This document shows, piece by piece, positions 1 to 64,000 of a stretch of 64,000 nt of DNA. The stretch comes from Acidobacteriaceae bacterium dw_441 (lineage in GTDB: Bacteria; Acidobacteriota; Terriglobia; Terriglobales; Acidobacteriaceae). The translations under genes were made by a program, and so were the position numbers. The notes beneath the pieces were generated by a model. The model saw only the letters and a program-made list of their open reading frames with translations. It was not told where the DNA came from and ran no database searches. The DNA lies in NCBI GenBank assembly GCA_018449715.1, contig JAAVVA010000001.1, positions 310,001 to 374,000 on the forward strand, written 5' to 3'. Position 1 is the stretch's first letter. Each line of letters begins with the position of its first letter.

Positions 1-127
1 GCAGACGGGGGGATGGGGCAATTCTGGCCGGGAGCGCGGGAGGCCGCAAAAAAGAAGCGATGAATTTTGCGTGAAGCTAGTGACCGGGGCGGAAAGAGGA
101 CATCCAACGGGTAAAGAGGAGGCTGCG

Positions 128-427
128 ATGCCAAAGTTTGCGCTGTATGCTCCGTTGAAACCGAAGCCGGGAAAAGAGGCTGCCCTGGAGGAGTTCCTCA
201 GGCAGGGAGCCGAGATGGCTGCACAGGAAGAGGCGACCGTGACCTGGTATGCCCTGAACGAAGGAGAGGGACGGTACGCCATCTTCGACACCTTCGAAGA
301 TGAGGCGGGACGCGAGGCTCATCTGAACGGGCCGATTGCCAAGGCCCTGATGGCGAAGGCAGACGAGCTGTTGGATGCCCCGGTGCAGATCTACAAGCTG
401 GGCGTTCTTGCTACCAAGGCTGACTGA
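128..427 (+). CDS. ABM-domain (antibiotic biosynthesis monooxygenase-like) protein
   Basis: A 99-residue single-domain protein of the dimeric alpha+beta ABM fold, as in putative quinol monooxygenases. It opens with a short beta strand (FALYAPLKPKPG), has an amphipathic helix rich in Glu and Ala, then the TWYALNEGEGRYAIFDTF strand typical of the family, and ends with the usual helix and strand. The frame extends upstream to a GTG at 71. The ATG at 128 is preferred because AGAGGAGG sits about seven bases in front of it and the family rarely has the extra N-terminus. Soluble and cytoplasmic, with no signal peptide. It stands alone, followed by a strong inverted repeat. The family covers quinol oxidation and haem degradation as well as unknown roles, so no substrate can be named. 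Confidence 0.8.
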   Translation: MPKFALYAPLKPKPGKEAALEEFLRQGAEMAAQEEATVTWYALNEGEGRYAIFDTFEDEAGREAHLNGPIAKALMAKADELLDAPVQIYKLGVLATKAD

Positions 428-449
428 AATTTCTGGATTGTTGAAGTGT

Positions 450-492
450 GAGGGCGTTGGGTTCTTCCTATTGAGAGGAGCCCAACGCCCTC
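450..492 (+). terminator. Rho-independent-type hairpin after the ABM gene
   Basis: A perfect 12-bp inverted repeat (GAGGGCGTTGGG at 450-461 with CCCAACGCCCTC at 481-492) lies 22 bases past the stop. A T-rich stretch (CTTTTG, then TTTTTTC near 511) follows at some distance. The stem is convincing. The T tract is not directly adjacent, so termination efficiency is uncertain. Confidence 0.6.
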
Positions 493-574
493 ACCTTTTG
501 ACACTGCTTTTTTCGCTTGCTAGTTTGGCTGGGTTATCTCATTTCATAGCAGGCGTAAGAGAAGGAGCGGCAGC

Positions 575-1378
575 ATGGAGACAGGGCTGGGGGGCAGGAC
601 TGTACTGATTACAGGTGGAGCGAACGGCATCGGGCGCGCGACGGCGCTGGCCTTCGCGAAGGAGGGAGCGCATGTGGCGCTGCTCGACCATGATGCTGCG
701 GCTCTGGAAGAGGCCGCATCGCTGATACGGGAGCTTGGGGTGAAGGCCTTCACTGTGAAGGTCGACCTGAGCTACGCCGCAGGGGTGAGGATGGGGCTGG
801 ATGAGGCGCTCTCGAAGCTGGACGACGGGCTGGATGTACTGATCAACAACGTCGGGTATGGCGATCCGAAGCCGTTCGAGGAGATCACGGACGAGCAGTG
901 GGAGAAGACCTTTCAGATCAACTTTATGTCTGCCGTGCGGGTGACGCGCCACCTGCTTCCGGTGCTGCGGAAGAAGGAGAAGGCGGCGATTGTGAATAAC
1001 ACTTCGGACCTTGGGAGGCAGCCGGAGGCGGCTCCTGCGGACTATGGCGCGATGAAGTCGGCGCTACTTTCGCTGACCAAGAGTCTGGCACGTTCGGAGG
1101 CTCCGAAGATTCGGGTGAATGCAGTGGCTCCAGGGCCTATCTGGAGTACGTTCTGGTCGCGGCCCGGGGGATTTGCGGAGGGGCTTTCGTCGATCCACAA
1201 GATGCCTCCGCGACAGGCGGTGGATCACGAGATGAAGCTGCGGAAGCTGCCGCTGGAGCGGCTGGGGGAGCCGGAGGAGGTCGCCAGCATTATGGTGTTT
1301 CTGGCCAGCGACCTTGCCTCGTATGTCACGTCGTCGGTGTGGGGCGTGGACGGCGGGAGTATTCGTAGTTTGATTTAG
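575..1378 (+). CDS. SDR family NAD(P)-dependent oxidoreductase
   Basis: A 267-residue classical short-chain dehydrogenase. The Rossmann glycine motif TGGANGIG is at residues 13-20. NNVG (the usual NNAG, varied) is at 91-94. The catalytic Ser is near 144, and Tyr157-x3-Lys161 is in the sequence DYGAMK. An Asp at the end of beta-2 (LLDHD) suggests preference for NAD over NADP. The C-terminus has the family's proline-glycine loop and GVDGGS signature. The ATG at 575 has AAGGAG nine bases upstream. Cytoplasmic, with substrate unknown. No neighbour suggests a pathway, since the gene is bounded by a terminator on the left and a repeat-containing gap on the right. Confidence 0.9.
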   Translation: METGLGGRTVLITGGANGIGRATALAFAKEGAHVALLDHDAAALEEAASLIRELGVKAFTVKVDLSYAAGVRMGLDEALSKLDDGLDVLINNVGYGDPKPFEEITDEQWEKTFQINFMSAVRVTRHLLPVLRKKEKAAIVNNTSDLGRQPEAAPADYGAMKSALLSLTKSLARSEAPKIRVNAVAPGPIWSTFWSRPGGFAEGLSSIHKMPPRQAVDHEMKLRKLPLERLGEPEEVASIMVFLASDLASYVTSSVWGVDGGSIRSLI

Positions 1379-1381
1379 GAG

Positions 1382-1437
1382 TCCTGCAAAGAGAAGCAGA
1401 TTCCTCCGCTGCGCTGCGGAATGACAAGTTCTAAAAG
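1382..1437. repeat. Dispersed intergenic repeat, copy 1
   Basis: This stretch, beginning TCCTGCAAAG and containing a CCTCCGCTGCGCTGCGGA core, recurs almost base for base at 29144-29199. Both copies lie directly after a gene. The core has imperfect dyad symmetry (TCCGC..GCGGA), so it can fold into a hairpin. This looks like a REP-type or processed repeat rather than a coding feature. The rest of the gap to 1542 holds three loose copies of a GTGGCTRAAG motif (1441, 1463, 1502) and no gene. Confidence 0.65.
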
Positions 1438-1542
1438 TTTGTGGCTGAAGGAAGGTTCCCTCAGTGGTTGAAGCCGCTCGTCTACGGGAGAGTCTGAATG
1501 GAGTGGCTAAAGCCGCGCCCTCTTCAGGACCTGCTATGGCGT

Positions 1543-4404
1543 TTACTGTTCGGTGAAGGAGTCGTCGGACTCGGCTCCGGGGCGGGGCTTCCAGGCGATG
1601 CTGTAGTACTCGCCGCGAGAACGCGCCCAGGGATCGAAGGCGTTGACGACGTTGTCCAGCTCCGGGGCCAGTTCGGGGATGTTGCGCAGCAGAACGCGCT
1701 TCATCGGCGAGATGGGCTGGCGGTGGCCGTTGGGCGAGCCCTTCTCCATGCGGGCGGGGCCGGGGCCGTTGTTGTTCACCCAGTTGACGCCGAGGGTCGT
1801 GTAGAACTCCGGGCGGAAGGACGAGGTGAAGAAGCGGTCGCTGAAGAGGCGGCGCGAGGCGTTCAGGATGAAGACGACGAACTGCGTCTCGGAGATGGCG
1901 AAGCCATGCGGGCGGCGGTACTCGGCGAGGTAGCCGACGGTAGTGTCGACGTCTTCGACGTTATCGACGAGGGTGCGGTTGGGGTGGCCGAGGCAGTCGT
2001 TGATGGGGGAGCCGTCTTCGTTGACCTGTGCGTCGGTGATGACCTTCGAGGTGTCGCAGAGGTGCTGGCCGTAGACCTCGCGAAGGGTGCGGACGGCATC
2101 TTGTTGTTCGGCCTGCTCGGGGGAGCCGGGAGCGACGGCGGGGTCCATGAAGTCGTCGAAGCTGGTGAGCTGGCGCAGGCCGTACTGGCGGCGGAACTCG
2201 TTGAAGCGCGGGACGCCGTGTTCGCGGTCGCGGATGATGTCGAGCGCGACGACATCGATCTGCTGGGTGGGGCTTTCGAGGCGGCCCATCTTCAGGTTCT
2301 GAAGGAAGAGCGGGGAGTTGTGCAGGGTGAGCAGGCCGAGGCGCTGGCGTCCTAGGGTGAGTCCCCAGTTGGCGAGCCCTTCGGTCTGGGTGAAGGAGGT
2401 GGCCTTGCCCTGGAAGGTCTCGACGACCGGGATGCGTTTGGCGATCTTGTTGGGATCGGCGCTGAGGTCGCGGTATTCGAGCAGGTCGGGGATGAGCTGG
2501 TGCAGGCGGTAGACCGAGACGAACTCCTCGGGGAAGTTGAAGGGAGAGCCGAAGTGGTTGACGCCTCCGTTGGTGTACTTCGCCTGGGTGATGTCGTAGC
2601 CGTTGACCCTGCTGCCGAGGCCGAAGATGCCGGGGCCGGAGGCGAAGACGGAGTACCAGTCGGTGGCCTTGGAGGCGTTGTGGGATGTGCCGTAGTTTTT
2701 GACGATGACGTTGCTGAGTGCCTTGGTGAGCAGCGGGCTGCTGGTGCCGAGTAGGCCGTTCCAGTTGCCGTTCATGCCGAGGTAGAGCGGCTCGTCGTAG
2801 AGAAGCTGCGGGGTCCACTCGGTGGTGTGGATCTTGGCGATCTCGGCGGCGACGACGAGGCGGGCGATCTCGAAGAGCTGGTCGGGGGTGACGTCTTTGT
2901 AGCGGATGATCTGCGTGGGATGCGATGGATCGCGGAGGCCGGAGTCGGCGTTGGGAGTCTGCGCGGCGATGCGGCGGAACTCGGCGATGAAGGAGTTGTG
3001 CTCGCGGGCAAAGAGGTTGTGGAGGAAGCTGAGGCCGACGGTCCAGTTGTCGGGGAAGCCTGAGGCCTCCTGCCCGGCCCACTCGGGGTTGATGGGGTCG
3101 CCTGCGGCGAAGACGGGGAGATAGCCGGGGCCGGACTGGGCTGTGGACTGGCCTGCGGGAGCGGTGAGGAGGAGCTTCGCCGGGTCGGCGGGGTCGCGCT
3201 TGACGCGGAGTCGCGAGCGGTCGTCGAAGCCGTAGAGCTGCGAGGCGTCCCACCATGCGGTGTTGGTGTTGGCCATGGTCTTCGGGGCGCGGGTGAGATG
3301 GGGGTGTCCGTTGGCGGTGAAGGTGTCGGGGGCAGAGTCCTGCGCGACGTAGCCCTTGTCGATGCGGTCGTCGGGACGGCAGCCGAGCCGGGCGATCTCT
3401 TCGGGGGTGAGCGGCTGGGGAACGCCGTTGACGAGTTTGCTCTCGCAGCCCACCTTCATGTACTCGGACTGGTTGTGGCCCTCTTCGAGGTGCGAGAACC
3501 AGTCGTGGGTCATGAACTGAATCCAGTAGGCGGCGAGCACGTTGAAGAAGGGAGCCTTCTTGTAGTCGCAGTGGGAGTCCTTCGAGTCGTCGGCGAGGCC
3601 ATAGCCCTCGCGGCACTTGTCGGAGCTGGACTGGAGGCGGGTGAGTAGGCGGCGGCTGATGACCTGCGGGTCTGGTTGCAGAAGGGAGAGGCGGCTGCCG
3701 TGGCGGTTGCGGGTGAGGTCGTTGAGGCCAGCGTCGGGGAAGGAGGTTTCGAACTCGACGTTGCGGGCGAAGAGCATACCGGAGGAGCCCATCGCAGGGT
3801 TGAGGAGGTCGTTGCAGATGCCGGGGACGGTGCGCCAGCGGATGAGGTCGCCCTTGCACTCCTGCGCTCCGGCTCCGCCGATGGCGGCGTAAAAGGGGCT
3901 GGTGGAGGGAAGGCGCATCTCGGGCCAGGTCTTGAGCGCGCTGCCGGGGACTCCGTCGCGTCCCTGCACGAACTGCGAGTAGGTGCCGGAGTTTTCGAAG
4001 AGGTTGAAGTGAATCAGCTCGACGCGTTGCAGCTCGAGGTCGAGGAGGGCTCCGGCGACGCCGCGATCGGCGGGGAGCTTGGTCGAGAGAAAGCCTTTGG
4101 GAAGCGAGGACATGTCGCCGGTGCCCCAGTAGCTGCTCCAGTCGACCCACGGGGTTCCGCGGAACTGGAGGGCCTGCTCACCGCCGCGGCAGAGGGCCAT
4201 CGCCTCGGTGACCTTGCCTTGAAAGCGCTGGGCGCGGTCGTCGGGAATCTTGAGCAGGCGAAGCTGGTCGACGACGTTGCGGGCGCAGGCGAGGAGAGCT
4301 TTGGCCTCTTCGCGTTTGCCGGAGGTGGCGGACTGGGTCGTGTTCTGGGCCGCAAGAAAAGAGGTTGCGGAGAAGAGGAGGAGGAATGCGATTCGAGATG
4401 TCAT
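1543..4404 (-). CDS. Secreted animal-type haem peroxidase family protein
   Basis: A 953-residue protein with a clear Sec signal peptide (MTSRIAFLLLFSATSFLAAQ), which fixes the start at 4404 even though the frame stays open to 4905. The body carries the landmarks of the animal haem peroxidase / prostaglandin synthase superfamily. These are a distal-His motif QFMTHDWF (His about residue 300), a WWDASQLYG motif, FLHNLFAREHN, a proximal-His helix YRLHQLIPD (His about 635), and DIIRDREHGVPRFNEFR near the C-terminus. Members oxidise halides, phenols or fatty acids using H2O2 or O2, and which applies here cannot be told. It is probably periplasmic or extracellular. The gene is monocistronic and convergent with the SDR gene. 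The long N-terminal region (residues 20-250) before the first haem motif is not recognised. Confidence 0.88.
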   Translation of the reverse strand: MTSRIAFLLLFSATSFLAAQNTTQSATSGKREEAKALLACARNVVDQLRLLKIPDDRAQRFQGKVTEAMALCRGGEQALQFRGTPWVDWSSYWGTGDMSSLPKGFLSTKLPADRGVAGALLDLELQRVELIHFNLFENSGTYSQFVQGRDGVPGSALKTWPEMRLPSTSPFYAAIGGAGAQECKGDLIRWRTVPGICNDLLNPAMGSSGMLFARNVEFETSFPDAGLNDLTRNRHGSRLSLLQPDPQVISRRLLTRLQSSSDKCREGYGLADDSKDSHCDYKKAPFFNVLAAYWIQFMTHDWFSHLEEGHNQSEYMKVGCESKLVNGVPQPLTPEEIARLGCRPDDRIDKGYVAQDSAPDTFTANGHPHLTRAPKTMANTNTAWWDASQLYGFDDRSRLRVKRDPADPAKLLLTAPAGQSTAQSGPGYLPVFAAGDPINPEWAGQEASGFPDNWTVGLSFLHNLFAREHNSFIAEFRRIAAQTPNADSGLRDPSHPTQIIRYKDVTPDQLFEIARLVVAAEIAKIHTTEWTPQLLYDEPLYLGMNGNWNGLLGTSSPLLTKALSNVIVKNYGTSHNASKATDWYSVFASGPGIFGLGSRVNGYDITQAKYTNGGVNHFGSPFNFPEEFVSVYRLHQLIPDLLEYRDLSADPNKIAKRIPVVETFQGKATSFTQTEGLANWGLTLGRQRLGLLTLHNSPLFLQNLKMGRLESPTQQIDVVALDIIRDREHGVPRFNEFRRQYGLRQLTSFDDFMDPAVAPGSPEQAEQQDAVRTLREVYGQHLCDTSKVITDAQVNEDGSPINDCLGHPNRTLVDNVEDVDTTVGYLAEYRRPHGFAISETQFVVFILNASRRLFSDRFFTSSFRPEFYTTLGVNWVNNNGPGPARMEKGSPNGHRQPISPMKRVLLRNIPELAPELDNVVNAFDPWARSRGEYYSIAWKPRPGAESDDSFTEQ

Positions 4405-4544
4405 ATAAGGTCGCTCCCGTCGTAATGCAGAAGGGATGAGGCACAGCGATGTACTGGGAAACCGGGGCCGGGACCTGAGGAGTGGCGGAATGGTAGCACC
4501 TGGGGAAGGTGCGGGCAAGAATTGTCTGAGGGAAGACTGGCGTG

Positions 4545-5420
4545 TCAGGCCGGTTGCAGGGTGTGGAGGGTGATCTCCGGCGGGCAGTCGAAGCGGAAGG
4601 GAAGGCCGACGGCCCCGAGCCCTCGGTTGACGTAGAGCTGCATTCCATTGAGACGGAAGTTGCCCATCACATACTTTGCTCCGAGGGGAGGCAGGATGAG
4701 AGGGCCGTAAAAGGGAACGCGCACCTGTCCGCCGTGCGAGTGGCCGGAGAGCATGAGGTCGACGGTGTTGCCGCGTGGATGCTTGATGACGGTGTCGGCT
4801 GGATCGGGTTCGTGGAACATGAGCAGGACAGGGCCGTCGGGGTTCTTCGGGAGCGCGAGGTCGAGGTCGGGCCGACGGGTTGCGTCGTCGGCACCGCAGA
4901 GCCACAGGCGGGAGTCGCCGCGCTCGATGGGGACGTATTCGTTGACCAGGACGGGGATGCGGTATTGCCGCAGCGCTCCGATGACCAGCGGGGCGCTGAC
5001 GGCGACGTCATGGTTGCCGAGGACACTGTAGATATGGGGGGCTTTGAGCTGGCTGAGAATCTCGCCGCAGCGGTGGGCGGCATGATTGCTGGCGATGAAG
5101 GTGAGCGAGCCGCGGGTGATGAAGTCGCCGGTGACGAGAACGAGGTCGGGAGCGAGCTGGTTGATGCGGTGAACGATGTACTGCAGGAAGAGAGGCTCGG
5201 TGAACTCGTCCAGGTGAATGTCGGAGATCTGGGCGATGCGGAAGCCGTGGAAGGGGCCGGGCAGATTATTGATGGGAACGGTGTTGTGGACGACATCGAC
5301 CTCGTGCCGGGAAATCTCACTGGCATAAAAGGCGAGTCCAGCTGCGGCGAGGCCGGAGCCGAGGATGAATCTGCGGCGGGTAAGAAGAGGTGATCGAGTA
5401 CCGTCTAGAGCAACAGACAT
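4545..5420 (-). CDS. Tat-exported calcineurin-like phosphoesterase (YkuE-like)
   Basis: A 291-residue metallophosphoesterase with a twin-arginine leader (LTRRRFILGSG plus a hydrophobic stretch), so probably exported folded. The metal-binding motifs are complete: SDIHLD, GDFITRG, GNHD and, near the C-terminus, GHSHGGQ. The GHSHGGQ form and overall length match the YkuE / UDP-2,3-diacylglucosamine-hydrolase-like branch. The actual substrate is unknown. The ATG at 5420 starts 73 bases from the divergent peptidase gene at 5494, so the two share a small promoter region. No strong ribosome site is visible before this start. Confidence 0.85.
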   Translation of the reverse strand: MSVALDGTRSPLLTRRRFILGSGLAAAGLAFYASEISRHEVDVVHNTVPINNLPGPFHGFRIAQISDIHLDEFTEPLFLQYIVHRINQLAPDLVLVTGDFITRGSLTFIASNHAAHRCGEILSQLKAPHIYSVLGNHDVAVSAPLVIGALRQYRIPVLVNEYVPIERGDSRLWLCGADDATRRPDLDLALPKNPDGPVLLMFHEPDPADTVIKHPRGNTVDLMLSGHSHGGQVRVPFYGPLILPPLGAKYVMGNFRLNGMQLYVNRGLGAVGLPFRFDCPPEITLHTLQPA

Positions 5421-5493
5421 AGTTCATGATAACGGGTGGAATGAGGGGAAGAGTTTTCCGCGAACGAGCCGCCGATTGAGTAGAATCAAAAGG

Positions 5494-6579
5494 ATGAACT
5501 ATCGAGCGCGAAAGAGCCGGGCCGCCCGTGCGGCAAAGACCGCAGGCGTGGACGGGCTGCTGGTGACGCATCTTCCGGATGTCCGCTATCTCTCTGGTTT
5601 TACAGGGTCAAACGCGGCGCTGGTGCTGGTGGGAGGCAGGTCGGTTCTGTTCACCGACGGACGCTATACCGCGCAGGCGAAGGAAGAAGCCGCCGGGACG
5701 AAGGTCGTGATCGCGCCGAAGCCCGCCGTAACCGCTGCCTGCGAGTGGCTGGCCGAGGCCGGGGTAAAGCGCTGCGGCTTCGACGCCACGCAGACGACGG
5801 TGTCCTCGTTCGAAGCGATGCGCAAGGCCGTTCCGGCGAAGGTGCGACGCGGAATGTTTGTCGCGGTCGAGCCGCTGGTCGCGGCTTTGCGACAGGTGAA
5901 GGACGCCGACGAGATTGAGAGGATTCGTGCCGCGGCGACGCTGGGCTGCCAGCTGTTCGACGAGGCGCTGGGGTACCTGCGGCCCGGAATGACGGAGCTG
6001 GAGGTAGCGGCGACGCTGGAGCACTCGGCACGGAAGGCTGGGGCGGAGGCGATGTCGTTCGAGACGATCGTGGCCAGCGGGGAGCGCAGCGCGCTTCCGC
6101 ACGGTCGGGCCAGCCTGGCGAAGCTGCCGAAGCGGGGCTTTGTCACCATGGACTTCGGCGTGGTGCTGGACGGCTACATGAGCGATATGACCCGAACGGT
6201 CCACCTGGGGAAGTCCTCCCCGGAGGAGCGGGACGTGTATGATGCGGTTCTGGAAGCACAGGAGGCGGCGGTTCTGGCCGTCGCTCCCGGCGTGTCCGCG
6301 GGCGAGGTCGATGAGGCGGCGCGGAGTGTGCTTCGCAGGGTAGAGCTCGACAAGTGGTTTACCCACTCGACCGGCCACGGCGTAGGACTGGAGATTCACG
6401 AAGGCCCGAGGCTGGCGGCGAAACAGACGCAGAGGCTTGAGCCGGGAATGGTGATTACGATTGAGCCGGGGGTGTACATGCCCGGAAGCTTCGGTCTGCG
6501 GATCGAGGACATGGTTCTGGTAACGGCCAAGGGACATGAAGTCCTGACGCCGAGTGTAAAGGCGTGGATCGAGCTGTAA
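5494..6579 (+). CDS. M24 family Xaa-Pro aminopeptidase/dipeptidase
   Basis: A 361-residue cytoplasmic metallopeptidase of the pita-bread fold. The N-terminal creatinase-like domain (LLVTHLPDVRYLSGFTGSN) is followed by the catalytic domain. All five metal-ligand segments are visible: MDFGVVLDGY and SDMTRT (two Asp), STGHGVGLEIHE (His), ITIEPG (Glu) and LRIEDMV (Glu). It removes N-terminal residues before proline or splits Xaa-Pro dipeptides. The frame is open from 5365, but ATG 5494, with AAAAGG just upstream, gives the family's normal N-terminus. accB starts 38 bases after its stop, so the two are probably cotranscribed. This pepQ-accB-accC order is common in bacteria. Confidence 0.9.
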   Translation: MNYRARKSRAARAAKTAGVDGLLVTHLPDVRYLSGFTGSNAALVLVGGRSVLFTDGRYTAQAKEEAAGTKVVIAPKPAVTAACEWLAEAGVKRCGFDATQTTVSSFEAMRKAVPAKVRRGMFVAVEPLVAALRQVKDADEIERIRAAATLGCQLFDEALGYLRPGMTELEVAATLEHSARKAGAEAMSFETIVASGERSALPHGRASLAKLPKRGFVTMDFGVVLDGYMSDMTRTVHLGKSSPEERDVYDAVLEAQEAAVLAVAPGVSAGEVDEAARSVLRRVELDKWFTHSTGHGVGLEIHEGPRLAAKQTQRLEPGMVITIEPGVYMPGSFGLRIEDMVLVTAKGHEVLTPSVKAWIEL

Positions 6580-6617
6580 AACAAGAGAGAGTGCCGCAAA
6601 CAGGCACAGGAGAGATG

Positions 6618-7118
6618 ATGGACGGTACAAAGATGCAAGAGCTGCGCGAGCTGGTCGAATTCCTGAAGGCGAATGAGATCGCCGAGTTCGACATGGAACA
6701 GGCGGACCTGAAGGTCCGGATCAAGTTCGCGGGCGAGCCCGCCCCGGCTGCCGCGGGGATCGACCTGTCGCAGTTGAGCCGCCTGATGGCTTCGGCTCCG
6801 GCTGCTGCTGCCCCTGCGGCGGTTGCCGCTGCGCCTGCGTCCGCTGCTCCGGCCGCCGCCGCGCCCGTCGAAGAGAAGCTGCACGAGGTGAAGTCGCCCA
6901 TCGTGGGAACCTTCTACGAGTCGCCTGCGCCGGGAGCGCCGCCGTTCGTTCAGGTTGGCGACCAGGTCGAAGTGGGACAGGTGCTCTGCATCGTCGAGGC
7001 GATGAAGCTGATGAACGAGATTGAGTCCGACGTTGCCGGCGAGGTCGTTCGCCGCATCACCAACAGCGGACAGCCGGTCGAGTACGGCCAGCCGCTGTTC
7101 GCCATCCGCGCGCGGTAA
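6618..7118 (+). CDS. accB: Biotin carboxyl carrier protein of acetyl-CoA carboxylase
   Basis: A 166-residue AccB. It has a short N-terminal helical part (MQELRELVEFLKANEIAEF), an Ala/Pro-rich linker (about residues 50-85), and a C-terminal biotinyl domain with the EAMKLMNEI motif. Lys130 is the biotinylated residue. The protein shuttles carboxyl groups between AccC and the carboxyltransferase in the first step of fatty-acid synthesis. ATG codons occur at 6615 and 6618. AGGAG at 6608-6612 is better spaced for 6618. accC follows after 87 bases, the standard pairing. Confidence 0.95.
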   Translation: MDGTKMQELRELVEFLKANEIAEFDMEQADLKVRIKFAGEPAPAAAGIDLSQLSRLMASAPAAAAPAAVAAAPASAAPAAAAPVEEKLHEVKSPIVGTFYESPAPGAPPFVQVGDQVEVGQVLCIVEAMKLMNEIESDVAGEVVRRITNSGQPVEYGQPLFAIRAR

Positions 7119-7205
7119 GTTTCTTCAGCGGCTGACGCCGCAAAATGTGATTGGACAAGGACGGACGGGTGGAAGCCCGTACTCTTCAAGAAGGTTTCGG
7201 TATTT

Positions 7206-8582
7206 ATGTTTCGTAAGGTACTGATTGCAAATCGTGGGGAGATCGCGCTGCGCGTGATCAGCGCCTGCAAGGAGCTGGGCATCCGCACGGTTGCGGTGTA
7301 TAGCGAGCCCGACCGTAACTCGCTGCATGTGAAGTTTGCGGATGAAGCCATCTGCATCGGGCCAGCGCGCTCGGCGGAGAGCTACCTGAATGTTCCGGCG
7401 GTGATTTCTGCTGCAGAGATCGCGGACGTGGACGCGATTCACCCCGGCTATGGCCTGTTGAGCGAGAACGCGAACTTCGCGGAGGTGTGCCGCGCCTCGA
7501 ACATCAAGTTCATTGGGCCCCCGCCCGAGGTCACGCGCATGATGGGCGAGAAGTCCACGGCGCGACAGACGATGAAGAAGGCGAAGGTGCCGATTCTTCC
7601 CGGTTCCGACGGCGTGATCGCCAGTGCGGACGAGGCGCTGGAGTGGGCGAAGAGTGTCGGCTACCCGGTCATCCTGAAGGCTGTCGCGGGCGGTGGCGGG
7701 CGCGGAATGCGTATCTGCCGCAGCGCCCAGGAGCTTCCTGCTCTGTACAACCAGGCCTCGACCGAGGCGGCGAACGCCTTCGGCAACGGCGACCTCTACA
7801 TGGAGAAGTTCATCGAGCGTCCGCGCCACATCGAGTTTCAGGTGCTGGCCGACGAGCACGGCAACGTGATGAGCCTGGGCGAGCGCGAGTGCTCGATTCA
7901 GCGGCGTCACCAGAAGCTGATCGAGGAGGCTCCGAGCCTTCAGATCACGCCGAAGCTGCGCGAGGAGCTGGGCAAGACGATCCGCAAGTCGCTTGAGAAC
8001 ATCGGCTACTGGAACGCCGGAACCATCGAGTTCCTGATGGACGAGGACGGCAAGATCTACTTCATCGAGATGAATACGCGCATCCAGGTGGAGCACTGCG
8101 TCACCGAGATGGTGACGGGGATCGATCTGGTGAAGGCGCAGCTTCGGATTGCGGCGGGCGAGAAGCTCGGCTCGATCGTGACGGGGCCGGTTGAGATTCG
8201 CGGTCACGCGATCGAGTGCCGCATCAACGCCGAGCATCCGGAGAAGTTCACGCCGAGCGCGGGAAAGATCACGGCCTTCAACGTACCCGGCGGCAACGGC
8301 GTGCGCGTGGATACGGCGCAGTATGCCGAGGGCGTGGTTCCGCCGTACTACGACTCGATGATTGCCAAGCTGATCTGCCACGGCAAGGACCGCGAAGAGG
8401 CGATGAACAAGATGCAGCGCGCTCTGAGCCAGTTTGTCGTGCAGGGAATCCATACGACGATTCCGCTGCACCAGCGCATCTTCGCAGACGAAGAATTCCG
8501 CTCGGGTCAGTTCGACACGAAGTTCATGGAGCGGTTCCTTGAGCGGGATAAGGAAGCTCGCGAGAAGGAAGCGCGGGGTTAG
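7206..8582 (+). CDS. accC: Biotin carboxylase subunit of acetyl-CoA carboxylase
   Basis: A 458-residue ATP-grasp enzyme that carboxylates the biotin on AccB using ATP and bicarbonate. The N-terminus [16 protein letters not shown] is diagnostic. The glycine-rich ATP lid (AGGGGRGM) and the active-site segment [15 protein letters not shown] are intact, and the length is normal for AccC. ATG 7206 follows AAGAAGG. It lies downstream of accB and 23 bases before thiE, so this is a lipid-synthesis operon extended by a thiamine gene. Confidence 0.97.
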
Positions 8583-8605
8583 TCTTCGCGAACCTGAAGG
8601 TCACG

Positions 8606-9271
8606 GTGGAACAGGAATCATCTAACAAACTGCGACTGCCTCGTCTCTACACCATTGCGGATGCGGAGACGCTGGCGGCTCGCGGCGTCGCGCTCGACCG
8701 CTTTGCGCGGGAGTTGCGCGAGGCGGGCGTTTCGCTGGTGCAGTATCGCGACAAGCTCGGTTCGGAAGACGAGATTCTTCGCAACGCGGGGACGATTGCT
8801 TCGATGTTTGAGGGCAGCGGAGCCGTGCTGGTGATGAACGATTCTCCTGTGCTGGCTCTGCGAGCCGGGTGGAACGCTGTGCATGTTGGCCAGGAAGATG
8901 CCGCTGTCGCCGAGGCGCGGCGGGAGCTTTCGCAGGGCGTGATCATTGGGTGTTCCACTCACAGGGACGAGCAGGTGATTGCAGCCGACGCTGTGGGCGC
9001 GGACTACATTGCCATCGGGCCGGTTTTCAGCACTGCCACGAAGAAGAACGCTTCTCCGGTGGTGGGGCTGGAGGGCATGCGTCGGGCTCGTGCTCTGACT
9101 CGCCGCCCTCTGGTGGCGATTGGGGGCATCACGGCGCAGAACGCGGCCAGCGTGATCGAGGCCGGAGCCGATACGGTAGCTGTGATCGGGGCGTTGCTGC
9201 GGCCGGGCATCTCGACTGCAGCGCTGGTTCGGGAGTTTCTTGAGGCCATGCCGCCTGCAGTCGGAGCGTGA
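8606..9271 (+). CDS. thiE: Thiamine-phosphate synthase
   Basis: A 221-residue TIM-barrel enzyme joining the pyrimidine pyrophosphate and thiazole phosphate to make thiamine phosphate. ThiE signatures are all present: VMND, HVGQED, GCSTH, IGPVFSTATK and AIGGIT near the C-terminal phosphate site. The start is the GTG at 8606, with AAGG five bases upstream. No in-frame ATG gives the family's N-terminus. It is cotranscribed with accC (23-base gap). No TPP riboswitch is seen in front of it, so its regulation here appears to follow the acc genes. Confidence 0.9.
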   Translation: MEQESSNKLRLPRLYTIADAETLAARGVALDRFARELREAGVSLVQYRDKLGSEDEILRNAGTIASMFEGSGAVLVMNDSPVLALRAGWNAVHVGQEDAAVAEARRELSQGVIIGCSTHRDEQVIAADAVGADYIAIGPVFSTATKKNASPVVGLEGMRRARALTRRPLVAIGGITAQNAASVIEAGADTVAVIGALLRPGISTAALVREFLEAMPPAVGA

Positions 9272-9343
9272 TTTCTTCAACCGCAACAGCGGTTTGCTAT
9301 GCTTCGACAGAAGTTCAAACGAGAGAGCGCGGAGAAAGAGAGC

Positions 9344-10252
9344 ATGACCTTCGAGGCGGCGGTGGAGCCGGGAAGCGTAACGGCGATTATTCCAGCCTAT
9401 AACGGCGAGAGATTCATCCGCAGGTCCGTGGACAGCATTCTCCGGCAGACCTTTCCCGTGACACAGGTCATCGTGGTCGATGACGGCTCGAAGGACGCGA
9501 CACGCGAGATTATAGAGACGGAGTATCGTGACCGCGTTACGCTGCTGCGCCAGCAGAACGGAGGCCCGGCGAGGGCCAGGAACGCGGGGATTCGCGTGGC
9601 GACTGGAGAGTTCATCGCTTTTCTTGATGCGGACGACTACTGGCTGCCGGAGAAGGTGTCGATGCAGGTTCGGGTGCTGGGCAAGCGTCCAGACGCGGTG
9701 GGGAACTACACCGGACTGCGGATCGTGAACGATCAGGACGAGTTCAAGATGGATGTGCCGCCGGTCGATCCTGCGACGCTGTGGCCGAAGCTCCGCTGGT
9801 GCAATCCCGGGGTTCCTCCGTCGTCGGTGATGCTGCGGCGATCCGCGGTTGAAGTTCTGGAAAAAGGCTTCGATGAGCGACTTCTCGGGAACGAGGACTG
9901 GAACCTGTGGTTCCGGCTGATTCGAAAGGGGCCGTTCTGCGTGTCTCCCGAACCGCTGACGGCCTATCGCTCGAGTCCGGGCGGCCTGAGCGGGAATGCG
10001 GACCACATGTATAACGACTTCAGAAAGATGCTCGACGACACGCTGCTGAGCGACCTGAGTGGACTGGAGCGAGCCTTGTGGCGGCGCAGGATTCTCAGCT
10101 ATCAGGAGTTCAAGGCGTGCCTAACGGCGCGGGCTGCGGGAGACAAGGTGAAGGAACGCGAGTACATGAAACGGTCGCTGCTGGGGTGGCCTTCGCCCTT
10201 CTGGGCTTCGGAACGCTTTCGTTACTTCGCGGTAACTCTGATGCGAACCTAG
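9344..10252 (+). CDS. Family 2 glycosyltransferase
   Basis: A 302-residue GT-A fold transferase. Near the N-terminus are VTAIIPAYNGERFIRRSVDSI, VVDDGSKD for the nucleotide sugar, NGGPARARNAG, and the metal-binding DAD in FLDADDYW. There is no transmembrane segment, so it is cytosolic or peripherally membrane-bound. ATG 9344 is chosen over the upstream 9299 because GGAG stands nine bases before it and the GT2 domain begins shortly after. Donor and acceptor sugars are unknown, and no other surface-polysaccharide gene is nearby. It probably shares transcription with the preceding genes. Confidence 0.85.
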   Translation: MTFEAAVEPGSVTAIIPAYNGERFIRRSVDSILRQTFPVTQVIVVDDGSKDATREIIETEYRDRVTLLRQQNGGPARARNAGIRVATGEFIAFLDADDYWLPEKVSMQVRVLGKRPDAVGNYTGLRIVNDQDEFKMDVPPVDPATLWPKLRWCNPGVPPSSVMLRRSAVEVLEKGFDERLLGNEDWNLWFRLIRKGPFCVSPEPLTAYRSSPGGLSGNADHMYNDFRKMLDDTLLSDLSGLERALWRRRILSYQEFKACLTARAAGDKVKEREYMKRSLLGWPSPFWASERFRYFAVTLMRT

Positions 10253-10305
10253 CCAGAAGATGGTGGGAGACATTCTCCCTCGTTTGCGGTAGAACAGACT
10301 GCAAC

Positions 10306-11862
10306 GTGAAAGTTTCCGAAAAGCAACCTGAGAACTCCCCGCAGTTTGTGCAGGGGATGGGACTGTTTTCCGCCACGGCCATCGTGATGGGGTCGATGAT
10401 CGGGTCGGGCATCTTTATTGTGCCTGCCGACATGGCGCGGCTGCTTGGTTCTCCTGCTCTGCTGATTGCTGCCTGGGTTGTGACGGCGGTCATGACGATC
10501 GTTGCGGCGCTCAGCTACGGCGAGCTGGCGGCGATGATGCCCAAGGCGGGGGGACAGTATGTCTACCTGCGCGAGGCGCTGGGTCCGTTGTGGGGGTTTC
10601 TCTACGGCTGGACGCTCTTCCTCGTCATTCAGACTGGGACGATTGCTGCGGTCGGGGTCGCGTTCGGCAAGTTTCTTGGAGTCTTCTTTCCTTCCATCAA
10701 TACCAGTCATTGGCTCTGGCACATCGGACACGTTCCCGCATGGCATGTGGGGCCGATGATTCTGGGCAATATGGACCTGGGAATCAATACGGCGAATTTT
10801 GTCGCGGTTATCATCATTGTCCTGCTGACGTATCTGAATACGAAGGGTGTGAAGATGGGGGCGGCGGTGCAGAACCTCTTCACCTCGGCGAAGGTTGTGG
10901 CTCTGGCGGCGGTGGTGCTGGTGGGAGTGGTGGTCCACGACGCCGGGGCGATTGCGGCGAACTTTGGCGAGGGCTGGAAGAACTTCTGGGCGGGGTGGGG
11001 CTCGCTGCATGCCTCGCAGCTGGGGGGCAGCGATTATGTCGGGCTGCTGACGATTCTGGCGATTGTGCAGGTGGGTTCCTTGTTCAGTGCGGATGCGTGG
11101 AACAACGTGACCTTTACGGCGGGCGAGATTCGCAACCCGAAGAGGAACCTTCCGCTGTCGCTGGCCGTGGGAACGGGCGTGGTGCTGCTGCTTTATATCC
11201 TCTGCAACTTTGTTTACATCAGCGTGCTTCCGCTGGCGGGCGATCCGAACGCGACCACCATAGCGGGGAGGGGAATTCAGTTTGCGACCGAGGACCGCGT
11301 GGCGACTGCGGTGATGGAGCGGGCCTTCACGGGCTACGGCGCGAAGCTGATGGCGGCGGCGATCCTGATCTCGACCTTCGGCTGCGCGAATGGGATGCTG
11401 CTGGCGGGGGCTCGCGTCTACTATGCGATGAGCCGCGACGGGTTGTTCTTCAAATCGGTGGGCAAGCTGAACGAAAAGTCGAAGACGCCGGTGAACTCGC
11501 TGTGGGTGCAGTGCGCGTGGACCTGCGTGCTCTGCCTTTCGGGCAGCTATGGGCAACTGCTTGATTATGTGGTCTTTGCGGTGCTGGTTTTCTACATCCT
11601 GACGATTGCGGGATTGTTCGTTCTGCGGCGGACACAGCCGGAGGCTCCGCGACCTTACCGGGCGTTCGGATATCCGGTGCTTCCGGGGCTGTATATCGTC
11701 ATGGCTGCATGGATTTGTCTTGTACTATTGCGTTACAAACCTCAATATACCTGGCCGGGGTTGATCATCGTTCTGCTCGGTGTTCCGGTGTACCTGGTAT
11801 GGAGGCGGCAGGATGCAGCCACGAATGCTGAGACCGCCGAGTTGAAGTCCACCGGAATATAG
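10306..11862 (+). CDS. APC-family amino acid permease (LAT-like)
   Basis: About 518 residues with roughly 12 predicted membrane helices. The first helix has the APC consensus motif SMIGSGIFIVP, and the second has SYGELAAMMPKAGGQY, both typical of the APC superfamily. The arrangement resembles LAT/serine-threonine exchangers. The substrate is presumably an amino acid. The open frame extends to 10078, but that part overlaps the glycosyltransferase gene and is not family-like. GTG 10306 is the only reasonable start, although no good ribosome site is seen. It lies in tandem with a second, distantly related APC permease. Confidence 0.85.
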   Translation: MKVSEKQPENSPQFVQGMGLFSATAIVMGSMIGSGIFIVPADMARLLGSPALLIAAWVVTAVMTIVAALSYGELAAMMPKAGGQYVYLREALGPLWGFLYGWTLFLVIQTGTIAAVGVAFGKFLGVFFPSINTSHWLWHIGHVPAWHVGPMILGNMDLGINTANFVAVIIIVLLTYLNTKGVKMGAAVQNLFTSAKVVALAAVVLVGVVVHDAGAIAANFGEGWKNFWAGWGSLHASQLGGSDYVGLLTILAIVQVGSLFSADAWNNVTFTAGEIRNPKRNLPLSLAVGTGVVLLLYILCNFVYISVLPLAGDPNATTIAGRGIQFATEDRVATAVMERAFTGYGAKLMAAAILISTFGCANGMLLAGARVYYAMSRDGLFFKSVGKLNEKSKTPVNSLWVQCAWTCVLCLSGSYGQLLDYVVFAVLVFYILTIAGLFVLRRTQPEAPRPYRAFGYPVLPGLYIVMAAWICLVLLRYKPQYTWPGLIIVLLGVPVYLVWRRQDAATNAETAELKSTGI

Positions 11863-11909
11863 CCACGTCGCGAAACCTGTGGGTGATTTCGAAGGAGAGC
11901 TTGAGAACG

Positions 11910-13511
11910 ATGTCGATGTTGTTTGCAAAAAAATCAATGGATGTGCTGCTGTCGGAGTCTCAGGCCGAAGGCGAGAACACGCTTGAGCGCGCGCTGGGAC
12001 CATTCCAGCTGACAGCGCTCGGTGTGGGAGCCGTGATCGGGGCGGGCATCTTCGTGCTGGCCGGGCTGGGAGCGCACTATGCGGGGCCGGGGCTGATGCT
12101 CTCGTTTGTGCTGAGCGGCCTGGGCTGCGCCTTTGCGGGACTTTGCTATGCGGAGTTCGCGGCGATGATTCCTCTGGCCGGGTCGGCCTACACTTACGCT
12201 TACGCTACGCTCGGCGAGTTGATTGCGTGGATCATCGGATGGGATCTGACGCTCGAATACGCTATGGGAGCGAGCACGGTCAGCTCGGGGTGGTCGAATC
12301 ACTTTATCGAGTTGATGGACATCTTTCACATCAAATTTCCGTTGTGGCTGGCCTATGACCACTGGACCGGGCTGGGGGTCGCGGTCGATCACGTGGCTCG
12401 TGAGGCTATGGCTTCGACCTACTCGACGCTGGCCCTGGGATCGCAGGAGTACATTGCGCAGCTCGGCGCGCTGAAGGCGCATCCGACAGCGGAGATGCTG
12501 GCGCAGGCGCACCAGGTGCTGGGGGCTCCGGTGCTCTTCGGGAACGAGATCGGAATCAATCTTCCGGCGTTTCTGATTGCGCTGGTGGTGACGTCGGTGC
12601 TGGCGATCGGCATCAAGGAGTCTGCGAAGTTCAATGCTTCGATCGTAGTGCTGAAGGTTGCGGTGGTGCTGTTCGTGCTCGGGCTGGGATCGAAGTATGT
12701 GCATCCGGCGAACTGGGGGCATGACTGGAGCACCTTCGCTCCGCATGGCATGGGCGGAATCGGAGCGGGTGCGGCGTATATCTTCTTCGCGTACATCGGC
12801 TTCGATGCGGTCTCGACGACGGCGCAGGAGGCGAAGAATCCGCAGAGGGATCTTCCGATTGGAATCATCGCCTCGCTTTCAGTCTGCACGCTGCTTTACA
12901 TCGGCGTCGCTGCGGTGCTGACGGGAATGGTTCCGTGGCAGCAGGTGAACATTGAGGCTCCGATTGCGCGGGCCTTCCTCGACCGCAACCTGCCGTGGGC
13001 GAGCGACATTATTACGCTGGGCGCGTTGGCGGGGCTGACCTCGGTGATGCTGGTGATGCTGCTGGGGCAGACGCGTGTGCTGTACGCGATGGCCAGCGAT
13101 GGCCTGCTTCCGAAGAAGTTCTTCGCCGAGGTGCATCCGAGGTTCCGCACGCCGTTCAAGAACACCTTTCTGGTAGGAACGCTGGCCGGAATCGTAGGGG
13201 CGGTGACTCCGATTGATGACATTGGCAAGATGGTGAACATCGGAACGCTGCTGGCGTTTGTGATTGTCTGCATCGCGATCATGGTGCTGCGGAAGACCGA
13301 GCCGGACAAGGCGCGTCCGTTCCGCACTCCGTGGGTTCCGTTCGTTCCGGTCATGGGCATCCTGTTCAACGGCTACATGATGATCAAGCTCGGCTGGCTG
13401 AACTGGGCCCGGCTGATTGTGTGGCTCGCGATTGGGCTGTTTGTTTACTTCGGCTATAGCGTGAAGCACAGCAGGGTTCGGCAGCGGCTGGCTGGTCCCG
13501 TGAAGGGATAG
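11910..13511 (+). CDS. APC-family cationic amino acid permease (CAT/YfnA-like)
   Basis: A 533-residue membrane transporter with about 12 helices and a roughly 30-residue cytoplasmic N-terminus (ending LERALGPFQLTALGVGAVIGAGIF). It has the CAT-family features AGLCYAEFAAMIPLAGSAYTYAY and, near the middle, FFAYIGFDAVSTTAQEAKNPQRDLP. ATG 11910 follows AAGGAG at 12 bases. A second ATG at 11916 is possible. The gene lies 47 bases after another APC permease and is closed by a strong terminator, so it ends the forward block that starts at the M24 peptidase. Confidence 0.9.
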   Translation: MSMLFAKKSMDVLLSESQAEGENTLERALGPFQLTALGVGAVIGAGIFVLAGLGAHYAGPGLMLSFVLSGLGCAFAGLCYAEFAAMIPLAGSAYTYAYATLGELIAWIIGWDLTLEYAMGASTVSSGWSNHFIELMDIFHIKFPLWLAYDHWTGLGVAVDHVAREAMASTYSTLALGSQEYIAQLGALKAHPTAEMLAQAHQVLGAPVLFGNEIGINLPAFLIALVVTSVLAIGIKESAKFNASIVVLKVAVVLFVLGLGSKYVHPANWGHDWSTFAPHGMGGIGAGAAYIFFAYIGFDAVSTTAQEAKNPQRDLPIGIIASLSVCTLLYIGVAAVLTGMVPWQQVNIEAPIARAFLDRNLPWASDIITLGALAGLTSVMLVMLLGQTRVLYAMASDGLLPKKFFAEVHPRFRTPFKNTFLVGTLAGIVGAVTPIDDIGKMVNIGTLLAFVIVCIAIMVLRKTEPDKARPFRTPWVPFVPVMGILFNGYMMIKLGWLNWARLIVWLAIGLFVYFGYSVKHSRVRQRLAGPVKG

Positions 13512-13531
13512 CGCCCGGCTTTAGAGTCAGC

Positions 13532-13567
13532 AAGACCCCGGCTTGATGGCCGGGGTCTTTGTTTTTT
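13532..13567 (+). terminator. Strong intrinsic terminator
   Basis: An 11-bp perfect stem (AAGACCCCGGC at 13532-13542, GCCGGGGTCTT at 13549-13559) with a 6-base loop is followed directly by TTGTTTTTTTC. It lies 20 bases after the permease stop. Confidence 0.9.
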
Positions 13568-13604
13568 TCTTGGCGGTGGAGAAATGTTGGCCTAGATTGC
13601 TGCT

Positions 13605-14903
13605 ATGCCAATCAATGATCGTCGTTCTTTCCTGAAGACGGCTCTGGCCGGCGCGTTTTCCACCAACAGTCTCTTTCGGCAGGCCCATGCGGCTGAGTGG
13701 AAAGCCGCGGCGCGGTCGGTGAGTGCGCTCGATGCGGGAGCGGTGGCGCAGAACGAGGACTACTGGGGCGTGATTCAGCGAGCGTTCTCGGTGAGCCCGA
13801 TGATTGTGAACCTGAACAACGGTGGCGTTTCGCCTGCGCCGATTGTGGTGCAGCAGGCAGTCGAGCGCTACAACGAGATGACCAACCAGGGGCCGTCGTA
13901 CTTCATGTGGCAGATTCTCGACCAGGGGCGCGAACCGCTACGGCAGAGGCTCGCGCGGCTGGCGGGAACCTCGGCGGAGGAGATTGCGATCAACCGCAAC
14001 TCGACCGAGGCGCTGAACACGATCATCTTCGGGCTGCCGCTGAAGGCGGGCGACGAGGTGGTGGGGAGCAGGCTGGATTATCCCAACATGATGCGGGCCT
14101 ATGCCCAGCGAGCCGACCGCGATGGCATCGTGTACAGGCAGGTCCGGTTCGACTTTCCGATTGAGGACGATGACGCGATTGTGAAGGCGTATGAGGCTGC
14201 GATGACGCCGAAGACGAAGATCGTCCACGTGACTCACATGGTGAACTGGGTGGGGCAGTTGATGCCGGTGCGTAAGATCGCGGACATGGCTCATGCGAAG
14301 GGCGCGGAGGTGGTGGTGGATGGAGCGCACTCGTTCGGGCTGATGGACTTCAAGGTGTCGGAGCTGAACTGCGACTACTTCGGGACGAGCCTGCACAAGT
14401 TTCTGTCGGCGCCGATTGGCTCGGGCATGATGTGGGTGAAGCAGGAGAAGATCGAGAAGGTGTGGCCGCTGGTGTGCGCGGGAGATCCGCGCAGCAAGGA
14501 CATCCGCAAGTTCGAGGTGCTGGGGACTAGGAGCTTTCCGATTGAGCAGGGCATTGGCGAGGCGATCAACTTCCACGAGGCCATCGGCTCAAAGCGCAAG
14601 CAGGAGAGGATCTTTTACCTGAAGAACTACTGGTCGACGCGGGTGAAGGAGATTCCTGGGGTGAAGCTGCATACGTCGCTGAAGCCGGAGTACTCGTGCG
14701 CGATTGGGGGAGTGAGTATCGACGGGGTTGCTCCGAACAAGCTGGCGGCGACGCTGTTTGTTCGGAGCAAGATTCACGTGGTGGGGATCGAGTACGAGAA
14801 TGTGCAGTGCGTGAGGGTGACTCCGCATGTGTACACGACCGTTGCGGACCTGGATAAGTTTGTGGGGGCAATCGGGGAGATTGCGGCGGCGAGGACGGCG
14901 TAG
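13605..14903 (+). CDS. Tat-exported class V aminotransferase (isopenicillin-N-epimerase-like)
   Basis: A 432-residue PLP enzyme of fold type I, class V. It begins with a Tat-type leader (NDRRSFLKTALAGAFS). The PLP lysine is Lys265 in TSLHKFLSAP. VVVDGAHSFG upstream supplies the Asp that contacts the pyridine ring, and NRNSTEALN lies in the cofactor-phosphate region. Similar proteins are annotated as isopenicillin N epimerase, cysteine desulfurase-like or ergothioneine-type lyases. The substrate is undetermined. It has its own terminator-insulated unit and is convergent with the following minus-strand gene. An exported PLP enzyme is unusual but common in acidobacteria, which often carry such leaders. 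Confidence 0.85.
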   Translation: MPINDRRSFLKTALAGAFSTNSLFRQAHAAEWKAAARSVSALDAGAVAQNEDYWGVIQRAFSVSPMIVNLNNGGVSPAPIVVQQAVERYNEMTNQGPSYFMWQILDQGREPLRQRLARLAGTSAEEIAINRNSTEALNTIIFGLPLKAGDEVVGSRLDYPNMMRAYAQRADRDGIVYRQVRFDFPIEDDDAIVKAYEAAMTPKTKIVHVTHMVNWVGQLMPVRKIADMAHAKGAEVVVDGAHSFGLMDFKVSELNCDYFGTSLHKFLSAPIGSGMMWVKQEKIEKVWPLVCAGDPRSKDIRKFEVLGTRSFPIEQGIGEAINFHEAIGSKRKQERIFYLKNYWSTRVKEIPGVKLHTSLKPEYSCAIGGVSIDGVAPNKLAATLFVRSKIHVVGIEYENVQCVRVTPHVYTTVADLDKFVGAIGEIAAARTA

Positions 14904-14924
14904 CTCTCCTCGCCGGAGAAGGAA

Positions 14925-17603
14925 TCAGTGCGCGGCTTGTGGAGCGGGCTGCGGTGAAGTGCTGGTGGCAGGACTTCCTGCAACCGGTGCTGCAGGGGCA
15001 GACTCAGGCGCCGGCGCGGGAGGTGCAGGCTGCGGTGCGGCGGCGGGTTGCGGCGGCGGCTCGCGGCGCTGGATCTGGACCGGGATGTTGACGAGGTTCG
15101 CGGAGTCGGGCTCGTCGCGGAGCTTCAGGAAGAAGCCGGACTTCGGCGGACGCGGAAGCGAGAGGGTGGTTCCGAAGAAGCCCTCGGGAACGTCGATCGG
15201 GTTGGTAAAGGCAGCGTCGGGGGCGATGGAATCGACGAGGTAGAGGTCAGAGCCGGTGAGAGTGCAGAGAGCTGCCGGATCGTTGGAGCAGTGGATCTCC
15301 TGCAGGGTGGGCAGGCGGACGAGGTTGGCGAGGGGAATCCAATCGCCGGTGGTTCCGTCCGGAGCGACGGCGCGGAGGCGGATGGGGCCGAAGGCGGAGG
15401 TTCCGAAGGTCTTCAACGGGTCGAAGGTTCCGAGAATCGTGTGCGAGCTTTGCAGGACGAGCCCGGTGGAGACGGTCATCGTGGTGCGGAGGCTGCCGTC
15501 TTCGCTCGTGATCTCTACCTGGGCGTTGCGCGGGAAGGGGGTGGCTGAGCGCAGGGAAAAGGTCAGCTTACCGTTGACCGGAAGATCGTCGCTGTTCGCC
15601 AGCTTGATGGGCATGGGCGTGGGGAGCGAGACGCTGCGATTCAGCAGTGTGATGGAAGGGCGGGCGGCATCCACCGTGACCGGGAGCGCGAGGGTGCGAC
15701 CGTCGCGGAGGGAGACACGCGCGGAGAAGTGATCGCCGGAGTGGAAGCTCGGGGCCCCGGTGGAGGAGGGCAGGGAGAGTGTGAGGGTCTGGGAGTGCTG
15801 CGCGCTGCCGCCGGTGGGGGCCGGGGCGGGGATGGGATCGCCCGCGGGGGTGAAGACGAGGTCGTTGAGGGCGAGCTGGCGGACCTGGCTGAGGCTGGAG
15901 CCGGTGAGGGTCGCGGTGGTATCCCCAGCGTGGAGGATCAGACCGTCGAGCTGGGCGGGCTCGGAGAAGGTCTGGGCGGTGACGGGGGCGGTGGCGGCTC
16001 CTCCAAACTGGTGGACGTTGAGATGGATGTTGCCGGGGTCAATGGACTTCAATGACAGGGTAACGTCAACGACGTTGGGCTTTTCGGCGTGCTTCCACTG
16101 GGCCTCGCCTACGCGTCCGGAGGGTCGCTCGAAGGTGATGGTGTCGATGCAGGCGGTTCCGGTGGAGGAGAGCGTGAGGTGGTTGTCGCGTCCGGCGATG
16201 ATCATGGAATCGGCGGCGAGCTTCCAGCCCTCGCCGGGAACAGCCTGCAGGGGGAGGGTGGGGCCGGTGAAGGCGTCGAATCCCCAGAAGCCCTTGATGG
16301 TTCCGGTGACGTCGGTTTTGGGGGCGTCGGGGTCGGTGGGCTTCTTCGGTTCGCTGATCTGAGGCTGCTTGTTGGAGTCGGAGATGGCGTCGGGATCGCT
16401 GGGGAGAGCCTTGCGCTCGGAGGCGGAAGAGAGGACGAGGCCTCCCTTGAAGGAATCGGCGGTGAGGGGGATGTCGGCGCGGGGAGTGTCGCCTCCGTTG
16501 ATGTGGAGGACCATGTCGTGCGCGAAGCCGGTGGAGAAGACGAGCGGGGCGCCTTCGACCGGGAGGGTGACTCCGGGCTGGAGGAGGCAGGTGACGTGCT
16601 TGGCGTCGGAGGCTCGGAGGGGAGGCGGTACGGCTTTCTGGATGGCCGGAAGGCCGATGACGATGACGGACTTGGGATTGTGGAAGGAGGGCGCGGTATT
16701 CAGGCGCAGATTAAGCTGCTCGGCTTCGGGAAAGGCGATGGCCGGGATGTACTGATACTGTGCGGTGTGGACGTTGCCCATCAGTCGGACGAGATCCACG
16801 ACGGCTCCGACGTAGGCGCTGTAGATTCCGCCTCCAGCGGCCTGGGTGTAGCTGGCCTGGTTGATGAGGTCGGAGCTGGGACCGTTGGAGAGTGCAGAGA
16901 CGATCGTCTGTCCGTGGCCGTCGTCGAGCAGGGTCTGGGTTCCGGTCTGGGTGAGGCAGGTGTACTGCTGATCGACGGGGCGATTGAAGCAGTCCTGGTT
17001 GGGACGGAGATTGAGGGTGCGGGCGAGCAGGGTGGAGTGCTCCTGCAGGGATTTGGGGTCGCCGGGGGGAACCTGCTTGATGGCGTTGAGGTACTTTTCG
17101 ATGCGGACCTGCTCGAATCCGGCCTCGGAGAGGTCCTGTGAGGCGCGAACGAAGATTCCGGGGCGTCCCTGGACGGCGGAACGGAGAGTGGAGAAGTCGC
17201 CGCCGGTCTCAGGGGCGAGGAAGAGAAGCGCCTCCTGGGCGTCGTCGGGGACGGTGACCGTCATGCCTTCGTCCTGAACCTTCTTGTTCCAAGTCTCCAT
17301 CTTGAAGAACCACTTATCGGGAGGAGGATTAGTGGTTCCGCGGAGGAAGGCGGCGACGAGAAGGTAATGGACCGACTGGTTGTGGGGAAGGTCGGCGAAG
17401 AGCCAGAGCTTGTCTCCCGGCTGGAGGTTGGGGACGGAGGCAATGGGGAGCGATTTGCCGTCACGGGTGACGCGCACGTCGACCCGGGGACCGGCGAGAT
17501 CGAAACGACCTGCTGCCTGCGAAAAAGAAAAAGTGCAGGCGGGAAACAGAAGAAACAGTCCAGCAGCAATATTGCGAAGGCGACCCGAAAGGAAACCCAT
17601 CAT
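14925..17603 (-). CDS. Large exported protein of unknown function
   Basis: 892 residues, not recognised. Visible features are a Sec signal peptide (LRNIAAGLFLLFPACTFSFSQA), a predicted beta-rich middle, and segments resembling immunoglobulin-like or barrel-type folds in the C-terminal third (GPIRLRAVAPDGTTGDWIPL). The last 50 residues are Pro/Ala-rich and low-complexity. A pair of ATGs stands at 17603 and 17600. It is downstream of, and codirectional with, the ABC ATPase and membrane fusion protein genes (90-base gap), so it may be an exported partner of that exporter. The sequence does not prove this. It is not a permease, since only the signal peptide is hydrophobic enough to span a membrane. 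Confidence 0.75.
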   Translation of the reverse strand: MMGFLSGRLRNIAAGLFLLFPACTFSFSQAAGRFDLAGPRVDVRVTRDGKSLPIASVPNLQPGDKLWLFADLPHNQSVHYLLVAAFLRGTTNPPPDKWFFKMETWNKKVQDEGMTVTVPDDAQEALLFLAPETGGDFSTLRSAVQGRPGIFVRASQDLSEAGFEQVRIEKYLNAIKQVPPGDPKSLQEHSTLLARTLNLRPNQDCFNRPVDQQYTCLTQTGTQTLLDDGHGQTIVSALSNGPSSDLINQASYTQAAGGGIYSAYVGAVVDLVRLMGNVHTAQYQYIPAIAFPEAEQLNLRLNTAPSFHNPKSVIVIGLPAIQKAVPPPLRASDAKHVTCLLQPGVTLPVEGAPLVFSTGFAHDMVLHINGGDTPRADIPLTADSFKGGLVLSSASERKALPSDPDAISDSNKQPQISEPKKPTDPDAPKTDVTGTIKGFWGFDAFTGPTLPLQAVPGEGWKLAADSMIIAGRDNHLTLSSTGTACIDTITFERPSGRVGEAQWKHAEKPNVVDVTLSLKSIDPGNIHLNVHQFGGAATAPVTAQTFSEPAQLDGLILHAGDTTATLTGSSLSQVRQLALNDLVFTPAGDPIPAPAPTGGSAQHSQTLTLSLPSSTGAPSFHSGDHFSARVSLRDGRTLALPVTVDAARPSITLLNRSVSLPTPMPIKLANSDDLPVNGKLTFSLRSATPFPRNAQVEITSEDGSLRTTMTVSTGLVLQSSHTILGTFDPLKTFGTSAFGPIRLRAVAPDGTTGDWIPLANLVRLPTLQEIHCSNDPAALCTLTGSDLYLVDSIAPDAAFTNPIDVPEGFFGTTLSLPRPPKSGFFLKLRDEPDSANLVNIPVQIQRREPPPQPAAAPQPAPPAPAPESAPAAPVAGSPATSTSPQPAPQAAH

Positions 17604-17693
17604 TCCATCTTAGACGGCTCGAAGCCTGTCATCGGATGCAAGTGGAAAACTATGCAATATGTGCTTTGTTAAGCATCATTTAGGGAAAGCGAA

Positions 17694-18446
17694 TTACTTG
17701 CGGGCGCGTCCGGAGGCCTGGTCGCTGGCGATGACGCCGTCGCGGATGGTGACGACGCGGTGGGCGAACTCGGCGATGTCGGGCTCGTGGGTGACGAGAA
17801 CGATGGTGTTGCCGCGGGCGTGCAGCTCGTCGAAGAGGGCCATGATCTCGTCTCCGGTGCGGGAGTCGAGGTTTCCGGTGGGCTCGTCGGCGAGGATGAT
17901 GGAGGGGTTGTTGATGAGGGCGCGGGCGATGGCGACGCGCTGGCGCTGACCTCCGGACAACTCATTTGGCTTGTGCAACATACGGGATCCTAGGCCCACG
18001 CTTTCGAGAGCGCCCTTAGCGCGTTTTTCGCGCTCGTCGGCGGGGGTGCCGTTGTAGATGAGGGGCAGCTCGACGTTGTGGAGCGCGGTGGCGCGGGCCA
18101 GAAGGTTGAAGGTCTGGAAGACGAAGCCGATCTCCTTGTTGCGGATGCGGGCCAGCTCGTCGTCGTTCAGCTCGGAGACGTCGTGACTGTTGAGCCAGTA
18201 CTTGCCCTGCGAGGGAGAGTCGAGGCAGCCGATCAGGTTCATCAGCGTGGATTTTCCAGAGCCGGAGGGGCCCATGATGGCGACGTACTCGTTGTGCCGG
18301 ATGCGGAGGTTGACGCCGCGCAGGGCGTGGACCTCCTGGTCGCCCATCTCGTAGGTCTTCCAGAGGTTGTCGGTGACGATGACCTCCCCGGGGCGGGGGC
18401 CGTTGGCGTTGCCAAGGGAGGATTCAACTGCGGTTTCAATAGCCAT
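17694..18446 (-). CDS. ABC transporter ATP-binding protein (MacB/LolD type)
   Basis: A 250-residue nucleotide-binding domain. The Walker A motif is GPSGSGKST, the Q loop is in [10 protein letters not shown], the signature is [15 protein letters not shown], Walker B is [17 protein letters not shown], and the H-loop His is in [15 protein letters not shown] and its size place it in the MacB/LolD group, which powers lipoprotein release, macrolide export or mechanotransmission. The 148-base gap upstream separates it from the membrane fusion protein gene on the same strand. The expected FtsX/MacB-like permease gene is absent on either side. Confidence 0.92.
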
Positions 18447-18594
18447 CCGGTTCTCCGGTTTTCTGCGGTTCTCTAGGATTGTACGTCTCTCGCAGTGGTA
18501 CGTCGGTGGAAGACAGCAGGTTCCGTAGGGTACTACGCATGAGATGTTTGCGGCCTGGGGGAGGGAGCGCCTGAATCTGTTTGGATCGGGGGCC

Positions 18595-19995
18595 TCAGGA
18601 CTTGTCCGTTTCCGTCTCGGGAGTATTGTCTCGTTTGACGAGCGTGCCGCTCTTCAGAGAGCGAAGAATCTTATAACGGCCTGTAACGATCTCGTCACCC
18701 TGCTTGAGGCCGTCGAGCACCTCGATGTCGGTGGCTCCGGTGACGCCGGTTTTTACAGGGACGAAGACGGCGCGAAGTTTTTTGCGCTCGTTGCGAAGGA
18801 CGTAGACGCCCTGCACGGTCTGGGCCTTGCTGGGGGGCGGGGCGGTGCTGGCCGCGACTCCGGTGGCTCCGGGCGTCTTGCCGTTATTGGCGGCGAGGGC
18901 CTTTTCCGTCTCCGGATTGCGCTGCACGAGCGCTTGAATGGGGACGGTGAGGGCGTCGGCGCGGTGCGCGGTGGTGATCTTGGCGGTGGTGGAGAGGCCG
19001 GGGCGAAGCTCGGGAGCGGGGGTGTCGAGGGTGACGACGACCTTGAAGTCCTTGGCCTCTTCAGTGCCGGTGGTGCTCTGGCTGGTGGCGAGTCCGGTGG
19101 TGCGGAGCAGGGCCTGATCGCCGACCTCGGTGACGTGACCTTTGAAGACGCGTCCGGGGAGGGCATCGACGGTGACGTCGACGGGCTGGTCCATCGCGAC
19201 GTTGACGATGTCGGTCTCGTCCACCTTGACCTCGGCGGTGATGACGGACATGTCGGCGAGGGTCATGAGGGTGGAGCCCTCGGCGTTCTGGATGCCGACG
19301 ACGACGGTTTCGCCCTCGCGGACGGGGACGTTGGTGACGAGGGCGTCGAAGGGGGCGCGGCTCTGGGTGAGTCCAAGGGAGTAGCTGTTGCCGCGCAAGG
19401 TAGCGACGGCCTGACTGACCTGACTGCGGGAGGAGGCGGTCTGGGCGATGGCCTGGTTGACGGCGGCCTTGCGCTGGGCCAGCGTGGCTACGCTGACGTC
19501 ATATGCGGCTTTTTTGGCGTCGTAGTCCTGCTTGGCGATGAGCTTTTCTTCGTAGAGGGCGCGGGCGCGCTCGTAGTCGAACTTCTTCTGCTCGAGGTCG
19601 GCCTGGGCCTGCTCGACGTTGGCCTCGGCAGTGCGCTCGGCGGCGACGTAGGAGTCGACGGTGGTCTTGGAGGAGGCGATGGTGGCGCGCTGGGCCTCGA
19701 CCGCGGAGGCGGGCTGCTCGCTTTCGACGGTGGCGACGAGCTGGCCGGCCTTCACGTGGTCGCCTTCCTTGACGTAAAGGTGGGTGATGCGACCGAAGGC
19801 GGTGGCTCCTACGTTGACGTAGGTCTTGGGCTTGATCTGGCCGGTACCGTTGACGATGGAGACGAGGTCCTGCCGCACGGCGTGGCCGGTGGCAACCTTG
19901 GTGACGGAACCCTGGCTGTGGAGGATACTGCCGATGACGATACCGGCGAGGACAAGGACGACGACCGCGATCAGGGCAATCTTTTTGAGGCTCAT
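18595..19995 (-). CDS. HlyD/MacA-type periplasmic membrane fusion protein
   Basis: A 466-residue periplasmic adaptor. One N-terminal membrane anchor ([21 protein letters not shown]) is followed by the lipoyl half-motif ([14 protein letters not shown] pattern), a long alpha-helical hairpin rich in Ala/Gln/Glu (about residues 90-180), the second lipoyl half and beta-barrel domains. It ends in a charged tail. In MacAB-like exporters it joins the inner-membrane pump to an outer-membrane channel. It is first in a minus-strand unit with the ATPase, and divergent from the GWxTD gene across a 305-base gap. Confidence 0.9.
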
Positions 19996-20240
19996 CGCTG
20001 CTTTCTCTGCGTCTCTTCTCCGGTGGACCGGAAGGACGCTGTGTGATGGACGATCTGCTCAAGCTTCCCGGAGATACGGAGTTCGGAGGCTACGCGTTCC
20101 CGGTTCAATCAGGCCCTTCCGGCAGACCTTCTTCCGATTTCCCGCCCTCAGGGGCGAGACAAAACGGGGCAGGCGCCGTCTAAACGGAGTTATCCAATTG
20201 TGGTCCCGATGATATCAGGAGCAAAAGCTTGGTTCTACTC

Positions 20241-20269
20241 TTGTAAGAGGGAAAAACCGGCTCTACAAT
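20241..20269 (+). promoter_or_regulatory. Probable sigma-70-type promoter of the GWxTD gene
   Basis: TTGTAA at 20241-20246 and TACAAT at 20264-20269 are separated by exactly 17 bases, a good fit to the vegetative consensus (4/6 and 5/6). The inferred start of transcription is about 30 bases before ATG 20301. The rest of the 19996-20300 gap between divergent genes shows no other clear element. Confidence 0.5.
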
Positions 20270-20300
20270 AAAGGTTGGTATCAGGAGCGTTCCAAGCACT

Positions 20301-22016
20301 ATGAAGACCTCGCATTACCTGGTTCGTGGTACGGCCTTCCTCTCGCTTATGTTTGGGGCTTGGACCCTGCCTTTGCACGCGCAGAACGATGTGAAGCAGA
20401 ACGCCCCGATCGAGGAGAAGCCCGATCCTCTGAAGCGCCAGCCCACCGACAAGGAAAAGTTCGCCCAGCAGAAGGCGCTGCGGCAGGAGCTCAAGGGCGT
20501 CTACAAGAGGTGGCTGGACGAGGACGTGCGCTGGATCATCACCGATCAGGAGATGCAGGCCTTTAAGAGCCTTGCCAACGATGAGGAGCGCGATACCTTC
20601 ATCGAAAACTTCTGGCTGCGCCGCAACCCGAACCCGGATTCTCCTGATAACGAGTACCGCGACGAGCACTACCGCCGTATCGCCTACGCGAACGAGCACT
20701 ATGCCGCCGGTAAGCCAGGATGGAAGACCGATCGCGGTCATATCTATATTGCTTACGGAAAGCCGGACTCGATCGAGTCGCACCCGAGCGGCGGTAACTA
20801 CGAGCGCCCGATGGATGAGGGCGGCGGAAATACCTCGACGTATCCCTTTGAGACGTGGCACTACCGCTATCTGCAGGGCATTGGCGACAACATCGACATC
20901 GAGTTTGTCGATACCTGCATGTGCGGCGACTACCACATGACGATTGACCGCTCGGAGAAGGACGCTCTGAAGTACGTCCCCGGCGCGGGCGCGACCCTGT
21001 ACGAGCAGATGGGACAGGCTTCGAAGACGGACCGCTTCTCCGGCGGTGGACTGGAGCAGCTTGGTACCGGTCCGATGTCGTCGATGAACCAGAGCAAGCA
21101 GTTCGACCGCCTGAATCAGTACGCGAAGCTGATGGCGGCTCCCGAGATCAAGTTCAAGGATCTTGAGGCGTACATGGTCAGCTCGAAGATTCTGACTGGC
21201 CCTCCGTTCCTCTTCGACGTTCGCACCGACTATGTGAAGGTGACCAACGATACGATCCTGGTGCCCATCACGCTTCAGATTCGCAACAAGGACATTACCT
21301 TCCAGAATAAGGATGGGGTTGCGACGGGAGTTGTGAACATTCTGGGCCGCGTTTCGAATCTGAATCACCGCATCATCCAGCCCTTCGAGGACACGGTGAC
21401 GGTGCAGGTTCCGAGCGAGCTTCTGGGACGCACGCAGAACAATGCTTCAGTATATTGGAAGTCGATCCCGCTGCGTCCGGGCCTGTACAAGGTCGATATC
21501 GTCATCAAGGACGTGAACAACCCAGACCACATCGGGCGGTGGCAGCGCAGCATCAATGTTCCGAAGTATGACGACGATCGTCTTGCAGCTTCGTCGCTGA
21601 TTCTGGCCGACCAGATGGAGCGCGTGCCGTCGAAGGATATCGGCGCGGGCAACTTCGTAATCGGAAATACGAGGATTCGTCCTCGCGTCTCTACGGGCGG
21701 AGCTACGCCGGTGACCTTCCACCGCGACCAGAGCCTGAACTTCTGGATGCAGGTGTATAACCTTGGCATCGACGAGAAGAGCAAGCAGAACGGGGCCAAG
21801 ATTGAGTATCAGGTCACGAATCTGGCGAACAACCAGATGATCCTCCAGAGCGAGGAGTTGACCTCGAAGACGAATCCGAATGCGGACCAGGTGACGCTGG
21901 AGCGGTCGATGCCGCTGGCCAGCCTGGAGCCGGGCAAGTACCAGATCACCATCAAAGTCGATGATGGGATTACGAAGCAGCAGATCGCAGAATCTGCGCC
22001 GTTTGTAGTGGATTGA
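20301..22016 (+). CDS. GWxTD domain-containing exported protein
   Basis: A 571-residue protein with a Sec signal peptide (YLVRGTAFLSLMFGAWTLPLHAQ). The N-terminal third contains the region that names the family: YRRIAYANEHYAAGKPGWKTDRGHIYI, with Gly-Trp-x-Thr-Asp. A conserved DEERDTFIENFW stretch precedes it. The C-terminal half is predicted beta-rich, with strand repeats resembling Ig-like domains. GWxTD proteins occur mainly in Acidobacteriota and related phyla, and their function is unknown. It is codirectional with the next gene and probably an envelope protein. Confidence 0.85.
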   Translation: MKTSHYLVRGTAFLSLMFGAWTLPLHAQNDVKQNAPIEEKPDPLKRQPTDKEKFAQQKALRQELKGVYKRWLDEDVRWIITDQEMQAFKSLANDEERDTFIENFWLRRNPNPDSPDNEYRDEHYRRIAYANEHYAAGKPGWKTDRGHIYIAYGKPDSIESHPSGGNYERPMDEGGGNTSTYPFETWHYRYLQGIGDNIDIEFVDTCMCGDYHMTIDRSEKDALKYVPGAGATLYEQMGQASKTDRFSGGGLEQLGTGPMSSMNQSKQFDRLNQYAKLMAAPEIKFKDLEAYMVSSKILTGPPFLFDVRTDYVKVTNDTILVPITLQIRNKDITFQNKDGVATGVVNILGRVSNLNHRIIQPFEDTVTVQVPSELLGRTQNNASVYWKSIPLRPGLYKVDIVIKDVNNPDHIGRWQRSINVPKYDDDRLAASSLILADQMERVPSKDIGAGNFVIGNTRIRPRVSTGGATPVTFHRDQSLNFWMQVYNLGIDEKSKQNGAKIEYQVTNLANNQMILQSEELTSKTNPNADQVTLERSMPLASLEPGKYQITIKVDDGITKQQIAESAPFVVD

Positions 22017-22160
22017 TTTTGGAGGGTAGGCCAGGAGGCGATACGTTCATGCGGACAGCAGATGCTATGAACGGTCCCCGGCGCGACATTAAACGCGATT
22101 TCTCTATTTTTGCGGACGCGTATCTTTTGAAGCTGCCGTAGACGCCCAGGTGCCAGAACC

Positions 22161-23897
22161 GTGCAACGAGCCCGAGTGAAGATCGCGATCCTGACAGTCA
22201 TCGTGCTGACGGTATCGGTGCGTGGATGGGCCGCTCCTCCGGCGGCTGTCTCGGGAGTGGTGCGCGATGCACAGGGAATAGCCCAGATGGGCGCGCTGGT
22301 GCAGGTGACGGGGCCGGGTTCGACAACGATCGGTACTGCATTTACCGATCTTCACGGGCGCTACCTGATCTCGAATCTTCTTCCTGGAAAATATGAGGTC
22401 CGCGCTTCGGCGGCGTTGTTTGTCCCGGCGCTCAAGAGCAACCTGCAGCTTCGTTCGGGGATGCGCTCGATCGTGAACCTGACGATGAGTGCGATCTTCG
22501 ACACGGCGGCGTGGCTGCCTGCGGAGCGGCGCAAGGCTGATGAGCCGCAGGATGACTGGAGCTGGACGCTGCGGTCGGTGGCGAACAAGCCGATCCTGCG
22601 GGTGTTCGATGAGAACGGCGATGTGGTGATGGTGTCGTCGAGCGCGTCGGAGCAGGCAAAGCCCGCGGACAAGGCGAGGGCCGGGGTTTCATCGGGAGAT
22701 GGTAGCTTCGGGAACGGCGGGATTCACAACATCTTTGAAGTAGATCGCGCGATGCCGGACGGCTCGGATGTGAAGCTGAGGGCGGACCTGGGGGCGCAGA
22801 CTGGACCCTCTTTGCGGGCTCCTTCGACCTCGGTGCAGGTAGGGTATCAGCGGCGGTTCGGGTTTGCGGGCGAGGGGCGCATGGTGATGAGCCTGCAGTC
22901 GCACCCGGAGCTGGTGGGGACAAACGGCGTTGCGGGGCTGGATGCGGTGCAGCTTTCTTCGTCGGAGAAGACGCAGCTTGGGGACGCGGTCGATCTTGAG
23001 GTCGGTGGCACGGTATACGTAGTGCGCAACGCGGATTACGCGATGGCGTCGCGTCCGTTCCTGAAGATTACGGCGCACCCGACGTCGAACTGGAATGTGG
23101 GCTACCGCATGGCGACCTCGCGTGATCTGCAATCCCATGGCGGGTTGGATGCGGTGGAGTTGGAGCTTCCCGTCGGTGTGATGGAGCAGGGACGGATGCG
23201 GACGGAGAGCGGTCTGCACCAGGAGGTTTCGCTCGGACGCAAGGCTGGCAAGGGGCTGGTACAGGTTTCGTACTACAACGACAACGTGCGGCGCATGATG
23301 CTGGCGGGCAGCGGTGAACTGGCGATGGGTGATATGACCGCTGCTGCTGCGCCCGGTTCGATGGCGAATGGCGTGGTTGCCGATACGGCGACGGACACGT
23401 TCCGGCTGCTGGGGGCGGGGTACAAGTCGCAGGGGATTAGCCTGCTGATGACGGAGCCGATTACTCCGGGGCTTTGGGTCGCGGTGGAGTACAGCACGGG
23501 CAATGCGCTGGCTGCACCTGAGGGGAAAGAGCCGATGCACTTGGTGTCGGCTTCGTCGGAGCTGAAGCCGAAGGCGGGGCAGTCGGCTACGGTGGCCCTG
23601 AAGGGGCGGGTCATCCACAGCCAGACGCAGGTAAGGGCTTCGTATCGCTGGCAGCCTGAGGAGATGGTGACCGCCGTGAATCCGTATGCCGCGTTCAGCG
23701 ACCAGGCTTATCTGAGCTTCCTGATTCGTCAGCCGATTCGCTTGGGAAGGGTGCTGCCGAATGGGCTTGAGGCCACGGTGGACATCACAAACCTGCTGGA
23801 GCAGGGGTATAGGCCGGTGCTTTCGAAGGATGGACGGACGCTGTATCTGACGCAGACTCCGCGGATGATTCAGGCGGGGTTGGCGTTTAACTTCTAA
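22161..23897 (+). CDS. Outer-membrane-type protein with carboxypeptidase-regulatory-like N-terminus
   Basis: 578 residues. A signal peptide (VKIAILTVIVLTVSVRGWAAP) is followed by a CarboxypepD_reg-like beta-sandwich at about residues 25-105 (SGVVRDAQGIAQMGALVQVTGPG...YLISNLLPGKYEVRASA). The remaining ~450 residues are predicted beta-strand-rich and end in Phe-Asn-Phe, as outer-membrane barrels often do. It resembles the TonB-dependent or 'carboxypeptidase regulatory-like' proteins abundant in acidobacteria, but has no plug domain. The start is uncertain: GTG 22161 or GTG 22176, with neither having a strong ribosome site. It probably pairs with the GWxTD gene (144-base gap). Confidence 0.75.
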   Translation: MQRARVKIAILTVIVLTVSVRGWAAPPAAVSGVVRDAQGIAQMGALVQVTGPGSTTIGTAFTDLHGRYLISNLLPGKYEVRASAALFVPALKSNLQLRSGMRSIVNLTMSAIFDTAAWLPAERRKADEPQDDWSWTLRSVANKPILRVFDENGDVVMVSSSASEQAKPADKARAGVSSGDGSFGNGGIHNIFEVDRAMPDGSDVKLRADLGAQTGPSLRAPSTSVQVGYQRRFGFAGEGRMVMSLQSHPELVGTNGVAGLDAVQLSSSEKTQLGDAVDLEVGGTVYVVRNADYAMASRPFLKITAHPTSNWNVGYRMATSRDLQSHGGLDAVELELPVGVMEQGRMRTESGLHQEVSLGRKAGKGLVQVSYYNDNVRRMMLAGSGELAMGDMTAAAAPGSMANGVVADTATDTFRLLGAGYKSQGISLLMTEPITPGLWVAVEYSTGNALAAPEGKEPMHLVSASSELKPKAGQSATVALKGRVIHSQTQVRASYRWQPEEMVTAVNPYAAFSDQAYLSFLIRQPIRLGRVLPNGLEATVDITNLLEQGYRPVLSKDGRTLYLTQTPRMIQAGLAFNF

Positions 23898-23916
23898 AAG
23901 TTAATGGATATGGGAG

Positions 23917-23945
23917 GCTCGGACTTTGTCCGGGCTTTTTTGTTT
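23917..23945 (+). terminator. Intrinsic terminator
   Basis: Stem GCTCGGAC (23917-23924) with GTCCGGGC (23928-23935), one G-U pair, loop TTT, then TTTTTTGTTTTG. It sits 20 bases after the previous stop and insulates the riboswitch-controlled gene that follows. Confidence 0.85.
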
Positions 23946-23982
23946 TGTGGAGGTTTTCAATCCTCCTGTACCATTTACTTAT

Positions 23983-24091
23983 CAACCTGAGGTGGCTAGG
24001 GTTCCGCCGTATCGAACGGGTCCGGACCAAGCGTCACAGCAGCCGCAAGTCGGCTGGCACCCGAGGCATAAAAGGCTAGAGGGGGTGGTTG
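23983..24091 (+). promoter_or_regulatory. ykkC-class (guanidine-I-like) riboswitch aptamer
   Basis: The 5' part reads GCTAGGGTTCCG (23995-24006), the hallmark of the ykkC family. It is followed by GGTCCGGACCAAGCG (24019-24033), matching the GGUCCGAG region. A stem-loop follows (CAGCCGCAAGTCGGCTG), then CACCCGAGGCATAAAAGGCTAGAGG (24058-24082 region), matching the AUAAAAG-containing 3' core. CAACC (23983-23987) and GGTTG (24087-24091) can form the closing stem P1. Family members sense guanidine or, in variant subtypes, ppGpp, PRPP or nucleoside diphosphates. The downstream gene is a small-molecule transporter, which favours guanidine. The subtype cannot be decided by eye. Confidence 0.75.
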
Positions 24092-24124
24092 TAAGGCCGT
24101 AGGTGTGCCTTACCTCAACTCTAG
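24076..24124 (+). promoter_or_regulatory. Riboswitch expression platform (alternative stem)
   Basis: CTAGAG (24076-24081), part of the conserved 3' aptamer core, is exactly complementary to CTCTAG (24119-24124), just upstream of the start codon. Between them GTAAGGC (24091-24097) pairs with GCCTTAC (24107-24113). When the aptamer folds, CTAGAG is engaged there and the region before ATG 24137 is free. Without ligand it would be paired. This suggests ligand-activated translation. There is no T tract, so transcription termination is unlikely. Confidence 0.5.
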
Positions 24125-24136
24125 AGATGACTTTTG

Positions 24137-24970
24137 ATGCACGGTTATGCCATCACCCTGGTTCTTCTTTCCGCCATTCTCCACGCTACCTGGAACGCAC
24201 AGCTCAAAGGTCACAGCGACCGCTCGCAGTTTATGGCGAATATGTCCCTATCAATGGGTGCGCTGGCCTTGATCTGCGTTCCCTTTGTTCCGTTGCCATC
24301 TTCCTCTGCGTGGGGGTGCATTTTGCTTTCCGCGGTCCTGCATGTTGCTTACAACCTTCTACTGTTGCAGAACTACCGCCTGAGCGATTTCAGCAGTGCC
24401 TACCCAATCGCTCGCGGAATATCTCCACCGCTGGTGACCTTTGGAGCATTCCTTCTGATGCGGCAGTGGCCCAATACTTTTGCCATTCTCGGTGTCACGA
24501 TGATCTCCGCCGGGATCGTGTTTCTTGCAACAGGAAAAACTAAGGCAGGAACTCATGCCACTCTCTCTGCTCTGGCGACTGGGGCAATCATTGCGGCATA
24601 CACCGTGACCGACGGCATGGGAATTCAGAGGTCCCGGAACACGTTTTCCTACACGGCGTGGGTTTTTGCCAGCTATCTCTTGATGCCTGTTGTGCTACTG
24701 CTGCTGCGGACCCCGGTTCGCCTGGTGAGTGCCCGTGGCTTACCGCGTGCGGCAGGAGCGGGCGTGTTCTCGCTGGCAGCCTACACGCTGGTCTTGTGGG
24801 CTACGCGCTACGTCGATATTGGTATCGTCTCGGCGCTTCGTGAGACGAGTGTGCTTTGGGCGATCCTTCTTGGATGTCTGTTTCTCGGGGAAAGCTTCTC
24901 ATGGCGAAGAGCGGCGTCGGCGTCGATCATTTGCCTGGGGATCGCTCTTCTGGTCTTTAAAGCGAAGTGA
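24137..24970 (+). CDS. EamA (DMT superfamily) transporter
   Basis: A 277-residue inner-membrane protein with ten predicted helices in two EamA repeats (first around residues 5-130, second 145-275). The first half ends QNYRLSDFSSAYPIARGISP and the second carries RYVDIGIVSALRETSVLWA, the paired motifs of the family. The gene sits directly behind a ykkC-type riboswitch, so it plausibly exports guanidine or a related nitrogenous compound. Most verified guanidine carriers are SMR proteins, which makes an EamA carrier noteworthy. The start is ATG 24137, with TTG 24134 directly before it. No strong Shine-Dalgarno is visible, which fits control by the alternative stem. It converges with the next permease. 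Confidence 0.88.
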   Translation: MHGYAITLVLLSAILHATWNAQLKGHSDRSQFMANMSLSMGALALICVPFVPLPSSSAWGCILLSAVLHVAYNLLLLQNYRLSDFSSAYPIARGISPPLVTFGAFLLMRQWPNTFAILGVTMISAGIVFLATGKTKAGTHATLSALATGAIIAAYTVTDGMGIQRSRNTFSYTAWVFASYLLMPVVLLLLRTPVRLVSARGLPRAAGAGVFSLAAYTLVLWATRYVDIGIVSALRETSVLWAILLGCLFLGESFSWRRAASASIICLGIALLVFKAK

Positions 24971-24996
24971 TCTATTGCTGACGGGGTTGAAAGAGC

Positions 24997-26424
24997 CTAG
25001 TCGAACTCCGGGGTAGCGGCGTTGGGGTTGAGGCGGCGCATGAGATAGAAGAGGGCGAGTCCGAAGAGAACCCAGAGGACTCCCAGAAGCTGGGCGGAGT
25101 GGTTAAGGTTGAGCCAGATGAAGGCGCTTACCAGAAGACCGAGTAAGGGCGCGAGGGTTGCGAGAGGCACCTTTTCTTTGGAGCGGAAGCGGTAGTGGAT
25201 GAGGGCGGCGGCGTTGACTCCCATGAAGGCGATGAAGGCTCCGAAGTTGAGCAGCTCGGCTCCGCGCTCGTAGTTGAGAAGGAAGGCCCCGATGAGGGCG
25301 CAGACGCCGACGAGGATCACGTTGTTGCGGGGGATGCCGGTTCCGGTGTCGATGGCGGAGAAGAAGCGGCGGGGGAGTGAGCCTCCCTTGCCCATGCCGT
25401 AGAGGAGACGGGCGGCGCCGAACTGCGCGGCCATGCCGGAGCCGAGGTTCGCGATGAGAAGCGTCGCGTTGAGGAGGTGGAAGAGGAAGCGTCCGCCGAG
25501 GCGCTCGGCAACTTGGACGTAGGCAGTATCGACGATGGCGGAAGGGAAGGGGGTGCGTGCGGGCCAGGCGAGCTGTGCGACGTAGACCTCGACTGCGGAG
25601 AGGATGCCGATGACGAGGCAGGTGAGGACTGTCGCCAGCATGATGTTGCGCTGGGGGTTTTCGACCTCTTCGCTCATGGTGGAGATGCCGTCGAAGCCGA
25701 TGTAGGTGAGGACGGCGATGGAGGTTCCTCGGAAGAGACGCGAGGGGGAGAAGGTGGCGGGGTCGTAGAAGGGGAGGAGCCATTCACCGCCGACAGGGCG
25801 GGCCACGAAGGCGAGGTAGCGGACGGCATAGGCCAGTACGACCGCGACGACGAGGCTCATGCCGATGGCGAGGATGCTGTTGACGCGGCCGGAGGTGCGG
25901 ACTCCGCGAAGATTGAGCAGGGTGAAGACGACGGCGAAGGAGATGGCCCAGGCGGCGTAGGGGATCTGTGGGAGAATGTTGCGGGCCGCGGCGCTGCACC
26001 AGATGACGCAGATGATGGGGTTCAGGAGATAGTCCATTAACATGGACCAGCCGACGACGTAGCCGAGCAGGGGATGAAGCTCGCGGCCAACGTAGGTGTA
26101 GGCCGAACCGGCGCTGGGATAGACGCGGGCCATGCGGCCATAGCTGATGGCGGTGAAGAGCATGGCCACCATCGCGATGAGGATAGTGGAGACGACGTGG
26201 CCTCCGGCGACGTTGCTGACCACGCCGTAGATGCCCATCGGGGCCGTGGGCTGGATGATGACGATGCCGTAGACGACGAGATGCCAGAGCTTCAATGTCC
26301 GGCGGAGACTGGCTTCGGGGGCTTGCGTGGTGGGGGTGTTCAGGGCAGTGCCTTCCGTGCGTGAGGTGCTGATCTTTTGACTATATTCGGTCGGCGCATG
26401 GGAGGGAATGGTTTCTCTGCGCAC
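24997..26424 (-). CDS. APC-family amino acid permease
   Basis: About 475 residues with some 12 membrane helices after a polar N-terminus. VVYGIVIIQPTAPMGIYGVVS and YGRMARVYPSAGSAYTYVG are the APC consensus around helices 1-2, and FDGISTMSEEVENPQRN is the conserved cytoplasmic loop. It is closest in style to the putrescine/amino acid importers of the family, but substrate is not determinable. The start is uncertain: GTG 26424 gives the longest frame, and a shorter start within the first 30 residues is possible. It lies downstream of the PRISE-like reductase gene on the same strand (38 bases). Confidence 0.85.
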   Translation of the reverse strand: MRRETIPSHAPTEYSQKISTSRTEGTALNTPTTQAPEASLRRTLKLWHLVVYGIVIIQPTAPMGIYGVVSNVAGGHVVSTILIAMVAMLFTAISYGRMARVYPSAGSAYTYVGRELHPLLGYVVGWSMLMDYLLNPIICVIWCSAAARNILPQIPYAAWAISFAVVFTLLNLRGVRTSGRVNSILAIGMSLVVAVVLAYAVRYLAFVARPVGGEWLLPFYDPATFSPSRLFRGTSIAVLTYIGFDGISTMSEEVENPQRNIMLATVLTCLVIGILSAVEVYVAQLAWPARTPFPSAIVDTAYVQVAERLGGRFLFHLLNATLLIANLGSGMAAQFGAARLLYGMGKGGSLPRRFFSAIDTGTGIPRNNVILVGVCALIGAFLLNYERGAELLNFGAFIAFMGVNAAALIHYRFRSKEKVPLATLAPLLGLLVSAFIWLNLNHSAQLLGVLWVLFGLALFYLMRRLNPNAATPEFD

Positions 26425-26462
26425 CCCCTTTCGTGGGGCGCGCAGAGTGTAGCGGAAGGCTG

Positions 26463-27518
26463 CTAGGGGATGATGCGCTCGCGGCGCAGCTCGTCGAAGA
26501 ACTGCTGGAACATCTCCTCGGTGTCGATGCAGTCGTGGAAGCCGGCGCGGCGGGCCTTGATGGTGGTGGTGATGTTGTCGTAGTCGAGGCGGAAGATGGC
26601 GTCGGCAAAGAGCCAGGAGGAGACCTGCTCGAGGGTGTAGGGCTGCAGGTTGTGCTTCTGGACGATGGTGCTCCAGAGCCCCTGCTTGTCGGCCATGTAG
26701 ACGGAGAGGGGCATGGAGACGGGTGGCGCGATCTCAAGGTCGAACATCTTGGCGAGGCGCGGCCAGAGATGCTCCCAGCGGAAGTAATCGCCGTTGGTGA
26801 TGTTGAAGATCTCGTTGCGGGCGGCTTCGCTTTGCCCGGACCAGACGGTGGCCTTGGCCAGGATGTCGGCGGAGGTGACCTGGTAGAGAGCGCGGTAGGC
26901 TCCTTCGGTTCCGGGAAAGCGGAAGGGAAGGCCAAGCTCCTTGCAGATGGTCGCGTAGACGGCGATGGACATGCCGAGGTTCATCGGGTTGCTGAGGCCG
27001 AAGCCGAGCGTGCCTTCTGGGCGAAGGGCGGTCCAGTTCCAGCGCTTGCCCTGCTGGCGTTCGCGGAGAAAATCTTCCTGCGCGTAGTAGAAGTTCGGGG
27101 GAAGAAGGCGCGGGTCGTCTTCGCGGGCGGGAGTTTTGAAGGGGCCGAGGTCGGCTCCATAGGCTTTGCCTCCCTGGTAGAAGGCGATGTGTTCGAGCGT
27201 GGAGGAGTTTGCTTCGAGGATGTCGATGAGATTGCGCAGGATGGCGACGTTGACATTGACGTGCTCGACCGGTGTGGGCTGCCAGAGGTAGGCTCCGAAG
27301 ACGACGTGGGTTACGTCACGGATGTCTTTGAGCGCTTCGGCGAGCGCTGCGCGGTCGAGGAGGTCGGCGGTGATGGGAGTGATTCCCTCGGGCAGAGGAG
27401 CGGAGCGTCTCGACAGGCCGTAGACCTTTGTGCCGGGAATGGCGGCCCAGGACTGTGCTGCGGCCCTGCCGCTGACTCCGTGGACGCCGGTGATTAGAAC
27501 TACTTTTGATGACGACAT
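26463..27518 (-). CDS. PRISE-like extended SDR (progesterone 5-beta-reductase/iridoid-synthase type)
   Basis: A 351-residue extended short-chain reductase. The N-terminal motif VVLITGVHGVSGRAAAQ is the NADPH Rossmann loop, SRRS after beta-2 favours NADP, and NFYYAQEDFL contains the family's Tyr-centred catalytic motif. The C-terminal part has the aromatic and hydrophobic pocket usual for 1,4-enone reductases. Family enzymes reduce activated C=C bonds of small enones. The substrate here is unknown. It is second in a two-gene unit behind a NAD-dependent epimerase-like gene (38-base gap), divergent from a TetR repressor gene that probably controls both. Confidence 0.82.
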   Translation of the reverse strand: MSSSKVVLITGVHGVSGRAAAQSWAAIPGTKVYGLSRRSAPLPEGITPITADLLDRAALAEALKDIRDVTHVVFGAYLWQPTPVEHVNVNVAILRNLIDILEANSSTLEHIAFYQGGKAYGADLGPFKTPAREDDPRLLPPNFYYAQEDFLRERQQGKRWNWTALRPEGTLGFGLSNPMNLGMSIAVYATICKELGLPFRFPGTEGAYRALYQVTSADILAKATVWSGQSEAARNEIFNITNGDYFRWEHLWPRLAKMFDLEIAPPVSMPLSVYMADKQGLWSTIVQKHNLQPYTLEQVSSWLFADAIFRLDYDNITTTIKARRAGFHDCIDTEEMFQQFFDELRRERIIP

Positions 27519-27556
27519 TGCGTTCTCCTTGGAGCGATTGCGTTGCGTGCGCGTGT

Positions 27557-28450
27557 TTACTGGATGGTAGCGAGGTACTCGGCGAGCGAAGGGGAGTTCG
27601 GCATCCAGCCGAGGCGTCTTGCGTTGACGGAACGGATAAGGCTGTTGGAGGTCACACCGTATCTTCCCGCTTCACCGGCCTGACGGACAACATCCTCCAC
27701 GGTGAGAGAGATGGTTTTGCCCTCGAAGCCGAGGGTGTGGCTGAGGGCTTCGGCGATCTCGAAGAAGGAGGCGTCACCGTTTTCTGCGAAGAGAAGAGAC
27801 CCGCCGGGAGCTTTTTCAAGCGCGAGAAGGTAGAGGTCCACGAGGTCGTCGATGTGTACGTTGGAGTAGCGGTTGAGGCCTTTGCCGAAGTAGACGCCTG
27901 CTCCGAGCCGCTTTGCGAGGGCGATCAACTGCGGCAGTTGCTCGCTGTGAGGATTGAGGCCGCGGCCTGTTCCGTAGATCATGGGCGGGCAGATCACGAT
28001 GCCGCGGATTCCTTTTTCGATAGCAGCCTCGCGGACCAGGCGGTTGAGGGCGACGCGTGGACGACGGAAGGGAACGGGGTCGGAGTAGGTGTCCTCGGTG
28101 AAGTAGGTTGTGCCTGCGAATTCGCCTGCGGCGTTGTCGGCAACGATGCTGGAGCCGGTGGTGTGGATGAGCGTTTTGCCGGTGCGCTCGAGGGCGGCGA
28201 TCAGGGTGATAACGGAGGCAGGATGGTCGGCGCTGGCGGTGTGGATGACAGCGTCGGCGGCCTGGGCCGCCTTTGTCAAGATGTCGGAGTCGTCGAGGCT
28301 GCCGAGTACTGGTTGGATTCCGCACTGCTGCAGTAGCTGGGCTTTTTCGTCGGAGCGTGCCAGCCCGGTGACCTCGTGGCCTGCTGCAACGAGGCGTTCG
28401 GCGACGGAGCCGCCAATGTAGCCGGATGCTCCTGTGATGAAGATTTTCAC
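27557..28450 (-). CDS. NAD-dependent epimerase/dehydratase family protein
   Basis: A 297-residue extended SDR. The N-terminus KIFITGASGYIGGSVAERLV has the TGxxGxxG cofactor loop, and ARSDEK follows beta-2, suggesting NADP. The active-site lysine and tyrosine of classical epimerases are not obvious, and the protein resembles the YeeD/NmrA-type detoxifying reductases in layout. It is probably a reductase acting on small carbonyl compounds. It is the first gene of the minus-strand unit. Its ATG at 28450 faces the TetR gene across 111 bases holding two inverted repeats. Confidence 0.82.
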   Translation of the reverse strand: MKIFITGASGYIGGSVAERLVAAGHEVTGLARSDEKAQLLQQCGIQPVLGSLDDSDILTKAAQAADAVIHTASADHPASVITLIAALERTGKTLIHTTGSSIVADNAAGEFAGTTYFTEDTYSDPVPFRRPRVALNRLVREAAIEKGIRGIVICPPMIYGTGRGLNPHSEQLPQLIALAKRLGAGVYFGKGLNRYSNVHIDDLVDLYLLALEKAPGGSLLFAENGDASFFEIAEALSHTLGFEGKTISLTVEDVVRQAGEAGRYGVTSNSLIRSVNARRLGWMPNSPSLAEYLATIQ

Positions 28451-28480
28451 GTTTCTTCTCTGCGCGAAGAGTCGCGTTCT

Positions 28481-28558
28481 GTTGAAGGTGTACGTTGAAC
28501 ATCTTCAACATGAACACTGTACATTTTGATGGGAGCGGAGTCAAGGTGTACAGTGTTC
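28481..28558. promoter_or_regulatory. Probable TetR operators in the divergent region
   Basis: A perfect 12-bp inverted repeat, GAACACTGTACA (28512-28523) and TGTACAGTGTTC (28547-28558), flanks 23 bases and ends three bases before the repressor's ATG. Next to it GTTGAA-CATC-TTCAAC (28494-28509) is a second dyad, with another GTTGAAG at 28481. The spacing places both between the divergent starts, as expected for autoregulated TetR control. Confidence 0.6.
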
Positions 28559-28561
28559 TTT

Positions 28562-29128
28562 ATGGCGTATCCAGCAAAGACGGACCGGCAGGCGATTCTA
28601 TCGGCGGCGTTTGATCAGGTGAGCCGCGAGGGGATGCAGGGAATGTCGCTTCGCAGCGTGGCTTCGGCGCTGAATCTGGCTCCGAATGCGCTGTATCGAT
28701 ATTTTGCGGATCGCGCCACGCTGGAGTCGGCGGTGAATGCCGAGACGGTGCGCAGACTGCATGAGGCCATGAAGAAGGCTGTGGGGAAGAAAGAGCCTGT
28801 TGCGGCGATTCGGGCGCTCGCGCTGGCTTATCTGCGTTTCGCTCGGGAGAACAGGCACCTATATGAGTTGCTGATGTCGCCTTGCTCGCCGTGCGATGAG
28901 GATCTGCCGTCGCACCGGGAGCTGTGGGATTTTGTTCTTGAGCAGGTCGCGGCTGTTTCGGGGAAAGAGGTCGCACGCGAGGCGGCGGTCGCGTTATGGG
29001 CGCATCTGCATGGGATCGCGGCGTTTGAGGCCGCGCATGTATTTGGGGAACAGAAGCCGTCGCGAGGCTTTGATTTTGGGCTGGAGGCGTGGCTGAAAGC
29101 GGCTGAGGGGGCTCGCGGGAGAGGCTGA
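28562..29128 (+). CDS. TetR/AcrR family transcriptional regulator
   Basis: A 188-residue repressor. The N-terminal helix-turn-helix is typical (LSAAFDQVSREGMQGMSLRSVASALNLAPNALYRYFADRATL). The C-terminal ligand-binding half carries ALWAHLHGIAAFE, the 'WHG'-type pattern of TetR_C_33-like domains. It probably senses a small hydrophobic compound and represses the two divergent reductase genes and itself. The start at 28562 is chosen over 28526 because the operator repeat ends just before it. Translation may therefore start close to the transcript end. Confidence 0.88.
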   Translation: MAYPAKTDRQAILSAAFDQVSREGMQGMSLRSVASALNLAPNALYRYFADRATLESAVNAETVRRLHEAMKKAVGKKEPVAAIRALALAYLRFARENRHLYELLMSPCSPCDEDLPSHRELWDFVLEQVAAVSGKEVAREAAVALWAHLHGIAAFEAAHVFGEQKPSRGFDFGLEAWLKAAEGARGRG

Positions 29129-29143
29129 GAGCTTTGCGGGGCA

Positions 29144-29279
29144 TCCTGCAAAGTGAAGCAGATTCCTCCGCTTCGCTGCGGAATGACAAGTTCAAAAAAC
29201 GAAGCAGAATGACAAGTTCAAAAAGCGCAGCAGAATGACAAGTTCAAAAAGCGCAGCGGAAGGGCAATCTCAAAAACAG
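29144..29279. repeat. Dispersed repeat, copy 2, extended into a 26-bp tandem array
   Basis: 29144-29199 repeats the element at 1382-1437. From 29178 a 26-bp unit (GCAGAATGACAAGTTCAAAA plus GCGCA-like end) is tandemly repeated: 29178-29203, 29204-29229, 29230-29255 and a decayed fourth copy from 29256. There are no spacers, so it is not a CRISPR. It fills most of the 202-base gap between the TetR gene and the next gene. Confidence 0.8.
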
Positions 29280-29330
29280 GAATGATGGGAGGAGCCGTCT
29301 CGTGGAAAGAGCGAGACAGCTCCGGTGTCT

Positions 29331-30053
29331 CTAGCGTTTTGACGGGGCGAGGAGAAGGGTTCCGAAGTGCTCGGGGACATGGAAGCTTTTGCTCATCGAA
29401 GGTTGCCAGGAGAGGTAGAGACGGCCTTCCGTGGGGCCCTGGCAGCGGAAGAGATTGATGCGGAAGGTCTGATCGGCTGCGGCGGGGTGGTCGCTGAAGG
29501 AGGAGAAGGGAATGCGCATGGCTCCGTACCAGACCTTGTGGTCGCGGTCGATGCGGGCGCTGACCTCCATGTTGGAGTTCCACTTCCACGCGTCGTGATC
29601 GCCCTGCTTGTCTAGGTCGATGTTGAGATCGACCCACTCGCCCTGCGGGGAGAGCTCGAACTCCTTGTAGCGACGGATGTTCTGGAAGTCAGAGCCGATG
29701 AAGGCTTCGGCGACGTCCCAGTTCCAGAGGCGGTTGGTCTCGGCGTCGGTGACGGGCGAAGGCTTGAGGTTCAGCTGCTCGTAGGGGGAGATGTAGAGGA
29801 GGTAGAGGCTGTCGTGGGTCCAGCGGGCGCGGACCTCGGTGCGGTGCGTGGGCACGGGGTTGCCGAAGGTGTCGCCGGTGATGAAGACGGGCTGGGTTTG
29901 CTTCCAGAAGGAGGAGGAGGGATCGGTGGTGAGGTGGACGTCTTTGCGTGCCTCGGTGGCCGTGATGGTGGATGCGGGGGCGGGCGCAGACTGGGCGAAG
30001 GACGGCGCGGAGACGAGAGAGGCAAAGAGAAGAGTGAGGGGAACGCGCAGCAT
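29331..30053 (-). CDS. Exported protein with CBM9-like domain
   Basis: 240 residues. A signal peptide (MLRVPLTLLFASLVSAPSFAQ) fixes the start at 30053, though the frame opens at 30164. The mature part looks like a carbohydrate-binding module family 9-like beta sandwich: TDPSSSFWKQTQPVFI, VRARWTHDSLYLLY, WNWDVAEAFIGSDFQNIRRYKEFELSPQGEWVDLNID, and a closing RINLFRCQG. Proteins of this form are common as single-domain exported proteins in acidobacteria. The ligand is probably a glycan, but this is an inference from the fold alone. Confidence 0.8.
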   Translation of the reverse strand: MLRVPLTLLFASLVSAPSFAQSAPAPASTITATEARKDVHLTTDPSSSFWKQTQPVFITGDTFGNPVPTHRTEVRARWTHDSLYLLYISPYEQLNLKPSPVTDAETNRLWNWDVAEAFIGSDFQNIRRYKEFELSPQGEWVDLNIDLDKQGDHDAWKWNSNMEVSARIDRDHKVWYGAMRIPFSSFSDHPAAADQTFRINLFRCQGPTEGRLYLSWQPSMSKSFHVPEHFGTLLLAPSKR

Positions 30054-30142
30054 GAAGGGACGGGCCTCGATCTGGAGTCTTAGGGAGATAATCCCCGGTT
30101 CAGGATACCTCTGAGGGAGACTAGGTGAGTGAGACGGCTGAC

Positions 30143-30334
30143 CTAGTCGCGATACTGGATCCAAAGAAAGACGGGAGTGCCGATAGTTAGGAACCAGGCG
30201 AGAGGGCGCTCGAAGGGAAAGACGGAGGCGCGGCGCTGAAGAAGAGTGACGATGGCTCCGATCCAGATAGCTAGACAGGGAAGTGCTGTGAGGAGTACGA
30301 CGGTTCGGCGTCGCGGCCGATATTCCGGGGGCAT
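30143..30334 (-). CDS. Small membrane protein
   Basis: 63 residues with two hydrophobic segments (TVVLLTALPCLAIWIGAIVTLL and PLAWFLTIGTPVFLWI) and a positively charged start (PPEYRPRRR), so probably a two-helix inner-membrane protein with the N-terminus inside. The start is either ATG 30334 or TTG 30343. No clear ribosome site. Not recognised. It is codirectional with its neighbours. Confidence 0.4.
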   Translation of the reverse strand: MPPEYRPRRRTVVLLTALPCLAIWIGAIVTLLQRRASVFPFERPLAWFLTIGTPVFLWIQYRD

Positions 30335-30429
30335 GCTGGTCAATCTAGCAGGATGAAAAAGATTGTCTACGTCTCCAAGGTAGCGGGTGTGCCCTGACTG
30401 TTGGACGTTCGAGAGGTTACCTGTGTGCG

Positions 30430-31830
30430 CTAAGGGATATCGTTTCGCGCATTGTTGCTGTGATCGAGACGGAAGCGATAGGTGAGGGAGAAGAAGGCGA
30501 TTGTTCCGGGCGTGGCGTGGTTGTTGTCGGATAGGACTTCGCCGGGGAAGAGGTGGCCTACTCCAATGTTGGCAACGAGATATTCGTGATAGACGTACTT
30601 GGCCGAGGCATCGAAGCCTGTGCCGAGCGAAGTGGTTGCGAAGCCTGTAGCGGGAGATTTGATGACGGTTCCAGCCGAGCCGCTGTAGACGTTGTCTTTG
30701 GCCTGGGCCAGGTTCAGGAATTCGCCCTGCACGAGGAATGTGAGGTTCTTCGTAGGGCCGAGGTCGAGGTGAAGACGTTCCTGACGGATGTTCTGGTAGC
30801 CGAAGAGATCAAGCAGTCCGAAGGCGTTGTGGTTGGAGGGGTACTGCTGATCGTAGGTGCTGATGCGGGTGGGATTACGATGCGTGTTGCCGGTAGCGTA
30901 GTCGAACTCTGCGCCGATGCGCGGCTGCCAGGGAAGATGTTCGGCGGTGTAGTGGAGCTTGAAGAAGGTCTGGCCTGCATGGATGCTGTCGCTTGAGTAA
31001 CTGCCCCTCTGCAGGGAGCCGTTCCATTCGTAGCAGAGGTGATAAGGAAGGAGACCTTCGATCTCGGCTCCGAAGGTTGTTCTTACGGAGCTGCCGGTCT
31101 TTCCCTGTTGGCTGACGACGTCGTGCGCTGTGTGTACCAGCACGTAGGGAGATATACGTATCTTCGATTTGAAGGAAGAGATGGAGGCGTAAGCTCCGTG
31201 GAATGTGAGGCCTGCGCCGTGCCTGTCGAGCGAGGTGGGAGCGATGGCTACGACGGAGGTGCTGAAGAGGTCCAACTGATTTTTGTTGTTGCTGATGCGA
31301 AGATCGAAACCGTCCCAGGAACGGCTGTTGTTGGTCCAGTCGCTGACGCCGATGATGCGCTCGCTACCGAAACGCAGCTGCTGGCGTCCCGCAAAAAGAT
31401 GAATCTGGGTGTCGCCGGAGCCTGTGTGTAGATCGAGGTATCCCTGGCGAAGGTCGAAGGCGTCTCGCATGTTTGACGCGACGATGTGCGTGGGGAGGCC
31501 AAGCGCGTGCGTGTCCATGAACTGCAGATATCCCGTCAGAAAGCGGGTTGGGCGAAGCTCGGCGCTGCCCCATGCGCGTGTGAGTTCGTAGGTGCGATTG
31601 CCCTGGGTGTAGTTGAACGAGGTTTGGCCCTCGGTGCGTCCTCGCAGTTCGAAGTCAAGGGTGATCCAGTTGGGAAGGGGACGCCATACGAGAGGCTGTA
31701 CTTTTCCCTTCTTCTGCGGGTAATCGGAGTAGATAGTCTGCGAGGGGGAGTGGGTAGAAAAGGCTCCAAGCAATGCGATGAGGACGAAGATTCTGCTTCG
31801 TCGAGCATGAGGATTTGTCGTTCTTCGCAT
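30430..31830 (-). CDS. Alginate-export/porin family outer-membrane protein
   Basis: 466 residues. A signal peptide (RRSRIFVLIALLGAFSTHSPSQ) is followed by a region typical of the alginate_exp family: LDFELRGRTEGQTSFNYTQGNRTYELTRAWGSAEL, then long runs of alternating amphipathic strands ending FSLTYRFRL, as an outer-membrane barrel does. It probably forms a barrel channel for sugars or other small molecules. The frame opens at 32166, but M31830 gives the signal peptide. It is 40 bases downstream of the M19 dipeptidase gene on the same strand, so cotranscribed with it. Confidence 0.8.
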   Translation of the reverse strand: MRRTTNPHARRSRIFVLIALLGAFSTHSPSQTIYSDYPQKKGKVQPLVWRPLPNWITLDFELRGRTEGQTSFNYTQGNRTYELTRAWGSAELRPTRFLTGYLQFMDTHALGLPTHIVASNMRDAFDLRQGYLDLHTGSGDTQIHLFAGRQQLRFGSERIIGVSDWTNNSRSWDGFDLRISNNKNQLDLFSTSVVAIAPTSLDRHGAGLTFHGAYASISSFKSKIRISPYVLVHTAHDVVSQQGKTGSSVRTTFGAEIEGLLPYHLCYEWNGSLQRGSYSSDSIHAGQTFFKLHYTAEHLPWQPRIGAEFDYATGNTHRNPTRISTYDQQYPSNHNAFGLLDLFGYQNIRQERLHLDLGPTKNLTFLVQGEFLNLAQAKDNVYSGSAGTVIKSPATGFATTSLGTGFDASAKYVYHEYLVANIGVGHLFPGEVLSDNNHATPGTIAFFSLTYRFRLDHSNNARNDIP

Positions 31831-31870
31831 GGGAGTCGTTTTCTCTCTCCAGAGTGGTGCAGCCTGCACG

Positions 31871-33100
31871 TTACGAGGCAATCTGGCGGAAGACGCGCAG
31901 CAGGTTGCCGCCCCAGAACTTGCGGATGCGCTCTTCACTGTAGCCTCGCCGGAGCATGGCATCAGTGACCATCGGCAGATCGCGGACGTCGCGCATGCCG
32001 CGTGCGAGCGTGGGGCCTCCGTCGAAGTCGGTGCCGAGGCCGACGTGATCTTCTCCGACGATCTGGATGGCGCGATCGACGACAGCGACCCAGTCATCGA
32101 TGGCCATTGCGACGGAGTCGGGCACGGTGGCTCCGGGCATCGGGAACTGCGGGGCGACGAGGGCATCGACCTCGTAGAGGCTTTTGCCTTTGACGCGGTC
32201 AGGGATGCTGGTGGTGTCGAAAAATGTCTTGCCGCGCTGCGCGGTGAGCCACTGGTATTCGCGCAGGTAGTTGAACTCGCTGCCGATCTGGAAGCAGAAG
32301 ATGCCGCCTTTATCGACGAGCTTTTTCATCAGGTCGTCGGGCATGTTGCGCGGGATGTTGTTGATGTCGCGAAGACCGTGGTGCGTGGCGATGACGGGGT
32401 GGTCGCTGAGGTCGAGGACCTGCGAGATGGTGTTGTCGCCGGAGTGCGAGACGTTGATGACCATGTTGAGGCGGTTCATCTCGCGGATCAACTCGCGGCC
32501 GTGTGCGGAGAGGCCTTCGGAGCGCGGGGTGGAGCAGCAGGAGTCGGCGTAGTTCTGGTTCCAGTTGTGTGCGGAGAGCTGGGCAGAGCGCAGGCCCATG
32601 CCGTGGAGGTCGCGGAGGATACCGAGGTCGCCGTCGAGGTCGTAGCTGCCCTCGATGTCGAGGACGGCTGCGATCTTTCCCTTGGTGTGAATGCGATCGA
32701 TGTCAGCGGCGTTGAAGGCTGGCTCGACGAGGGTGCGGTTTTCTTGAAGCTGGCGAAGGGCATGGTCCATGCGGCGAAGAGCCTGGCGCGTCTCGAAGCG
32801 GCTAGGATAGTACTCCTCTGGGACGTAGATGGAGAGGAAGAAGGCGTCTTCGCCACCTTCGCGGGCGCGGGGAAGGTCCCACTGGCCGTTGTGGTGCAGG
32901 TCGCCCATGCTGCCGCCGTGGTAGAACTCGCGGTCGAGCGCGTGGACGTGCGCGTCGAAGACGAAGGCCCGCTTATGAAGCTCGCGTGCGCGAGAGGAGA
33001 TGCTGGGCGCGGGCAGATCGGCGGGAGTCTGCGCGAGGGCATGCTTCCAGCTAAGAGAGGCAATGGCGCTAGAGCTGAGGAACCGGCGGCGGGTCAGCAA
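31871..33100 (-). CDS. Tat-exported M19 membrane-dipeptidase family enzyme
   Basis: A 409-residue zinc hydrolase of the renal-dipeptidase family. It cleaves dipeptides, including those with a D-residue at the second position. The first metal motif reads FDAHVHAL. INVSHSG and ATHHGLRDI supply later ligands, and GLGTDFDGG is the closing loop. A Tat leader (LTRRRFLSSSAIASL) begins the protein. The preferred start is the TTG at 33100, where GGAG stands seven bases upstream. The frame open to 33280 adds no family sequence. It faces the SelA-like gene across a 262-base divergent region containing no gene. Confidence 0.85.
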   Translation of the reverse strand: MLTRRRFLSSSAIASLSWKHALAQTPADLPAPSISSRARELHKRAFVFDAHVHALDREFYHGGSMGDLHHNGQWDLPRAREGGEDAFFLSIYVPEEYYPSRFETRQALRRMDHALRQLQENRTLVEPAFNAADIDRIHTKGKIAAVLDIEGSYDLDGDLGILRDLHGMGLRSAQLSAHNWNQNYADSCCSTPRSEGLSAHGRELIREMNRLNMVINVSHSGDNTISQVLDLSDHPVIATHHGLRDINNIPRNMPDDLMKKLVDKGGIFCFQIGSEFNYLREYQWLTAQRGKTFFDTTSIPDRVKGKSLYEVDALVAPQFPMPGATVPDSVAMAIDDWVAVVDRAIQIVGEDHVGLGTDFDGGPTLARGMRDVRDLPMVTDAMLRRGYSEERIRKFWGGNLLRVFRQIAS

Positions 33101-33362
33101 AGATGTTTCTCCTGCGGTCTGAAGATTTATACAAGGGTAGTCCGAGCGCGCCGGTTTCGTGAACAAGACATTTGGCCTATATAAAAGCAGGTTGCGGTCG
33201 GTAAGATTCTGCCATCGCTTTTTCTGGACAAACGCCGACCGTCGAAGGATGGCTATGGATCCCAATACAGCACCTTCCAAGTGTCTGTGGCTTGCTGCTG
33301 TGGCGAATCAGCTCCGAAAGAGTCGCAATATTCTCGTACATGGTTAGGACAAGGAGAGGAAG

Positions 33363-35003
33363 ATGACAGGGATGAAGAACTGGTCGCGTCGTGATGTGTT
33401 GAAGGGGACGGGAATGTTGTCGGCTGCGGCGCTGGTGCCGGGGCTGGAGGCTTCGGCTGCTCCTGTAAAGAGCGGGAAGGTTGCGGCGGGAACGTTGAAA
33501 GCGGGCCAGATACTTGCGGCTCATGAGGTTCCGCATACGGAGGGAGATTTCTACGACAACCTGTTTACGAGGATCGGAGTTCGCCCTCTTATCAACTGTC
33601 GCGGCACGATCACGGCGATCAGCGGCTCGACCTCACTGCCTGAGGTGAAGCAAGCGATGTATAACGCTTCGCTGTACCACGTGCGCATGGACGAGATGAT
33701 GGAGGCGGTCGGCGCGGAGTTCGGCAAGCTGGCAGGAGCGGAGTGGGGAATCGCCACGACGGGAACCGCTGCCGCGACGTGTCTTGCAACTGTTGCGTGT
33801 ATCGCAGGAACGGATGTGGAGAAGTCGCAGGCATTGCCGTACACCAAGAAGAAGGACCAGGTGGTGATTCCGAAGACATCGCGGAATCCGTATGACATTG
33901 GTGCGCGCATGTGCGGAGTTGAGATGGTGGAGTTTTCTTCTCCTGAGGAACTGCGAGCGAAGATCAGTGATCGCACGGCAATGATGTACATCCTTGCGAA
34001 TCCTCGCTGGGATAATACGCCGATGAGCACGAAGAACCTTGCCGCGATTGCGAAGGAGCATGGCGTACCAGTGTTTGTGGATGCGGCGGCGACGGAGCTT
34101 GATTTACCGAATCCACATATTGAGGCGGGAGCAGACCTGGTGGCGTACTCGGGGGGCAAGTGCATGCGGGGGCCACAGTCGTCAGGATTGTTGATCGGCA
34201 AGAAGGATCTTTGCCAGGCTGCGTACTTTCAGGGCGCCCCGCACCATAACTATGGTCGCGCGATGAAGTGCAGCAAGGAAGAGACGATGGGGTTGTTGGC
34301 TGCGGTACGCGCATGGCGCAAACGCGACCATGAGGCCGAACAGAAGATGTGGCTGGGCTGGGTGCAGTCGATTGCGGATAGGATGCAGGGCCTGCCTTTG
34401 GTGAAGGCGACGGTGCTTCCGTCTGCGCCGATGGGTTCGATTGATCGGAGCCCCGGAGTGCGCATCAGCTGGGATGCAAATATGACCGGCATTACGGGAA
34501 CGGAGATGATGAAGTTGCTGGATGAGGGAACGCCGAGGATTGTGCTGGGTGGCACGGGCGTGCGTCCTGACCACATGGAGAGCGCGGTGACGATCTTCTG
34601 CTACATCATGACTCCTGCCGAGGTGAAGATTGTTGCGGATACGATCTATCAGCATCTGAAGAACCCACCGCATTTTGAGAATCCAGTGGTTCCGTCAGGT
34701 ACTCCTGCTGCGGTGGAAGGAAGCTGGGCGGTTACGGTGCATTATCTGCGTGGCACGGGCGAGCAGCAGTTTGTGCTGAAGCAGAGCGGCAACCAGATTA
34801 CGGGCGAGCACCACGGAGAGATCTACAACACGACGATTGCTGGAACGGTTCATGCAAATGAGATTGCGATGATGAGTACTCTTCCCGTTACGGGATATCC
34901 GTTGCCCTGCCGATTCAAGGGAATGGTTGATGGCAACCGCATGTCGGGTACCGTGAACATGGCGGAGTACGGCGAGGCAAAGTGGGAGGCGGTAAAGAGC
35001 TAG
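33363..35003 (+). CDS. Tat-exported SelA-like PLP enzyme with C-terminal extension
   Basis: 546 residues. A Tat leader (NWSRRDVLKGTGMLSAAALVPG) is followed by a fold-type-I PLP domain of the SelA / D-glucosaminate-6-phosphate ammonia-lyase (DgaE) kind: VRPLINCRGTITAISGS, VFVDAAATELDLPN, and the cofactor lysine (Lys266) in YSGGKCMRGPQSSG. The last ~100 residues (after PSGTPAAVEG) form a separate beta-rich domain not seen in SelA. The true role is likely a lyase or racemase on an amino-acid-like substrate. The start has AGGAGGAAG upstream. Divergence from an M19 dipeptidase suggests a shared peptide or D-amino-acid use. Confidence 0.82.
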   Translation: MTGMKNWSRRDVLKGTGMLSAAALVPGLEASAAPVKSGKVAAGTLKAGQILAAHEVPHTEGDFYDNLFTRIGVRPLINCRGTITAISGSTSLPEVKQAMYNASLYHVRMDEMMEAVGAEFGKLAGAEWGIATTGTAAATCLATVACIAGTDVEKSQALPYTKKKDQVVIPKTSRNPYDIGARMCGVEMVEFSSPEELRAKISDRTAMMYILANPRWDNTPMSTKNLAAIAKEHGVPVFVDAAATELDLPNPHIEAGADLVAYSGGKCMRGPQSSGLLIGKKDLCQAAYFQGAPHHNYGRAMKCSKEETMGLLAAVRAWRKRDHEAEQKMWLGWVQSIADRMQGLPLVKATVLPSAPMGSIDRSPGVRISWDANMTGITGTEMMKLLDEGTPRIVLGGTGVRPDHMESAVTIFCYIMTPAEVKIVADTIYQHLKNPPHFENPVVPSGTPAAVEGSWAVTVHYLRGTGEQQFVLKQSGNQITGEHHGEIYNTTIAGTVHANEIAMMSTLPVTGYPLPCRFKGMVDGNRMSGTVNMAEYGEAKWEAVKS

Positions 35004-35019
35004 GTCGCCAACTCTGGTG

Positions 35020-35050
35020 CCGCCATCTGCGTCTCTGGAGCAGATGGCGG
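35020..35050 (+). terminator. Hairpin after the SelA-like gene
   Basis: A perfect 11-bp stem, CCGCCATCTGC (35020-35030) and GCAGATGGCGG (35040-35050), 17 bases past the stop. There is no T tract directly after (GGGATCC follows; an eight-T run lies near 35082). Likely a transcript-end structure. Confidence 0.5.
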
Positions 35051-35175
35051 GGGATCCTCATTACGATTCGTTGAAACGCATTTTTTTTGTACCTATTAGT
35101 GGGCGCTGGTTGAGCTTGATTGTGCTCCCAGACGTTACATCGCGAGATAAAATCGCACTCATTCCTGCCAAATGT

Positions 35176-35217
35176 AAAGCGACGTAGTTTTGGACAACAA
35201 AGCGACATTCTGGACAA
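35176..35217 (+). promoter_or_regulatory. Direct repeat upstream of the kinase gene
   Basis: AAAGCGAC occurs at 35176-35183 and 35199-35206, each followed by TGGACAA (35191-35197 and 35211-35217). This composite repeat has a 20-23-base period, about two helical turns, and lies some 160 bases before the kinase start. This is a possible activator site. The rest of 35051-35376 is AT-richer than its surroundings and shows no gene and no clear promoter. Confidence 0.35.
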
Positions 35218-35376
35218 GGCTCCAGCGAAGCTGAAAGCTATCCTTGCGCTAATAAGACGCAGGCGAGTTGTGGGTTCATGACTGGGCGACGGTTCTATCC
35301 TATTGATGTATCAGGAGGACGCTCTCGTGAGAAAGGTATGCCTCGTCAGTGGCAAGTGCTCTGATTTTTGTGCGCC

Positions 35377-38300
35377 ATGGCGAAGAAGACCAAAAGCCGA
35401 TACGAATTGAAGGAAAAGCTTGGCGAAGGTGGCATGGGCGTTGTGTGGCGCGCCACTGACACGGTCCTCAGCACAGATGTGGCTTTGAAGATGCTGTTGG
35501 ATTCGAGCGACACTACAGCGATCAAGCTTTTCTACGAAGAGTGCCATAAGCAATCTGCCCTGGCTCACCCGAACATAGTCGAGGTTCGGGATGCAGGTGT
35601 CTTTGATGAGGATGGTTCTCACCAACCTTATCTCGTGATGCCGTTGCTTCGTGGCATGACGCTCGCCGCCATCATCCGCATGTCCTCTCAACCGCTTTCG
35701 ACGGAGCGTTGCGTCGATATTATTTCGCAGGCGTGCCGCGGTTTGCAGGCAGCGCATGATTTTGGCCTCCTGCACCGCGATATCAAACCCAGTAATCTTT
35801 TTGTTCTTGAAGATGATTCGGTAAAAATCATTGATTTCGGTGTAGCGCATCGACTGGACGTAAGCCGCACGATGAGCCGGAAGGGGACTCTGCTCTATAT
35901 GTCTCCAGAGCAGCTTTCGATGAAGCCGCTTACACGGGCATCGGACATCTTTTCCTTGGCCGTAGTCTGTTATGAAGTGCTTACCCGGAAGCAGCCATTC
36001 CTTGCCGCTACAGAGGATGCAGTGATTGAAGCGATCCGGCATGTGAATCCGCCGCCAGTTTCGTCGATCAATCCGAAGGTTAGTGTGGCGCTCAGCCAGG
36101 TGCTCTGTAAGGCGATGGCGAAGGACCCAAGACACCGATTTACAAGTGTGAAGGAGTTTGGGGATTATCTGCGGCGCGCGCACTATGATGATTCGCTTAC
36201 AGTGTTTGATCCCAGCAAATTTACGCCACGGCTAGAGAAAGCCACAGAGGCATATCAGCAGGGGAATCTCGAGTTTGCGCAGGAACTGATCAACGAGCTC
36301 GAATCAGAAGGATACCTGACGCCTGAACTGGATGCGTTGACGGCGAATGTCAAAGTTGCAAGCAAAGCAAGAACGATAGAGCACCTGCTGGACAGTGCGC
36401 GTGCGCGTGTGCAGGACGGCGAGTATCGGTTAGCGTTGCAGCGAGTGAATGAAGTGTTGCAACTGGAGCCACGCCAGGAAGATGCATTGGTGCTACAGCT
36501 TGATATTGAAGCGCGGCGCGCAGAAGCAGACATCGGAGACTGGTTGCGAGTTGGCCAACAGCATCTGGATAAGTTTTCGTTTTCTCATGCGCGCCAGGCG
36601 GGCCAACGCATTCTTGAAATGAGGCCGGGCGAGGAGCGCGCACTTCAGTTTCTGTCGCAAGTGGAGCGGCGGGAATCAGAGGTACAGCGGATTCGAGAGC
36701 ACAAGAGCGAGGCCTATGCTGAGGCGCTCGATGCTGAGAAGCGAAATGATCTGACTTCTGCGCTTAGTAAGTTGAAAGAGGTGCTGGAACTCGAGCGTAG
36801 GGCGCCTGATGCGAAGGAGCCAGGGAAGCTTGCGACTTATCAGAGTCTCTATAACAGACTGCATTCTGAACATGAGGCGATTGCAGCGAGTTATGCCGAC
36901 GCAAAGCAAGCATTGGAGAGAGGAGATTATGCTGTAGCCTCTCAATTCTGCGATAAGTTTTTGGAACAATTTCCGCAGCATACTCTTTTCAAAGCGTTGA
37001 AGTTCGATACGGAACAGCGTTGGCGACGAGCCACCTCGCTGCGCATTATCGAGGTGGAAGAAGCGGCCGAAAATGAACCGGACCTTGACCGGCGTGTACG
37101 TGTGCTGGAAGAAGTAGTTCGCGATAGTCCAGAGGTGCCGGAGTTTAATCGCCTGCTTGAAGGCACTCGAGAGAAGCGAGACCTGGTAAATGGCATCGTG
37201 AGCCGTGCACGGGAACTCGAGACTCGCGCACTCTACGGCGAGGCCCTGGTGCAGTGGGAGACATTGAAGACCATCTATCCGATGTTTCCCGGTCTTAATT
37301 TTGAAATCGAAAATGTACGATTGCGCCGCCAGCTTGAAGAACGCGTGGCGCGTAAAAATCACTGGATTGCGGAGATTAATCGGGCGCTGGAAGAAGGAGA
37401 CTTCGAAGCGGGACTACGGTTGCTGTCGCCTGCGGTTGAGGAGTTTCCAAGCGATGGCGAATTCGCTGAGATGAAGACTTACATTCGCCAACATCGGGAG
37501 TTTGCCGAAGAGGCAGAGAGACTGATATGTGAAGGACGGCGCTGTCTGGACGAGAGCGATATTTCGCGAGGGTTGGAAAAGTTAAGAAGAGCCTATGAAC
37601 TTAATTCAAAAGTAAGACGGGCCAAGCCCGAACTGCTTGAAGGGTTGTTGAGAGCTGCGCGAGCATGTCAGGGGGCTCCTCTGCAGGCACGCTCTTATTT
37701 GCAGGAGATCTTGAGTCTTGATCCAGGCAATCATGCTGCGACTGGAATGCTGCGCTTTCTTGATGACCAGACAGAGTATCAGCGTGTAGACGAAATTCTT
37801 TCCCAGGCACGGCAGTTGCGTACGAACAATGATCTAAGTGGAGCCATGAGCTTGCTGGAGCAGGCGAGCACTGAATATCCGCGAAATGCTCGTCTGCGAC
37901 AGATGTTACACGAAATGGCTGCGAGCCGCGATGAGCTGCGTGTTCGCGATCTTGAAGTGGTGCGGCGGAAACGGTTAGAGGCGGATAGCATGGAGACGCT
38001 GCCTTCATTGAATGAGCAGATTGCTTCCGTTGAGCAGATTGCGAATCGTTACCAAGGTGACGAAGCTTTTCAGAATGAATCGCGTATGCTGCGGGCACGC
38101 TTGCATACGATTGCGATGACTGCGCCTCAGTCCCAACCGCTTCCGAAAGAAACGCGGAGTAGTAAGGACATCGAGAAGCCGATAGCTGAAGAGAGAACTA
38201 CAGGAAATAGAAAGCTACTGCAGCTTGTAGTGGCTCCTCTTGCTGCGGTACTTCTGCTTGTTATTGGAGCTTTGCTTTGGCGCAGCAGTGGGCAAGCTCA

Positions 38301-40161
38301 TGCACCAGCTTTGACGTCGGCAGCTCCTGCGCTTACGGATGTAACGATTAAATCAATTCCTGCGGGGGCACGTATCCTTCGCGAGGGGCAGGAGGTTGGC
38401 ACAGCATCTCCGTCTCTGGCTATTAAACTGCCGATAGGGAAGACGACTCTTCAGGCTGAGTTGGATGGATATGAGCCGCACTCGGAGACAATCGATACGT
38501 CTACAGGTCAACCAGTAAACATAAACTTTGCGCTTATTCCTGTACGGCAACAACTGCGCATCGTTGGTAATGGTTCGCTGAGTCTGGATAATGGCTCTCC
38601 TGAGCCGCTTTCGGTGGGTATGTTTTCGGGGGAGCTTCCTGCAGGCGACCACACGATTCGCTGGGCTGGGAAGAGCGGGTATGATGCGACCTTCCACATT
38701 CACGTTCAGGATGGAGAACCTGCGACACTTGTCGGCCCGATACGCAGTAAGGCTTCCGGCGAAGCACTTCTGGTGAGTGTGGCATCGCAACGAGCTCACA
38801 TCTACACAACCACGGCCATGCCCATCTTTGTCGACAAGTCACGGCAGGGAATTGCCGATAGTCATGGGCTGGAAACGGCACTTCCGACAGGTCTGCATAC
38901 AATTGCTGCCGGAAAAAAACCACCTGTGTTGACGGGAAAAGTCGAGAGTGGAGCCGGGCGTTTTCTGTTGATTACTTTCGATAACGCTCCAAGCATGGGA
39001 TCGTTATCCGTGATGACAGATGTTGATGGTGTGGGAATAAAGTTGTTACACGGCACTACGACGGTGCGTCAAGGTACGAGCTCTGCGGGCAAGCTCGATA
39101 TCGTTGATCTTCCTGCGGGTGATTACACCTTGCAGGCCTCGGCACCGTTGTCTGGGCAGTTGGATGCGCAACCTGTTGTGATTAAACAAGGAAAGAACTC
39201 TACGATAACGCTTCAAATTAAGAAGCCTCCCGTATTGCTTTCATTGCGAGTGCGAACTCTGCCTGGTGCAAATATTTTGATAGATGACAAGCCAGCCGGA
39301 ACGAGTGGAGCGGACGGTTCATTTCTGCTTGCAGCGCTTTCTGCCGGAGCACATCATATTGAGGCTCGCCGTAGTGGAAGAAGTGCGGTGCAAGACGTGA
39401 ATCTTGCTGAAGGACAAGCGATTACCTCTGTCAATCTGAAGCTGGAGGCGGGACGAGGTGCAGTTACACTGCAACTGGATCCCTCTGACAGTGCTGTGAC
39501 TGTATATAACCCGAAGGGCGAGCAGGTGCCGGTAAGTGGCTCGCACTTTGATTTGCCTGAAGGCAGATATCACTTTATTGCGCGATCAAATGGTTATATC
39601 GATCGCAGTGAGGCTGCAGATATCACGGCCGATGGAACAACTACTGTCGACCTGAAGCTTTCTCCATTGACTGTCGCAACGGAAGCGCCGGTTATTACAG
39701 GATGGGATCCTGCCGATTGGAGTGCCGATGCCAAAAGCCACACGCTGACACATCACAGTGCAGAGGTAGGTCTCTATGCGGTACACCCGAGCATTGGCAA
39801 GTATATTTTTGCTGGACCAATCGGAAGAGGATTTTTACTAGGCAAGCCGAAAGTAGAGTGGGTTGCAAACTACATAGATAAGGACAACTACCTTCTTTTT
39901 TCCCTTGATCGGAGTGGACTGGAGCTATTCACGATCTCTTCCGGAAAAAGAACAGCAAATGGCAACAAAATAAACTTCCCTCCCATATCGAAATATCAAA
40001 TTATGTTCCAGATTTCTTCTGGACACATCGTTACATCGCTAGGAGATGGCCACGGGTGGAAGCAAATCAGCAATTGGAATGGGCTTCCTGAAAATGTTGG
40101 AGAAGGCAAGTTCGGATTTAAAGGGCAAGTTACACTCAACAGTTTCAGCTATATCCGATAA
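35377..40161 (+). CDS. Transmembrane Ser/Thr protein kinase with helical repeats, PEGA domains and an external lectin-like domain
   Basis: 1,594 residues. The Hanks-type kinase domain (about 8-270) has LGEGGMGVVW, the VALKML lysine, HRDIKPSN, IDFG and SPEQ, so it should be active. Residues 280-930 are helical, with TPR-like and coiled-coil stretches. One membrane helix at about 946-968 (VVAPLAAVLLLVIGALLW) is followed outside by PEGA-type repeats (SIPAGARILREG, LPGANILIDDKPAG). A C-terminal beta-sandwich (about 1440-1594: VEWVANYIDKDNYLLFSLD) resembles the DUF1080/concanavalin-like fold. A cytoplasmic kinase with an external sensor fits the threonine-phosphorylation control of T6SS, with the FHA protein at the other end of the locus as the likely target. 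ATG 35377 is preferred to TTG 35368. It opens the T6SS locus. No PP2C phosphatase gene is nearby. Confidence 0.88.
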   Translation: MAKKTKSRYELKEKLGEGGMGVVWRATDTVLSTDVALKMLLDSSDTTAIKLFYEECHKQSALAHPNIVEVRDAGVFDEDGSHQPYLVMPLLRGMTLAAIIRMSSQPLSTERCVDIISQACRGLQAAHDFGLLHRDIKPSNLFVLEDDSVKIIDFGVAHRLDVSRTMSRKGTLLYMSPEQLSMKPLTRASDIFSLAVVCYEVLTRKQPFLAATEDAVIEAIRHVNPPPVSSINPKVSVALSQVLCKAMAKDPRHRFTSVKEFGDYLRRAHYDDSLTVFDPSKFTPRLEKATEAYQQGNLEFAQELINELESEGYLTPELDALTANVKVASKARTIEHLLDSARARVQDGEYRLALQRVNEVLQLEPRQEDALVLQLDIEARRAEADIGDWLRVGQQHLDKFSFSHARQAGQRILEMRPGEERALQFLSQVERRESEVQRIREHKSEAYAEALDAEKRNDLTSALSKLKEVLELERRAPDAKEPGKLATYQSLYNRLHSEHEAIAASYADAKQALERGDYAVASQFCDKFLEQFPQHTLFKALKFDTEQRWRRATSLRIIEVEEAAENEPDLDRRVRVLEEVVRDSPEVPEFNRLLEGTREKRDLVNGIVSRARELETRALYGEALVQWETLKTIYPMFPGLNFEIENVRLRRQLEERVARKNHWIAEINRALEEGDFEAGLRLLSPAVEEFPSDGEFAEMKTYIRQHREFAEEAERLICEGRRCLDESDISRGLEKLRRAYELNSKVRRAKPELLEGLLRAARACQGAPLQARSYLQEILSLDPGNHAATGMLRFLDDQTEYQRVDEILSQARQLRTNNDLSGAMSLLEQASTEYPRNARLRQMLHEMAASRDELRVRDLEVVRRKRLEADSMETLPSLNEQIASVEQIANRYQGDEAFQNESRMLRARLHTIAMTAPQSQPLPKETRSSKDIEKPIAEERTTGNRKLLQLVVAPLAAVLLLVIGALLWRSSGQAHAPALTSAAPALTDVTIKSIPAGARILREGQEVGTASPSLAIKLPIGKTTLQAELDGYEPHSETIDTSTGQPVNINFALIPVRQQLRIVGNGSLSLDNGSPEPLSVGMFSGELPAGDHTIRWAGKSGYDATFHIHVQDGEPATLVGPIRSKASGEALLVSVASQRAHIYTTTAMPIFVDKSRQGIADSHGLETALPTGLHTIAAGKKPPVLTGKVESGAGRFLLITFDNAPSMGSLSVMTDVDGVGIKLLHGTTTVRQGTSSAGKLDIVDLPAGDYTLQASAPLSGQLDAQPVVIKQGKNSTITLQIKKPPVLLSLRVRTLPGANILIDDKPAGTSGADGSFLLAALSAGAHHIEARRSGRSAVQDVNLAEGQAITSVNLKLEAGRGAVTLQLDPSDSAVTVYNPKGEQVPVSGSHFDLPEGRYHFIARSNGYIDRSEAADITADGTTTVDLKLSPLTVATEAPVITGWDPADWSADAKSHTLTHHSAEVGLYAVHPSIGKYIFAGPIGRGFLLGKPKVEWVANYIDKDNYLLFSLDRSGLELFTISSGKRTANGNKINFPPISKYQIMFQISSGHIVTSLGDGHGWKQISNWNGLPENVGEGKFGFKGQVTLNSFSYIR

Positions 40162-40185
40162 GACTCTTATCAGGATGGAGGCTTT

Positions 40186-41778
40186 GTGTCAGCTATCGCA
40201 CTGAAGATTATTGTTGGTGGAGAAGAACTTCAAGCGAGTTCAAGCGACCGACATGGCACTGTAAGCAGGGTCGAAGTGATCAAGGAACTCAATCGTCATT
40301 CATTGTGCGAGATCGAGTTCAATCAAGTCGCCGGCAATCGCCCTCCGATTGAGAAATGGATCGGGCGCTCGATTACCCTTTTGTCCACAGCATCTGGGAG
40401 CAAACTTTTCGCCGGCTTTGTTCTGGATGTAAAGCTGCTATACCAGACCGCTGGTAGCTTTTCGGTTGTGATCAAAGGCGTGAGTGTGAGTTACAAGCTC
40501 GATCTTGCTGCGAGATATCGGTACTATGGTCCGCTTTCCGTGTCTGATGTGGCGCAGCAGATGGCAGGAGATGGAGGCGTTAGCATCACTGCGAAAGCAG
40601 GTGGAGGCAAGTCCTCATTGGACCTGGTGCAGTGGGGGGAGACGGACTGGCATTATCTATGTAGGCTCTGCGACGATTTTGGCGTCTACCTTGTAGCTAC
40701 CGATGACGGCCTTAGCGTTGAGGATGGATTTTCCGAAACCGGTCCAGATCTGGAGTGGCGCAGCGATCAGGATAGTGGTCTTGTCGAGTTTTCGGTGGGT
40801 GGATCACTTGGCGAACCATCAATGGATGGTTGTCATTATGATTTTTCGACATCGAAAAGCCAGGCTTTTCAACAGGTTTCGCAAGCTCCTGTGCTCAGCG
40901 GTGCCGTCGATAGTTTTACCAGCGCTGTGAAGCAGCAAGCCAAATCAGTTCTTAAGCCTGGTTATAAGTCGTGGCGCAATCGGGCGAAGTCGATCGATGA
41001 TTATCAAGCATCTTTGCAGCAGGAGTCAGAGTGGGCAGTGGGAAGCCGCCTGGTTTGTGGAGGAGTCAGTCGCTGCGAAGCATTATCCCCGGGACAAAGC
41101 GTGCAGGTAAAAGGCGTCATCGACGCTGAAGGAAAGTACAACATTGCGCGTGTGATGCATCTCTGGGGACCTGAAGGTTATACAAATCAGTTCAATTGTT
41201 CCCCTTGGAATAAGTATCGGTCGCGCCCACATCCTGTGCGCCCAAATGTTGCAGGCGTCCACTCGGCACGGGTAGCTAATATCGATGATCCTCAGCGGCA
41301 AGGTCAGGTACAGGTTCAGTATTACTGGCAGGAGCAGGGACAGACGACATGGATTCGTCACCTGACTCCGTACGCAGGGGCAGATCGCGGACTATTCTTC
41401 CGTCCAGAAGTCGGGGATGAGGTACTGGTCGCTTTTGAAGAGGGCGATCCTGAACGTCCTGTAATTCTGGGGTCGGCATGGAATATGTCGGATGCGATTC
41501 CAAACGAAGATTTCTGGGGCGGAGAGACTCACAATAACGATGTAAAGCGGATCGTCACCAAGAGTGGCCATCGTATTTCGCTTATCGATACGCAAGGGGA
41601 GGAATCGATTGGAATAGCGACGCCGATCCATGCGAAGTTAGTGTTGCACGAAAAGGCCGCGGAGACGGGGAGGCCAGCGATTGTAATGAATGTGGACGAC
41701 GGAGACCTGATTTTCAATGCTCCGAACGGACGTATTCATTTCCATGCTAAGTATTGGTCACGAGAGGTTGGAGAGTAA
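40186..41778 (+). CDS. vgrG: VgrG/TssI spike protein
   Basis: 530 residues, starting at GTG 40186 behind GGAGG. The N-terminal half is gp27-like (LKIIVGGEELQASSSDRHGTVSRVEV..., LFAGFVLDVKLL) and forms the hub. The following gp5 OB-fold is clear: GVHSARVANIDDPQRQGQVQV, then GLFFRPEVGDEVLVAFEEGDPERPVILGS, the standard VgrG motif. It trimerises on the Hcp tube and pierces the target. The usual long beta-helix needle is short here, ending soon after NAPNGRIHFHAK. The next gene encodes a separate protein made largely of such repeats, so the needle may be split into two polypeptides. No effector domain is fused to this C-terminus. Confidence 0.93.
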   Translation: MSAIALKIIVGGEELQASSSDRHGTVSRVEVIKELNRHSLCEIEFNQVAGNRPPIEKWIGRSITLLSTASGSKLFAGFVLDVKLLYQTAGSFSVVIKGVSVSYKLDLAARYRYYGPLSVSDVAQQMAGDGGVSITAKAGGGKSSLDLVQWGETDWHYLCRLCDDFGVYLVATDDGLSVEDGFSETGPDLEWRSDQDSGLVEFSVGGSLGEPSMDGCHYDFSTSKSQAFQQVSQAPVLSGAVDSFTSAVKQQAKSVLKPGYKSWRNRAKSIDDYQASLQQESEWAVGSRLVCGGVSRCEALSPGQSVQVKGVIDAEGKYNIARVMHLWGPEGYTNQFNCSPWNKYRSRPHPVRPNVAGVHSARVANIDDPQRQGQVQVQYYWQEQGQTTWIRHLTPYAGADRGLFFRPEVGDEVLVAFEEGDPERPVILGSAWNMSDAIPNEDFWGGETHNNDVKRIVTKSGHRISLIDTQGEESIGIATPIHAKLVLHEKAAETGRPAIVMNVDDGDLIFNAPNGRIHFHAKYWSREVGE

Positions 41779-41790
41779 TAAGGAGAAGTT

Positions 41791-42981
41791 ATGGCGGTTT
41801 TTGATGGGAGCGTAAAGACACAACGCAGGGTTGCCGATCCCTTGACGGACAAGCAGGTCAGTTTGCTTGCCGCGCTTACATTGCCGTCTATTAATACTCC
41901 GGCGGCATTAGTGTATCCCGGTACGGATGTTTCGATTGTGCATGGTAATCAGCAGTTGCACGTCGATCAGAATCGTATGATGAAGGTCGATATGAACCAG
42001 GATGTCACGATCGGGATGAACGAAATCTATCTGGTGGATATGAACCGTACTATGACTGTTCTTGGGAATTACACCAGGACGGTCATGATGAACTCCCTGA
42101 TCGACGTGACCGGGAATTATACGAAAAACATAATAAGTAATTACATGAAAAATGTGACAGGTAACTCGACCAATGTAATTACTGGGTTTTATTCAAAATC
42201 AGTGACGATGGACTACATCAAAACGATCAGCGGAGACTCGACGAATGTCATTACCGGAATTTACAGCAAGAGTGTTAAGTCAAATTATTTGAAGCATGTC
42301 GATGGAATTTCCAAGAACACTGTTATAGGCGACTACACTAAACTGCTAAGTTCAAACTATGTGAAAGTGGTGACTGGAAACTCAAACGTACAGGTGACGA
42401 GCGAATCCGTCGTACAGTATGTAGGAAATCATAGCCGGACTTTCGGTAACGATCACAAGATGTACATCAGCGGTAAGAATACACATACGACTGTTGGTCC
42501 TACGATTCGTACCGAGATCGATGTGGCGGTAACGCAGCAGATCGATAACCATGCGGATGCACACCCTTCGAATCTTAATCAAGACAAGAACGAGTGGTTC
42601 TCTATGGCAAATATGAAGGGGAGCTGGCAGAGAATTTTGAAGCTGGATTACACCACTGGTCCTGCGCTTTCAGGCGCAATCTTGAAGATGGATGCGAATG
42701 TTCTTAACTACGGACTAAGTGGAAGCCACAATACATTCTTTGTAGAAAAGTTTGACTGTGGCGGGTTTAAGAATGAAATTCTTGCAACAAAAACTAAAAT
42801 AGAAGGGCTTAGCCAGAGAATTGGCGGTCTTTCTGTGGCAGCGTATGGAGCTTCAAGCAAAGCCTGCGGTGCAACCATGCGCGCAGGTGGGGCTGCCGTG
42901 AAATTTCTTGGGGGCGTTTTCCAGGCCATCCCAGGCAAGGTCCAGGCGGGAGTCACCTGGGCTATCAACCAGTTCATGTAG
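41791..42981 (+). CDS. Stand-alone triple-beta-helix needle/effector candidate
   Basis: 396 residues. Residues 53-236 parse as 23 consecutive octads (for example NYTKNIIS, NYMKNVTG, NSTNVITG, DYIKTISG, DSTNVITG), the eight-residue period of phage T4 gp5 and VgrG needle beta-helices, with Asn first and Val/Ile plus Gly near the end. A globular segment follows (about 237-330). Last comes an Ala/Gly-rich amphipathic or hydrophobic region (GATMRAGGAAVKFLGGVFQAI...), which could insert in membranes. AAGGAG precedes ATG 41791. Just after vgrG, it is best read as a needle extension carrying a C-terminal effector or tip domain. It has no PAAR motif. The effector role is inferred. Confidence 0.72.
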   Translation: MAVFDGSVKTQRRVADPLTDKQVSLLAALTLPSINTPAALVYPGTDVSIVHGNQQLHVDQNRMMKVDMNQDVTIGMNEIYLVDMNRTMTVLGNYTRTVMMNSLIDVTGNYTKNIISNYMKNVTGNSTNVITGFYSKSVTMDYIKTISGDSTNVITGIYSKSVKSNYLKHVDGISKNTVIGDYTKLLSSNYVKVVTGNSNVQVTSESVVQYVGNHSRTFGNDHKMYISGKNTHTTVGPTIRTEIDVAVTQQIDNHADAHPSNLNQDKNEWFSMANMKGSWQRILKLDYTTGPALSGAILKMDANVLNYGLSGSHNTFFVEKFDCGGFKNEILATKTKIEGLSQRIGGLSVAAYGASSKACGATMRAGGAAVKFLGGVFQAIPGKVQAGVTWAINQFM

Positions 42982-42992
42982 AGATAGGCCCG

Positions 42993-43985
42993 ATGCTGAA
43001 AAATGAAGATGTACTCAGAGTCGATTCCAAAGCACTGTTGCCCTGGCGTTGGGCTGAATCGATGCGTAGTTGTTCACTGTTCTGGATTCCTGTGAACTTC
43101 AAACCGATTCCTCGTGGTCAACGGGAATGGTTATTGGAGTTTTTTACCAGACTATCCACTCGTTTGTCAGAGACAAGTGGGCTGCAGCCAGAGCATTTTA
43201 TGCAGATGCAGATTGTTGATGAAAATGAACAATTGCGTAAATCATTTATGGACGCGATGCTGAAGGAATCGCCCATGCTCGGACGTTGCTGGTTGCCGCG
43301 AGGTAAAGCGCCTACCGCGGTATCTGATGAGGAAGTAGAGTTGCTTGCCAGTAAGAAGAAGGCGTTTCATGCCTATGACTATGCCCCAGCACAAGCATGG
43401 TGGTTTCTGAGTAGAGATACGGATGTGCTGCGTGAGCGATATCTGGGGTACGGTGGGCTCACGGCATTTTTCCTGAAACCTAGCGCTGAAGAAAAGTTGA
43501 CGGTTGTGCCACCCGTAGCTAGCACAAAGATGATTATCCCGAAATTTCTTCGCAAGGAGCCAGGATTAAAAGTTGTACTCGAAGATTTCAATCCGCAAAA
43601 ACCGAACCAGATTCCTGGCTTTGTCAGAAATCATCCTGCAATGAAACAGGTTTTTTCAATATTCGATGTCGATAAAGTGCAGGAAAAAAATAGAACACTG
43701 ATGTCACCTTTTCGTGATCAGACGAAGGAGATATTCGGGGTTGGAATTTCGCATGATTTGGAATATGAAGGAATACTTTTTGTGCTTCCAAAGCTTGCTT
43801 CAGAGGATTTCTTTTCTCGCACAGATCAGGAGATTCGCCACTGGTTTGAGGTCTTTGACGTTTATATCAATGAGAGCCCTGAAGATGAGGGAATCATCAT
43901 GGCATGCAAGGACAACCTGAGACCTTTGGTTGCATCGATCGTTGAAGAGATGCGTAACAAAGGGTATCGCTACTGGGAGGGTTGA
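42993..43985 (+). CDS. Unknown protein with ESPED motif (paralog 1)
   Basis: 330 residues, not recognised, soluble, no signal peptide. It starts at ATG 42993, 11 bases after the needle gene. The N-terminal half has LFWIPVNFKPIPRGQREWLLEFF. The C-terminus reads VFDVYINESPEDEGIIMACKD and shares the YI-x-ESPED-x-GI motif and overall end structure with the next gene product, so the two are distant paralogs. Position after a presumed effector suggests immunity or adaptor proteins. There is no direct functional evidence. Confidence 0.7.
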   Translation: MLKNEDVLRVDSKALLPWRWAESMRSCSLFWIPVNFKPIPRGQREWLLEFFTRLSTRLSETSGLQPEHFMQMQIVDENEQLRKSFMDAMLKESPMLGRCWLPRGKAPTAVSDEEVELLASKKKAFHAYDYAPAQAWWFLSRDTDVLRERYLGYGGLTAFFLKPSAEEKLTVVPPVASTKMIIPKFLRKEPGLKVVLEDFNPQKPNQIPGFVRNHPAMKQVFSIFDVDKVQEKNRTLMSPFRDQTKEIFGVGISHDLEYEGILFVLPKLASEDFFSRTDQEIRHWFEVFDVYINESPEDEGIIMACKDNLRPLVASIVEEMRNKGYRYWEG

Positions 43986-43988
43986 GTC

Positions 43989-44780
43989 TTGGTCGTCAGG
44001 CAATCACAAGAACGAGCAAAGATGACAGAAGATCTACGCGTTTACCTTCCTGTTAAGGAGTTGCGTTTCGAAGGGAAGAGCAGCGGGTTTGAATGCTATT
44101 TCATCCCTGCACCGACTGGTCTGAGACCGGACTCGTATGACCCGGCACGCAGATTTCTTCAGGATTTGGTGGCGTATTTCACGGTTCGGATAGGGTGTGG
44201 CCACGAAAGTTTTATTCATATCGGTCAAACGCGAGAGGAGACAAGCATCCGCCTCTTTGCAGACAATGCGCGCAAATGGATTCCAGAGACGGGATTAGGA
44301 GTGTGGCCACATCATCCGGCACCGCGTATGTGGAAGATGGAGGATATGGAAGAGATCGACACGGATTCAGTGGTGCAGCCCTTGCTCCATTCTGTATTCC
44401 GCGTAACAGGCGATGCGAACGCACGTCTGGATGCGATGACAACGATGATTGGTACCGGCTTTGGATTGCAGCTTATCAGCCGTGTCGAAAGTGCCGTTTT
44501 ACTTCGCGACCTGAGCGATTTGTTCCTCAGTTTTATTCAGGATCGGGTTTTTCGCATTTTTCCCTGGTATGTTCCTCTTTTTGAAAAGACAGTCCTCACG
44601 GAACCAATGGAATCACTTGCCTCTGATGCAATGCGCGGAATTACACTTTACATTCGCGAGAGCCCGGAAGATGGTGGCATCCTGATTGTGTCGGCTGAGC
44701 CCCTCATAGAGGTTTTTGCGCAAATGGGCTACAAGCAGGTTGAAAATGGACCTGCACTCCAATGGAAGTTAGGTGACTGA
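43989..44780 (+). CDS. Unknown protein with ESPED motif (paralog 2)
   Basis: 263 residues, soluble, not recognised. TTG 43989 is preceded by GGGAGG at eight bases. ATG 44022 is the alternative, with a weaker site. The C-terminal ITLYIRESPEDGGILIVSAE matches the motif of the preceding protein, though the rest is dissimilar. It overlaps nothing and follows its paralog by three bases, so the pair is translationally linked. Like its neighbour, it could be an immunity protein, a loading adaptor or a chaperone for the needle protein. Confidence 0.68.
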   Translation: MVVRQSQERAKMTEDLRVYLPVKELRFEGKSSGFECYFIPAPTGLRPDSYDPARRFLQDLVAYFTVRIGCGHESFIHIGQTREETSIRLFADNARKWIPETGLGVWPHHPAPRMWKMEDMEEIDTDSVVQPLLHSVFRVTGDANARLDAMTTMIGTGFGLQLISRVESAVLLRDLSDLFLSFIQDRVFRIFPWYVPLFEKTVLTEPMESLASDAMRGITLYIRESPEDGGILIVSAEPLIEVFAQMGYKQVENGPALQWKLGD

Positions 44781-44784
44781 GTAG

Positions 44785-45288
44785 ATGCCTGCATATGTTA
44801 CAGATCTTTACGTTGCTTCACAGACAGCACGAGAGCTTGTTGTTGTCGATCCGTCGAACAAAGGCTTCGGCATCAGCTGCATGATTGCAGGATTACTTTT
44901 CCTGGTGATCGGTTTTGGCACCTTGTCCTATATGCGGATTGCTTTAATGCGCCCTGTACATTTCATGTTGTGGCTTATTCCAATCGTGGCTGGAGCGCCA
45001 TTTGTTGTTATAGGACTGGTTTCGATGGTGAATACGAGGATCGTACTCTCGGCAGATGCGGGTGCATTGAGTGTACAAAAGACACTCCTGTCCATGCCGG
45101 TGAAGACGGCGGAATACCCTCTCGAACAGGTGCGCCTCGTCAAAGTAGGAGTGGGAGACGTTTGTCGCTTTCTTTATGTGAGCCTTGGTGACAGACCAGC
45201 CAAAAACCTGACAGGCTGTACAGATCGAACCGGATATAGCGAAGTCGCTGATGCCATGAATGCATTTCTGAATGCGAATCGTCGATAG
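44785..45288 (+). CDS. Small two-helix membrane protein
   Basis: 167 residues. Two adjacent membrane segments (ISCMIAGLLFLVIGFGTLSY and MLWLIPIVAGAPFVVIGLVSM) are followed by a short beta-rich cytoplasmic domain (TRIVLSADAGALSVQKTLL...YPLEQVRLVKVGVGD) that could be a PH-like fold. ATG 44785, four bases after the previous stop. It is the last plus-strand gene before the opposing operon, whose last gene ends only four bases beyond its stop. Not recognised. Its membrane location makes it a candidate part of the secretion apparatus. Confidence 0.65.
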   Translation: MPAYVTDLYVASQTARELVVVDPSNKGFGISCMIAGLLFLVIGFGTLSYMRIALMRPVHFMLWLIPIVAGAPFVVIGLVSMVNTRIVLSADAGALSVQKTLLSMPVKTAEYPLEQVRLVKVGVGDVCRFLYVSLGDRPAKNLTGCTDRTGYSEVADAMNAFLNANRR

Positions 45289-45292
45289 CGGT

Positions 45293-46033
45293 TTAATCTC
45301 CAGATGCGAGACGGAAAGCCAACTCTTGCGGTAACTGCCGCTCCAGAATCTTCTCCTGAACGGTACGAATGTCATAGGTTACGCGGCAGAATTCGACGAT
45401 TCGCATGGTCGAATCATAGATGCAATATGCGGCGCGGGGATCGCCGTCGCGTGGTTGCCCTACAGCGCCAGGGTTGAGAAGGTAAGTCCGTTCCGGGACG
45501 ATGGACATCTGGTTGGGAAGGACATTCAGGCGCGATACTTCGAAGTGTCTCCGGTAGGGTTCTCCAATGAAACCTCCCTGTACGTGTGTATGACCAAAAA
45601 AAGTCAGTTGTTCTGTCACATATCTCAAACCTGTTTCCGCCTCGTGTTCGTGGAACATGTAGCGGTCCTCGTCGTCGGGCGCTCCGTGCACGAGATCAAA
45701 ATCTTCTACCAGGACAGGGCCACGAGCAAGATTGAGTAACCATTGCAGATGATCCTCATGCAACTCTTCTCTCGTCCAACGGGAAGAACATTGTGCGACC
45801 GAATTGAAGGACTCGGAGGTGGCGACTCCCGAGCAGGCTTTGTCGTGGTTCCCACGAATAACAACGTCAGCATGTGTACGGATCCAGGAGACTACCTCGT
45901 TTGGATTCGGTCCATAGCCCACAATGTCACCGAGACAGAGAACCGCATGATAACGCCGGGTAGCGGCATCATGCAGGACAGCGCTCAGCGCTTCCCAGTT
46001 GGCGTGAATGTCACTCAGTATCAGAAAACGCAA
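45293..46033 (-). CDS. Calcineurin-like metallophosphoesterase of the ubiquitin-like operon
   Basis: About 246 residues, cytoplasmic. All motifs are intact: FLILSDIHANWEAL, CLGDIVGYGPNP, IRGNHD, and GHTHVQGGF. It belongs to the small Metallophos_2-like group, whose members hydrolyse phosphodiesters, nucleotides or phosphoproteins. The start is placed at TTG 46033, giving the family N-terminus, with AGAGAG upstream. TTG 46063 is the longer alternative. It is the last gene of the E1-RING-Ubl-E2 operon, overlapping the E2-like gene end by 23 bases, so translation is coupled. With no JAB peptidase or PP2C present, it might reverse the kinase's phosphorylation or act on a conjugation intermediate. 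Both are speculation. Confidence 0.82.
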   Translation of the reverse strand: MRFLILSDIHANWEALSAVLHDAATRRYHAVLCLGDIVGYGPNPNEVVSWIRTHADVVIRGNHDKACSGVATSESFNSVAQCSSRWTREELHEDHLQWLLNLARGPVLVEDFDLVHGAPDDEDRYMFHEHEAETGLRYVTEQLTFFGHTHVQGGFIGEPYRRHFEVSRLNVLPNQMSIVPERTYLLNPGAVGQPRDGDPRAAYCIYDSTMRIVEFCRVTYDIRTVQEKILERQLPQELAFRLASGD

Positions 46034-46559
46034 AGCTGCTCTCTTGTGGCGTGTAATTCTCAAACTCGGATGAAAGTCTTTGCCTGCTGCTTCGGTGTTG
46101 CAGGAGCGGAAGGCAACTTATGGGGAGAGTCAATGGCTGTATAGATAGGGAACTACATTCTTCTTGCTGCATACGATGTGCTGGGGCTCGGTTTGCAATC
46201 TGCCAGGACATGATGGCACGTGTAATGAGAATGGCATCAACGATCGTATGCTTCATATGGTAATCCTGCCAGAGGCAGACGAACCCTGTTACCGGGTCGA
46301 CGTTGATGTGTGAGACAGGGCGGGCGAAATAGGCTTCTAAAGGAAGAGTGGGGTAATAACGAGGGTATACATAACGAAGTTCATGCTCTGACTCGATATG
46401 CCGTGTACTGTCTTTTTCAATCCATGCAGGCGACTTCCGCAATGCGACACGAAATTCATCCGTGGATCGAGTGATAGCAGCGAAGACGGTTTGGTTTGCG
46501 CTTGCTAGTGCTTCAAGAAGCTGCCACTCTGCTTCCATTCGCCGATTGCGAAGATTCAT
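46011..46559 (-). CDS. E2-like (UBC-fold) conjugating protein
   Basis: 182 residues. The UBC core is readable: an N-terminal helix (RRMEAEWQLLEALA), a strand pair (EFRVALRKSP), YVYPRYYPTLPLEAYFARP as the P-x-x-Y-P-x-x-P-like turn, then HIN (His84, Asn86) and GFVCLW with the candidate catalytic Cys95, as in the HPN...CL signature of eukaryotic and bacterial E2s. The helix HTIVDAILITRAIMSW closes the fold. The last 50 residues are unlike E2 and end in a polar tail. ATG 46559 follows AAGG, nine bases after the Ubl stop. It should accept the activated Ubl from the E1-like protein by a thioester on Cys95. Confidence 0.82.
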   Translation of the reverse strand: MNLRNRRMEAEWQLLEALASANQTVFAAITRSTDEFRVALRKSPAWIEKDSTRHIESEHELRYVYPRYYPTLPLEAYFARPVSHINVDPVTGFVCLWQDYHMKHTIVDAILITRAIMSWQIANRAPAHRMQQEECSSLSIQPLTLPISCLPLLQHRSSRQRLSSEFENYTPQESSFAFSDTE

Positions 46560-46568
46560 CGGAAGACC

Positions 46569-46829
46569 TTAACCATTCAATACGATCGTTGATACGCGAA
46601 GGATATCGTTGGGACGAACACCTTGTTCTGGAAGAGGGGCTGAAAAATCGAGAGATTGGCCGTTCCAAACAACCTGCGGTTGTCCTTCACCCTTCAGATA
46701 ATCTCCTCGCTCTCGCAACTCGAAGAGAATTTCATCGAGAGTTATATCGAGAGTTTCCTGCTCATCGATATCGACATTGAATTTTTGTTCAGCACGGACA
46801 GTATCGAAGAGCATTTGATACTTGGGCAT
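46569..46829 (-). CDS. Ubiquitin-like beta-grasp protein (YukD/EsaB-like)
   Basis: 86 residues. The order of elements fits a beta-grasp fold: strand EQKFNVDID, strand LDIT, helix LDEILFELRERGDYL, strand PQVVWNGQSLDF, then the turn LPEQGVRPNDILRV typical of YukD-like ubiquitin folds, and a final strand. It ends ...VLNG, with Gly86 exposed at the C-terminus and stop directly after. It would therefore need no processing protease, consistent with the absence of a JAB gene. A strong AAGGAG precedes ATG 46829. It lies between the RING-like and E2-like genes. It is the presumed modifier of this system. Confidence 0.82.
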   Translation of the reverse strand: MPKYQMLFDTVRAEQKFNVDIDEQETLDITLDEILFELRERGDYLKGEGQPQVVWNGQSLDFSAPLPEQGVRPNDILRVSTIVLNG

Positions 46830-46861
46830 TTTGATTCTCCTTATTCTCGACGAGAGACATA

Positions 46862-47584
46862 TTACTTGTACTTTTCCGGACTGGCGCCAGCCTCTATAAA
46901 CTCACTTACTTCGGTGGGCAGACCTGGGATGTTCCATCCACAGCGACTGCATTGGCCATTATTGTCATCCCAGCATGAACGGCATTGACTATGTCCGCAG
47001 TCTCTGCAAGCCCATTGTGCCTCATTCCAGTCTGCGGTACGAAGGCATAGAGCACATCGGCCTCCACGTGTCTGAGAGCCAAAGCGTTCCTGCCACCACG
47101 AAAAATTGGATGGTAGCAGAGATACTTGGTTCGCCTCGCAGAGGGAGCATCTGCCACGTTCAAACTGCCAACAATTTTCGCATGCAATCAGGTGGCATCG
47201 TGGGCATGCAAATGAGAGGAGTCCGCGCAGCCTGGCATGACATATCTGACATCTTGCTCCACGCAGACTAACTCGAAGGGCGATTATTCCAGAGGGAAGA
47301 ACGGAAAAAACAAGAGCAAACCACGTGGCTGGCGTGTAATTGATTTCCGCGCCGACAAGTCCTAAGCCAAGACCTAGCAGACTGGCTACAACTGCGACAA
47401 AGGGGGGAAGATATATCTGTGTTATCTCAAGTGCAAGCACATATGTGCCGGCCAGTATGATTATGCCGCAAAGGAAACCTCCAGCCAGATCTCCGATGAG
47501 GCCCCAATGTGTAGCGATGAGTTGTGCTGCCGCAGCCAGGATGCCAAGCGCTGCAAGAAGAAGATTGGTCCGCAACTGCGTCAT
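46862..47584 (-). CDS. Membrane-anchored tandem C4C4 RING-like protein (E3 candidate)
   Basis: 240 residues. Four membrane helices (about 5-25, 28-52, 57-79, 86-108) are followed by a cytoplasmic tail with two Cys8 modules. Module 1 is C112/115, C127/130, C135/138, C146/149. Module 2 is C177/180, C193/196, C201/204, C212/215. Spacings are nearly identical (x2-x11/12-x2-x4-x2-x7-x2). The second has CGHSQCRSCW...GQCSRC, strikingly like the C4C4 RING of Not4. Eight Cys in this order make a cross-brace RING probable. It begins with an ATGA overlap to the E1-like gene. It would bring the E2-Ubl thioester to the inner membrane. Confidence 0.8.
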   Translation of the reverse strand: MTQLRTNLLLAALGILAAAAQLIATHWGLIGDLAGGFLCGIIILAGTYVLALEITQIYLPPFVAVVASLLGLGLGLVGAEINYTPATWFALVFSVLPSGIIALRVSLRGARCQICHARLRGLLSFACPRCHLIACENCWQFERGRCSLCEANQVSLLPSNFSWWQERFGSQTRGGRCALCLRTADWNEAQWACRDCGHSQCRSCWDDNNGQCSRCGWNIPGLPTEVSEFIEAGASPEKYK

Positions 47585-48468
47585 AAAGTACTCACGATCA
47601 TCTCATCGCGCACACTGGAGCGAACTGCTAGCTCATTGCTACCACATGAAGGGCATACGGCCCACCGTCGAACCCAGGAGATACGCCGATCAGGAGAAAA
47701 TTGTCTACCGCACGATCTGCATTCTGCAAGCGTGCAGATCGGAAAGATGATGTCAGACCTCTCAATGTGAAGTGGGCACTCCGTGCTGCAAGGGTGATAA
47801 ATGGTTTGTGAGATTGATGCTTGATCAAGATCGAGATGAGTAGAAAAAGCTTCCTTTTTCTGAATGCTTGAAAGAGCTGTTTCTATCTGCAATCCAGCAA
47901 CAATGGAAGACATGGTTGGTGTGCTTGTCCATACAGATTGGGAATGTGGTTCAGGAACCCAGCAAGCGTGTACCTTTGATTCCCACGTACTGAATAGCTC
48001 AGCGCGGCGTCTATTGGTAAGCAAACATGCGAAGCAGGCCGCAGTGTCTGCGCCTGGAAACCAGGATACGCGTCCTAAACGCGTACTCGTACCGCCTAAT
48101 CCCCCGTCGCAGACTGATAATTTATATTGCGTGGAAAGCGCGGCTATCTCCATTCGTGCCAGATCTGTGTCCACGCAACTGAAGAGTACTTCGGCGCTTG
48201 AAAATTTTTCAGATGGAATGTCCGCTATTTCCAGCGGCATTCCGGCCCACCGGGTTTGAGGGAACAGGGACCGAAGCTGATCGAGAGCATGGGAAACCTT
48301 GTTCTCACCCGCGGAGCCTGACCTGAACAGTAAAGAGCGTGTGATGTTTTTTTCTTCAAGGATGTCAGGATCTGCGATAAACACTGACTTGCAACCTAGA
48401 AGTCCGAGGTTTTTTACTACCTCAGAGCCGAGCGCGCCTATGCCTGCAACCAGAACATGGTGAAACAC
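47581..48468 (-). CDS. E1-like ThiF/Rossmann adenylyltransferase
   Basis: 295 residues from GTG 48468, which has GGAG eight bases upstream. ATG 48582 would add 38 non-family residues without a ribosome site. The nucleotide loop GIGALG (Gly9, 11, 14), DPDILEEKNITR, the conserved Lys (GENK), and CVDTD (Asp100, 102) define the ThiF/MoeB/UBA fold. C145-x2-C148 and later C250-x2-C253/C272-x2-C275 bind zinc. Cys169 in HACWVPE, before the TPTMSSIVAGLQIETAL helix, is the candidate thioester cysteine. It should adenylate the Ubl C-terminus. It starts the minus-strand operon, divergent from the membrane-FHA gene at 48747. Confidence 0.85.
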   Translation of the reverse strand: MFHHVLVAGIGALGSEVVKNLGLLGCKSVFIADPDILEEKNITRSLLFRSGSAGENKVSHALDQLRSLFPQTRWAGMPLEIADIPSEKFSSAEVLFSCVDTDLARMEIAALSTQYKLSVCDGGLGGTSTRLGRVSWFPGADTAACFACLLTNRRRAELFSTWESKVHACWVPEPHSQSVWTSTPTMSSIVAGLQIETALSSIQKKEAFSTHLDLDQASISQTIYHPCSTECPLHIERSDIIFPICTLAECRSCGRQFSPDRRISWVRRWAVCPSCGSNELAVRSSVRDEMIVSTL

Positions 48469-48746
48469 AATGAGTTCTCCAGCAGAAATCTCTAACGGTG
48501 AAGAGGTCTGAAGCCTCCTCAGTATACAAAGTGCAACACTGTGTTGAGCCAGTAAAAATATCCAATGAATACAAAATCCCATCTAAAACATTCCAGATTT
48601 TTGGGACAAAAAGCGTAGGAATGGACACATCGCTCGTGCTCTAAATGAAGAGAATTCACAACAGACTGTGAAGTGCACTGTATCGATGTACGGAAGTATT
48701 CCGCCACGATTTTTGCTGTGCTAAGCCATGGAGTTGCAGCTTCTGC

Positions 48747-49697
48747 ATGAATATTTATCAGACACTTTATTTCATGTCGCTCGCCGGGGGAACAGCTGGC
48801 CTGCTCGCATGGGCTGCACAGGCGCTCCTTGTTTTGTTGATACCGGCAGGTTCTCCAGTGTGGCCATCTGCCGTAATAGCTGCAGCACTTCTTGGCGGTT
48901 TCATTGGTAGCTTCACCGTAGCGTTTGATGAAAAGTGGGCAGGCAATCGTGTGCAGCTGCGCTGGGTAACAGTAGGTGCTCTGATTGGCTTCGGAGCTGG
49001 ACTGCTATCTGGTGCGGTACACCTACCTTTGCGTAACGCTTTGCCTGGGGCGCTTTCGCTCGGCACAGTTCTTGGCTGGACGGTAAGTGGAGCGATGATC
49101 GGCGCGGGATTGGGAGCGCGCTGGATTTCGGTCAATCATGCTCGGCTCGCGCATGGCATGGTAGGTGGAATGTGCGGGGGATTTCTGGGAGGGTTAATCT
49201 TTGGAACTCTGAGCCAATGGCTGCCGGGCATCTCTCAGGCCGTTGCATTTGTTCTGACTGGTGCGGGCATCAGCTTCGGGATCGCATTTGCTCCGATCCT
49301 TCTTCGCGACGCTGTATTGAGGTTTGTCAATAGTGGCGATCCGCGAGCCACAAGCAAACTGGGTAAGAAAGAGTGGGCTATTCAAGAAGGAGATAGCTAT
49401 GTTATCGGTAGCCAGAGCGCAGATTTATCTAAAACGACTTATGGACGGGAAGTGGATATCTATCTTCCTGATGGAACGGTAGCGCCTCATCATGCACGTA
49501 TTTATGGCAAAGATGGACGGTTTTATGTAACTCGTCATCCTGAACTTATGTCGGAAGCAGCATTGCGTCGCTTTGTGCTCAAGGTACAGAACCGTTCCGT
49601 TACTATGCCATTCGAGTTGCAGGATCAGATGTTGATCGTTGTCGGTCGCACGACCCTGATGTTTGTAGCAAAGCAGAAAGCGGGACGAACGCGATGA
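48747..49697 (+). CDS. Multi-helix membrane protein with FHA-like C-terminus
   Basis: 316 residues. Residues about 1-190 hold six or more Gly-rich hydrophobic helices (TAGLLAWAAQALLVLLIPAG, VTVGALIGFGAGLLSG, MVGGMCGGFLGGLIFGTL). The soluble tail (about 205-310) looks like a degenerate FHA domain: EGDSYVIGSQSADLS, then GTVAPHHARIYGKDGRFYV, and a final IVVGRTTLMF. It reads phosphothreonine if functional, but several canonical residues (SxxH, GTxxNG) are altered. ATGA overlap with the VWA gene indicates tight coupling. Since TssL/TssM are absent, it is a candidate membrane anchor. E1 and this gene diverge across 164-280 bases. Confidence 0.72.
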   Translation: MNIYQTLYFMSLAGGTAGLLAWAAQALLVLLIPAGSPVWPSAVIAAALLGGFIGSFTVAFDEKWAGNRVQLRWVTVGALIGFGAGLLSGAVHLPLRNALPGALSLGTVLGWTVSGAMIGAGLGARWISVNHARLAHGMVGGMCGGFLGGLIFGTLSQWLPGISQAVAFVLTGAGISFGIAFAPILLRDAVLRFVNSGDPRATSKLGKKEWAIQEGDSYVIGSQSADLSKTTYGREVDIYLPDGTVAPHHARIYGKDGRFYVTRHPELMSEAALRRFVLKVQNRSVTMPFELQDQMLIVVGRTTLMFVAKQKAGRTR

Positions 49698-51154
49698 TGA
49701 AAATCGTTTCCCGCATTGCAGGAATTGCTCTCGCCATCATGGGGGGGGCGTATGTGTCGGTGTATGCGCAGCAGCAGGTCGCGCTCGATTTTCTGGCCAA
49801 GCCTGCGTTGGTTGAGTGTGAGCCCGAGGGGGCCGAGCCCTGTTTTCGTCTGCAATTTGGATTTGTAGATGCCACAGGAAATGCGGTCAATGTCCCTCTT
49901 CCACCGCCGAATGCGTTGACATCTCATGTAGAGGTTCAGATCGATGGGGAGGCCGGTCAACCATTTTATGCAGTAGCAACTGCTGGATCTAGGGTTGCGG
50001 CAAGCCGCCCGCAGACTACACTCCTACTTTTCGACATTAGTGGCAGCATGTTGGCCTCTGACCTCGCAGGCCAGTCGCGCTTCGAGGCAGCTAAAGGAGC
50101 GGCCGCAGAGTACTTGAGAAATTTTTCCGATGGCCAGGATCGTGTGGCCATTGTCCCCTTTGCCAGCCGCAATGTCGAAAATACGATAGCAGCCGCACAC
50201 TTTGTAACTACGCGTACCGAGGCCCAAGCGGAACTAAACGCGTTGCCGCAGCCTGAGTCTCACAACAATACAGCCTTGTATTCTGCGGTCTATGATGCAG
50301 TTGAGACTCTACGGCAGCAACAACATTCAGGCGAGGAGAGACCACGCCTGATTCTGCTAACTGATGGGACAAACGACGTACACCCACAGAGCGGAGACGA
50401 TTCGGGGCTTCTTGCGGGGGCGAACGGACTGGCTACCGCTGCGGCGGCTGTACAGCAGTCCGGTGTTGATGTTCTGCCCATCGGCCTCGGTGATAGGCAA
50501 TCGATCGATGAAGTAGCGATGACGCGGCTGGGAACACGTCCTCCACTGATCACCTTCGACCTCGATGCATTGCACAAAGCTTTTCAACTAAAACAGATGT
50601 CGCAGGATGGAAGCCTGACTGTTATGGTGCAGGCGCCAGAGAGTCTTGCGTCGCGGACGCTTCTCGCCGGTCGAGTTGTTCGCTTCAGAGCGAAGGTTAC
50701 GCTCTTGGATGGCACGGTGCTTGTAGAGAATCGTCAGGCATTATGGGTGGCGCCACCGGTAGCCACACCGTCTTTTGAAGGCGAGGCAACGGATGCGGAG
50801 CAGCGCGCTTTTCTTTCAAGTGCTCGCCTCGATCATGGGACACTCTGGCTCTTTCTCCGTCCCTTCTTCGTCTTTGCAGGATTGGCTGGGGTTCTAGCTA
50901 TTTTGTGGTTTGGGCTGCCAAGGCTATTGTGGCCGGAGCTATATGACAATCGCTCAGCACGTCCAGTGCGCCCAGAGTATTGGCCTGGAGCGGAACCAAT
51001 GACACGTCGCGACAACCAATTTCCTGCTCGACAGGTACCGCCGGGCTTTGAAACTGCGGGCCGCGGGGAGCGGATGCCTGTTCGTGCTCCTGCTGACCAT
51101 ACGATTGTTCAGCCGGTTGCAGGATTCGATCCAACAAAAACACGATTGAGCTAA
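49694..51154 (+). CDS. Exported VWA-domain protein with C-terminal membrane helix
   Basis: 486 residues. A signal peptide (VSRIAGIALAIMGGAYVSVYAQ) is followed by an N-terminal strand-rich region and a von Willebrand A domain with its metal site (FDISGSM, later LTDGTND). A membrane helix near 390-410 (LFLRPFFVFAGLAGVLAILWF) and a Pro/Arg-rich cytoplasmic tail follow. The VWA domain faces the periplasm, where such domains mediate protein-protein contacts. It overlaps the preceding membrane-FHA gene by ATGA and is 13 bases before tssB. This suggests a structural or regulatory role in the envelope part of the T6SS. VWA proteins are not among the 13 core T6SS components. Confidence 0.8.
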   Translation: MMKIVSRIAGIALAIMGGAYVSVYAQQQVALDFLAKPALVECEPEGAEPCFRLQFGFVDATGNAVNVPLPPPNALTSHVEVQIDGEAGQPFYAVATAGSRVAASRPQTTLLLFDISGSMLASDLAGQSRFEAAKGAAAEYLRNFSDGQDRVAIVPFASRNVENTIAAAHFVTTRTEAQAELNALPQPESHNNTALYSAVYDAVETLRQQQHSGEERPRLILLTDGTNDVHPQSGDDSGLLAGANGLATAAAAVQQSGVDVLPIGLGDRQSIDEVAMTRLGTRPPLITFDLDALHKAFQLKQMSQDGSLTVMVQAPESLASRTLLAGRVVRFRAKVTLLDGTVLVENRQALWVAPPVATPSFEGEATDAEQRAFLSSARLDHGTLWLFLRPFFVFAGLAGVLAILWFGLPRLLWPELYDNRSARPVRPEYWPGAEPMTRRDNQFPARQVPPGFETAGRGERMPVRAPADHTIVQPVAGFDPTKTRLS

Positions 51155-51167
51155 TGGAAGGAGTGCT

Positions 51168-51668
51168 ATGCCGATTATTGAGGTGAAACGTCAGGGAGTA
51201 CGACCTGCGGTACGTAAGGTCCCCACGAGCACATGTGCGGTAACGATGCCTATGACGCTGGATCAGGTAGGACGGGAGACTCGCTCAGACAGCGAAGAAC
51301 CGGAGATGGTGGAGTCGGTGCAACATGCCTTCGAGAGATTCAACCCGCAGATGAAGTTTAGAGGAACGGCTGGTGAAGAGGAGACGGAGTTTCAGGCGGA
51401 ACTGCGCTTTCGTAGCATCAAAGACTTCGAACCTGCCAATATCATGACCCGTCAGGAAGTGCAGGCGGAAGATGGCACGGTGTCCTACCTGCGAAACGAC
51501 CTCGCCGATCTAAAAAACAATATCGACTTAATGTATCGCCTCAAGGATCGCTGGAAGCTGCCTGCCGTGCGCCGTGCGTGGGCTAATCCAGAGCAGCGCA
51601 AACAGATTATCGCTGCTTTGGCACAGCTACGGGATGAACTTGACAAAGTTGTGGAAGGAGAAAAGTAA
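51168..51668 (+). CDS. tssB: TssB contractile sheath small subunit
   Basis: 166 residues. The C-terminal part LRFRSIKDFEPANIMTRQEVQ followed by LRNDLADLKNNIDLMYRLK and the end helix matches TssB (VipA). The N-terminal 60 residues are longer and more charged than usual. GGAAGGAG precedes ATG 51168. With TssC, encoded directly downstream, it forms the contractile sheath. The gene starts the conserved core T6SS block. Confidence 0.9.
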   Translation: MPIIEVKRQGVRPAVRKVPTSTCAVTMPMTLDQVGRETRSDSEEPEMVESVQHAFERFNPQMKFRGTAGEEETEFQAELRFRSIKDFEPANIMTRQEVQAEDGTVSYLRNDLADLKNNIDLMYRLKDRWKLPAVRRAWANPEQRKQIIAALAQLRDELDKVVEGEK

Positions 51669-53012
51669 ATGGAGACGCTCACGAAATCTACCAGTGAAAT
51701 TCTGGGGGACGCACCGGCACGCGATGTTTTACTGGAGATTTTCGCCGATCTGCATCCTGGCCTGATCGATGAAAACCGCTCGATCACCTCCATTTTTACG
51801 CCTCAGAGCGCGCGAGAATTCCTATCTCAACTTTCTGATGTTACTTCGCTGCTCAAGGAAGAAGATAGCTTTGAAGAGACTCTGGCAAAGCTACAGACTC
51901 AGATCAACCAAGCAGAAATAATGCGAGATGAATTGCTGGAGCAGGTCTTTTTGCAGATAAGACCTATTGAGCGTAGCTATCGCGAATTGCAGACTTTTTT
52001 TGACAATACGAAAATCTATGACGGCAAGCAGCGGAAGCCGATCGAACTATTTATCTGGAATACAGATCCGCGTGAGATGAAGAATGTGTATAGCATGACA
52101 GTCGCTGCGGTAGAAAATTTCTGCAAGAAACGCAATGACAATTTCAATTTTCGTGACGATATCTGCAACCTCGTTATTCCTGGCTGGATTAACCAGCCCG
52201 TACGGGAACGTCTGGAAAGTATTGCGAACCAGTGGGGGATTCTGCTCATCACAGATATCGATGATGAGAAGTCTTTTCAAAACGTGGAACGTAACTTCCG
52301 GCCCGGCGGTAAGTATGAGTTTTTGAAACGGCCTGAGGATCGCGCTGCTGCCGATGTTGTTGTCATGGGATATTTGCAGTTACGCCCGAAGCATTGGTTT
52401 GAAAAGACGATCGACAGTGGGGATGACTTATATGGTCCTCCATCACTCGCTTTTGCTGGTGCTGTGGCGCGCACGGACGACAGCGCCGGAATGGCGCAGG
52501 GGCCAGTTGGCTCTCGTTTCGGACAGGTTACTGGACCGGAGAAAGCCAGGATTGAGCCACTCATCAGCGAGATGGAACACATCAGCATGGAGCGTCAATT
52601 GATCCCGGTTATTCGCGATGCGGATAATAAGCTCTGCTTTTTCGGATGCCGTACTCTTGCAGACGATCCTTATGGCGTATATAAATTTTTTACTTCGTAT
52701 CGCATTATTCGTTACATTGAGCGGTGCTGCAGGCATTATCTGCTGCAGGTAGCTGGTCAGGTGCTTACGCGCGAGTTTATGGACGAAGCTATTGAGAAGC
52801 CGATTGCGCGCATGTTGCAGGAGCAGGTAGAGGCTGGCACGCTTCTTGATTACAAATTGGAAATCGATCGTGATGCCAATAAGCGCATGCAGGGTATCTG
52901 TGACATCAAGTTGGAAGTCATGCCGGCTGGACCAGGGGAAACTTTCAACCTCAAGATCGATACCCCCGAGTTTGCTTCTGAAGGAGCAAAGCAAGCACAG
53001 GCAGGCCGGTAA
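51669..53012 (+). CDS. tssC: TssC contractile sheath large subunit
   Basis: 447 residues. Recognisable TssC (VipB) stretches are DELLEQVFLQIRPIERSYRELQTFF, DPREMKNVYSMTV, RTLADDPYGVYKFFTSYRIIRYIERCCRHY, and EVMPAGPGETFNLKIDTP at the end. It is shorter and more divergent than proteobacterial TssC (about 490-500 residues), lacking some N-terminal sequence. It begins one base after the tssB stop (TAA then ATG). With TssB it builds the sheath that ClpV disassembles. Confidence 0.9.
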   Translation: METLTKSTSEILGDAPARDVLLEIFADLHPGLIDENRSITSIFTPQSAREFLSQLSDVTSLLKEEDSFEETLAKLQTQINQAEIMRDELLEQVFLQIRPIERSYRELQTFFDNTKIYDGKQRKPIELFIWNTDPREMKNVYSMTVAAVENFCKKRNDNFNFRDDICNLVIPGWINQPVRERLESIANQWGILLITDIDDEKSFQNVERNFRPGGKYEFLKRPEDRAAADVVVMGYLQLRPKHWFEKTIDSGDDLYGPPSLAFAGAVARTDDSAGMAQGPVGSRFGQVTGPEKARIEPLISEMEHISMERQLIPVIRDADNKLCFFGCRTLADDPYGVYKFFTSYRIIRYIERCCRHYLLQVAGQVLTREFMDEAIEKPIARMLQEQVEAGTLLDYKLEIDRDANKRMQGICDIKLEVMPAGPGETFNLKIDTPEFASEGAKQAQAGR

Positions 53013-53143
53013 TGTTCATCTGCTGGAGATAGACGGGAGCCAGTATGTGGATCGATAGCATCCTGTGCTTTTTCCGAAGGCTGTTGCACAATCGGTCTAA
53101 AGTTCAACCGAAAACCACCATAGATGAAAAGAGGACAAATGAC

Positions 53144-53602
53144 ATGTCAAGCCCATTGCGCAGCACAGTTACTGTAGATGGAACTAAGTTTGATGCACTC
53201 GCGAGCACGGTACGTTTTGCCACATTGAAAGATCGCGCGGGGATGCCGGAGATGGGGACGCTCTCCACTGCGATCAAGGTTTATGTCGACTTTCACGATG
53301 ACACGAATCTGACTCACGGTACGCTGCAGAAACTCTTCAATCTTGCGAATGTCGTAACGCGCGACAAGATTGTGGATATGAAGATTGAGTATTGGAAGGA
53401 TGACGCGAAGAAGGATGCACTGTGCAGTTACAAGTTCAAAGGCTGGGTGAGCCGCTTCGAAACTGCAAATCCATTACCGAGTTCGACCCCGGATGGCAAC
53501 ATCGATACCAGCAGCTTTTCGACAGTGAATCACCTGCTCACACTTGAACTTGAGCCAGCGATGAACCAGCAGAATTTTAAAGACATCTCGATGGGCAATT
53601 AA
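53144..53602 (+). CDS. hcp: Hcp/TssD tube protein
   Basis: 152 residues. The sequence STVTVDGTKFDALASTVRFATL...GMPEMGTLSTAIKVYVD then DKIVDMKIEYWKDD...SYKFKGWVSRFE fits the Hcp hexamer fold, and looks more like the TssD of Bacteroidota T6SS than proteobacterial Hcp. ATG 53144 with GAGG nine bases ahead is preferred over the frame's opening ATG at 53045. It stacks inside the sheath and is expelled with VgrG. It lies between the sheath and baseplate genes. Confidence 0.8.
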   Translation: MSSPLRSTVTVDGTKFDALASTVRFATLKDRAGMPEMGTLSTAIKVYVDFHDDTNLTHGTLQKLFNLANVVTRDKIVDMKIEYWKDDAKKDALCSYKFKGWVSRFETANPLPSSTPDGNIDTSSFSTVNHLLTLELEPAMNQQNFKDISMGN

Positions 53603-53703
53603 CAAGGCAGGGAGAAGTGCTTGTCCGCGGTGTTGCTGATGCCGCGGACATAGCTCCCTCGACAGATTTAAGCGATATTCTTCCTGCTTTCAGGAGAGAT
53701 GAC

Positions 53704-54135
53704 ATGTCTCCGGTCTATTCTGCAGAAAATTCATTGTCCCGGTCCGTTGCGTTTCCGTTGCGTCTGCGACAAGGATTACTGCAGAAAACAGAGGAACGAG
53801 AGGCATATCTCGTCCTTCTGGGGATCATGGCGCGTACCCCCCAGGGTTCTTGGCCTGGGCATGCTCTATTTGGCTTTCACGAGTTTTTTTCTGAGGTTAC
53901 TAAAGATAGGTTGTCTCAGGAATTGCGTACTCGCATGGCAGAGAAGATCGTTATGGAAATCAATACAGTTCTTGTGGATCTCGAACTTAAGCGTTATTCA
54001 GTTGACTCGTTGACGCTGGATCCGCTGGAGAGCGACTTGTCTTGCAATGGCCGTGCGCGATGGCCGGAGGGGCGTGGCGTAACACTGATGCTGCGAGAGA
54101 ACGGCAGCGGCCATGCTGTAGGGTATGCCCTATGA
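53704..54135 (+). CDS. tssE: TssE gp25-like baseplate protein
   Basis: 143 residues. The gp25-like core is LSRSVAFPLRLRQGLL...AYLVLLGIMARTPQGSWPGHALFGFHEFF, including a conserved Phe-rich loop, and a final strand run with LEL and LDPLE. AGGAGA precedes ATG 53704, which is better than the upstream ATG at 53617. Its last codon overlaps the TssF start (ATGA). It joins TssF, TssG, TssK in the baseplate wedge. Confidence 0.85.
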   Translation: MSPVYSAENSLSRSVAFPLRLRQGLLQKTEEREAYLVLLGIMARTPQGSWPGHALFGFHEFFSEVTKDRLSQELRTRMAEKIVMEINTVLVDLELKRYSVDSLTLDPLESDLSCNGRARWPEGRGVTLMLRENGSGHAVGYAL

Positions 54136-55823
54136 ATTCAAGCGCGGCAGAGATAGATCTAAAGCTTCGCGATGACTTTCGCCGCTATTTGCATGAGTAC
54201 GGCATTGAGTCCGCACAAATTGACCCAGTGTTGGCGGTACTCTTTCGTACATTGGCAGCGCAGATTTACGCACTCTCGTCGAACACGGACAGACTGAAGG
54301 CCGCGCTGTTGGATGAACTTCTCGAAGGACTTGGTTTTGAACGCCATTTTGCACATCCAGCCCAATTGGTGGTTCGCTACGGATATCAGGGAGATACGGT
54401 GCACGTGAGTGCGGGCAGTACGCTAAGCGGCGAGCCTGACGGTGGGGGACGTATGACCTTCACGACGGATTACGGCATCTCCGTTTCGTCTGCACGCATT
54501 GCAGGAGTATTTGTCTATCAGCGTACGGATGAAAAAAATAACGGAGAGTTACGTCTGTTGAGTGGTACAGAGCTTCCGCCCGAGAGCTTGCGGGCTGGTC
54601 CATCTTATGGCCCTGTTCCTGCCGATCTAGGAGCGCATCCGGCAATTTATATTGCTGTAGAAAACCTGGATTCCTCCTATCTTTCCAGGCATGGTGTGTT
54701 CCTGCAAACCAGCCCGGAAGCAATCCTGTTGAATGCTCAACTGGAAAGTGAAAACTGGTGTTTGGCTTCAAACAGTGGAAGATTTGAAGCAGAGGGCGTG
54801 CTTCGTCCGCATGACCTGAATGCAGGGCAACACGAGTTGCGGTGGCTTCAAAAGGCAGACGAGGCAGAGTTATCTGAAGATGGAGTTGAAAGCGCTTTTC
54901 TCCTTGGTGGTTTCTGGAGAGGAAAATGTTTTGTATTCCCGTTCGTTCCATCGGAAAGGCATTTCCAGTGCGAGGTTCCGCAAGGACTTATGGCTCCATT
55001 GCGTGCAATCTTTGAACGACCGTCCTTTTTTATCAAGCAGCGAGCATGGTTGCGCATTCAATTGGATGCGCGCGTAGAACCTCTACACGCGGCGATCTCC
55101 TCTGTTTATCTACATGCACAAAGTGCTTCTAACATAGAGTGTTTCAACCAGACGATAAAGTTTGCAGAACACGGTACAACCATTCCTGTTAGCAGAGAGA
55201 CGGGAGGCAGATTTTTTCTGGTGGCGCCTCTCTCAATTAGCGGCGAGAGTGGGGAGAGTTATATCCCTGAGTTTCAGCCATCTTTTCAAGCTGGTATCGG
55301 ACGTTACAAGATGCATCAGGGATATCTCACTTTGCTGCCTGGAAAGATGCCGAATGGAAAAGATGAGAGCTACGCCAATGTGCGTCTCTGGATGACGATG
55401 GGGGCGACGGGCAACCAGATGGGAGTTGCGCGGCTGCAAAGCTTTACGAGAGAACCGGTGCGTGGCCTCACGGTTGAAAATATTACGGCTGCTGCAGGTG
55501 GGGCTAATAGTGAAGCTTTGAATGCAGCGCAGAGACGGTTTGCTGAAGCATTGTTGTCGCGTCAGCGTCTGCTAACCCGCACCGATTTGGAAGTGTCGAT
55601 CCGTTCTTTCGATCGCCGTATTGCGAGGATTGATGTGCAACCCGTGCTTGCACGCAAAGCCCGAGGTCTTCGTCGTCTGCACCGCATTACGGTCGCGGTG
55701 GAGCGTGATCGATTTGCCGCTCCGGAAGAAGAAGCACGTCATCTCGTTGCGGATTTGCAGCGTTTCCTGGCAGAGCGTTTGCCGCTCGATGTGGATACCG
55801 AGGTGGAACTGACATGGATGTGA
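54132..55823 (+). CDS. tssF: TssF baseplate protein
   Basis: 563 residues. The N-terminal LRDDFRRYLHEYGIESAQIDPVLAVLFRTLAAQIYALSSNTDRLKAALLDELLEGLGF matches TssF (gp6-like). HPAQLVVRYGY and later VRGLTVENITAAAGGANSEALNAAQRRFAEALLSR and DVQPVLARKAR are the family's C-terminal handshake region. ATG 54132 makes an ATGA overlap with tssE. The next start (tssG) overlaps the C-terminus by 10 bases, so baseplate proteins are cotranslated. Confidence 0.87.
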   Translation: MNSSAAEIDLKLRDDFRRYLHEYGIESAQIDPVLAVLFRTLAAQIYALSSNTDRLKAALLDELLEGLGFERHFAHPAQLVVRYGYQGDTVHVSAGSTLSGEPDGGGRMTFTTDYGISVSSARIAGVFVYQRTDEKNNGELRLLSGTELPPESLRAGPSYGPVPADLGAHPAIYIAVENLDSSYLSRHGVFLQTSPEAILLNAQLESENWCLASNSGRFEAEGVLRPHDLNAGQHELRWLQKADEAELSEDGVESAFLLGGFWRGKCFVFPFVPSERHFQCEVPQGLMAPLRAIFERPSFFIKQRAWLRIQLDARVEPLHAAISSVYLHAQSASNIECFNQTIKFAEHGTTIPVSRETGGRFFLVAPLSISGESGESYIPEFQPSFQAGIGRYKMHQGYLTLLPGKMPNGKDESYANVRLWMTMGATGNQMGVARLQSFTREPVRGLTVENITAAAGGANSEALNAAQRRFAEALLSRQRLLTRTDLEVSIRSFDRRIARIDVQPVLARKARGLRRLHRITVAVERDRFAAPEEEARHLVADLQRFLAERLPLDVDTEVELTWM

Positions 55824-56740
55824 GCATGTCGCCTTCTCAGGAGCAACATCCGATGATGCCGGACTTCGTCCAGAATACAGCGGGTTTTGCGCACACGGTC
55901 GATTCGGCGGTGCATGTACTTGACGCGCTGGGTATATCTGAGTCGCGACTGACGCTGCACATGGCCGGTTCTGGAAAAGCAGGCATGCAGGTTGTACGGC
56001 AGTCTCCGTCACCTGGCACGAGACTTACCCCCTCTGTGCCTGTTGCGCTTTGGATTTCAGGGTTCGGGTTCTTTAATGCGCTACCGCTGCCGATGCGCGA
56101 ACAGGGCGGAGAGGCCGAGATGGGAACGCGAGAGCTTTCTCAACTTTTCGATGATCCGTTGCAGAAGGCAGCACAGTGGATGCGTGCCGGGGCACCACTC
56201 TTCAGGATCGGTCCAGAAAAGTATGCTGCCTGCCGCCGCTGGATCGGGCTCTTTGAGATAGATTCATCGCGCTGGCCTGAAGAGATGCTTTATCCGCTTG
56301 CGTTGCTTGCTCCCACTTTGGCGACTATGGCTGGACGTGAGGTTGGAATCAGGCTTGCCTTTCTCGTTCTACTTGGAGTGCCTGTGAGCAAAATTCTTTA
56401 CGACCGTGCATATCGTCTACTTGCTCAGGAAGATCATTCACTGCTTGGTTCCAGGGCCAGCCGACTTGGATGTGATCTTCTCGTTGGCGACCGGCAGCTC
56501 GACATGGATTCGATGACGATCCAGTTAGGTCCCGTATCGTTTGATGTCTATAGAGAATTTCAATCTGAGTACGGTCATCGATTACTCCAGATGACAGCAG
56601 ACCTATGTGTAAGCGCCTATCAAAACTATTTCGTGACGTGGTTGCTTGAAGACCCGCGCGAGGCTCCACGTCTGGGTGTCGCGACGAAGAACAGCTACAT
56701 CGGTCTCAACTTTCATCTGGGAAGAGGAGCGAGTACATGA
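55814..56740 (+). CDS. tssG: TssG baseplate protein
   Basis: 308 residues. TssG-like features are the MGTRELSQLFDDPLQKAAQWMRAGAPLFRIGPEK region, a hydrophobic AREVGIRLAFLVLLGVPV-like segment, and the closing SYIGLNFHLG, resembling the final strand of TssG. It overlaps tssF by 10 bases and tssK by ATGA. One TssG with two TssF makes the baseplate wedge core. Confidence 0.82.
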   Translation: MDVSMSPSQEQHPMMPDFVQNTAGFAHTVDSAVHVLDALGISESRLTLHMAGSGKAGMQVVRQSPSPGTRLTPSVPVALWISGFGFFNALPLPMREQGGEAEMGTRELSQLFDDPLQKAAQWMRAGAPLFRIGPEKYAACRRWIGLFEIDSSRWPEEMLYPLALLAPTLATMAGREVGIRLAFLVLLGVPVSKILYDRAYRLLAQEDHSLLGSRASRLGCDLLVGDRQLDMDSMTIQLGPVSFDVYREFQSEYGHRLLQMTADLCVSAYQNYFVTWLLEDPREAPRLGVATKNSYIGLNFHLGRGAST

Positions 56741-58452
56741 GTTCCGAAGATATTCGTTATAACGCGGTTAACTGGGAGTTTGGGATGCTCGTTACTCCTG
56801 AACACTTTTTGCATCAGGAACGCTTTCATGAAGCGACCATGCTATGGATGCTGCGTTACGCACATGATAGCTTCGGACTGATTGGCGGTGGGCCGCGTCT
56901 TTCGGAAAGCGAGTTTGGTGCCGTACGGCATGATCCTGTTATTACGATCTCTGAAGATGAGCACACGCTTCGGATCGCGGTAACGCAATGCCGTGGTCTA
57001 ACTGCCGCCGGTACGCCAGTAGAAATTTGGCCGGAACATCCTCTGAATCAGGCGTTCGACAAAATAGAGTTGCAGGGAGTCGGTGAGGCTCGTGTTTATA
57101 TCGTAGCTCTGCCCCATACCTATGTTGTGCTCGATGGTCCGCGGGATGAGCATAACCCTCAGATGCAGACAGAGCGGACCCGTGCGTATCGCTTGACACT
57201 ACAGCCACATGGTGAAGAGATACAGCATGCTATTGCTATAAGTCGGTTGTGTCGTTCTGCAAGCAGCATTGTGTATGAGAAGGATTCAAGTTTTATTCCG
57301 CCCTGCATGAATCTGACTGCTTTTAGTGAACTCAGTGCGGCGTGGCGACGCATTGTCGAGCAGTTAGCCTACCTTTCCAGTCGCTTTATCGAATTGCATC
57401 GTGCGATGCAGGAGTACATCGAACTTACGCGAGAGCGCGGCATCGATGTAAGCATTGACCGGGACACACTCGAGTTTGTGAAACGGATCATACCTGCTAT
57501 AGAAATGTGCCTCCATCACTCCCTGAACCCTGTGCAACAGCCCGCTCAATTCTTTGGGCATCTCCGCATGTTTCTTCAGGGAGCTGCGGTCAATCTCGAT
57601 TTGAGCCCACCGGTACAGCAATACTTTGATGCATTGAGGAACGCCGGAGAGACAGAGTTCGTGCCTCTCGTCGAACAGCAAAAACAGATGTTGAGGACTT
57701 CCAGGCGTTGGCGTGTAGAGGATGATTTAGGTGTAGAGGTGCGTTTCGTGCAGAGCTCCTTGCGCAGTATTCAGGCACTTGAGCGCGCTCTTGAAGGGAA
57801 ATACATTGATTTTCGCGTGAGTCCTACCCTTGACACAATGAACTTTGTCTTTGATCGAGGAGGCAGCGCACTTTACAAACTGGCTGCTAAGCCAGCCCGC
57901 CTACAGGGTTTTGGCGATGAAATGACATTTCATTTTGCAGGCATCCGTCTGGAAGGACGTGAGAAGTACAGGATGATTCTTAGCTCTGAACCGGAGCAGG
58001 AATATGCGGCAGATTCGCGAATCCCTGTGGAGATTCGCATCAATGAAGGCAGTGGTTCACGTCGAGTTCCGATTCATGGTGTTGCCCAGGTACGCTTCGC
58101 CGGGCAGAGAAATGTCGAGTTCGACTTTGACGCGCCGGACATTGCAACTGTAACTGATTTGCGTGTTTCTGTGCCAGCACATTTCAGTGTGCGGACGGCG
58201 CTCCTGTTTGTACGGCATCGCTTCTATGCACAGGATGGGGAGCGAATGAGTGTAGCGAGCGAGTTGCCGCTCCGCACAAATCAGCCGTCGAGATTACATG
58301 AAGAGGTGGAACCTGCTACGCCTACCGGTCCCTTTAGACCTCCTCTACAGGCACGGCCCGATCAGCGAAGCCAATGGAACTCCCGAGAAGATCAAGAGCA
58401 GAGGCCGATAGAAAACTCGATTCCTTCACCCCGCAGACGTCGTTTGGAATAG
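56737..58452 (+). CDS. tssK: TssK baseplate adaptor
   Basis: 571 residues, above the usual ~450. The N-terminal shoulder domain is clear: VNWEFGMLVTPEHFLHQERFHEATMLWM (compare the W-x-EGMFL-x-PQHFQ of TssK). SFIPPCMNLTA and RFIELHRAMQEYIELTR continue the family pattern. The C-terminal part from ~450 is divergent and Pro/Arg-rich. TssK normally links the baseplate to TssL-TssM in the membrane. Those genes are not seen in the window, so its membrane partner here must be something else or lie elsewhere. ATGA overlap with tssG, 13 bases before clpV. Confidence 0.83.
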   Translation: MSSEDIRYNAVNWEFGMLVTPEHFLHQERFHEATMLWMLRYAHDSFGLIGGGPRLSESEFGAVRHDPVITISEDEHTLRIAVTQCRGLTAAGTPVEIWPEHPLNQAFDKIELQGVGEARVYIVALPHTYVVLDGPRDEHNPQMQTERTRAYRLTLQPHGEEIQHAIAISRLCRSASSIVYEKDSSFIPPCMNLTAFSELSAAWRRIVEQLAYLSSRFIELHRAMQEYIELTRERGIDVSIDRDTLEFVKRIIPAIEMCLHHSLNPVQQPAQFFGHLRMFLQGAAVNLDLSPPVQQYFDALRNAGETEFVPLVEQQKQMLRTSRRWRVEDDLGVEVRFVQSSLRSIQALERALEGKYIDFRVSPTLDTMNFVFDRGGSALYKLAAKPARLQGFGDEMTFHFAGIRLEGREKYRMILSSEPEQEYAADSRIPVEIRINEGSGSRRVPIHGVAQVRFAGQRNVEFDFDAPDIATVTDLRVSVPAHFSVRTALLFVRHRFYAQDGERMSVASELPLRTNQPSRLHEEVEPATPTGPFRPPLQARPDQRSQWNSREDQEQRPIENSIPSPRRRRLE

Positions 58453-58465
58453 AAAGGGAAAACCT

Positions 58466-61090
58466 ATGGCAATTCCATTGGATAAGTTATCCACCGAATG
58501 TGAAGATGCTTTGGAGCGCGCTCGACTCTTTGCAGAGGAACGTAGACACGCAAGCATTGCTCCTGAGCACCTGCTTTATATTCTGCTGGAGGAAGAGACG
58601 GCCCTGACATCTTACCTTGAACGAGCAGGAATTTCGAGGACTCCCATACTTACGATGCTTACTACGAGGCTTAATCGCGTACCCCTAAATTCGCTTGAGC
58701 CTGGAAGGCGTCCTGTAGCTTCGCGTGATCTTCGGGAACTGATCGAGCATTCTTTTCAAGAGATGGAAGTAAGGGGAGCCGAGACAGTGTCTCCGATTGA
58801 CTGCGTGCTGGCTATCACCGCGCGTAACAAGGAGATCGCAAAGGATTTACGTGCAGCTGGTATTACGCGTGAAGCGTTGGTTGGGTGGGATAAAGCTGAT
58901 AAGACGAATGAAGTGTTTGGTGGATCGGCAGGAGTAAGTGAAACAGGCGCACGCACTGGAGTAAATGCTCCCGGCAAGCTGCTTGCACGATTCACTCGCG
59001 ACCTTACGGCGCTTGCCCGCGGTGGAGAGTTGATGCCTGTTGTGGGACGCGATGAGGAGATTCGCCGCGTGCTGCAGATTCTATTGCGTAAGACCAAAAG
59101 CAATCCTGTTTGTGTCGGAGATCCGGGGACCGGAAAAACCTCCATTGCTGAAGGAGTGGCTCTGCGCATTGCTGCGGGCGATGTTCCGGAATCACTGAAG
59201 GCCTGTAAGGTGTTAGCTCTTGATCTCACCGCGATGGTAGCAGGCGCGAAGTATCGTGGTGAGTTTGAGGAACGGATCAAAGGACTTGTCGATGAATGTC
59301 GCATGCGCAAGGGCGAAATCATTCTTTTTCTCGATGAATTGCATACCCTTGTAGGAGCAGGAGGGAATGAAGGCGGAATGGATGCCGCCAATATCATGAA
59401 ACCTGCTCTTGCACGCGGTGAGCTTCGTTGCATTGGTGCGACGACCTTTGACGAATATCGCGAAAAGATCGAAAAAGATGGAGCGCTTGCGCGTCGCTTC
59501 GATGTTGTCACGGTCAAAGAGCCGACGGACGACGCGATGATGGTTATCCTCCGCGGGATCCGGCCCCGTTATGAGGCCTATCACGGCATTCGCCTGACAG
59601 ACGAGGCTCTACGAGCGTCGGTCAAACTTTCGCGGCGTTACCTGCCTACGCGTTTTCTGCCAGATAAGGCCATCGACATTCTTGACGAAGCTTCGGCTCG
59701 TATTCGTATGCAGAAGGAATCGAAGCCGAGCGAAATCGATCGGCTTGAGCGGCTGTTGGGAGACAAGCGGTTGGAACTCGAAGGCATGCCGCGTGAAGCG
59801 AAGCAATTCTCTATCCTTTCGGAGGAGGTTGATGAACTGGCAGATCGTGTCGATGCATTGACATGCGAATGGCTCGCGCAGAAGCAGGCCTCGGATAGCC
59901 TGCAGGCTACAAAACAAGCGATCGAAGAACAGAACACGCAGCTTGCAGAAGAGCAGGCGGCTGGGAACATCACACGCGCAGCGGAGATTCGCTATGGTTC
60001 ATTGCAGTACCTTGAGGCGCAACGTCTTGATCTGGAACGACAGTTTGAAGAGAACGCCGATTGTAGCCCCTTTGTACCCGACGAAGTGCTTGCAGAGCAT
60101 GTCGCGGAAGTGATTGCGGACCGTGTCGGCATTCCGATTAGCCGTATGCTGGAGAGCGAACGGGAGAGGTTGGTGAAGCTGGAAGATCGCCTGGCAGAAC
60201 GTGTTTTTGGCCAACCTGAGGCAGTGCTCGCTGTAGCAGATGCTGTGCGACGTATGCGAGCCGATCTGGAAACTCATCGGAAACCGAATTCGTTTCTTTT
60301 CGTTGGGCCTACTGGTACTGGAAAAACAGAATTAGCGAAGGCGCTTGCCGATGCGCTCTTTGACGATGAGACAGCTCTGATCCGTATCGATATGGGCGAG
60401 TACAAGGAGAAGGGATCGGTTAGTGGTCTGATCGGTTCTCGTCCAGGATTGATTGGCTCTGACGAAGGTGGTTACCTCACGGAGCGAGTGCGGCGTAGTC
60501 CTTACTCCATTGTGCTCTTCGATGAAATAGAGAAGGCCCATCCCGAGGTACTGGATCTGTTATTGAGTGTGCTCGATGAGGGAAGATTGACGGATGCGAA
60601 GGGGCGCTTCTGCGATTTTTCCAATTCGATCATCTTGTTTACCTCCAACCTGGGCGCTCGTGAAGCTATGAGTGCAAGTGAAGATGTGAAGGAACGCCGC
60701 GCCATCATTCTGGAGGTAGTTCGAGTAACACTGCGGCCCGAGTTATATAACCGTATCTCACAGGTGGTGTCTTTCGATCCACTGACCTCTATTGAACTTG
60801 AACGCATTGTGAGAGTTTCGTTGGGTCGTCTGCGTAAAAAACTCGCGGAGGAACGCGACGTAGAGATGCAGGTTGATGAAACGGCGCTCCAATATCTGGC
60901 AGAGATCTCCTACGATCCGGAGTACGGTGCCAGGCCTGTGGGCAGAACACTACAGCAGATCGTCTTATCACCTTTGGCTACAGCCTTGATTGCTGGCGAG
61001 ATTGAGCACGGACAGAAGTTTCAGATTCGTTATGAGGAAGAGACAGGACTTGTCTTTGATGTTTCCGAGAATGCCAAGACTACTGCATAG
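58466..61090 (+). CDS. clpV: ClpV/TssH AAA+ sheath-recycling ATPase
   Basis: 874 residues. Clp_N domain (about 1-150: LSTECEDALERARLFAEERRHASIAPEHLLYILLEEE). First Walker A GDPGTGKTS (about 218), Walker B ILFLDELHTL. A middle coiled-coil domain (about 420-530). Second AAA+ with GPTGTGKTELAKAL (about 613), IVLFDEIEKAHPEVLD. D2-small C-terminal domain. It disassembles contracted TssB/TssC sheath. AAAGG precedes ATG 58466. The last 20 bases overlap the FHA gene. Confidence 0.93.
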   Translation: MAIPLDKLSTECEDALERARLFAEERRHASIAPEHLLYILLEEETALTSYLERAGISRTPILTMLTTRLNRVPLNSLEPGRRPVASRDLRELIEHSFQEMEVRGAETVSPIDCVLAITARNKEIAKDLRAAGITREALVGWDKADKTNEVFGGSAGVSETGARTGVNAPGKLLARFTRDLTALARGGELMPVVGRDEEIRRVLQILLRKTKSNPVCVGDPGTGKTSIAEGVALRIAAGDVPESLKACKVLALDLTAMVAGAKYRGEFEERIKGLVDECRMRKGEIILFLDELHTLVGAGGNEGGMDAANIMKPALARGELRCIGATTFDEYREKIEKDGALARRFDVVTVKEPTDDAMMVILRGIRPRYEAYHGIRLTDEALRASVKLSRRYLPTRFLPDKAIDILDEASARIRMQKESKPSEIDRLERLLGDKRLELEGMPREAKQFSILSEEVDELADRVDALTCEWLAQKQASDSLQATKQAIEEQNTQLAEEQAAGNITRAAEIRYGSLQYLEAQRLDLERQFEENADCSPFVPDEVLAEHVAEVIADRVGIPISRMLESERERLVKLEDRLAERVFGQPEAVLAVADAVRRMRADLETHRKPNSFLFVGPTGTGKTELAKALADALFDDETALIRIDMGEYKEKGSVSGLIGSRPGLIGSDEGGYLTERVRRSPYSIVLFDEIEKAHPEVLDLLLSVLDEGRLTDAKGRFCDFSNSIILFTSNLGAREAMSASEDVKERRAIILEVVRVTLRPELYNRISQVVSFDPLTSIELERIVRVSLGRLRKKLAEERDVEMQVDETALQYLAEISYDPEYGARPVGRTLQQIVLSPLATALIAGEIEHGQKFQIRYEEETGLVFDVSENAKTTA

Positions 61091-63200
61091 CATACGGGCA
61101 TGGGCCGCGTGCATCCTGCTTCTATGTTTTGCTCTGCGCGAAGCGGCCTCGGAGCCCCCTTCGCATTTGTCCCCCGATGTGACGGCGCAGGGCTGGATCC
61201 AACTCTTTGATGGAACCTCGCGTTTTGGTTGGATCACTGGTGGTGGCGACTGGCAGGTGACCGGGAATGCGCTGGTCTCGGATGCGGCACAGTCGAACTG
61301 GGTACGTACGACCGCTTCCTTCTCCGATTTCGATTTGAAGTTCGAGGCTCGTGTTACAGGTGGTCCTGCTACGCTGCTGCTGCGTGCTGATCCGCAAAGT
61401 AAACCGGCGCAGTCTGGATGTACGCTGTCGTTGAATGATGGCACGATTGCTGGAATAGGTGGTGGAACTGCGGGGGCAGCCTCCAATGGTTGGAACAGCT
61501 ACGAAGTGCAGGCAGATGGTACTCATCTGGTCGCAAGCCTTAATGGGAAGATTACCGCGGATGGCAAAGTCACAAAGAGCCGGATAGGTTATTTTGAGTT
61601 TGCTTCACCAAAGGGCACCCGTCTGGAAGTTCGCTCGATTCTCTTGAAGCCTCTTGGACTCTCGCAACTGTATAACGGTTCGAACCTGGATGGCTGGAAG
61701 GCAGTGTCTGTGCCTGCACCGCAAGGAAAATCAAAGCTGCATCTTCCGATTCCGGGATTGTCAGGTAAGCCGAAAGCTCCTCCCACTGTGCAGTGGTCTG
61801 GGCTGGGAGGAATTCATGGACAGGGCGGCATTGGGCAACTTGAGTCGGGTGTGGCCTACGACGATTTCGTTCTGCAGTTCACCGCAAAGGTTGTGAACAA
61901 AGATGAGCACGGCGGTGTGGAGATGTTCTTCCGTGGACAGCCGAATCAGTTCGATTCGGGTTATGCCATAAGTATTGACAGCGCTACGGACCGGCAGATG
62001 CAGGATGGAAAATCTTTCGGTACGGGCGGCCTCGTCAAGCTGCAGAGAGCACGAGCTGCTTCCGTAAACCCCGGACAATATTTCACTGGCACCGTGGTCG
62101 CGCGCGCACACCGGTTTTCTGTCTGGATCAACGGAATGCAGGTAACGGATTACTACGATGCGCGTCCTGAGGGGCAGTATCGCGCAGCCGCTGGTCCACT
62201 GGGATTCCGAGTGCAGAACGAGAAGTCCACACTTGACCTTCGGGGCATCCATGTAGTGAGTCTTCCCAAAGGACCTGAAGCGCCACCTCCACCGGCACCG
62301 GTTGTAGCGGAGGCTCCTGCAGTGCCTGTGCCTGCAGGAGCGGCACCCGCTCCTGTACCTATCATCATGCCGGGGCAGTCTCCGCAGGAGAAGGCTGAAC
62401 AGGAACAGGTTCGCAAGTTGACCGTGGCTGCTTTGGAAGCCTCGACTCCAGAAGAGGCTGTCCGCATCAACAAGCAGATTCTTGTTCTTGACCCCGGAGA
62501 TATGCCCGCCCAACAGCGCATGGATAAAGCGCAGGCCGCAATTGATGCGGCGAATGCGCAGCGCGAGCATGGCAAGCAAGAAGAGCAGGCTTCTGCGGAG
62601 AAGCTGGAGGCAAATAATGTTCGTCGCGCTACACTTTTGCGCGAGACGCAGGATGCATTGCTCCTGGGGCGTCTCAATGAAGCACAAGACAAGTTGAATG
62701 ATGCACAGCGTCTTGGCGCCAACGGGCCAGAAGTGGACCGCTTGCATGAACTGATTGCTTCGAGAATGAGAAACCGCCTCCTGCTTTATGCAGGGCTTGG
62801 TGGAGGCAGCATCTTAGCCTGTGTGGGATCGCTCTTCTTCTTCTGGAGACGTCGCGGAAAGACGAAGATTGTGTATCTGGTTTCGATGGATGGAGTCGAT
62901 AAAGGGAAGCGTTATCTTCTGAATCAAGAGGTGACACATATCGGCGGTGTTGCGATGGATGGTGGCAGGAAAAATGAAGTGCTGGTTCGCGACCCGGACC
63001 GGCAGGTATCTCGCTTTCACTGTGAGGTGCATAAGCGCGGCAACAACTGCTATCTCATCGATCTGGACAGCTCGAACGGGACATTCCTGCATGGCCATTC
63101 GCTTCAGCCTGGCATGGCGGTCAGGCTACGCAATGGAGATAAGTTCACTCTGGCGCGTTCAGCAGCGTTTGAACTGCGCGTGGACCGTCAGAAAAAATAA
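61071..63200 (+). CDS. Transmembrane FHA protein with external DUF1080 domains
   Basis: 709 residues. Signal-type N-terminus (LHSIRAWAACILLLCFALREAAS), then two DUF1080/concanavalin-like domains (about 38-190: GWIQLFDGTSRFGWITGGGDWQV; about 195-400: LYNGSNLDGWKAVS). A Pro/Ala linker and a helical region of TPR-like kind (about 430-560) come next, then a membrane helix (about 572-592: LLLYAGLGGGSILACVGSLFFFW). The cytoplasmic FHA domain (about 620-706) has a full set of key residues: SRFH and SSNGTFLHG. The FHA domain should bind phosphothreonine made by the kinase at the start of the locus, as in the PpkA/Fha1 pathway. M61071 (or 61059) is preferred to 60990, which overlaps clpV extensively. 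Confidence 0.88.
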   Translation: MPRLLHSIRAWAACILLLCFALREAASEPPSHLSPDVTAQGWIQLFDGTSRFGWITGGGDWQVTGNALVSDAAQSNWVRTTASFSDFDLKFEARVTGGPATLLLRADPQSKPAQSGCTLSLNDGTIAGIGGGTAGAASNGWNSYEVQADGTHLVASLNGKITADGKVTKSRIGYFEFASPKGTRLEVRSILLKPLGLSQLYNGSNLDGWKAVSVPAPQGKSKLHLPIPGLSGKPKAPPTVQWSGLGGIHGQGGIGQLESGVAYDDFVLQFTAKVVNKDEHGGVEMFFRGQPNQFDSGYAISIDSATDRQMQDGKSFGTGGLVKLQRARAASVNPGQYFTGTVVARAHRFSVWINGMQVTDYYDARPEGQYRAAAGPLGFRVQNEKSTLDLRGIHVVSLPKGPEAPPPPAPVVAEAPAVPVPAGAAPAPVPIIMPGQSPQEKAEQEQVRKLTVAALEASTPEEAVRINKQILVLDPGDMPAQQRMDKAQAAIDAANAQREHGKQEEQASAEKLEANNVRRATLLRETQDALLLGRLNEAQDKLNDAQRLGANGPEVDRLHELIASRMRNRLLLYAGLGGGSILACVGSLFFFWRRRGKTKIVYLVSMDGVDKGKRYLLNQEVTHIGGVAMDGGRKNEVLVRDPDRQVSRFHCEVHKRGNNCYLIDLDSSNGTFLHGHSLQPGMAVRLRNGDKFTLARSAAFELRVDRQKK

Positions 63201-63250
63201 GAAGACTTCAGTACATCTGTCCATAGATCGGGTGCGAGGCAAACTCCTTA

Positions 63251-64000
63251 TCAGCACTGTGCCCGATATGTGCTTGGAGGTATTCCTACCTGCCGCCGAA
63301 AAATTCTGGAGAAGTGCTGGTGGGTCCGAAAACCCGATGCGAGTGCGACATCGAGAATCGAATGGCTTGGTTTGGCCAGCAGAGTTTTTGCGTGTTGAAT
63401 CCTACAGTGGAGAACGAATTGATGAGGTGTCTTCCCAGATGTTTTATGGAAGAGACTGCAAAAATGAGAGGGGCTTAGTCCGACATCACGCGCCAACTCG
63501 CTTAGCGTGATCTCTTGTTCAATGTGGGAATGAATGAATTCCGTCACGCGCTTCATCCGATAGGGAGCGAGGCCGCCTTTATATACCTGTGCTGTGCGGC
63601 GCGCAATGCCATCGTAGCGTACAAGAATTGCTGCAAGAGCCTGTTCGATTCCATCTATAAATAAACGACCGGCGGGATACCCATGAAGCCGCTCGCGCTC
63701 AAGCGCGAAGAGCAAGGATGAGAGTCGTGTATCCTGTGCGGCAGTTTCGACCGACCTGCTGCCTTCGAGTGGTGAGACCGAAGCTTCGGTAGCTTGTTCG
63801 ATGGCTGTATTGGACAATTGCACGGCCAGGACAGAAGCGGCTGTGCTCCAGCGAAAGTGCTGGACGCACCCACGTTGTTCGATGACTACAGTGCCCTTTG
63901 TTCTGTCTACGCTATGGGAATAGTCGTTATCGTATTTGTATTCTACGGTACAACGGCGCAGGTATAGAATCAGCACCTGCTCCGGGATAATTGCTGTTTG
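63251..64000 (-). CDS. AraC-family transcriptional regulator, partial at window edge
   Basis: The C-terminal ~100 residues form a complete AraC double helix-turn-helix: ITLSELARDVGLSPSHFCSLFHKTSGKTPHQFV, then SILDVALASGFRTHQHFSRIFRRQVGIPPSTYR. The N-terminal ~140 residues are a ligand-binding or dimer domain. The frame runs open to the window edge (QTAIIPEQV upstream of a GTG at 63976), so the gene probably continues beyond 64000. It is convergent with the FHA gene (50-base gap). It may or may not regulate the T6SS locus. Confidence 0.85.
   Translation of the reverse strand, partial: QTAIIPEQVLILYLRRCTVEYKYDNDYSHSVDRTKGTVVIEQRGCVQHFRWSTAASVLAVQLSNTAIEQATEASVSPLEGSRSVETAAQDTRLSSLLFALERERLHGYPAGRLFIDGIEQALAAILVRYDGIARRTAQVYKGGLAPYRMKRVTEFIHSHIEQEITLSELARDVGLSPSHFCSLFHKTSGKTPHQFVLHCRIQHAKTLLAKPSHSILDVALASGFRTHQHFSRIFRRQVGIPPSTYRAQC

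What the first reader, a model, noticed from the sequence alone, without database searches (positions are those of the whole stretch)
45293..48582. Complete E1-RING-Ubl-E2-phosphoesterase operon inserted antisense inside a T6SS locus
Five tightly packed minus-strand genes (ATGA overlap, 32, 9 and -23 base junctions) encode an E1-like ThiF enzyme, a membrane RING-like E3 candidate, a ubiquitin-like protein, an E2-like protein with catalytic Cys, and a metallophosphoesterase. They lie between two plus-strand blocks of T6SS genes, ending four bases from the convergent neighbour. Bacterial ubiquitin-like operons are known (Bil, Bub, CBASS Cap2/Cap3, and families catalogued by Aravind and colleagues). 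I know of none embedded in a T6SS cluster with a membrane-bound RING pair, so this could be a new regulatory or effector-modifying branch.
Basis: partly seen in the sequence, partly recalled or inferred. Interest (0 to 1): 0.93.

Follow-up and report, generated by a model that had tools for sequence, protein, structure and literature searches.

The report
Ubiquitin-like pathway wired into T6SS
In a likely relative of the bacterium Edaphobacter, genes matching a complete ubiquitin-like tagging pathway (activator, carrier, zinc-finger ligase and tag) sit inside the gene cluster of a type VI secretion-like injection machine, and among the sampled genomes of its family they were found only where that machine's sheath gene is also present, so the pathway likely tags proteins to control the machine.

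Summary
Five packed minus-strand genes (45293-48468) encode an E1, a hydrophobic (predicted membrane) protein with two zinc modules (the second RING-like), an 86-aa beta-grasp Ubl, an E2 and a metallophosphoesterase. Profiles support them: E1 hits UBA7 (8e-23), E2 hits E2 enzymes in PDB (1.7e-5; catalytic Cys in 24 of 24), the RING module hits RING E3s (0.003) and Pfam Prok-RING_2 (11 of 23 family members, not the window's own), the Ubl model resembles ubiquitin/SUMO, and its C-terminal Gly is kept in 120 of 120 listed homologues. It is no stray insertion: in 398 sampled genomes of the family all 19 with the Ubl also have this TssC, and 18 of 20 Ubl copies lie 4.8-6.7 kb from it. In a Bryobacteraceae relative E1 to TssC run on one strand with gaps of at most 77 bases. 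A distant branch has Ubl fused to E2 through Gly-Gly, then JAB, FHA and vWA, but no TssC was found in that genome. The phosphoesterase is not core. Best reading: a known kind (bacterial Prok-RING/E1/E2/Ubl operons) in a new role, likely post-translational control of an atypical T6SS. Conjugation and target are untested; the key prior paper (Burroughs 2011) could not be read.

The parts
47581..48468 (-). E1-like activating enzyme (ThiF fold), probable GTG start; invariant Cys207 of the 333-aa ORF (Cys169 from the GTG start), CxxC/CPxH zinc site and a C-terminal zinc ribbon
   Evidence: Pfam ThiF 4.7e-27; profile of 20 members hits UBA7 8e-23; invariant residues; start by homology
46862..47584 (-). 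Predicted E3: hydrophobic N-terminal half (predicted membrane helices) plus two binuclear zinc modules (C112-C149, C177-C215), the second RING-like
   Evidence: 16 invariant Cys in 23 sequences; AF2 pLDDT 90; hydropathy; RING E3 profile hits; Prok-RING_2 in 11 of 23 members, not this one; VIA alignments to FYVE and RING
46569..46829 (-). Ubiquitin-like protein, 86 aa, ends in Asn-Gly
   Evidence: 120 of 120 listed homologues end NG; AF2 pLDDT 89.7, beta-grasp; Foldseek rows ubiquitin, NEDD8, SUMO
46011..46559 (-). E2-like conjugating enzyme, catalytic Cys95, His84-Ile-Asn86
   Evidence: UQ_con matches 24 of 24 members, window's own only at 0.0036; PDB profile hits are E2 enzymes; Cys in 24 of 24
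45293..46033 (-). Calcineurin-like metallophosphoesterase with the metal motifs DIH, GD, GNHD, GHTH; accessory, lineage-restricted
   Evidence: Pfam Metallophos_2 1.3e-16; motifs; present in 7 of 21 loci
48747..49697 (+). Hydrophobic N-terminus plus FHA domain protein, divergent from the cassette; a homologue also lies beside the cassette in G292, where no TssC was found
   Evidence: Pfam FHA 2.7e-4, above cut-off; hydropathy; G292 homologue
49694..51154 (+). von Willebrand A domain protein with a hydrophobic segment; a homologue also lies beside the cassette in G292
   Evidence: Pfam VWA_2 3.4e-12
51168..53012 (+). TssB and TssC sheath genes
   Evidence: Pfam T6SS_VipA 2.6e-6 and TssC PF17541 3.6e-23
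53045..61090 (+). Hcp, TssE, TssF, TssG, TssK and ClpV-like genes; the Hcp, TssE and TssF labels are weak (position, no firm profile hit)
   Evidence: TssG, TssK and AAA Pfam hits; sub-cut-off NCBIfam hits; Hcp faint hit to Bacteroidales TssD, E 0.59
35377..45288 (+). Left T6SS block: 1594-aa Ser/Thr kinase, VgrG, gp5-like repeat protein and three unassigned genes
   Evidence: Pfam; synteny

Best explanation
The cassette encodes proteins matching an E1, a predicted membrane-bound RING-type ligase, an 86-residue ubiquitin-like protein and an E2, travels with the neighbouring type VI secretion genes in the sampled family, and likely works as a ubiquitin-like tagging pathway that would control that secretion machine. 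Predicted steps: the E1 adenylates the Ubl C-terminal Gly86 and loads it on its invariant Cys (207 in the long ORF); the Ubl passes to Cys95 of the E2; the membrane RING protein holds E2~Ubl at the inner membrane and directs it to lysines of a T6SS baseplate, sheath or FHA/vWA membrane component. The cluster's Ser/Thr kinase, FHA proteins and phosphoesterase would gate this by phosphorylation, as the PpkA/PppA/Fha pathway does in other T6SSs. Shown by calls: the gene set, the conserved catalytic residues, the folds by profile or model, and the T6SS co-occurrence. Inferred: conjugation itself, the target, and a regulatory rather than structural effect.
For: E1: profile scores UBA7 84 bits, NEDD8 E1 80, MoeB 78, BubCD 64, Cap2 51; one invariant Cys outside the zinc sites. 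E2: UQ_con in 24 of 24 members; the 60 best PDB hits shown (of 157) carry E2-type names except PEROXIN-4 (an E2 by recall) and two chains named L3A2-1; Cys in 24 of 24, HPN in 20 of 24. RING. Ubl: beta-grasp model with ubiquitin, SUMO and NEDD8 rows; terminal NG in 120 of 120 listed; median pairwise identity 73%, against 35% for E1 and 37% for E2. Conjugation logic: in the distant G292 branch the Ubl is fused to E2, Gly-Gly lies in the junction region (residues 76-110) in 113 of 120 listed homologues, and a JAB with H-x-H...S-x-x-D follows in G292, as expected if a free Gly terminus must be released. T6SS link: 19 of 19 Ubl genomes have TssC, against 21 of 398 overall; 18 of 20 copies lie 4.8-6.7 kb apart; G574 carries two cassettes, each near its own TssC; E1 to TssC on one strand in L061 (gaps). 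Phospho-signalling: kinase-like match right after E2 in 13 of 21 loci (Pfam-confirmed in the two scanned, L058 and L061), FHA next to the cassette in the window, PP2C in G292.
Against: No conjugate has been seen; no substrate is identified. The window RING protein itself reaches no RING model (best ANCHR B-box, E 0.038), and Foldseek E-values for the RING model are weak (best single-RING row prob 0.72, E 0.86). The window E2 alone is below the UQ_con cut-off and has HIN. The Ubl profile finds nothing real among PDB sequences. No JAB or other deconjugase in the cassette; the only JAB found in the genome sits with what I read by eye as a cysteine synthase and a MoaD-like ORF. In G292 (90% complete, about 950 contigs) the cassette with FHA and vWA has no detected TssC, so FHA/vWA, not T6SS, may be the older partner. 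The T6SS is divergent: its VgrG, TssB, TssF, TssG, TssK and ClpV NCBIfam matches fall below the curated cut-offs and TssC, Hcp and TssE have none; TssM/TssL were not found. The co-occurrence statistics ignore phylogeny.
Confidence: 0.6

Rival explanations
1. The pathway modifies T6SS cargo rather than the machine: the Ubl is attached to effectors, VgrG or Hcp to hold them inactive, load them or mark them for export.
For: VgrG and unassigned genes (42993-45288) lie next to the cassette in the window clade; in the sampled family the cassette is always with the T6SS.
Against: The genes left of the cassette differ between branches: homologues of 41791-45288 were recovered near the cassette in only 1 of the 14 loci L056-L069 (L064; flanks up to 10 kb), while FHA and vWA were recovered in 19 of 21 loci and persist in G292; kinase and phosphatase neighbours fit control better.
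Confidence: 0.2
2. A Bil/Bub/CBASS-like defence or stress conjugation operon that happens to be co-inherited with the T6SS.
For: The E1 matches PADLOC E1-E2 models over its Rossmann part (best 5e-10); Bil, CBASS and putatively Bub are immune-linked in print (PMC13373217, passages).
Against: E1 and E2 are separate genes; NCBIfam equivalog cut-offs are not reached; only 3 of the 24 E2 members have any PADLOC match, one each to three different models; the linkage is to T6SS genes in every assessable locus of the free-Ubl branch, though not in G292.
Confidence: 0.1
3. The Ubl is a non-covalent assembly part, like YukD/EccD in type VII secretion, and the enzymes act elsewhere or are remnants.
For: The first and third Foldseek rows for the Ubl are ESX-5 type VII pore chains; YukD is reported as not conjugated (PMC1779556, passages).
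Against: Catalytic residues of E1 and E2 and the C-terminal Gly are invariant in the alignments; Gly-Gly plus JAB in the fused branch.
Confidence: 0.07
4. A sulfur-carrier (ThiS/MoaD-type) system rather than protein tagging.
For: The E1 family is shared with ThiF/MoeB.
Against: A dedicated E2 and a RING-like protein; no rhodanese or cysteine synthase in the cassette; the genome has a separate locus that reads by eye as cysteine synthase, JAB and MoaD-like ORFs.
Confidence: 0.02

Closest known systems
Bacterial Prok-RING_1/Prok-RING_2 operons with E1, E2, Ubl and JAB (Burroughs, Iyer and Aravind 2011; content recalled, seen only as a reference, not held when looked up)
   Same: Membrane-anchored RING-like zinc protein encoded with E1, E2 and Ubl; Prok-RING_2 matches 11 of 23 members; the G292 branch also has JAB.
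   Different: As far as I recall: here dedicated to a T6SS cluster, Ubl already ending in a free Gly, no JAB in the window branch, coupled to kinase/FHA/vWA genes. Since that paper could not be read, an earlier mention of this acidobacterial group cannot be excluded.
Caldiarchaeum subterraneum E1/E2/srfp/Ub/Rpn11 operon (PMC5654768, passages)
   Same: Minimal eukaryote-like E1-E2-RING-Ubl set; the JAMM enzyme exposes Gly-Gly from a precursor, as predicted here for the G292 fusion.
   Different: Archaeal, small RING protein, no secretion-system link in the passages; biochemically shown.
BilABCD, Bub, CBASS Cap2/Cap3 (PMC11354881 and PMC13373217, passages)
   Same: Bacterial E1/E2 action on Ubl proteins or Ubl-like targets.
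   Different: No RING protein in the layouts described in the passages seen; JAB in Bil; immune-linked; the E1 here scores higher against UBA7 than against BubCD or Cap2.
T6SS threonine-phosphorylation pathway PpkA-PppA-Fha (listing and abstract starts)
   Same: Ser/Thr kinase, FHA protein and a phosphatase-type enzyme encoded with a T6SS.
   Different: Adds a complete Ubl conjugation cassette; the window phosphatase candidate is calcineurin-like, not PP2C; TssL, a reported phospho-target in Agrobacterium (title), was not found here.
YukD/EccD of type VII secretion
   Same: A ubiquitin-fold protein tied to a secretion machine.
   Different: YukD is not conjugated, and its operons as described in the passage seen list no E1, E2 or RING (PMC1779556).

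Membership tests
Prok-RING-type bacterial E1/E2/Ubl operon | Membrane-anchored RING-like zinc protein | tested here: met
   Hydrophobic N-terminal half with helices in the model; Prok-RING_2 in 11 of 23 and Prok-RING_1 in 10 of 23 family members, though not in the window protein itself; RING PDB profile hits
Prok-RING-type bacterial E1/E2/Ubl operon | E1 with catalytic Cys and E2 with catalytic Cys encoded alongside | tested here: met
   (catalytic role by position)
Prok-RING-type bacterial E1/E2/Ubl operon | Ubl of beta-grasp fold with C-terminal Gly | tested here: met
Prok-RING-type bacterial E1/E2/Ubl operon | JAB peptidase in the operon (usual; recalled as not universal) | tested here: not met
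   Absent from the window cassette; present in the G292 branch. The one JAB found in the genome lies elsewhere
Prok-RING-type bacterial E1/E2/Ubl operon | Protein conjugation activity | not testable with these tools
   Needs biochemistry
Bil / Bub / CBASS Cap2-Cap3 | System-specific E1/E2/JAB proteins | tested here: not met
   PADLOC and NCBIfam E1 matches cover only the Rossmann part, NCBIfam far below cut-offs, e.g. NF058523 34 of 320 bits; E2 no consistent match
Type VI secretion system | Sheath, baseplate, tip and ClpV genes | tested here: met
   TssB, TssC, TssG, TssK and VgrG (Phage_base_V) above Pfam cut-offs, AAA ClpB/ClpV-like; NCBIfam matches below curated cut-offs
Type VI secretion system | TssL/TssM membrane complex | tested here: inconclusive
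   No PF06761 or PF09850 in the whole genome (E. coli control rang); other components are so divergent that a divergent TssL/M could be missed; TssJ not tested
PpkA-PppA-Fha pathway | Ser/Thr kinase and FHA protein in the T6SS cluster | tested here: met
   Kinase 35377-40161 and FHA 48747-49697
PpkA-PppA-Fha pathway | PP2C phosphatase | tested here: not met
   Among the T6SS-cluster genes scanned, the only phosphatase candidate is calcineurin-like; PP2C in the G292 locus
ThiS/MoaD sulfur carrier | Rhodanese or cysteine synthase partner | tested here: not met
   None among the cassette proteins; a cysteine synthase-like ORF lies with a separate JAB and MoaD-like ORF on contig C8, read by eye

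The most novel reading that the evidence does not exclude
A T6SS that does without the usual TssL/TssM membrane complex and instead depends on a built-in E1-E2-RING ubiquitin-like cascade, whose membrane RING ligase covalently marks baseplate or FHA/vWA membrane proteins to license assembly: ubiquitin-style conjugation as an obligate part of a bacterial injection machine.
Probability: 0.35. Interest if true: 0.93.

Novelty: new variant of a known kind. Interest (0 to 1): 0.82.

Why it matters
The bacterial ubiquitin-like conjugation systems I met in the literature passages are mostly tied to immunity. A complete E1-E2-RING-Ubl cascade that accompanies one secretion machine in every assessable genome of a family would give bacterial ubiquitin-like tagging a second, physiological job, with candidate targets in the same cluster. 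The two branches (free Gly-ended Ubl without JAB; Ubl-GlyGly-E2 fusion with JAB) also form a natural experiment on how the tag is matured, and named strains such as Edaphobacter modestus DSM 18101 and Granulicella mallensis X5P3 carry the cassette beside Tss genes, so the idea can be tested.


Full report
WHAT IS THERE. The window lies in a 4.9-Mb, 10-contig genome. Genomes given as the same genus include one (G023) whose contig length (527,297) equals that of an Edaphobacter record found independently, so the host is likely an Edaphobacter relative (Acidobacteriota). On the plus strand, left: a 1594-aa Ser/Thr kinase, VgrG, a gp5-like repeat protein and three unassigned genes. Right: FHA, vWA, TssB, TssC, Hcp-like, TssE/F-like, TssG, TssK, a ClpB/ClpV-like ATPase and a 3-keto-disaccharide hydrolase-FHA protein.

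E1. Pfam ThiF 4.7e-27. A profile of 20 members hits human UBA7 at 8e-23 (84 bits), NEDD8 E1 at 1e-21 (80), MoeB at 5e-21 (78), Citrobacter BubCD at 1e-16 (64) and Cap2 at 1e-12 (51). Invariant residues include nucleotide-site glycines, Asp71, Lys95, Asp138, the CxxC and CPxH zinc ligands, a C-terminal zinc ribbon and one further Cys (207 in the 333-aa ORF), taken as the thioester Cys (the roles are inferred from position and recall).

E2. The window protein alone scores UQ_con at only 0.0036, but all 24 family members match it (best 1.4e-8). The profile has 157 PDB sequence hits at E up to 1, best 1.7e-5; of the 60 shown all carry E2-type names except PEROXIN-4 (an E2 by recall) and two chains named L3A2-1. 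Cys95 is present in 24 of 24 and HPN in 20 of 24; the window has HIN.

UBL. A beta-grasp model (pLDDT 89.7); Foldseek's best rows are ubiquitin, NEDD8, SUMO and ESX-5 chains, with probability 1.00 but no E-value at or below 0.001. Of 120 homologues listed (356 found), 120 end in Asn-Gly and 114 are exactly 86 aa.

T6SS LINK. A scan of named genomes with two short patterns from the Ubl returned 21 loci (it finds close relatives only). TssB or TssC lies within the fetched flank in 19; the other two (L057, L060) are short or truncated contigs. RING, Ubl and E2 matches occur in 21 of 21 and E1 in 20 (L057 is cut). Among 398 sampled genomes of the family, 19 have the Ubl and 21 have TssC; the 19 are a subset of the 21 (Fisher 1.6e-30 without phylogenetic correction). 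The two TssC-only genomes have it on a 4.3-kb contig and at a contig start. Of 20 Ubl copies 18 lie 4.8-6.7 kb from TssC; two are on other contigs of fragmented assemblies. G574 holds two copies of each, paired. In 396 genomes drawn across the phylum, 6 have the Ubl and 5 have a close TssC (E below 1e-200), and those 5 are shared; the sixth Ubl genome is G292, and a sixth TssC match (G254, 23% identity) is a distant one. These sets overlap with one another and with the 21 named loci. In L061 (Bryobacteraceae) E1, RING, Ubl, E2, kinase, two DUF4384 proteins, a caspase-TPR protein, FHA, vWA, TssB and TssC are on one strand with gaps of at most 77 bases, by my own gene calls. Distances of cassette proteins correlate with TssC distances (Spearman E1 0.45, E2 0.67, RING 0.77, Ubl 0.83; TssB for comparison 0.87; not corrected for the species tree).

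ACCESSORY GENES. The phosphoesterase is found in 7 of 21 loci; a kinase-like match follows E2 in 13 of 21; L056 has neither. Pfam confirmed a kinase in the two scanned (L058, L061). In the 7 phosphoesterase loci the kinase match lies at the far end beyond VgrG. This fits phospho-control, as in the PpkA/PppA/Fha pathway (only the listing and abstract starts were seen).

SISTER BRANCH. G292, another family of the phylum, has PP2C, E1, RING, a Ubl-E2 fusion, JAB with H-x-H...S-x-x-D and a C-terminal hydrophobic segment, FHA and vWA. Gly-Gly lies in residues 76-110, the junction region, in 113 of 120 listed homologues (140 found); the seven others include sequences with Ala-Gly there and a partial one. 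No TssC was found in G292 by single sequence or profile, though the genome is fragmented. This both supports Gly-terminal conjugation chemistry and counts against the T6SS being the only partner of the module. It rests on one locus.

MECHANISM AND LIMITS. I commit to a membrane-tethered Ubl conjugation pathway that controls the T6SS, with about 0.6 confidence: conjugation chemistry most likely, dedication to the T6SS strongly suggested, regulatory effect and target inferred. No TssM or TssL was found in the genome (with E. coli ringing as a control); since NCBIfam matches of the other components are below curated cut-offs or absent, this is suggestive only.

NOVELTY. Archaeal E1/E2/RING operons are proven (PMC5654768, passages), and the same paper says some complete operons exist in bacteria; a 2014 survey reported no complete toolkit in the bacteria it examined (PMC4327156, passages). 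No paper linking such a cassette with T6SS turned up in the searches listed under Tried and rejected, but Burroughs 2011 could not be read. Hence: new variant of a known kind.

Noticed in passing
L076 (G292:C54) 5334-6194, minus: Ubl fused in frame to E2 through Gly-Gly, followed by a JAB peptidase with a C-terminal hydrophobic segment; 140 homologues of similar length found, 120 listed.
   Followed up: partly
L061 14340-16436: A caspase-fold (Peptidase_C14) TPR-PEGA protein lies between the kinase and FHA genes in the same apparent operon as the Ubl cassette and Tss genes; L059 has a gene of similar size and place.
   Followed up: no
window 48747-61090: Divergent T6SS: NCBIfam matches below cut-offs or absent, no TssL or TssM found in the genome; Hcp faintly resembles Bacteroidales TssD (E 0.59).
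   Followed up: partly
G574:C1 2280989 and 5328496: One genome carries two Ubl cassettes, each about 5 kb from its own TssC.
   Followed up: no
L062: A contig labelled Arcobacter has the layout of the Bryobacteraceae loci and close proteins; probably misbinned.
   Followed up: no
window 46011-46559 and relatives: The E2 has a basic C-terminal tail (such as RRRLS) in 22 of 24 sequences by a motif pattern, function unknown.
   Followed up: no
window 61167-63200: Protein with two 3-keto-disaccharide hydrolase stretches and a C-terminal FHA domain closes the T6SS block and is syntenic in relatives.
   Followed up: no
L121 (G000:C8) 521-2270: Separate cysteine synthase-like, JAB and MoaD-like ORFs in the same genome (JAB by Pfam; the others read by eye), resembling a known sulfur-carrier layout.
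   Followed up: partly
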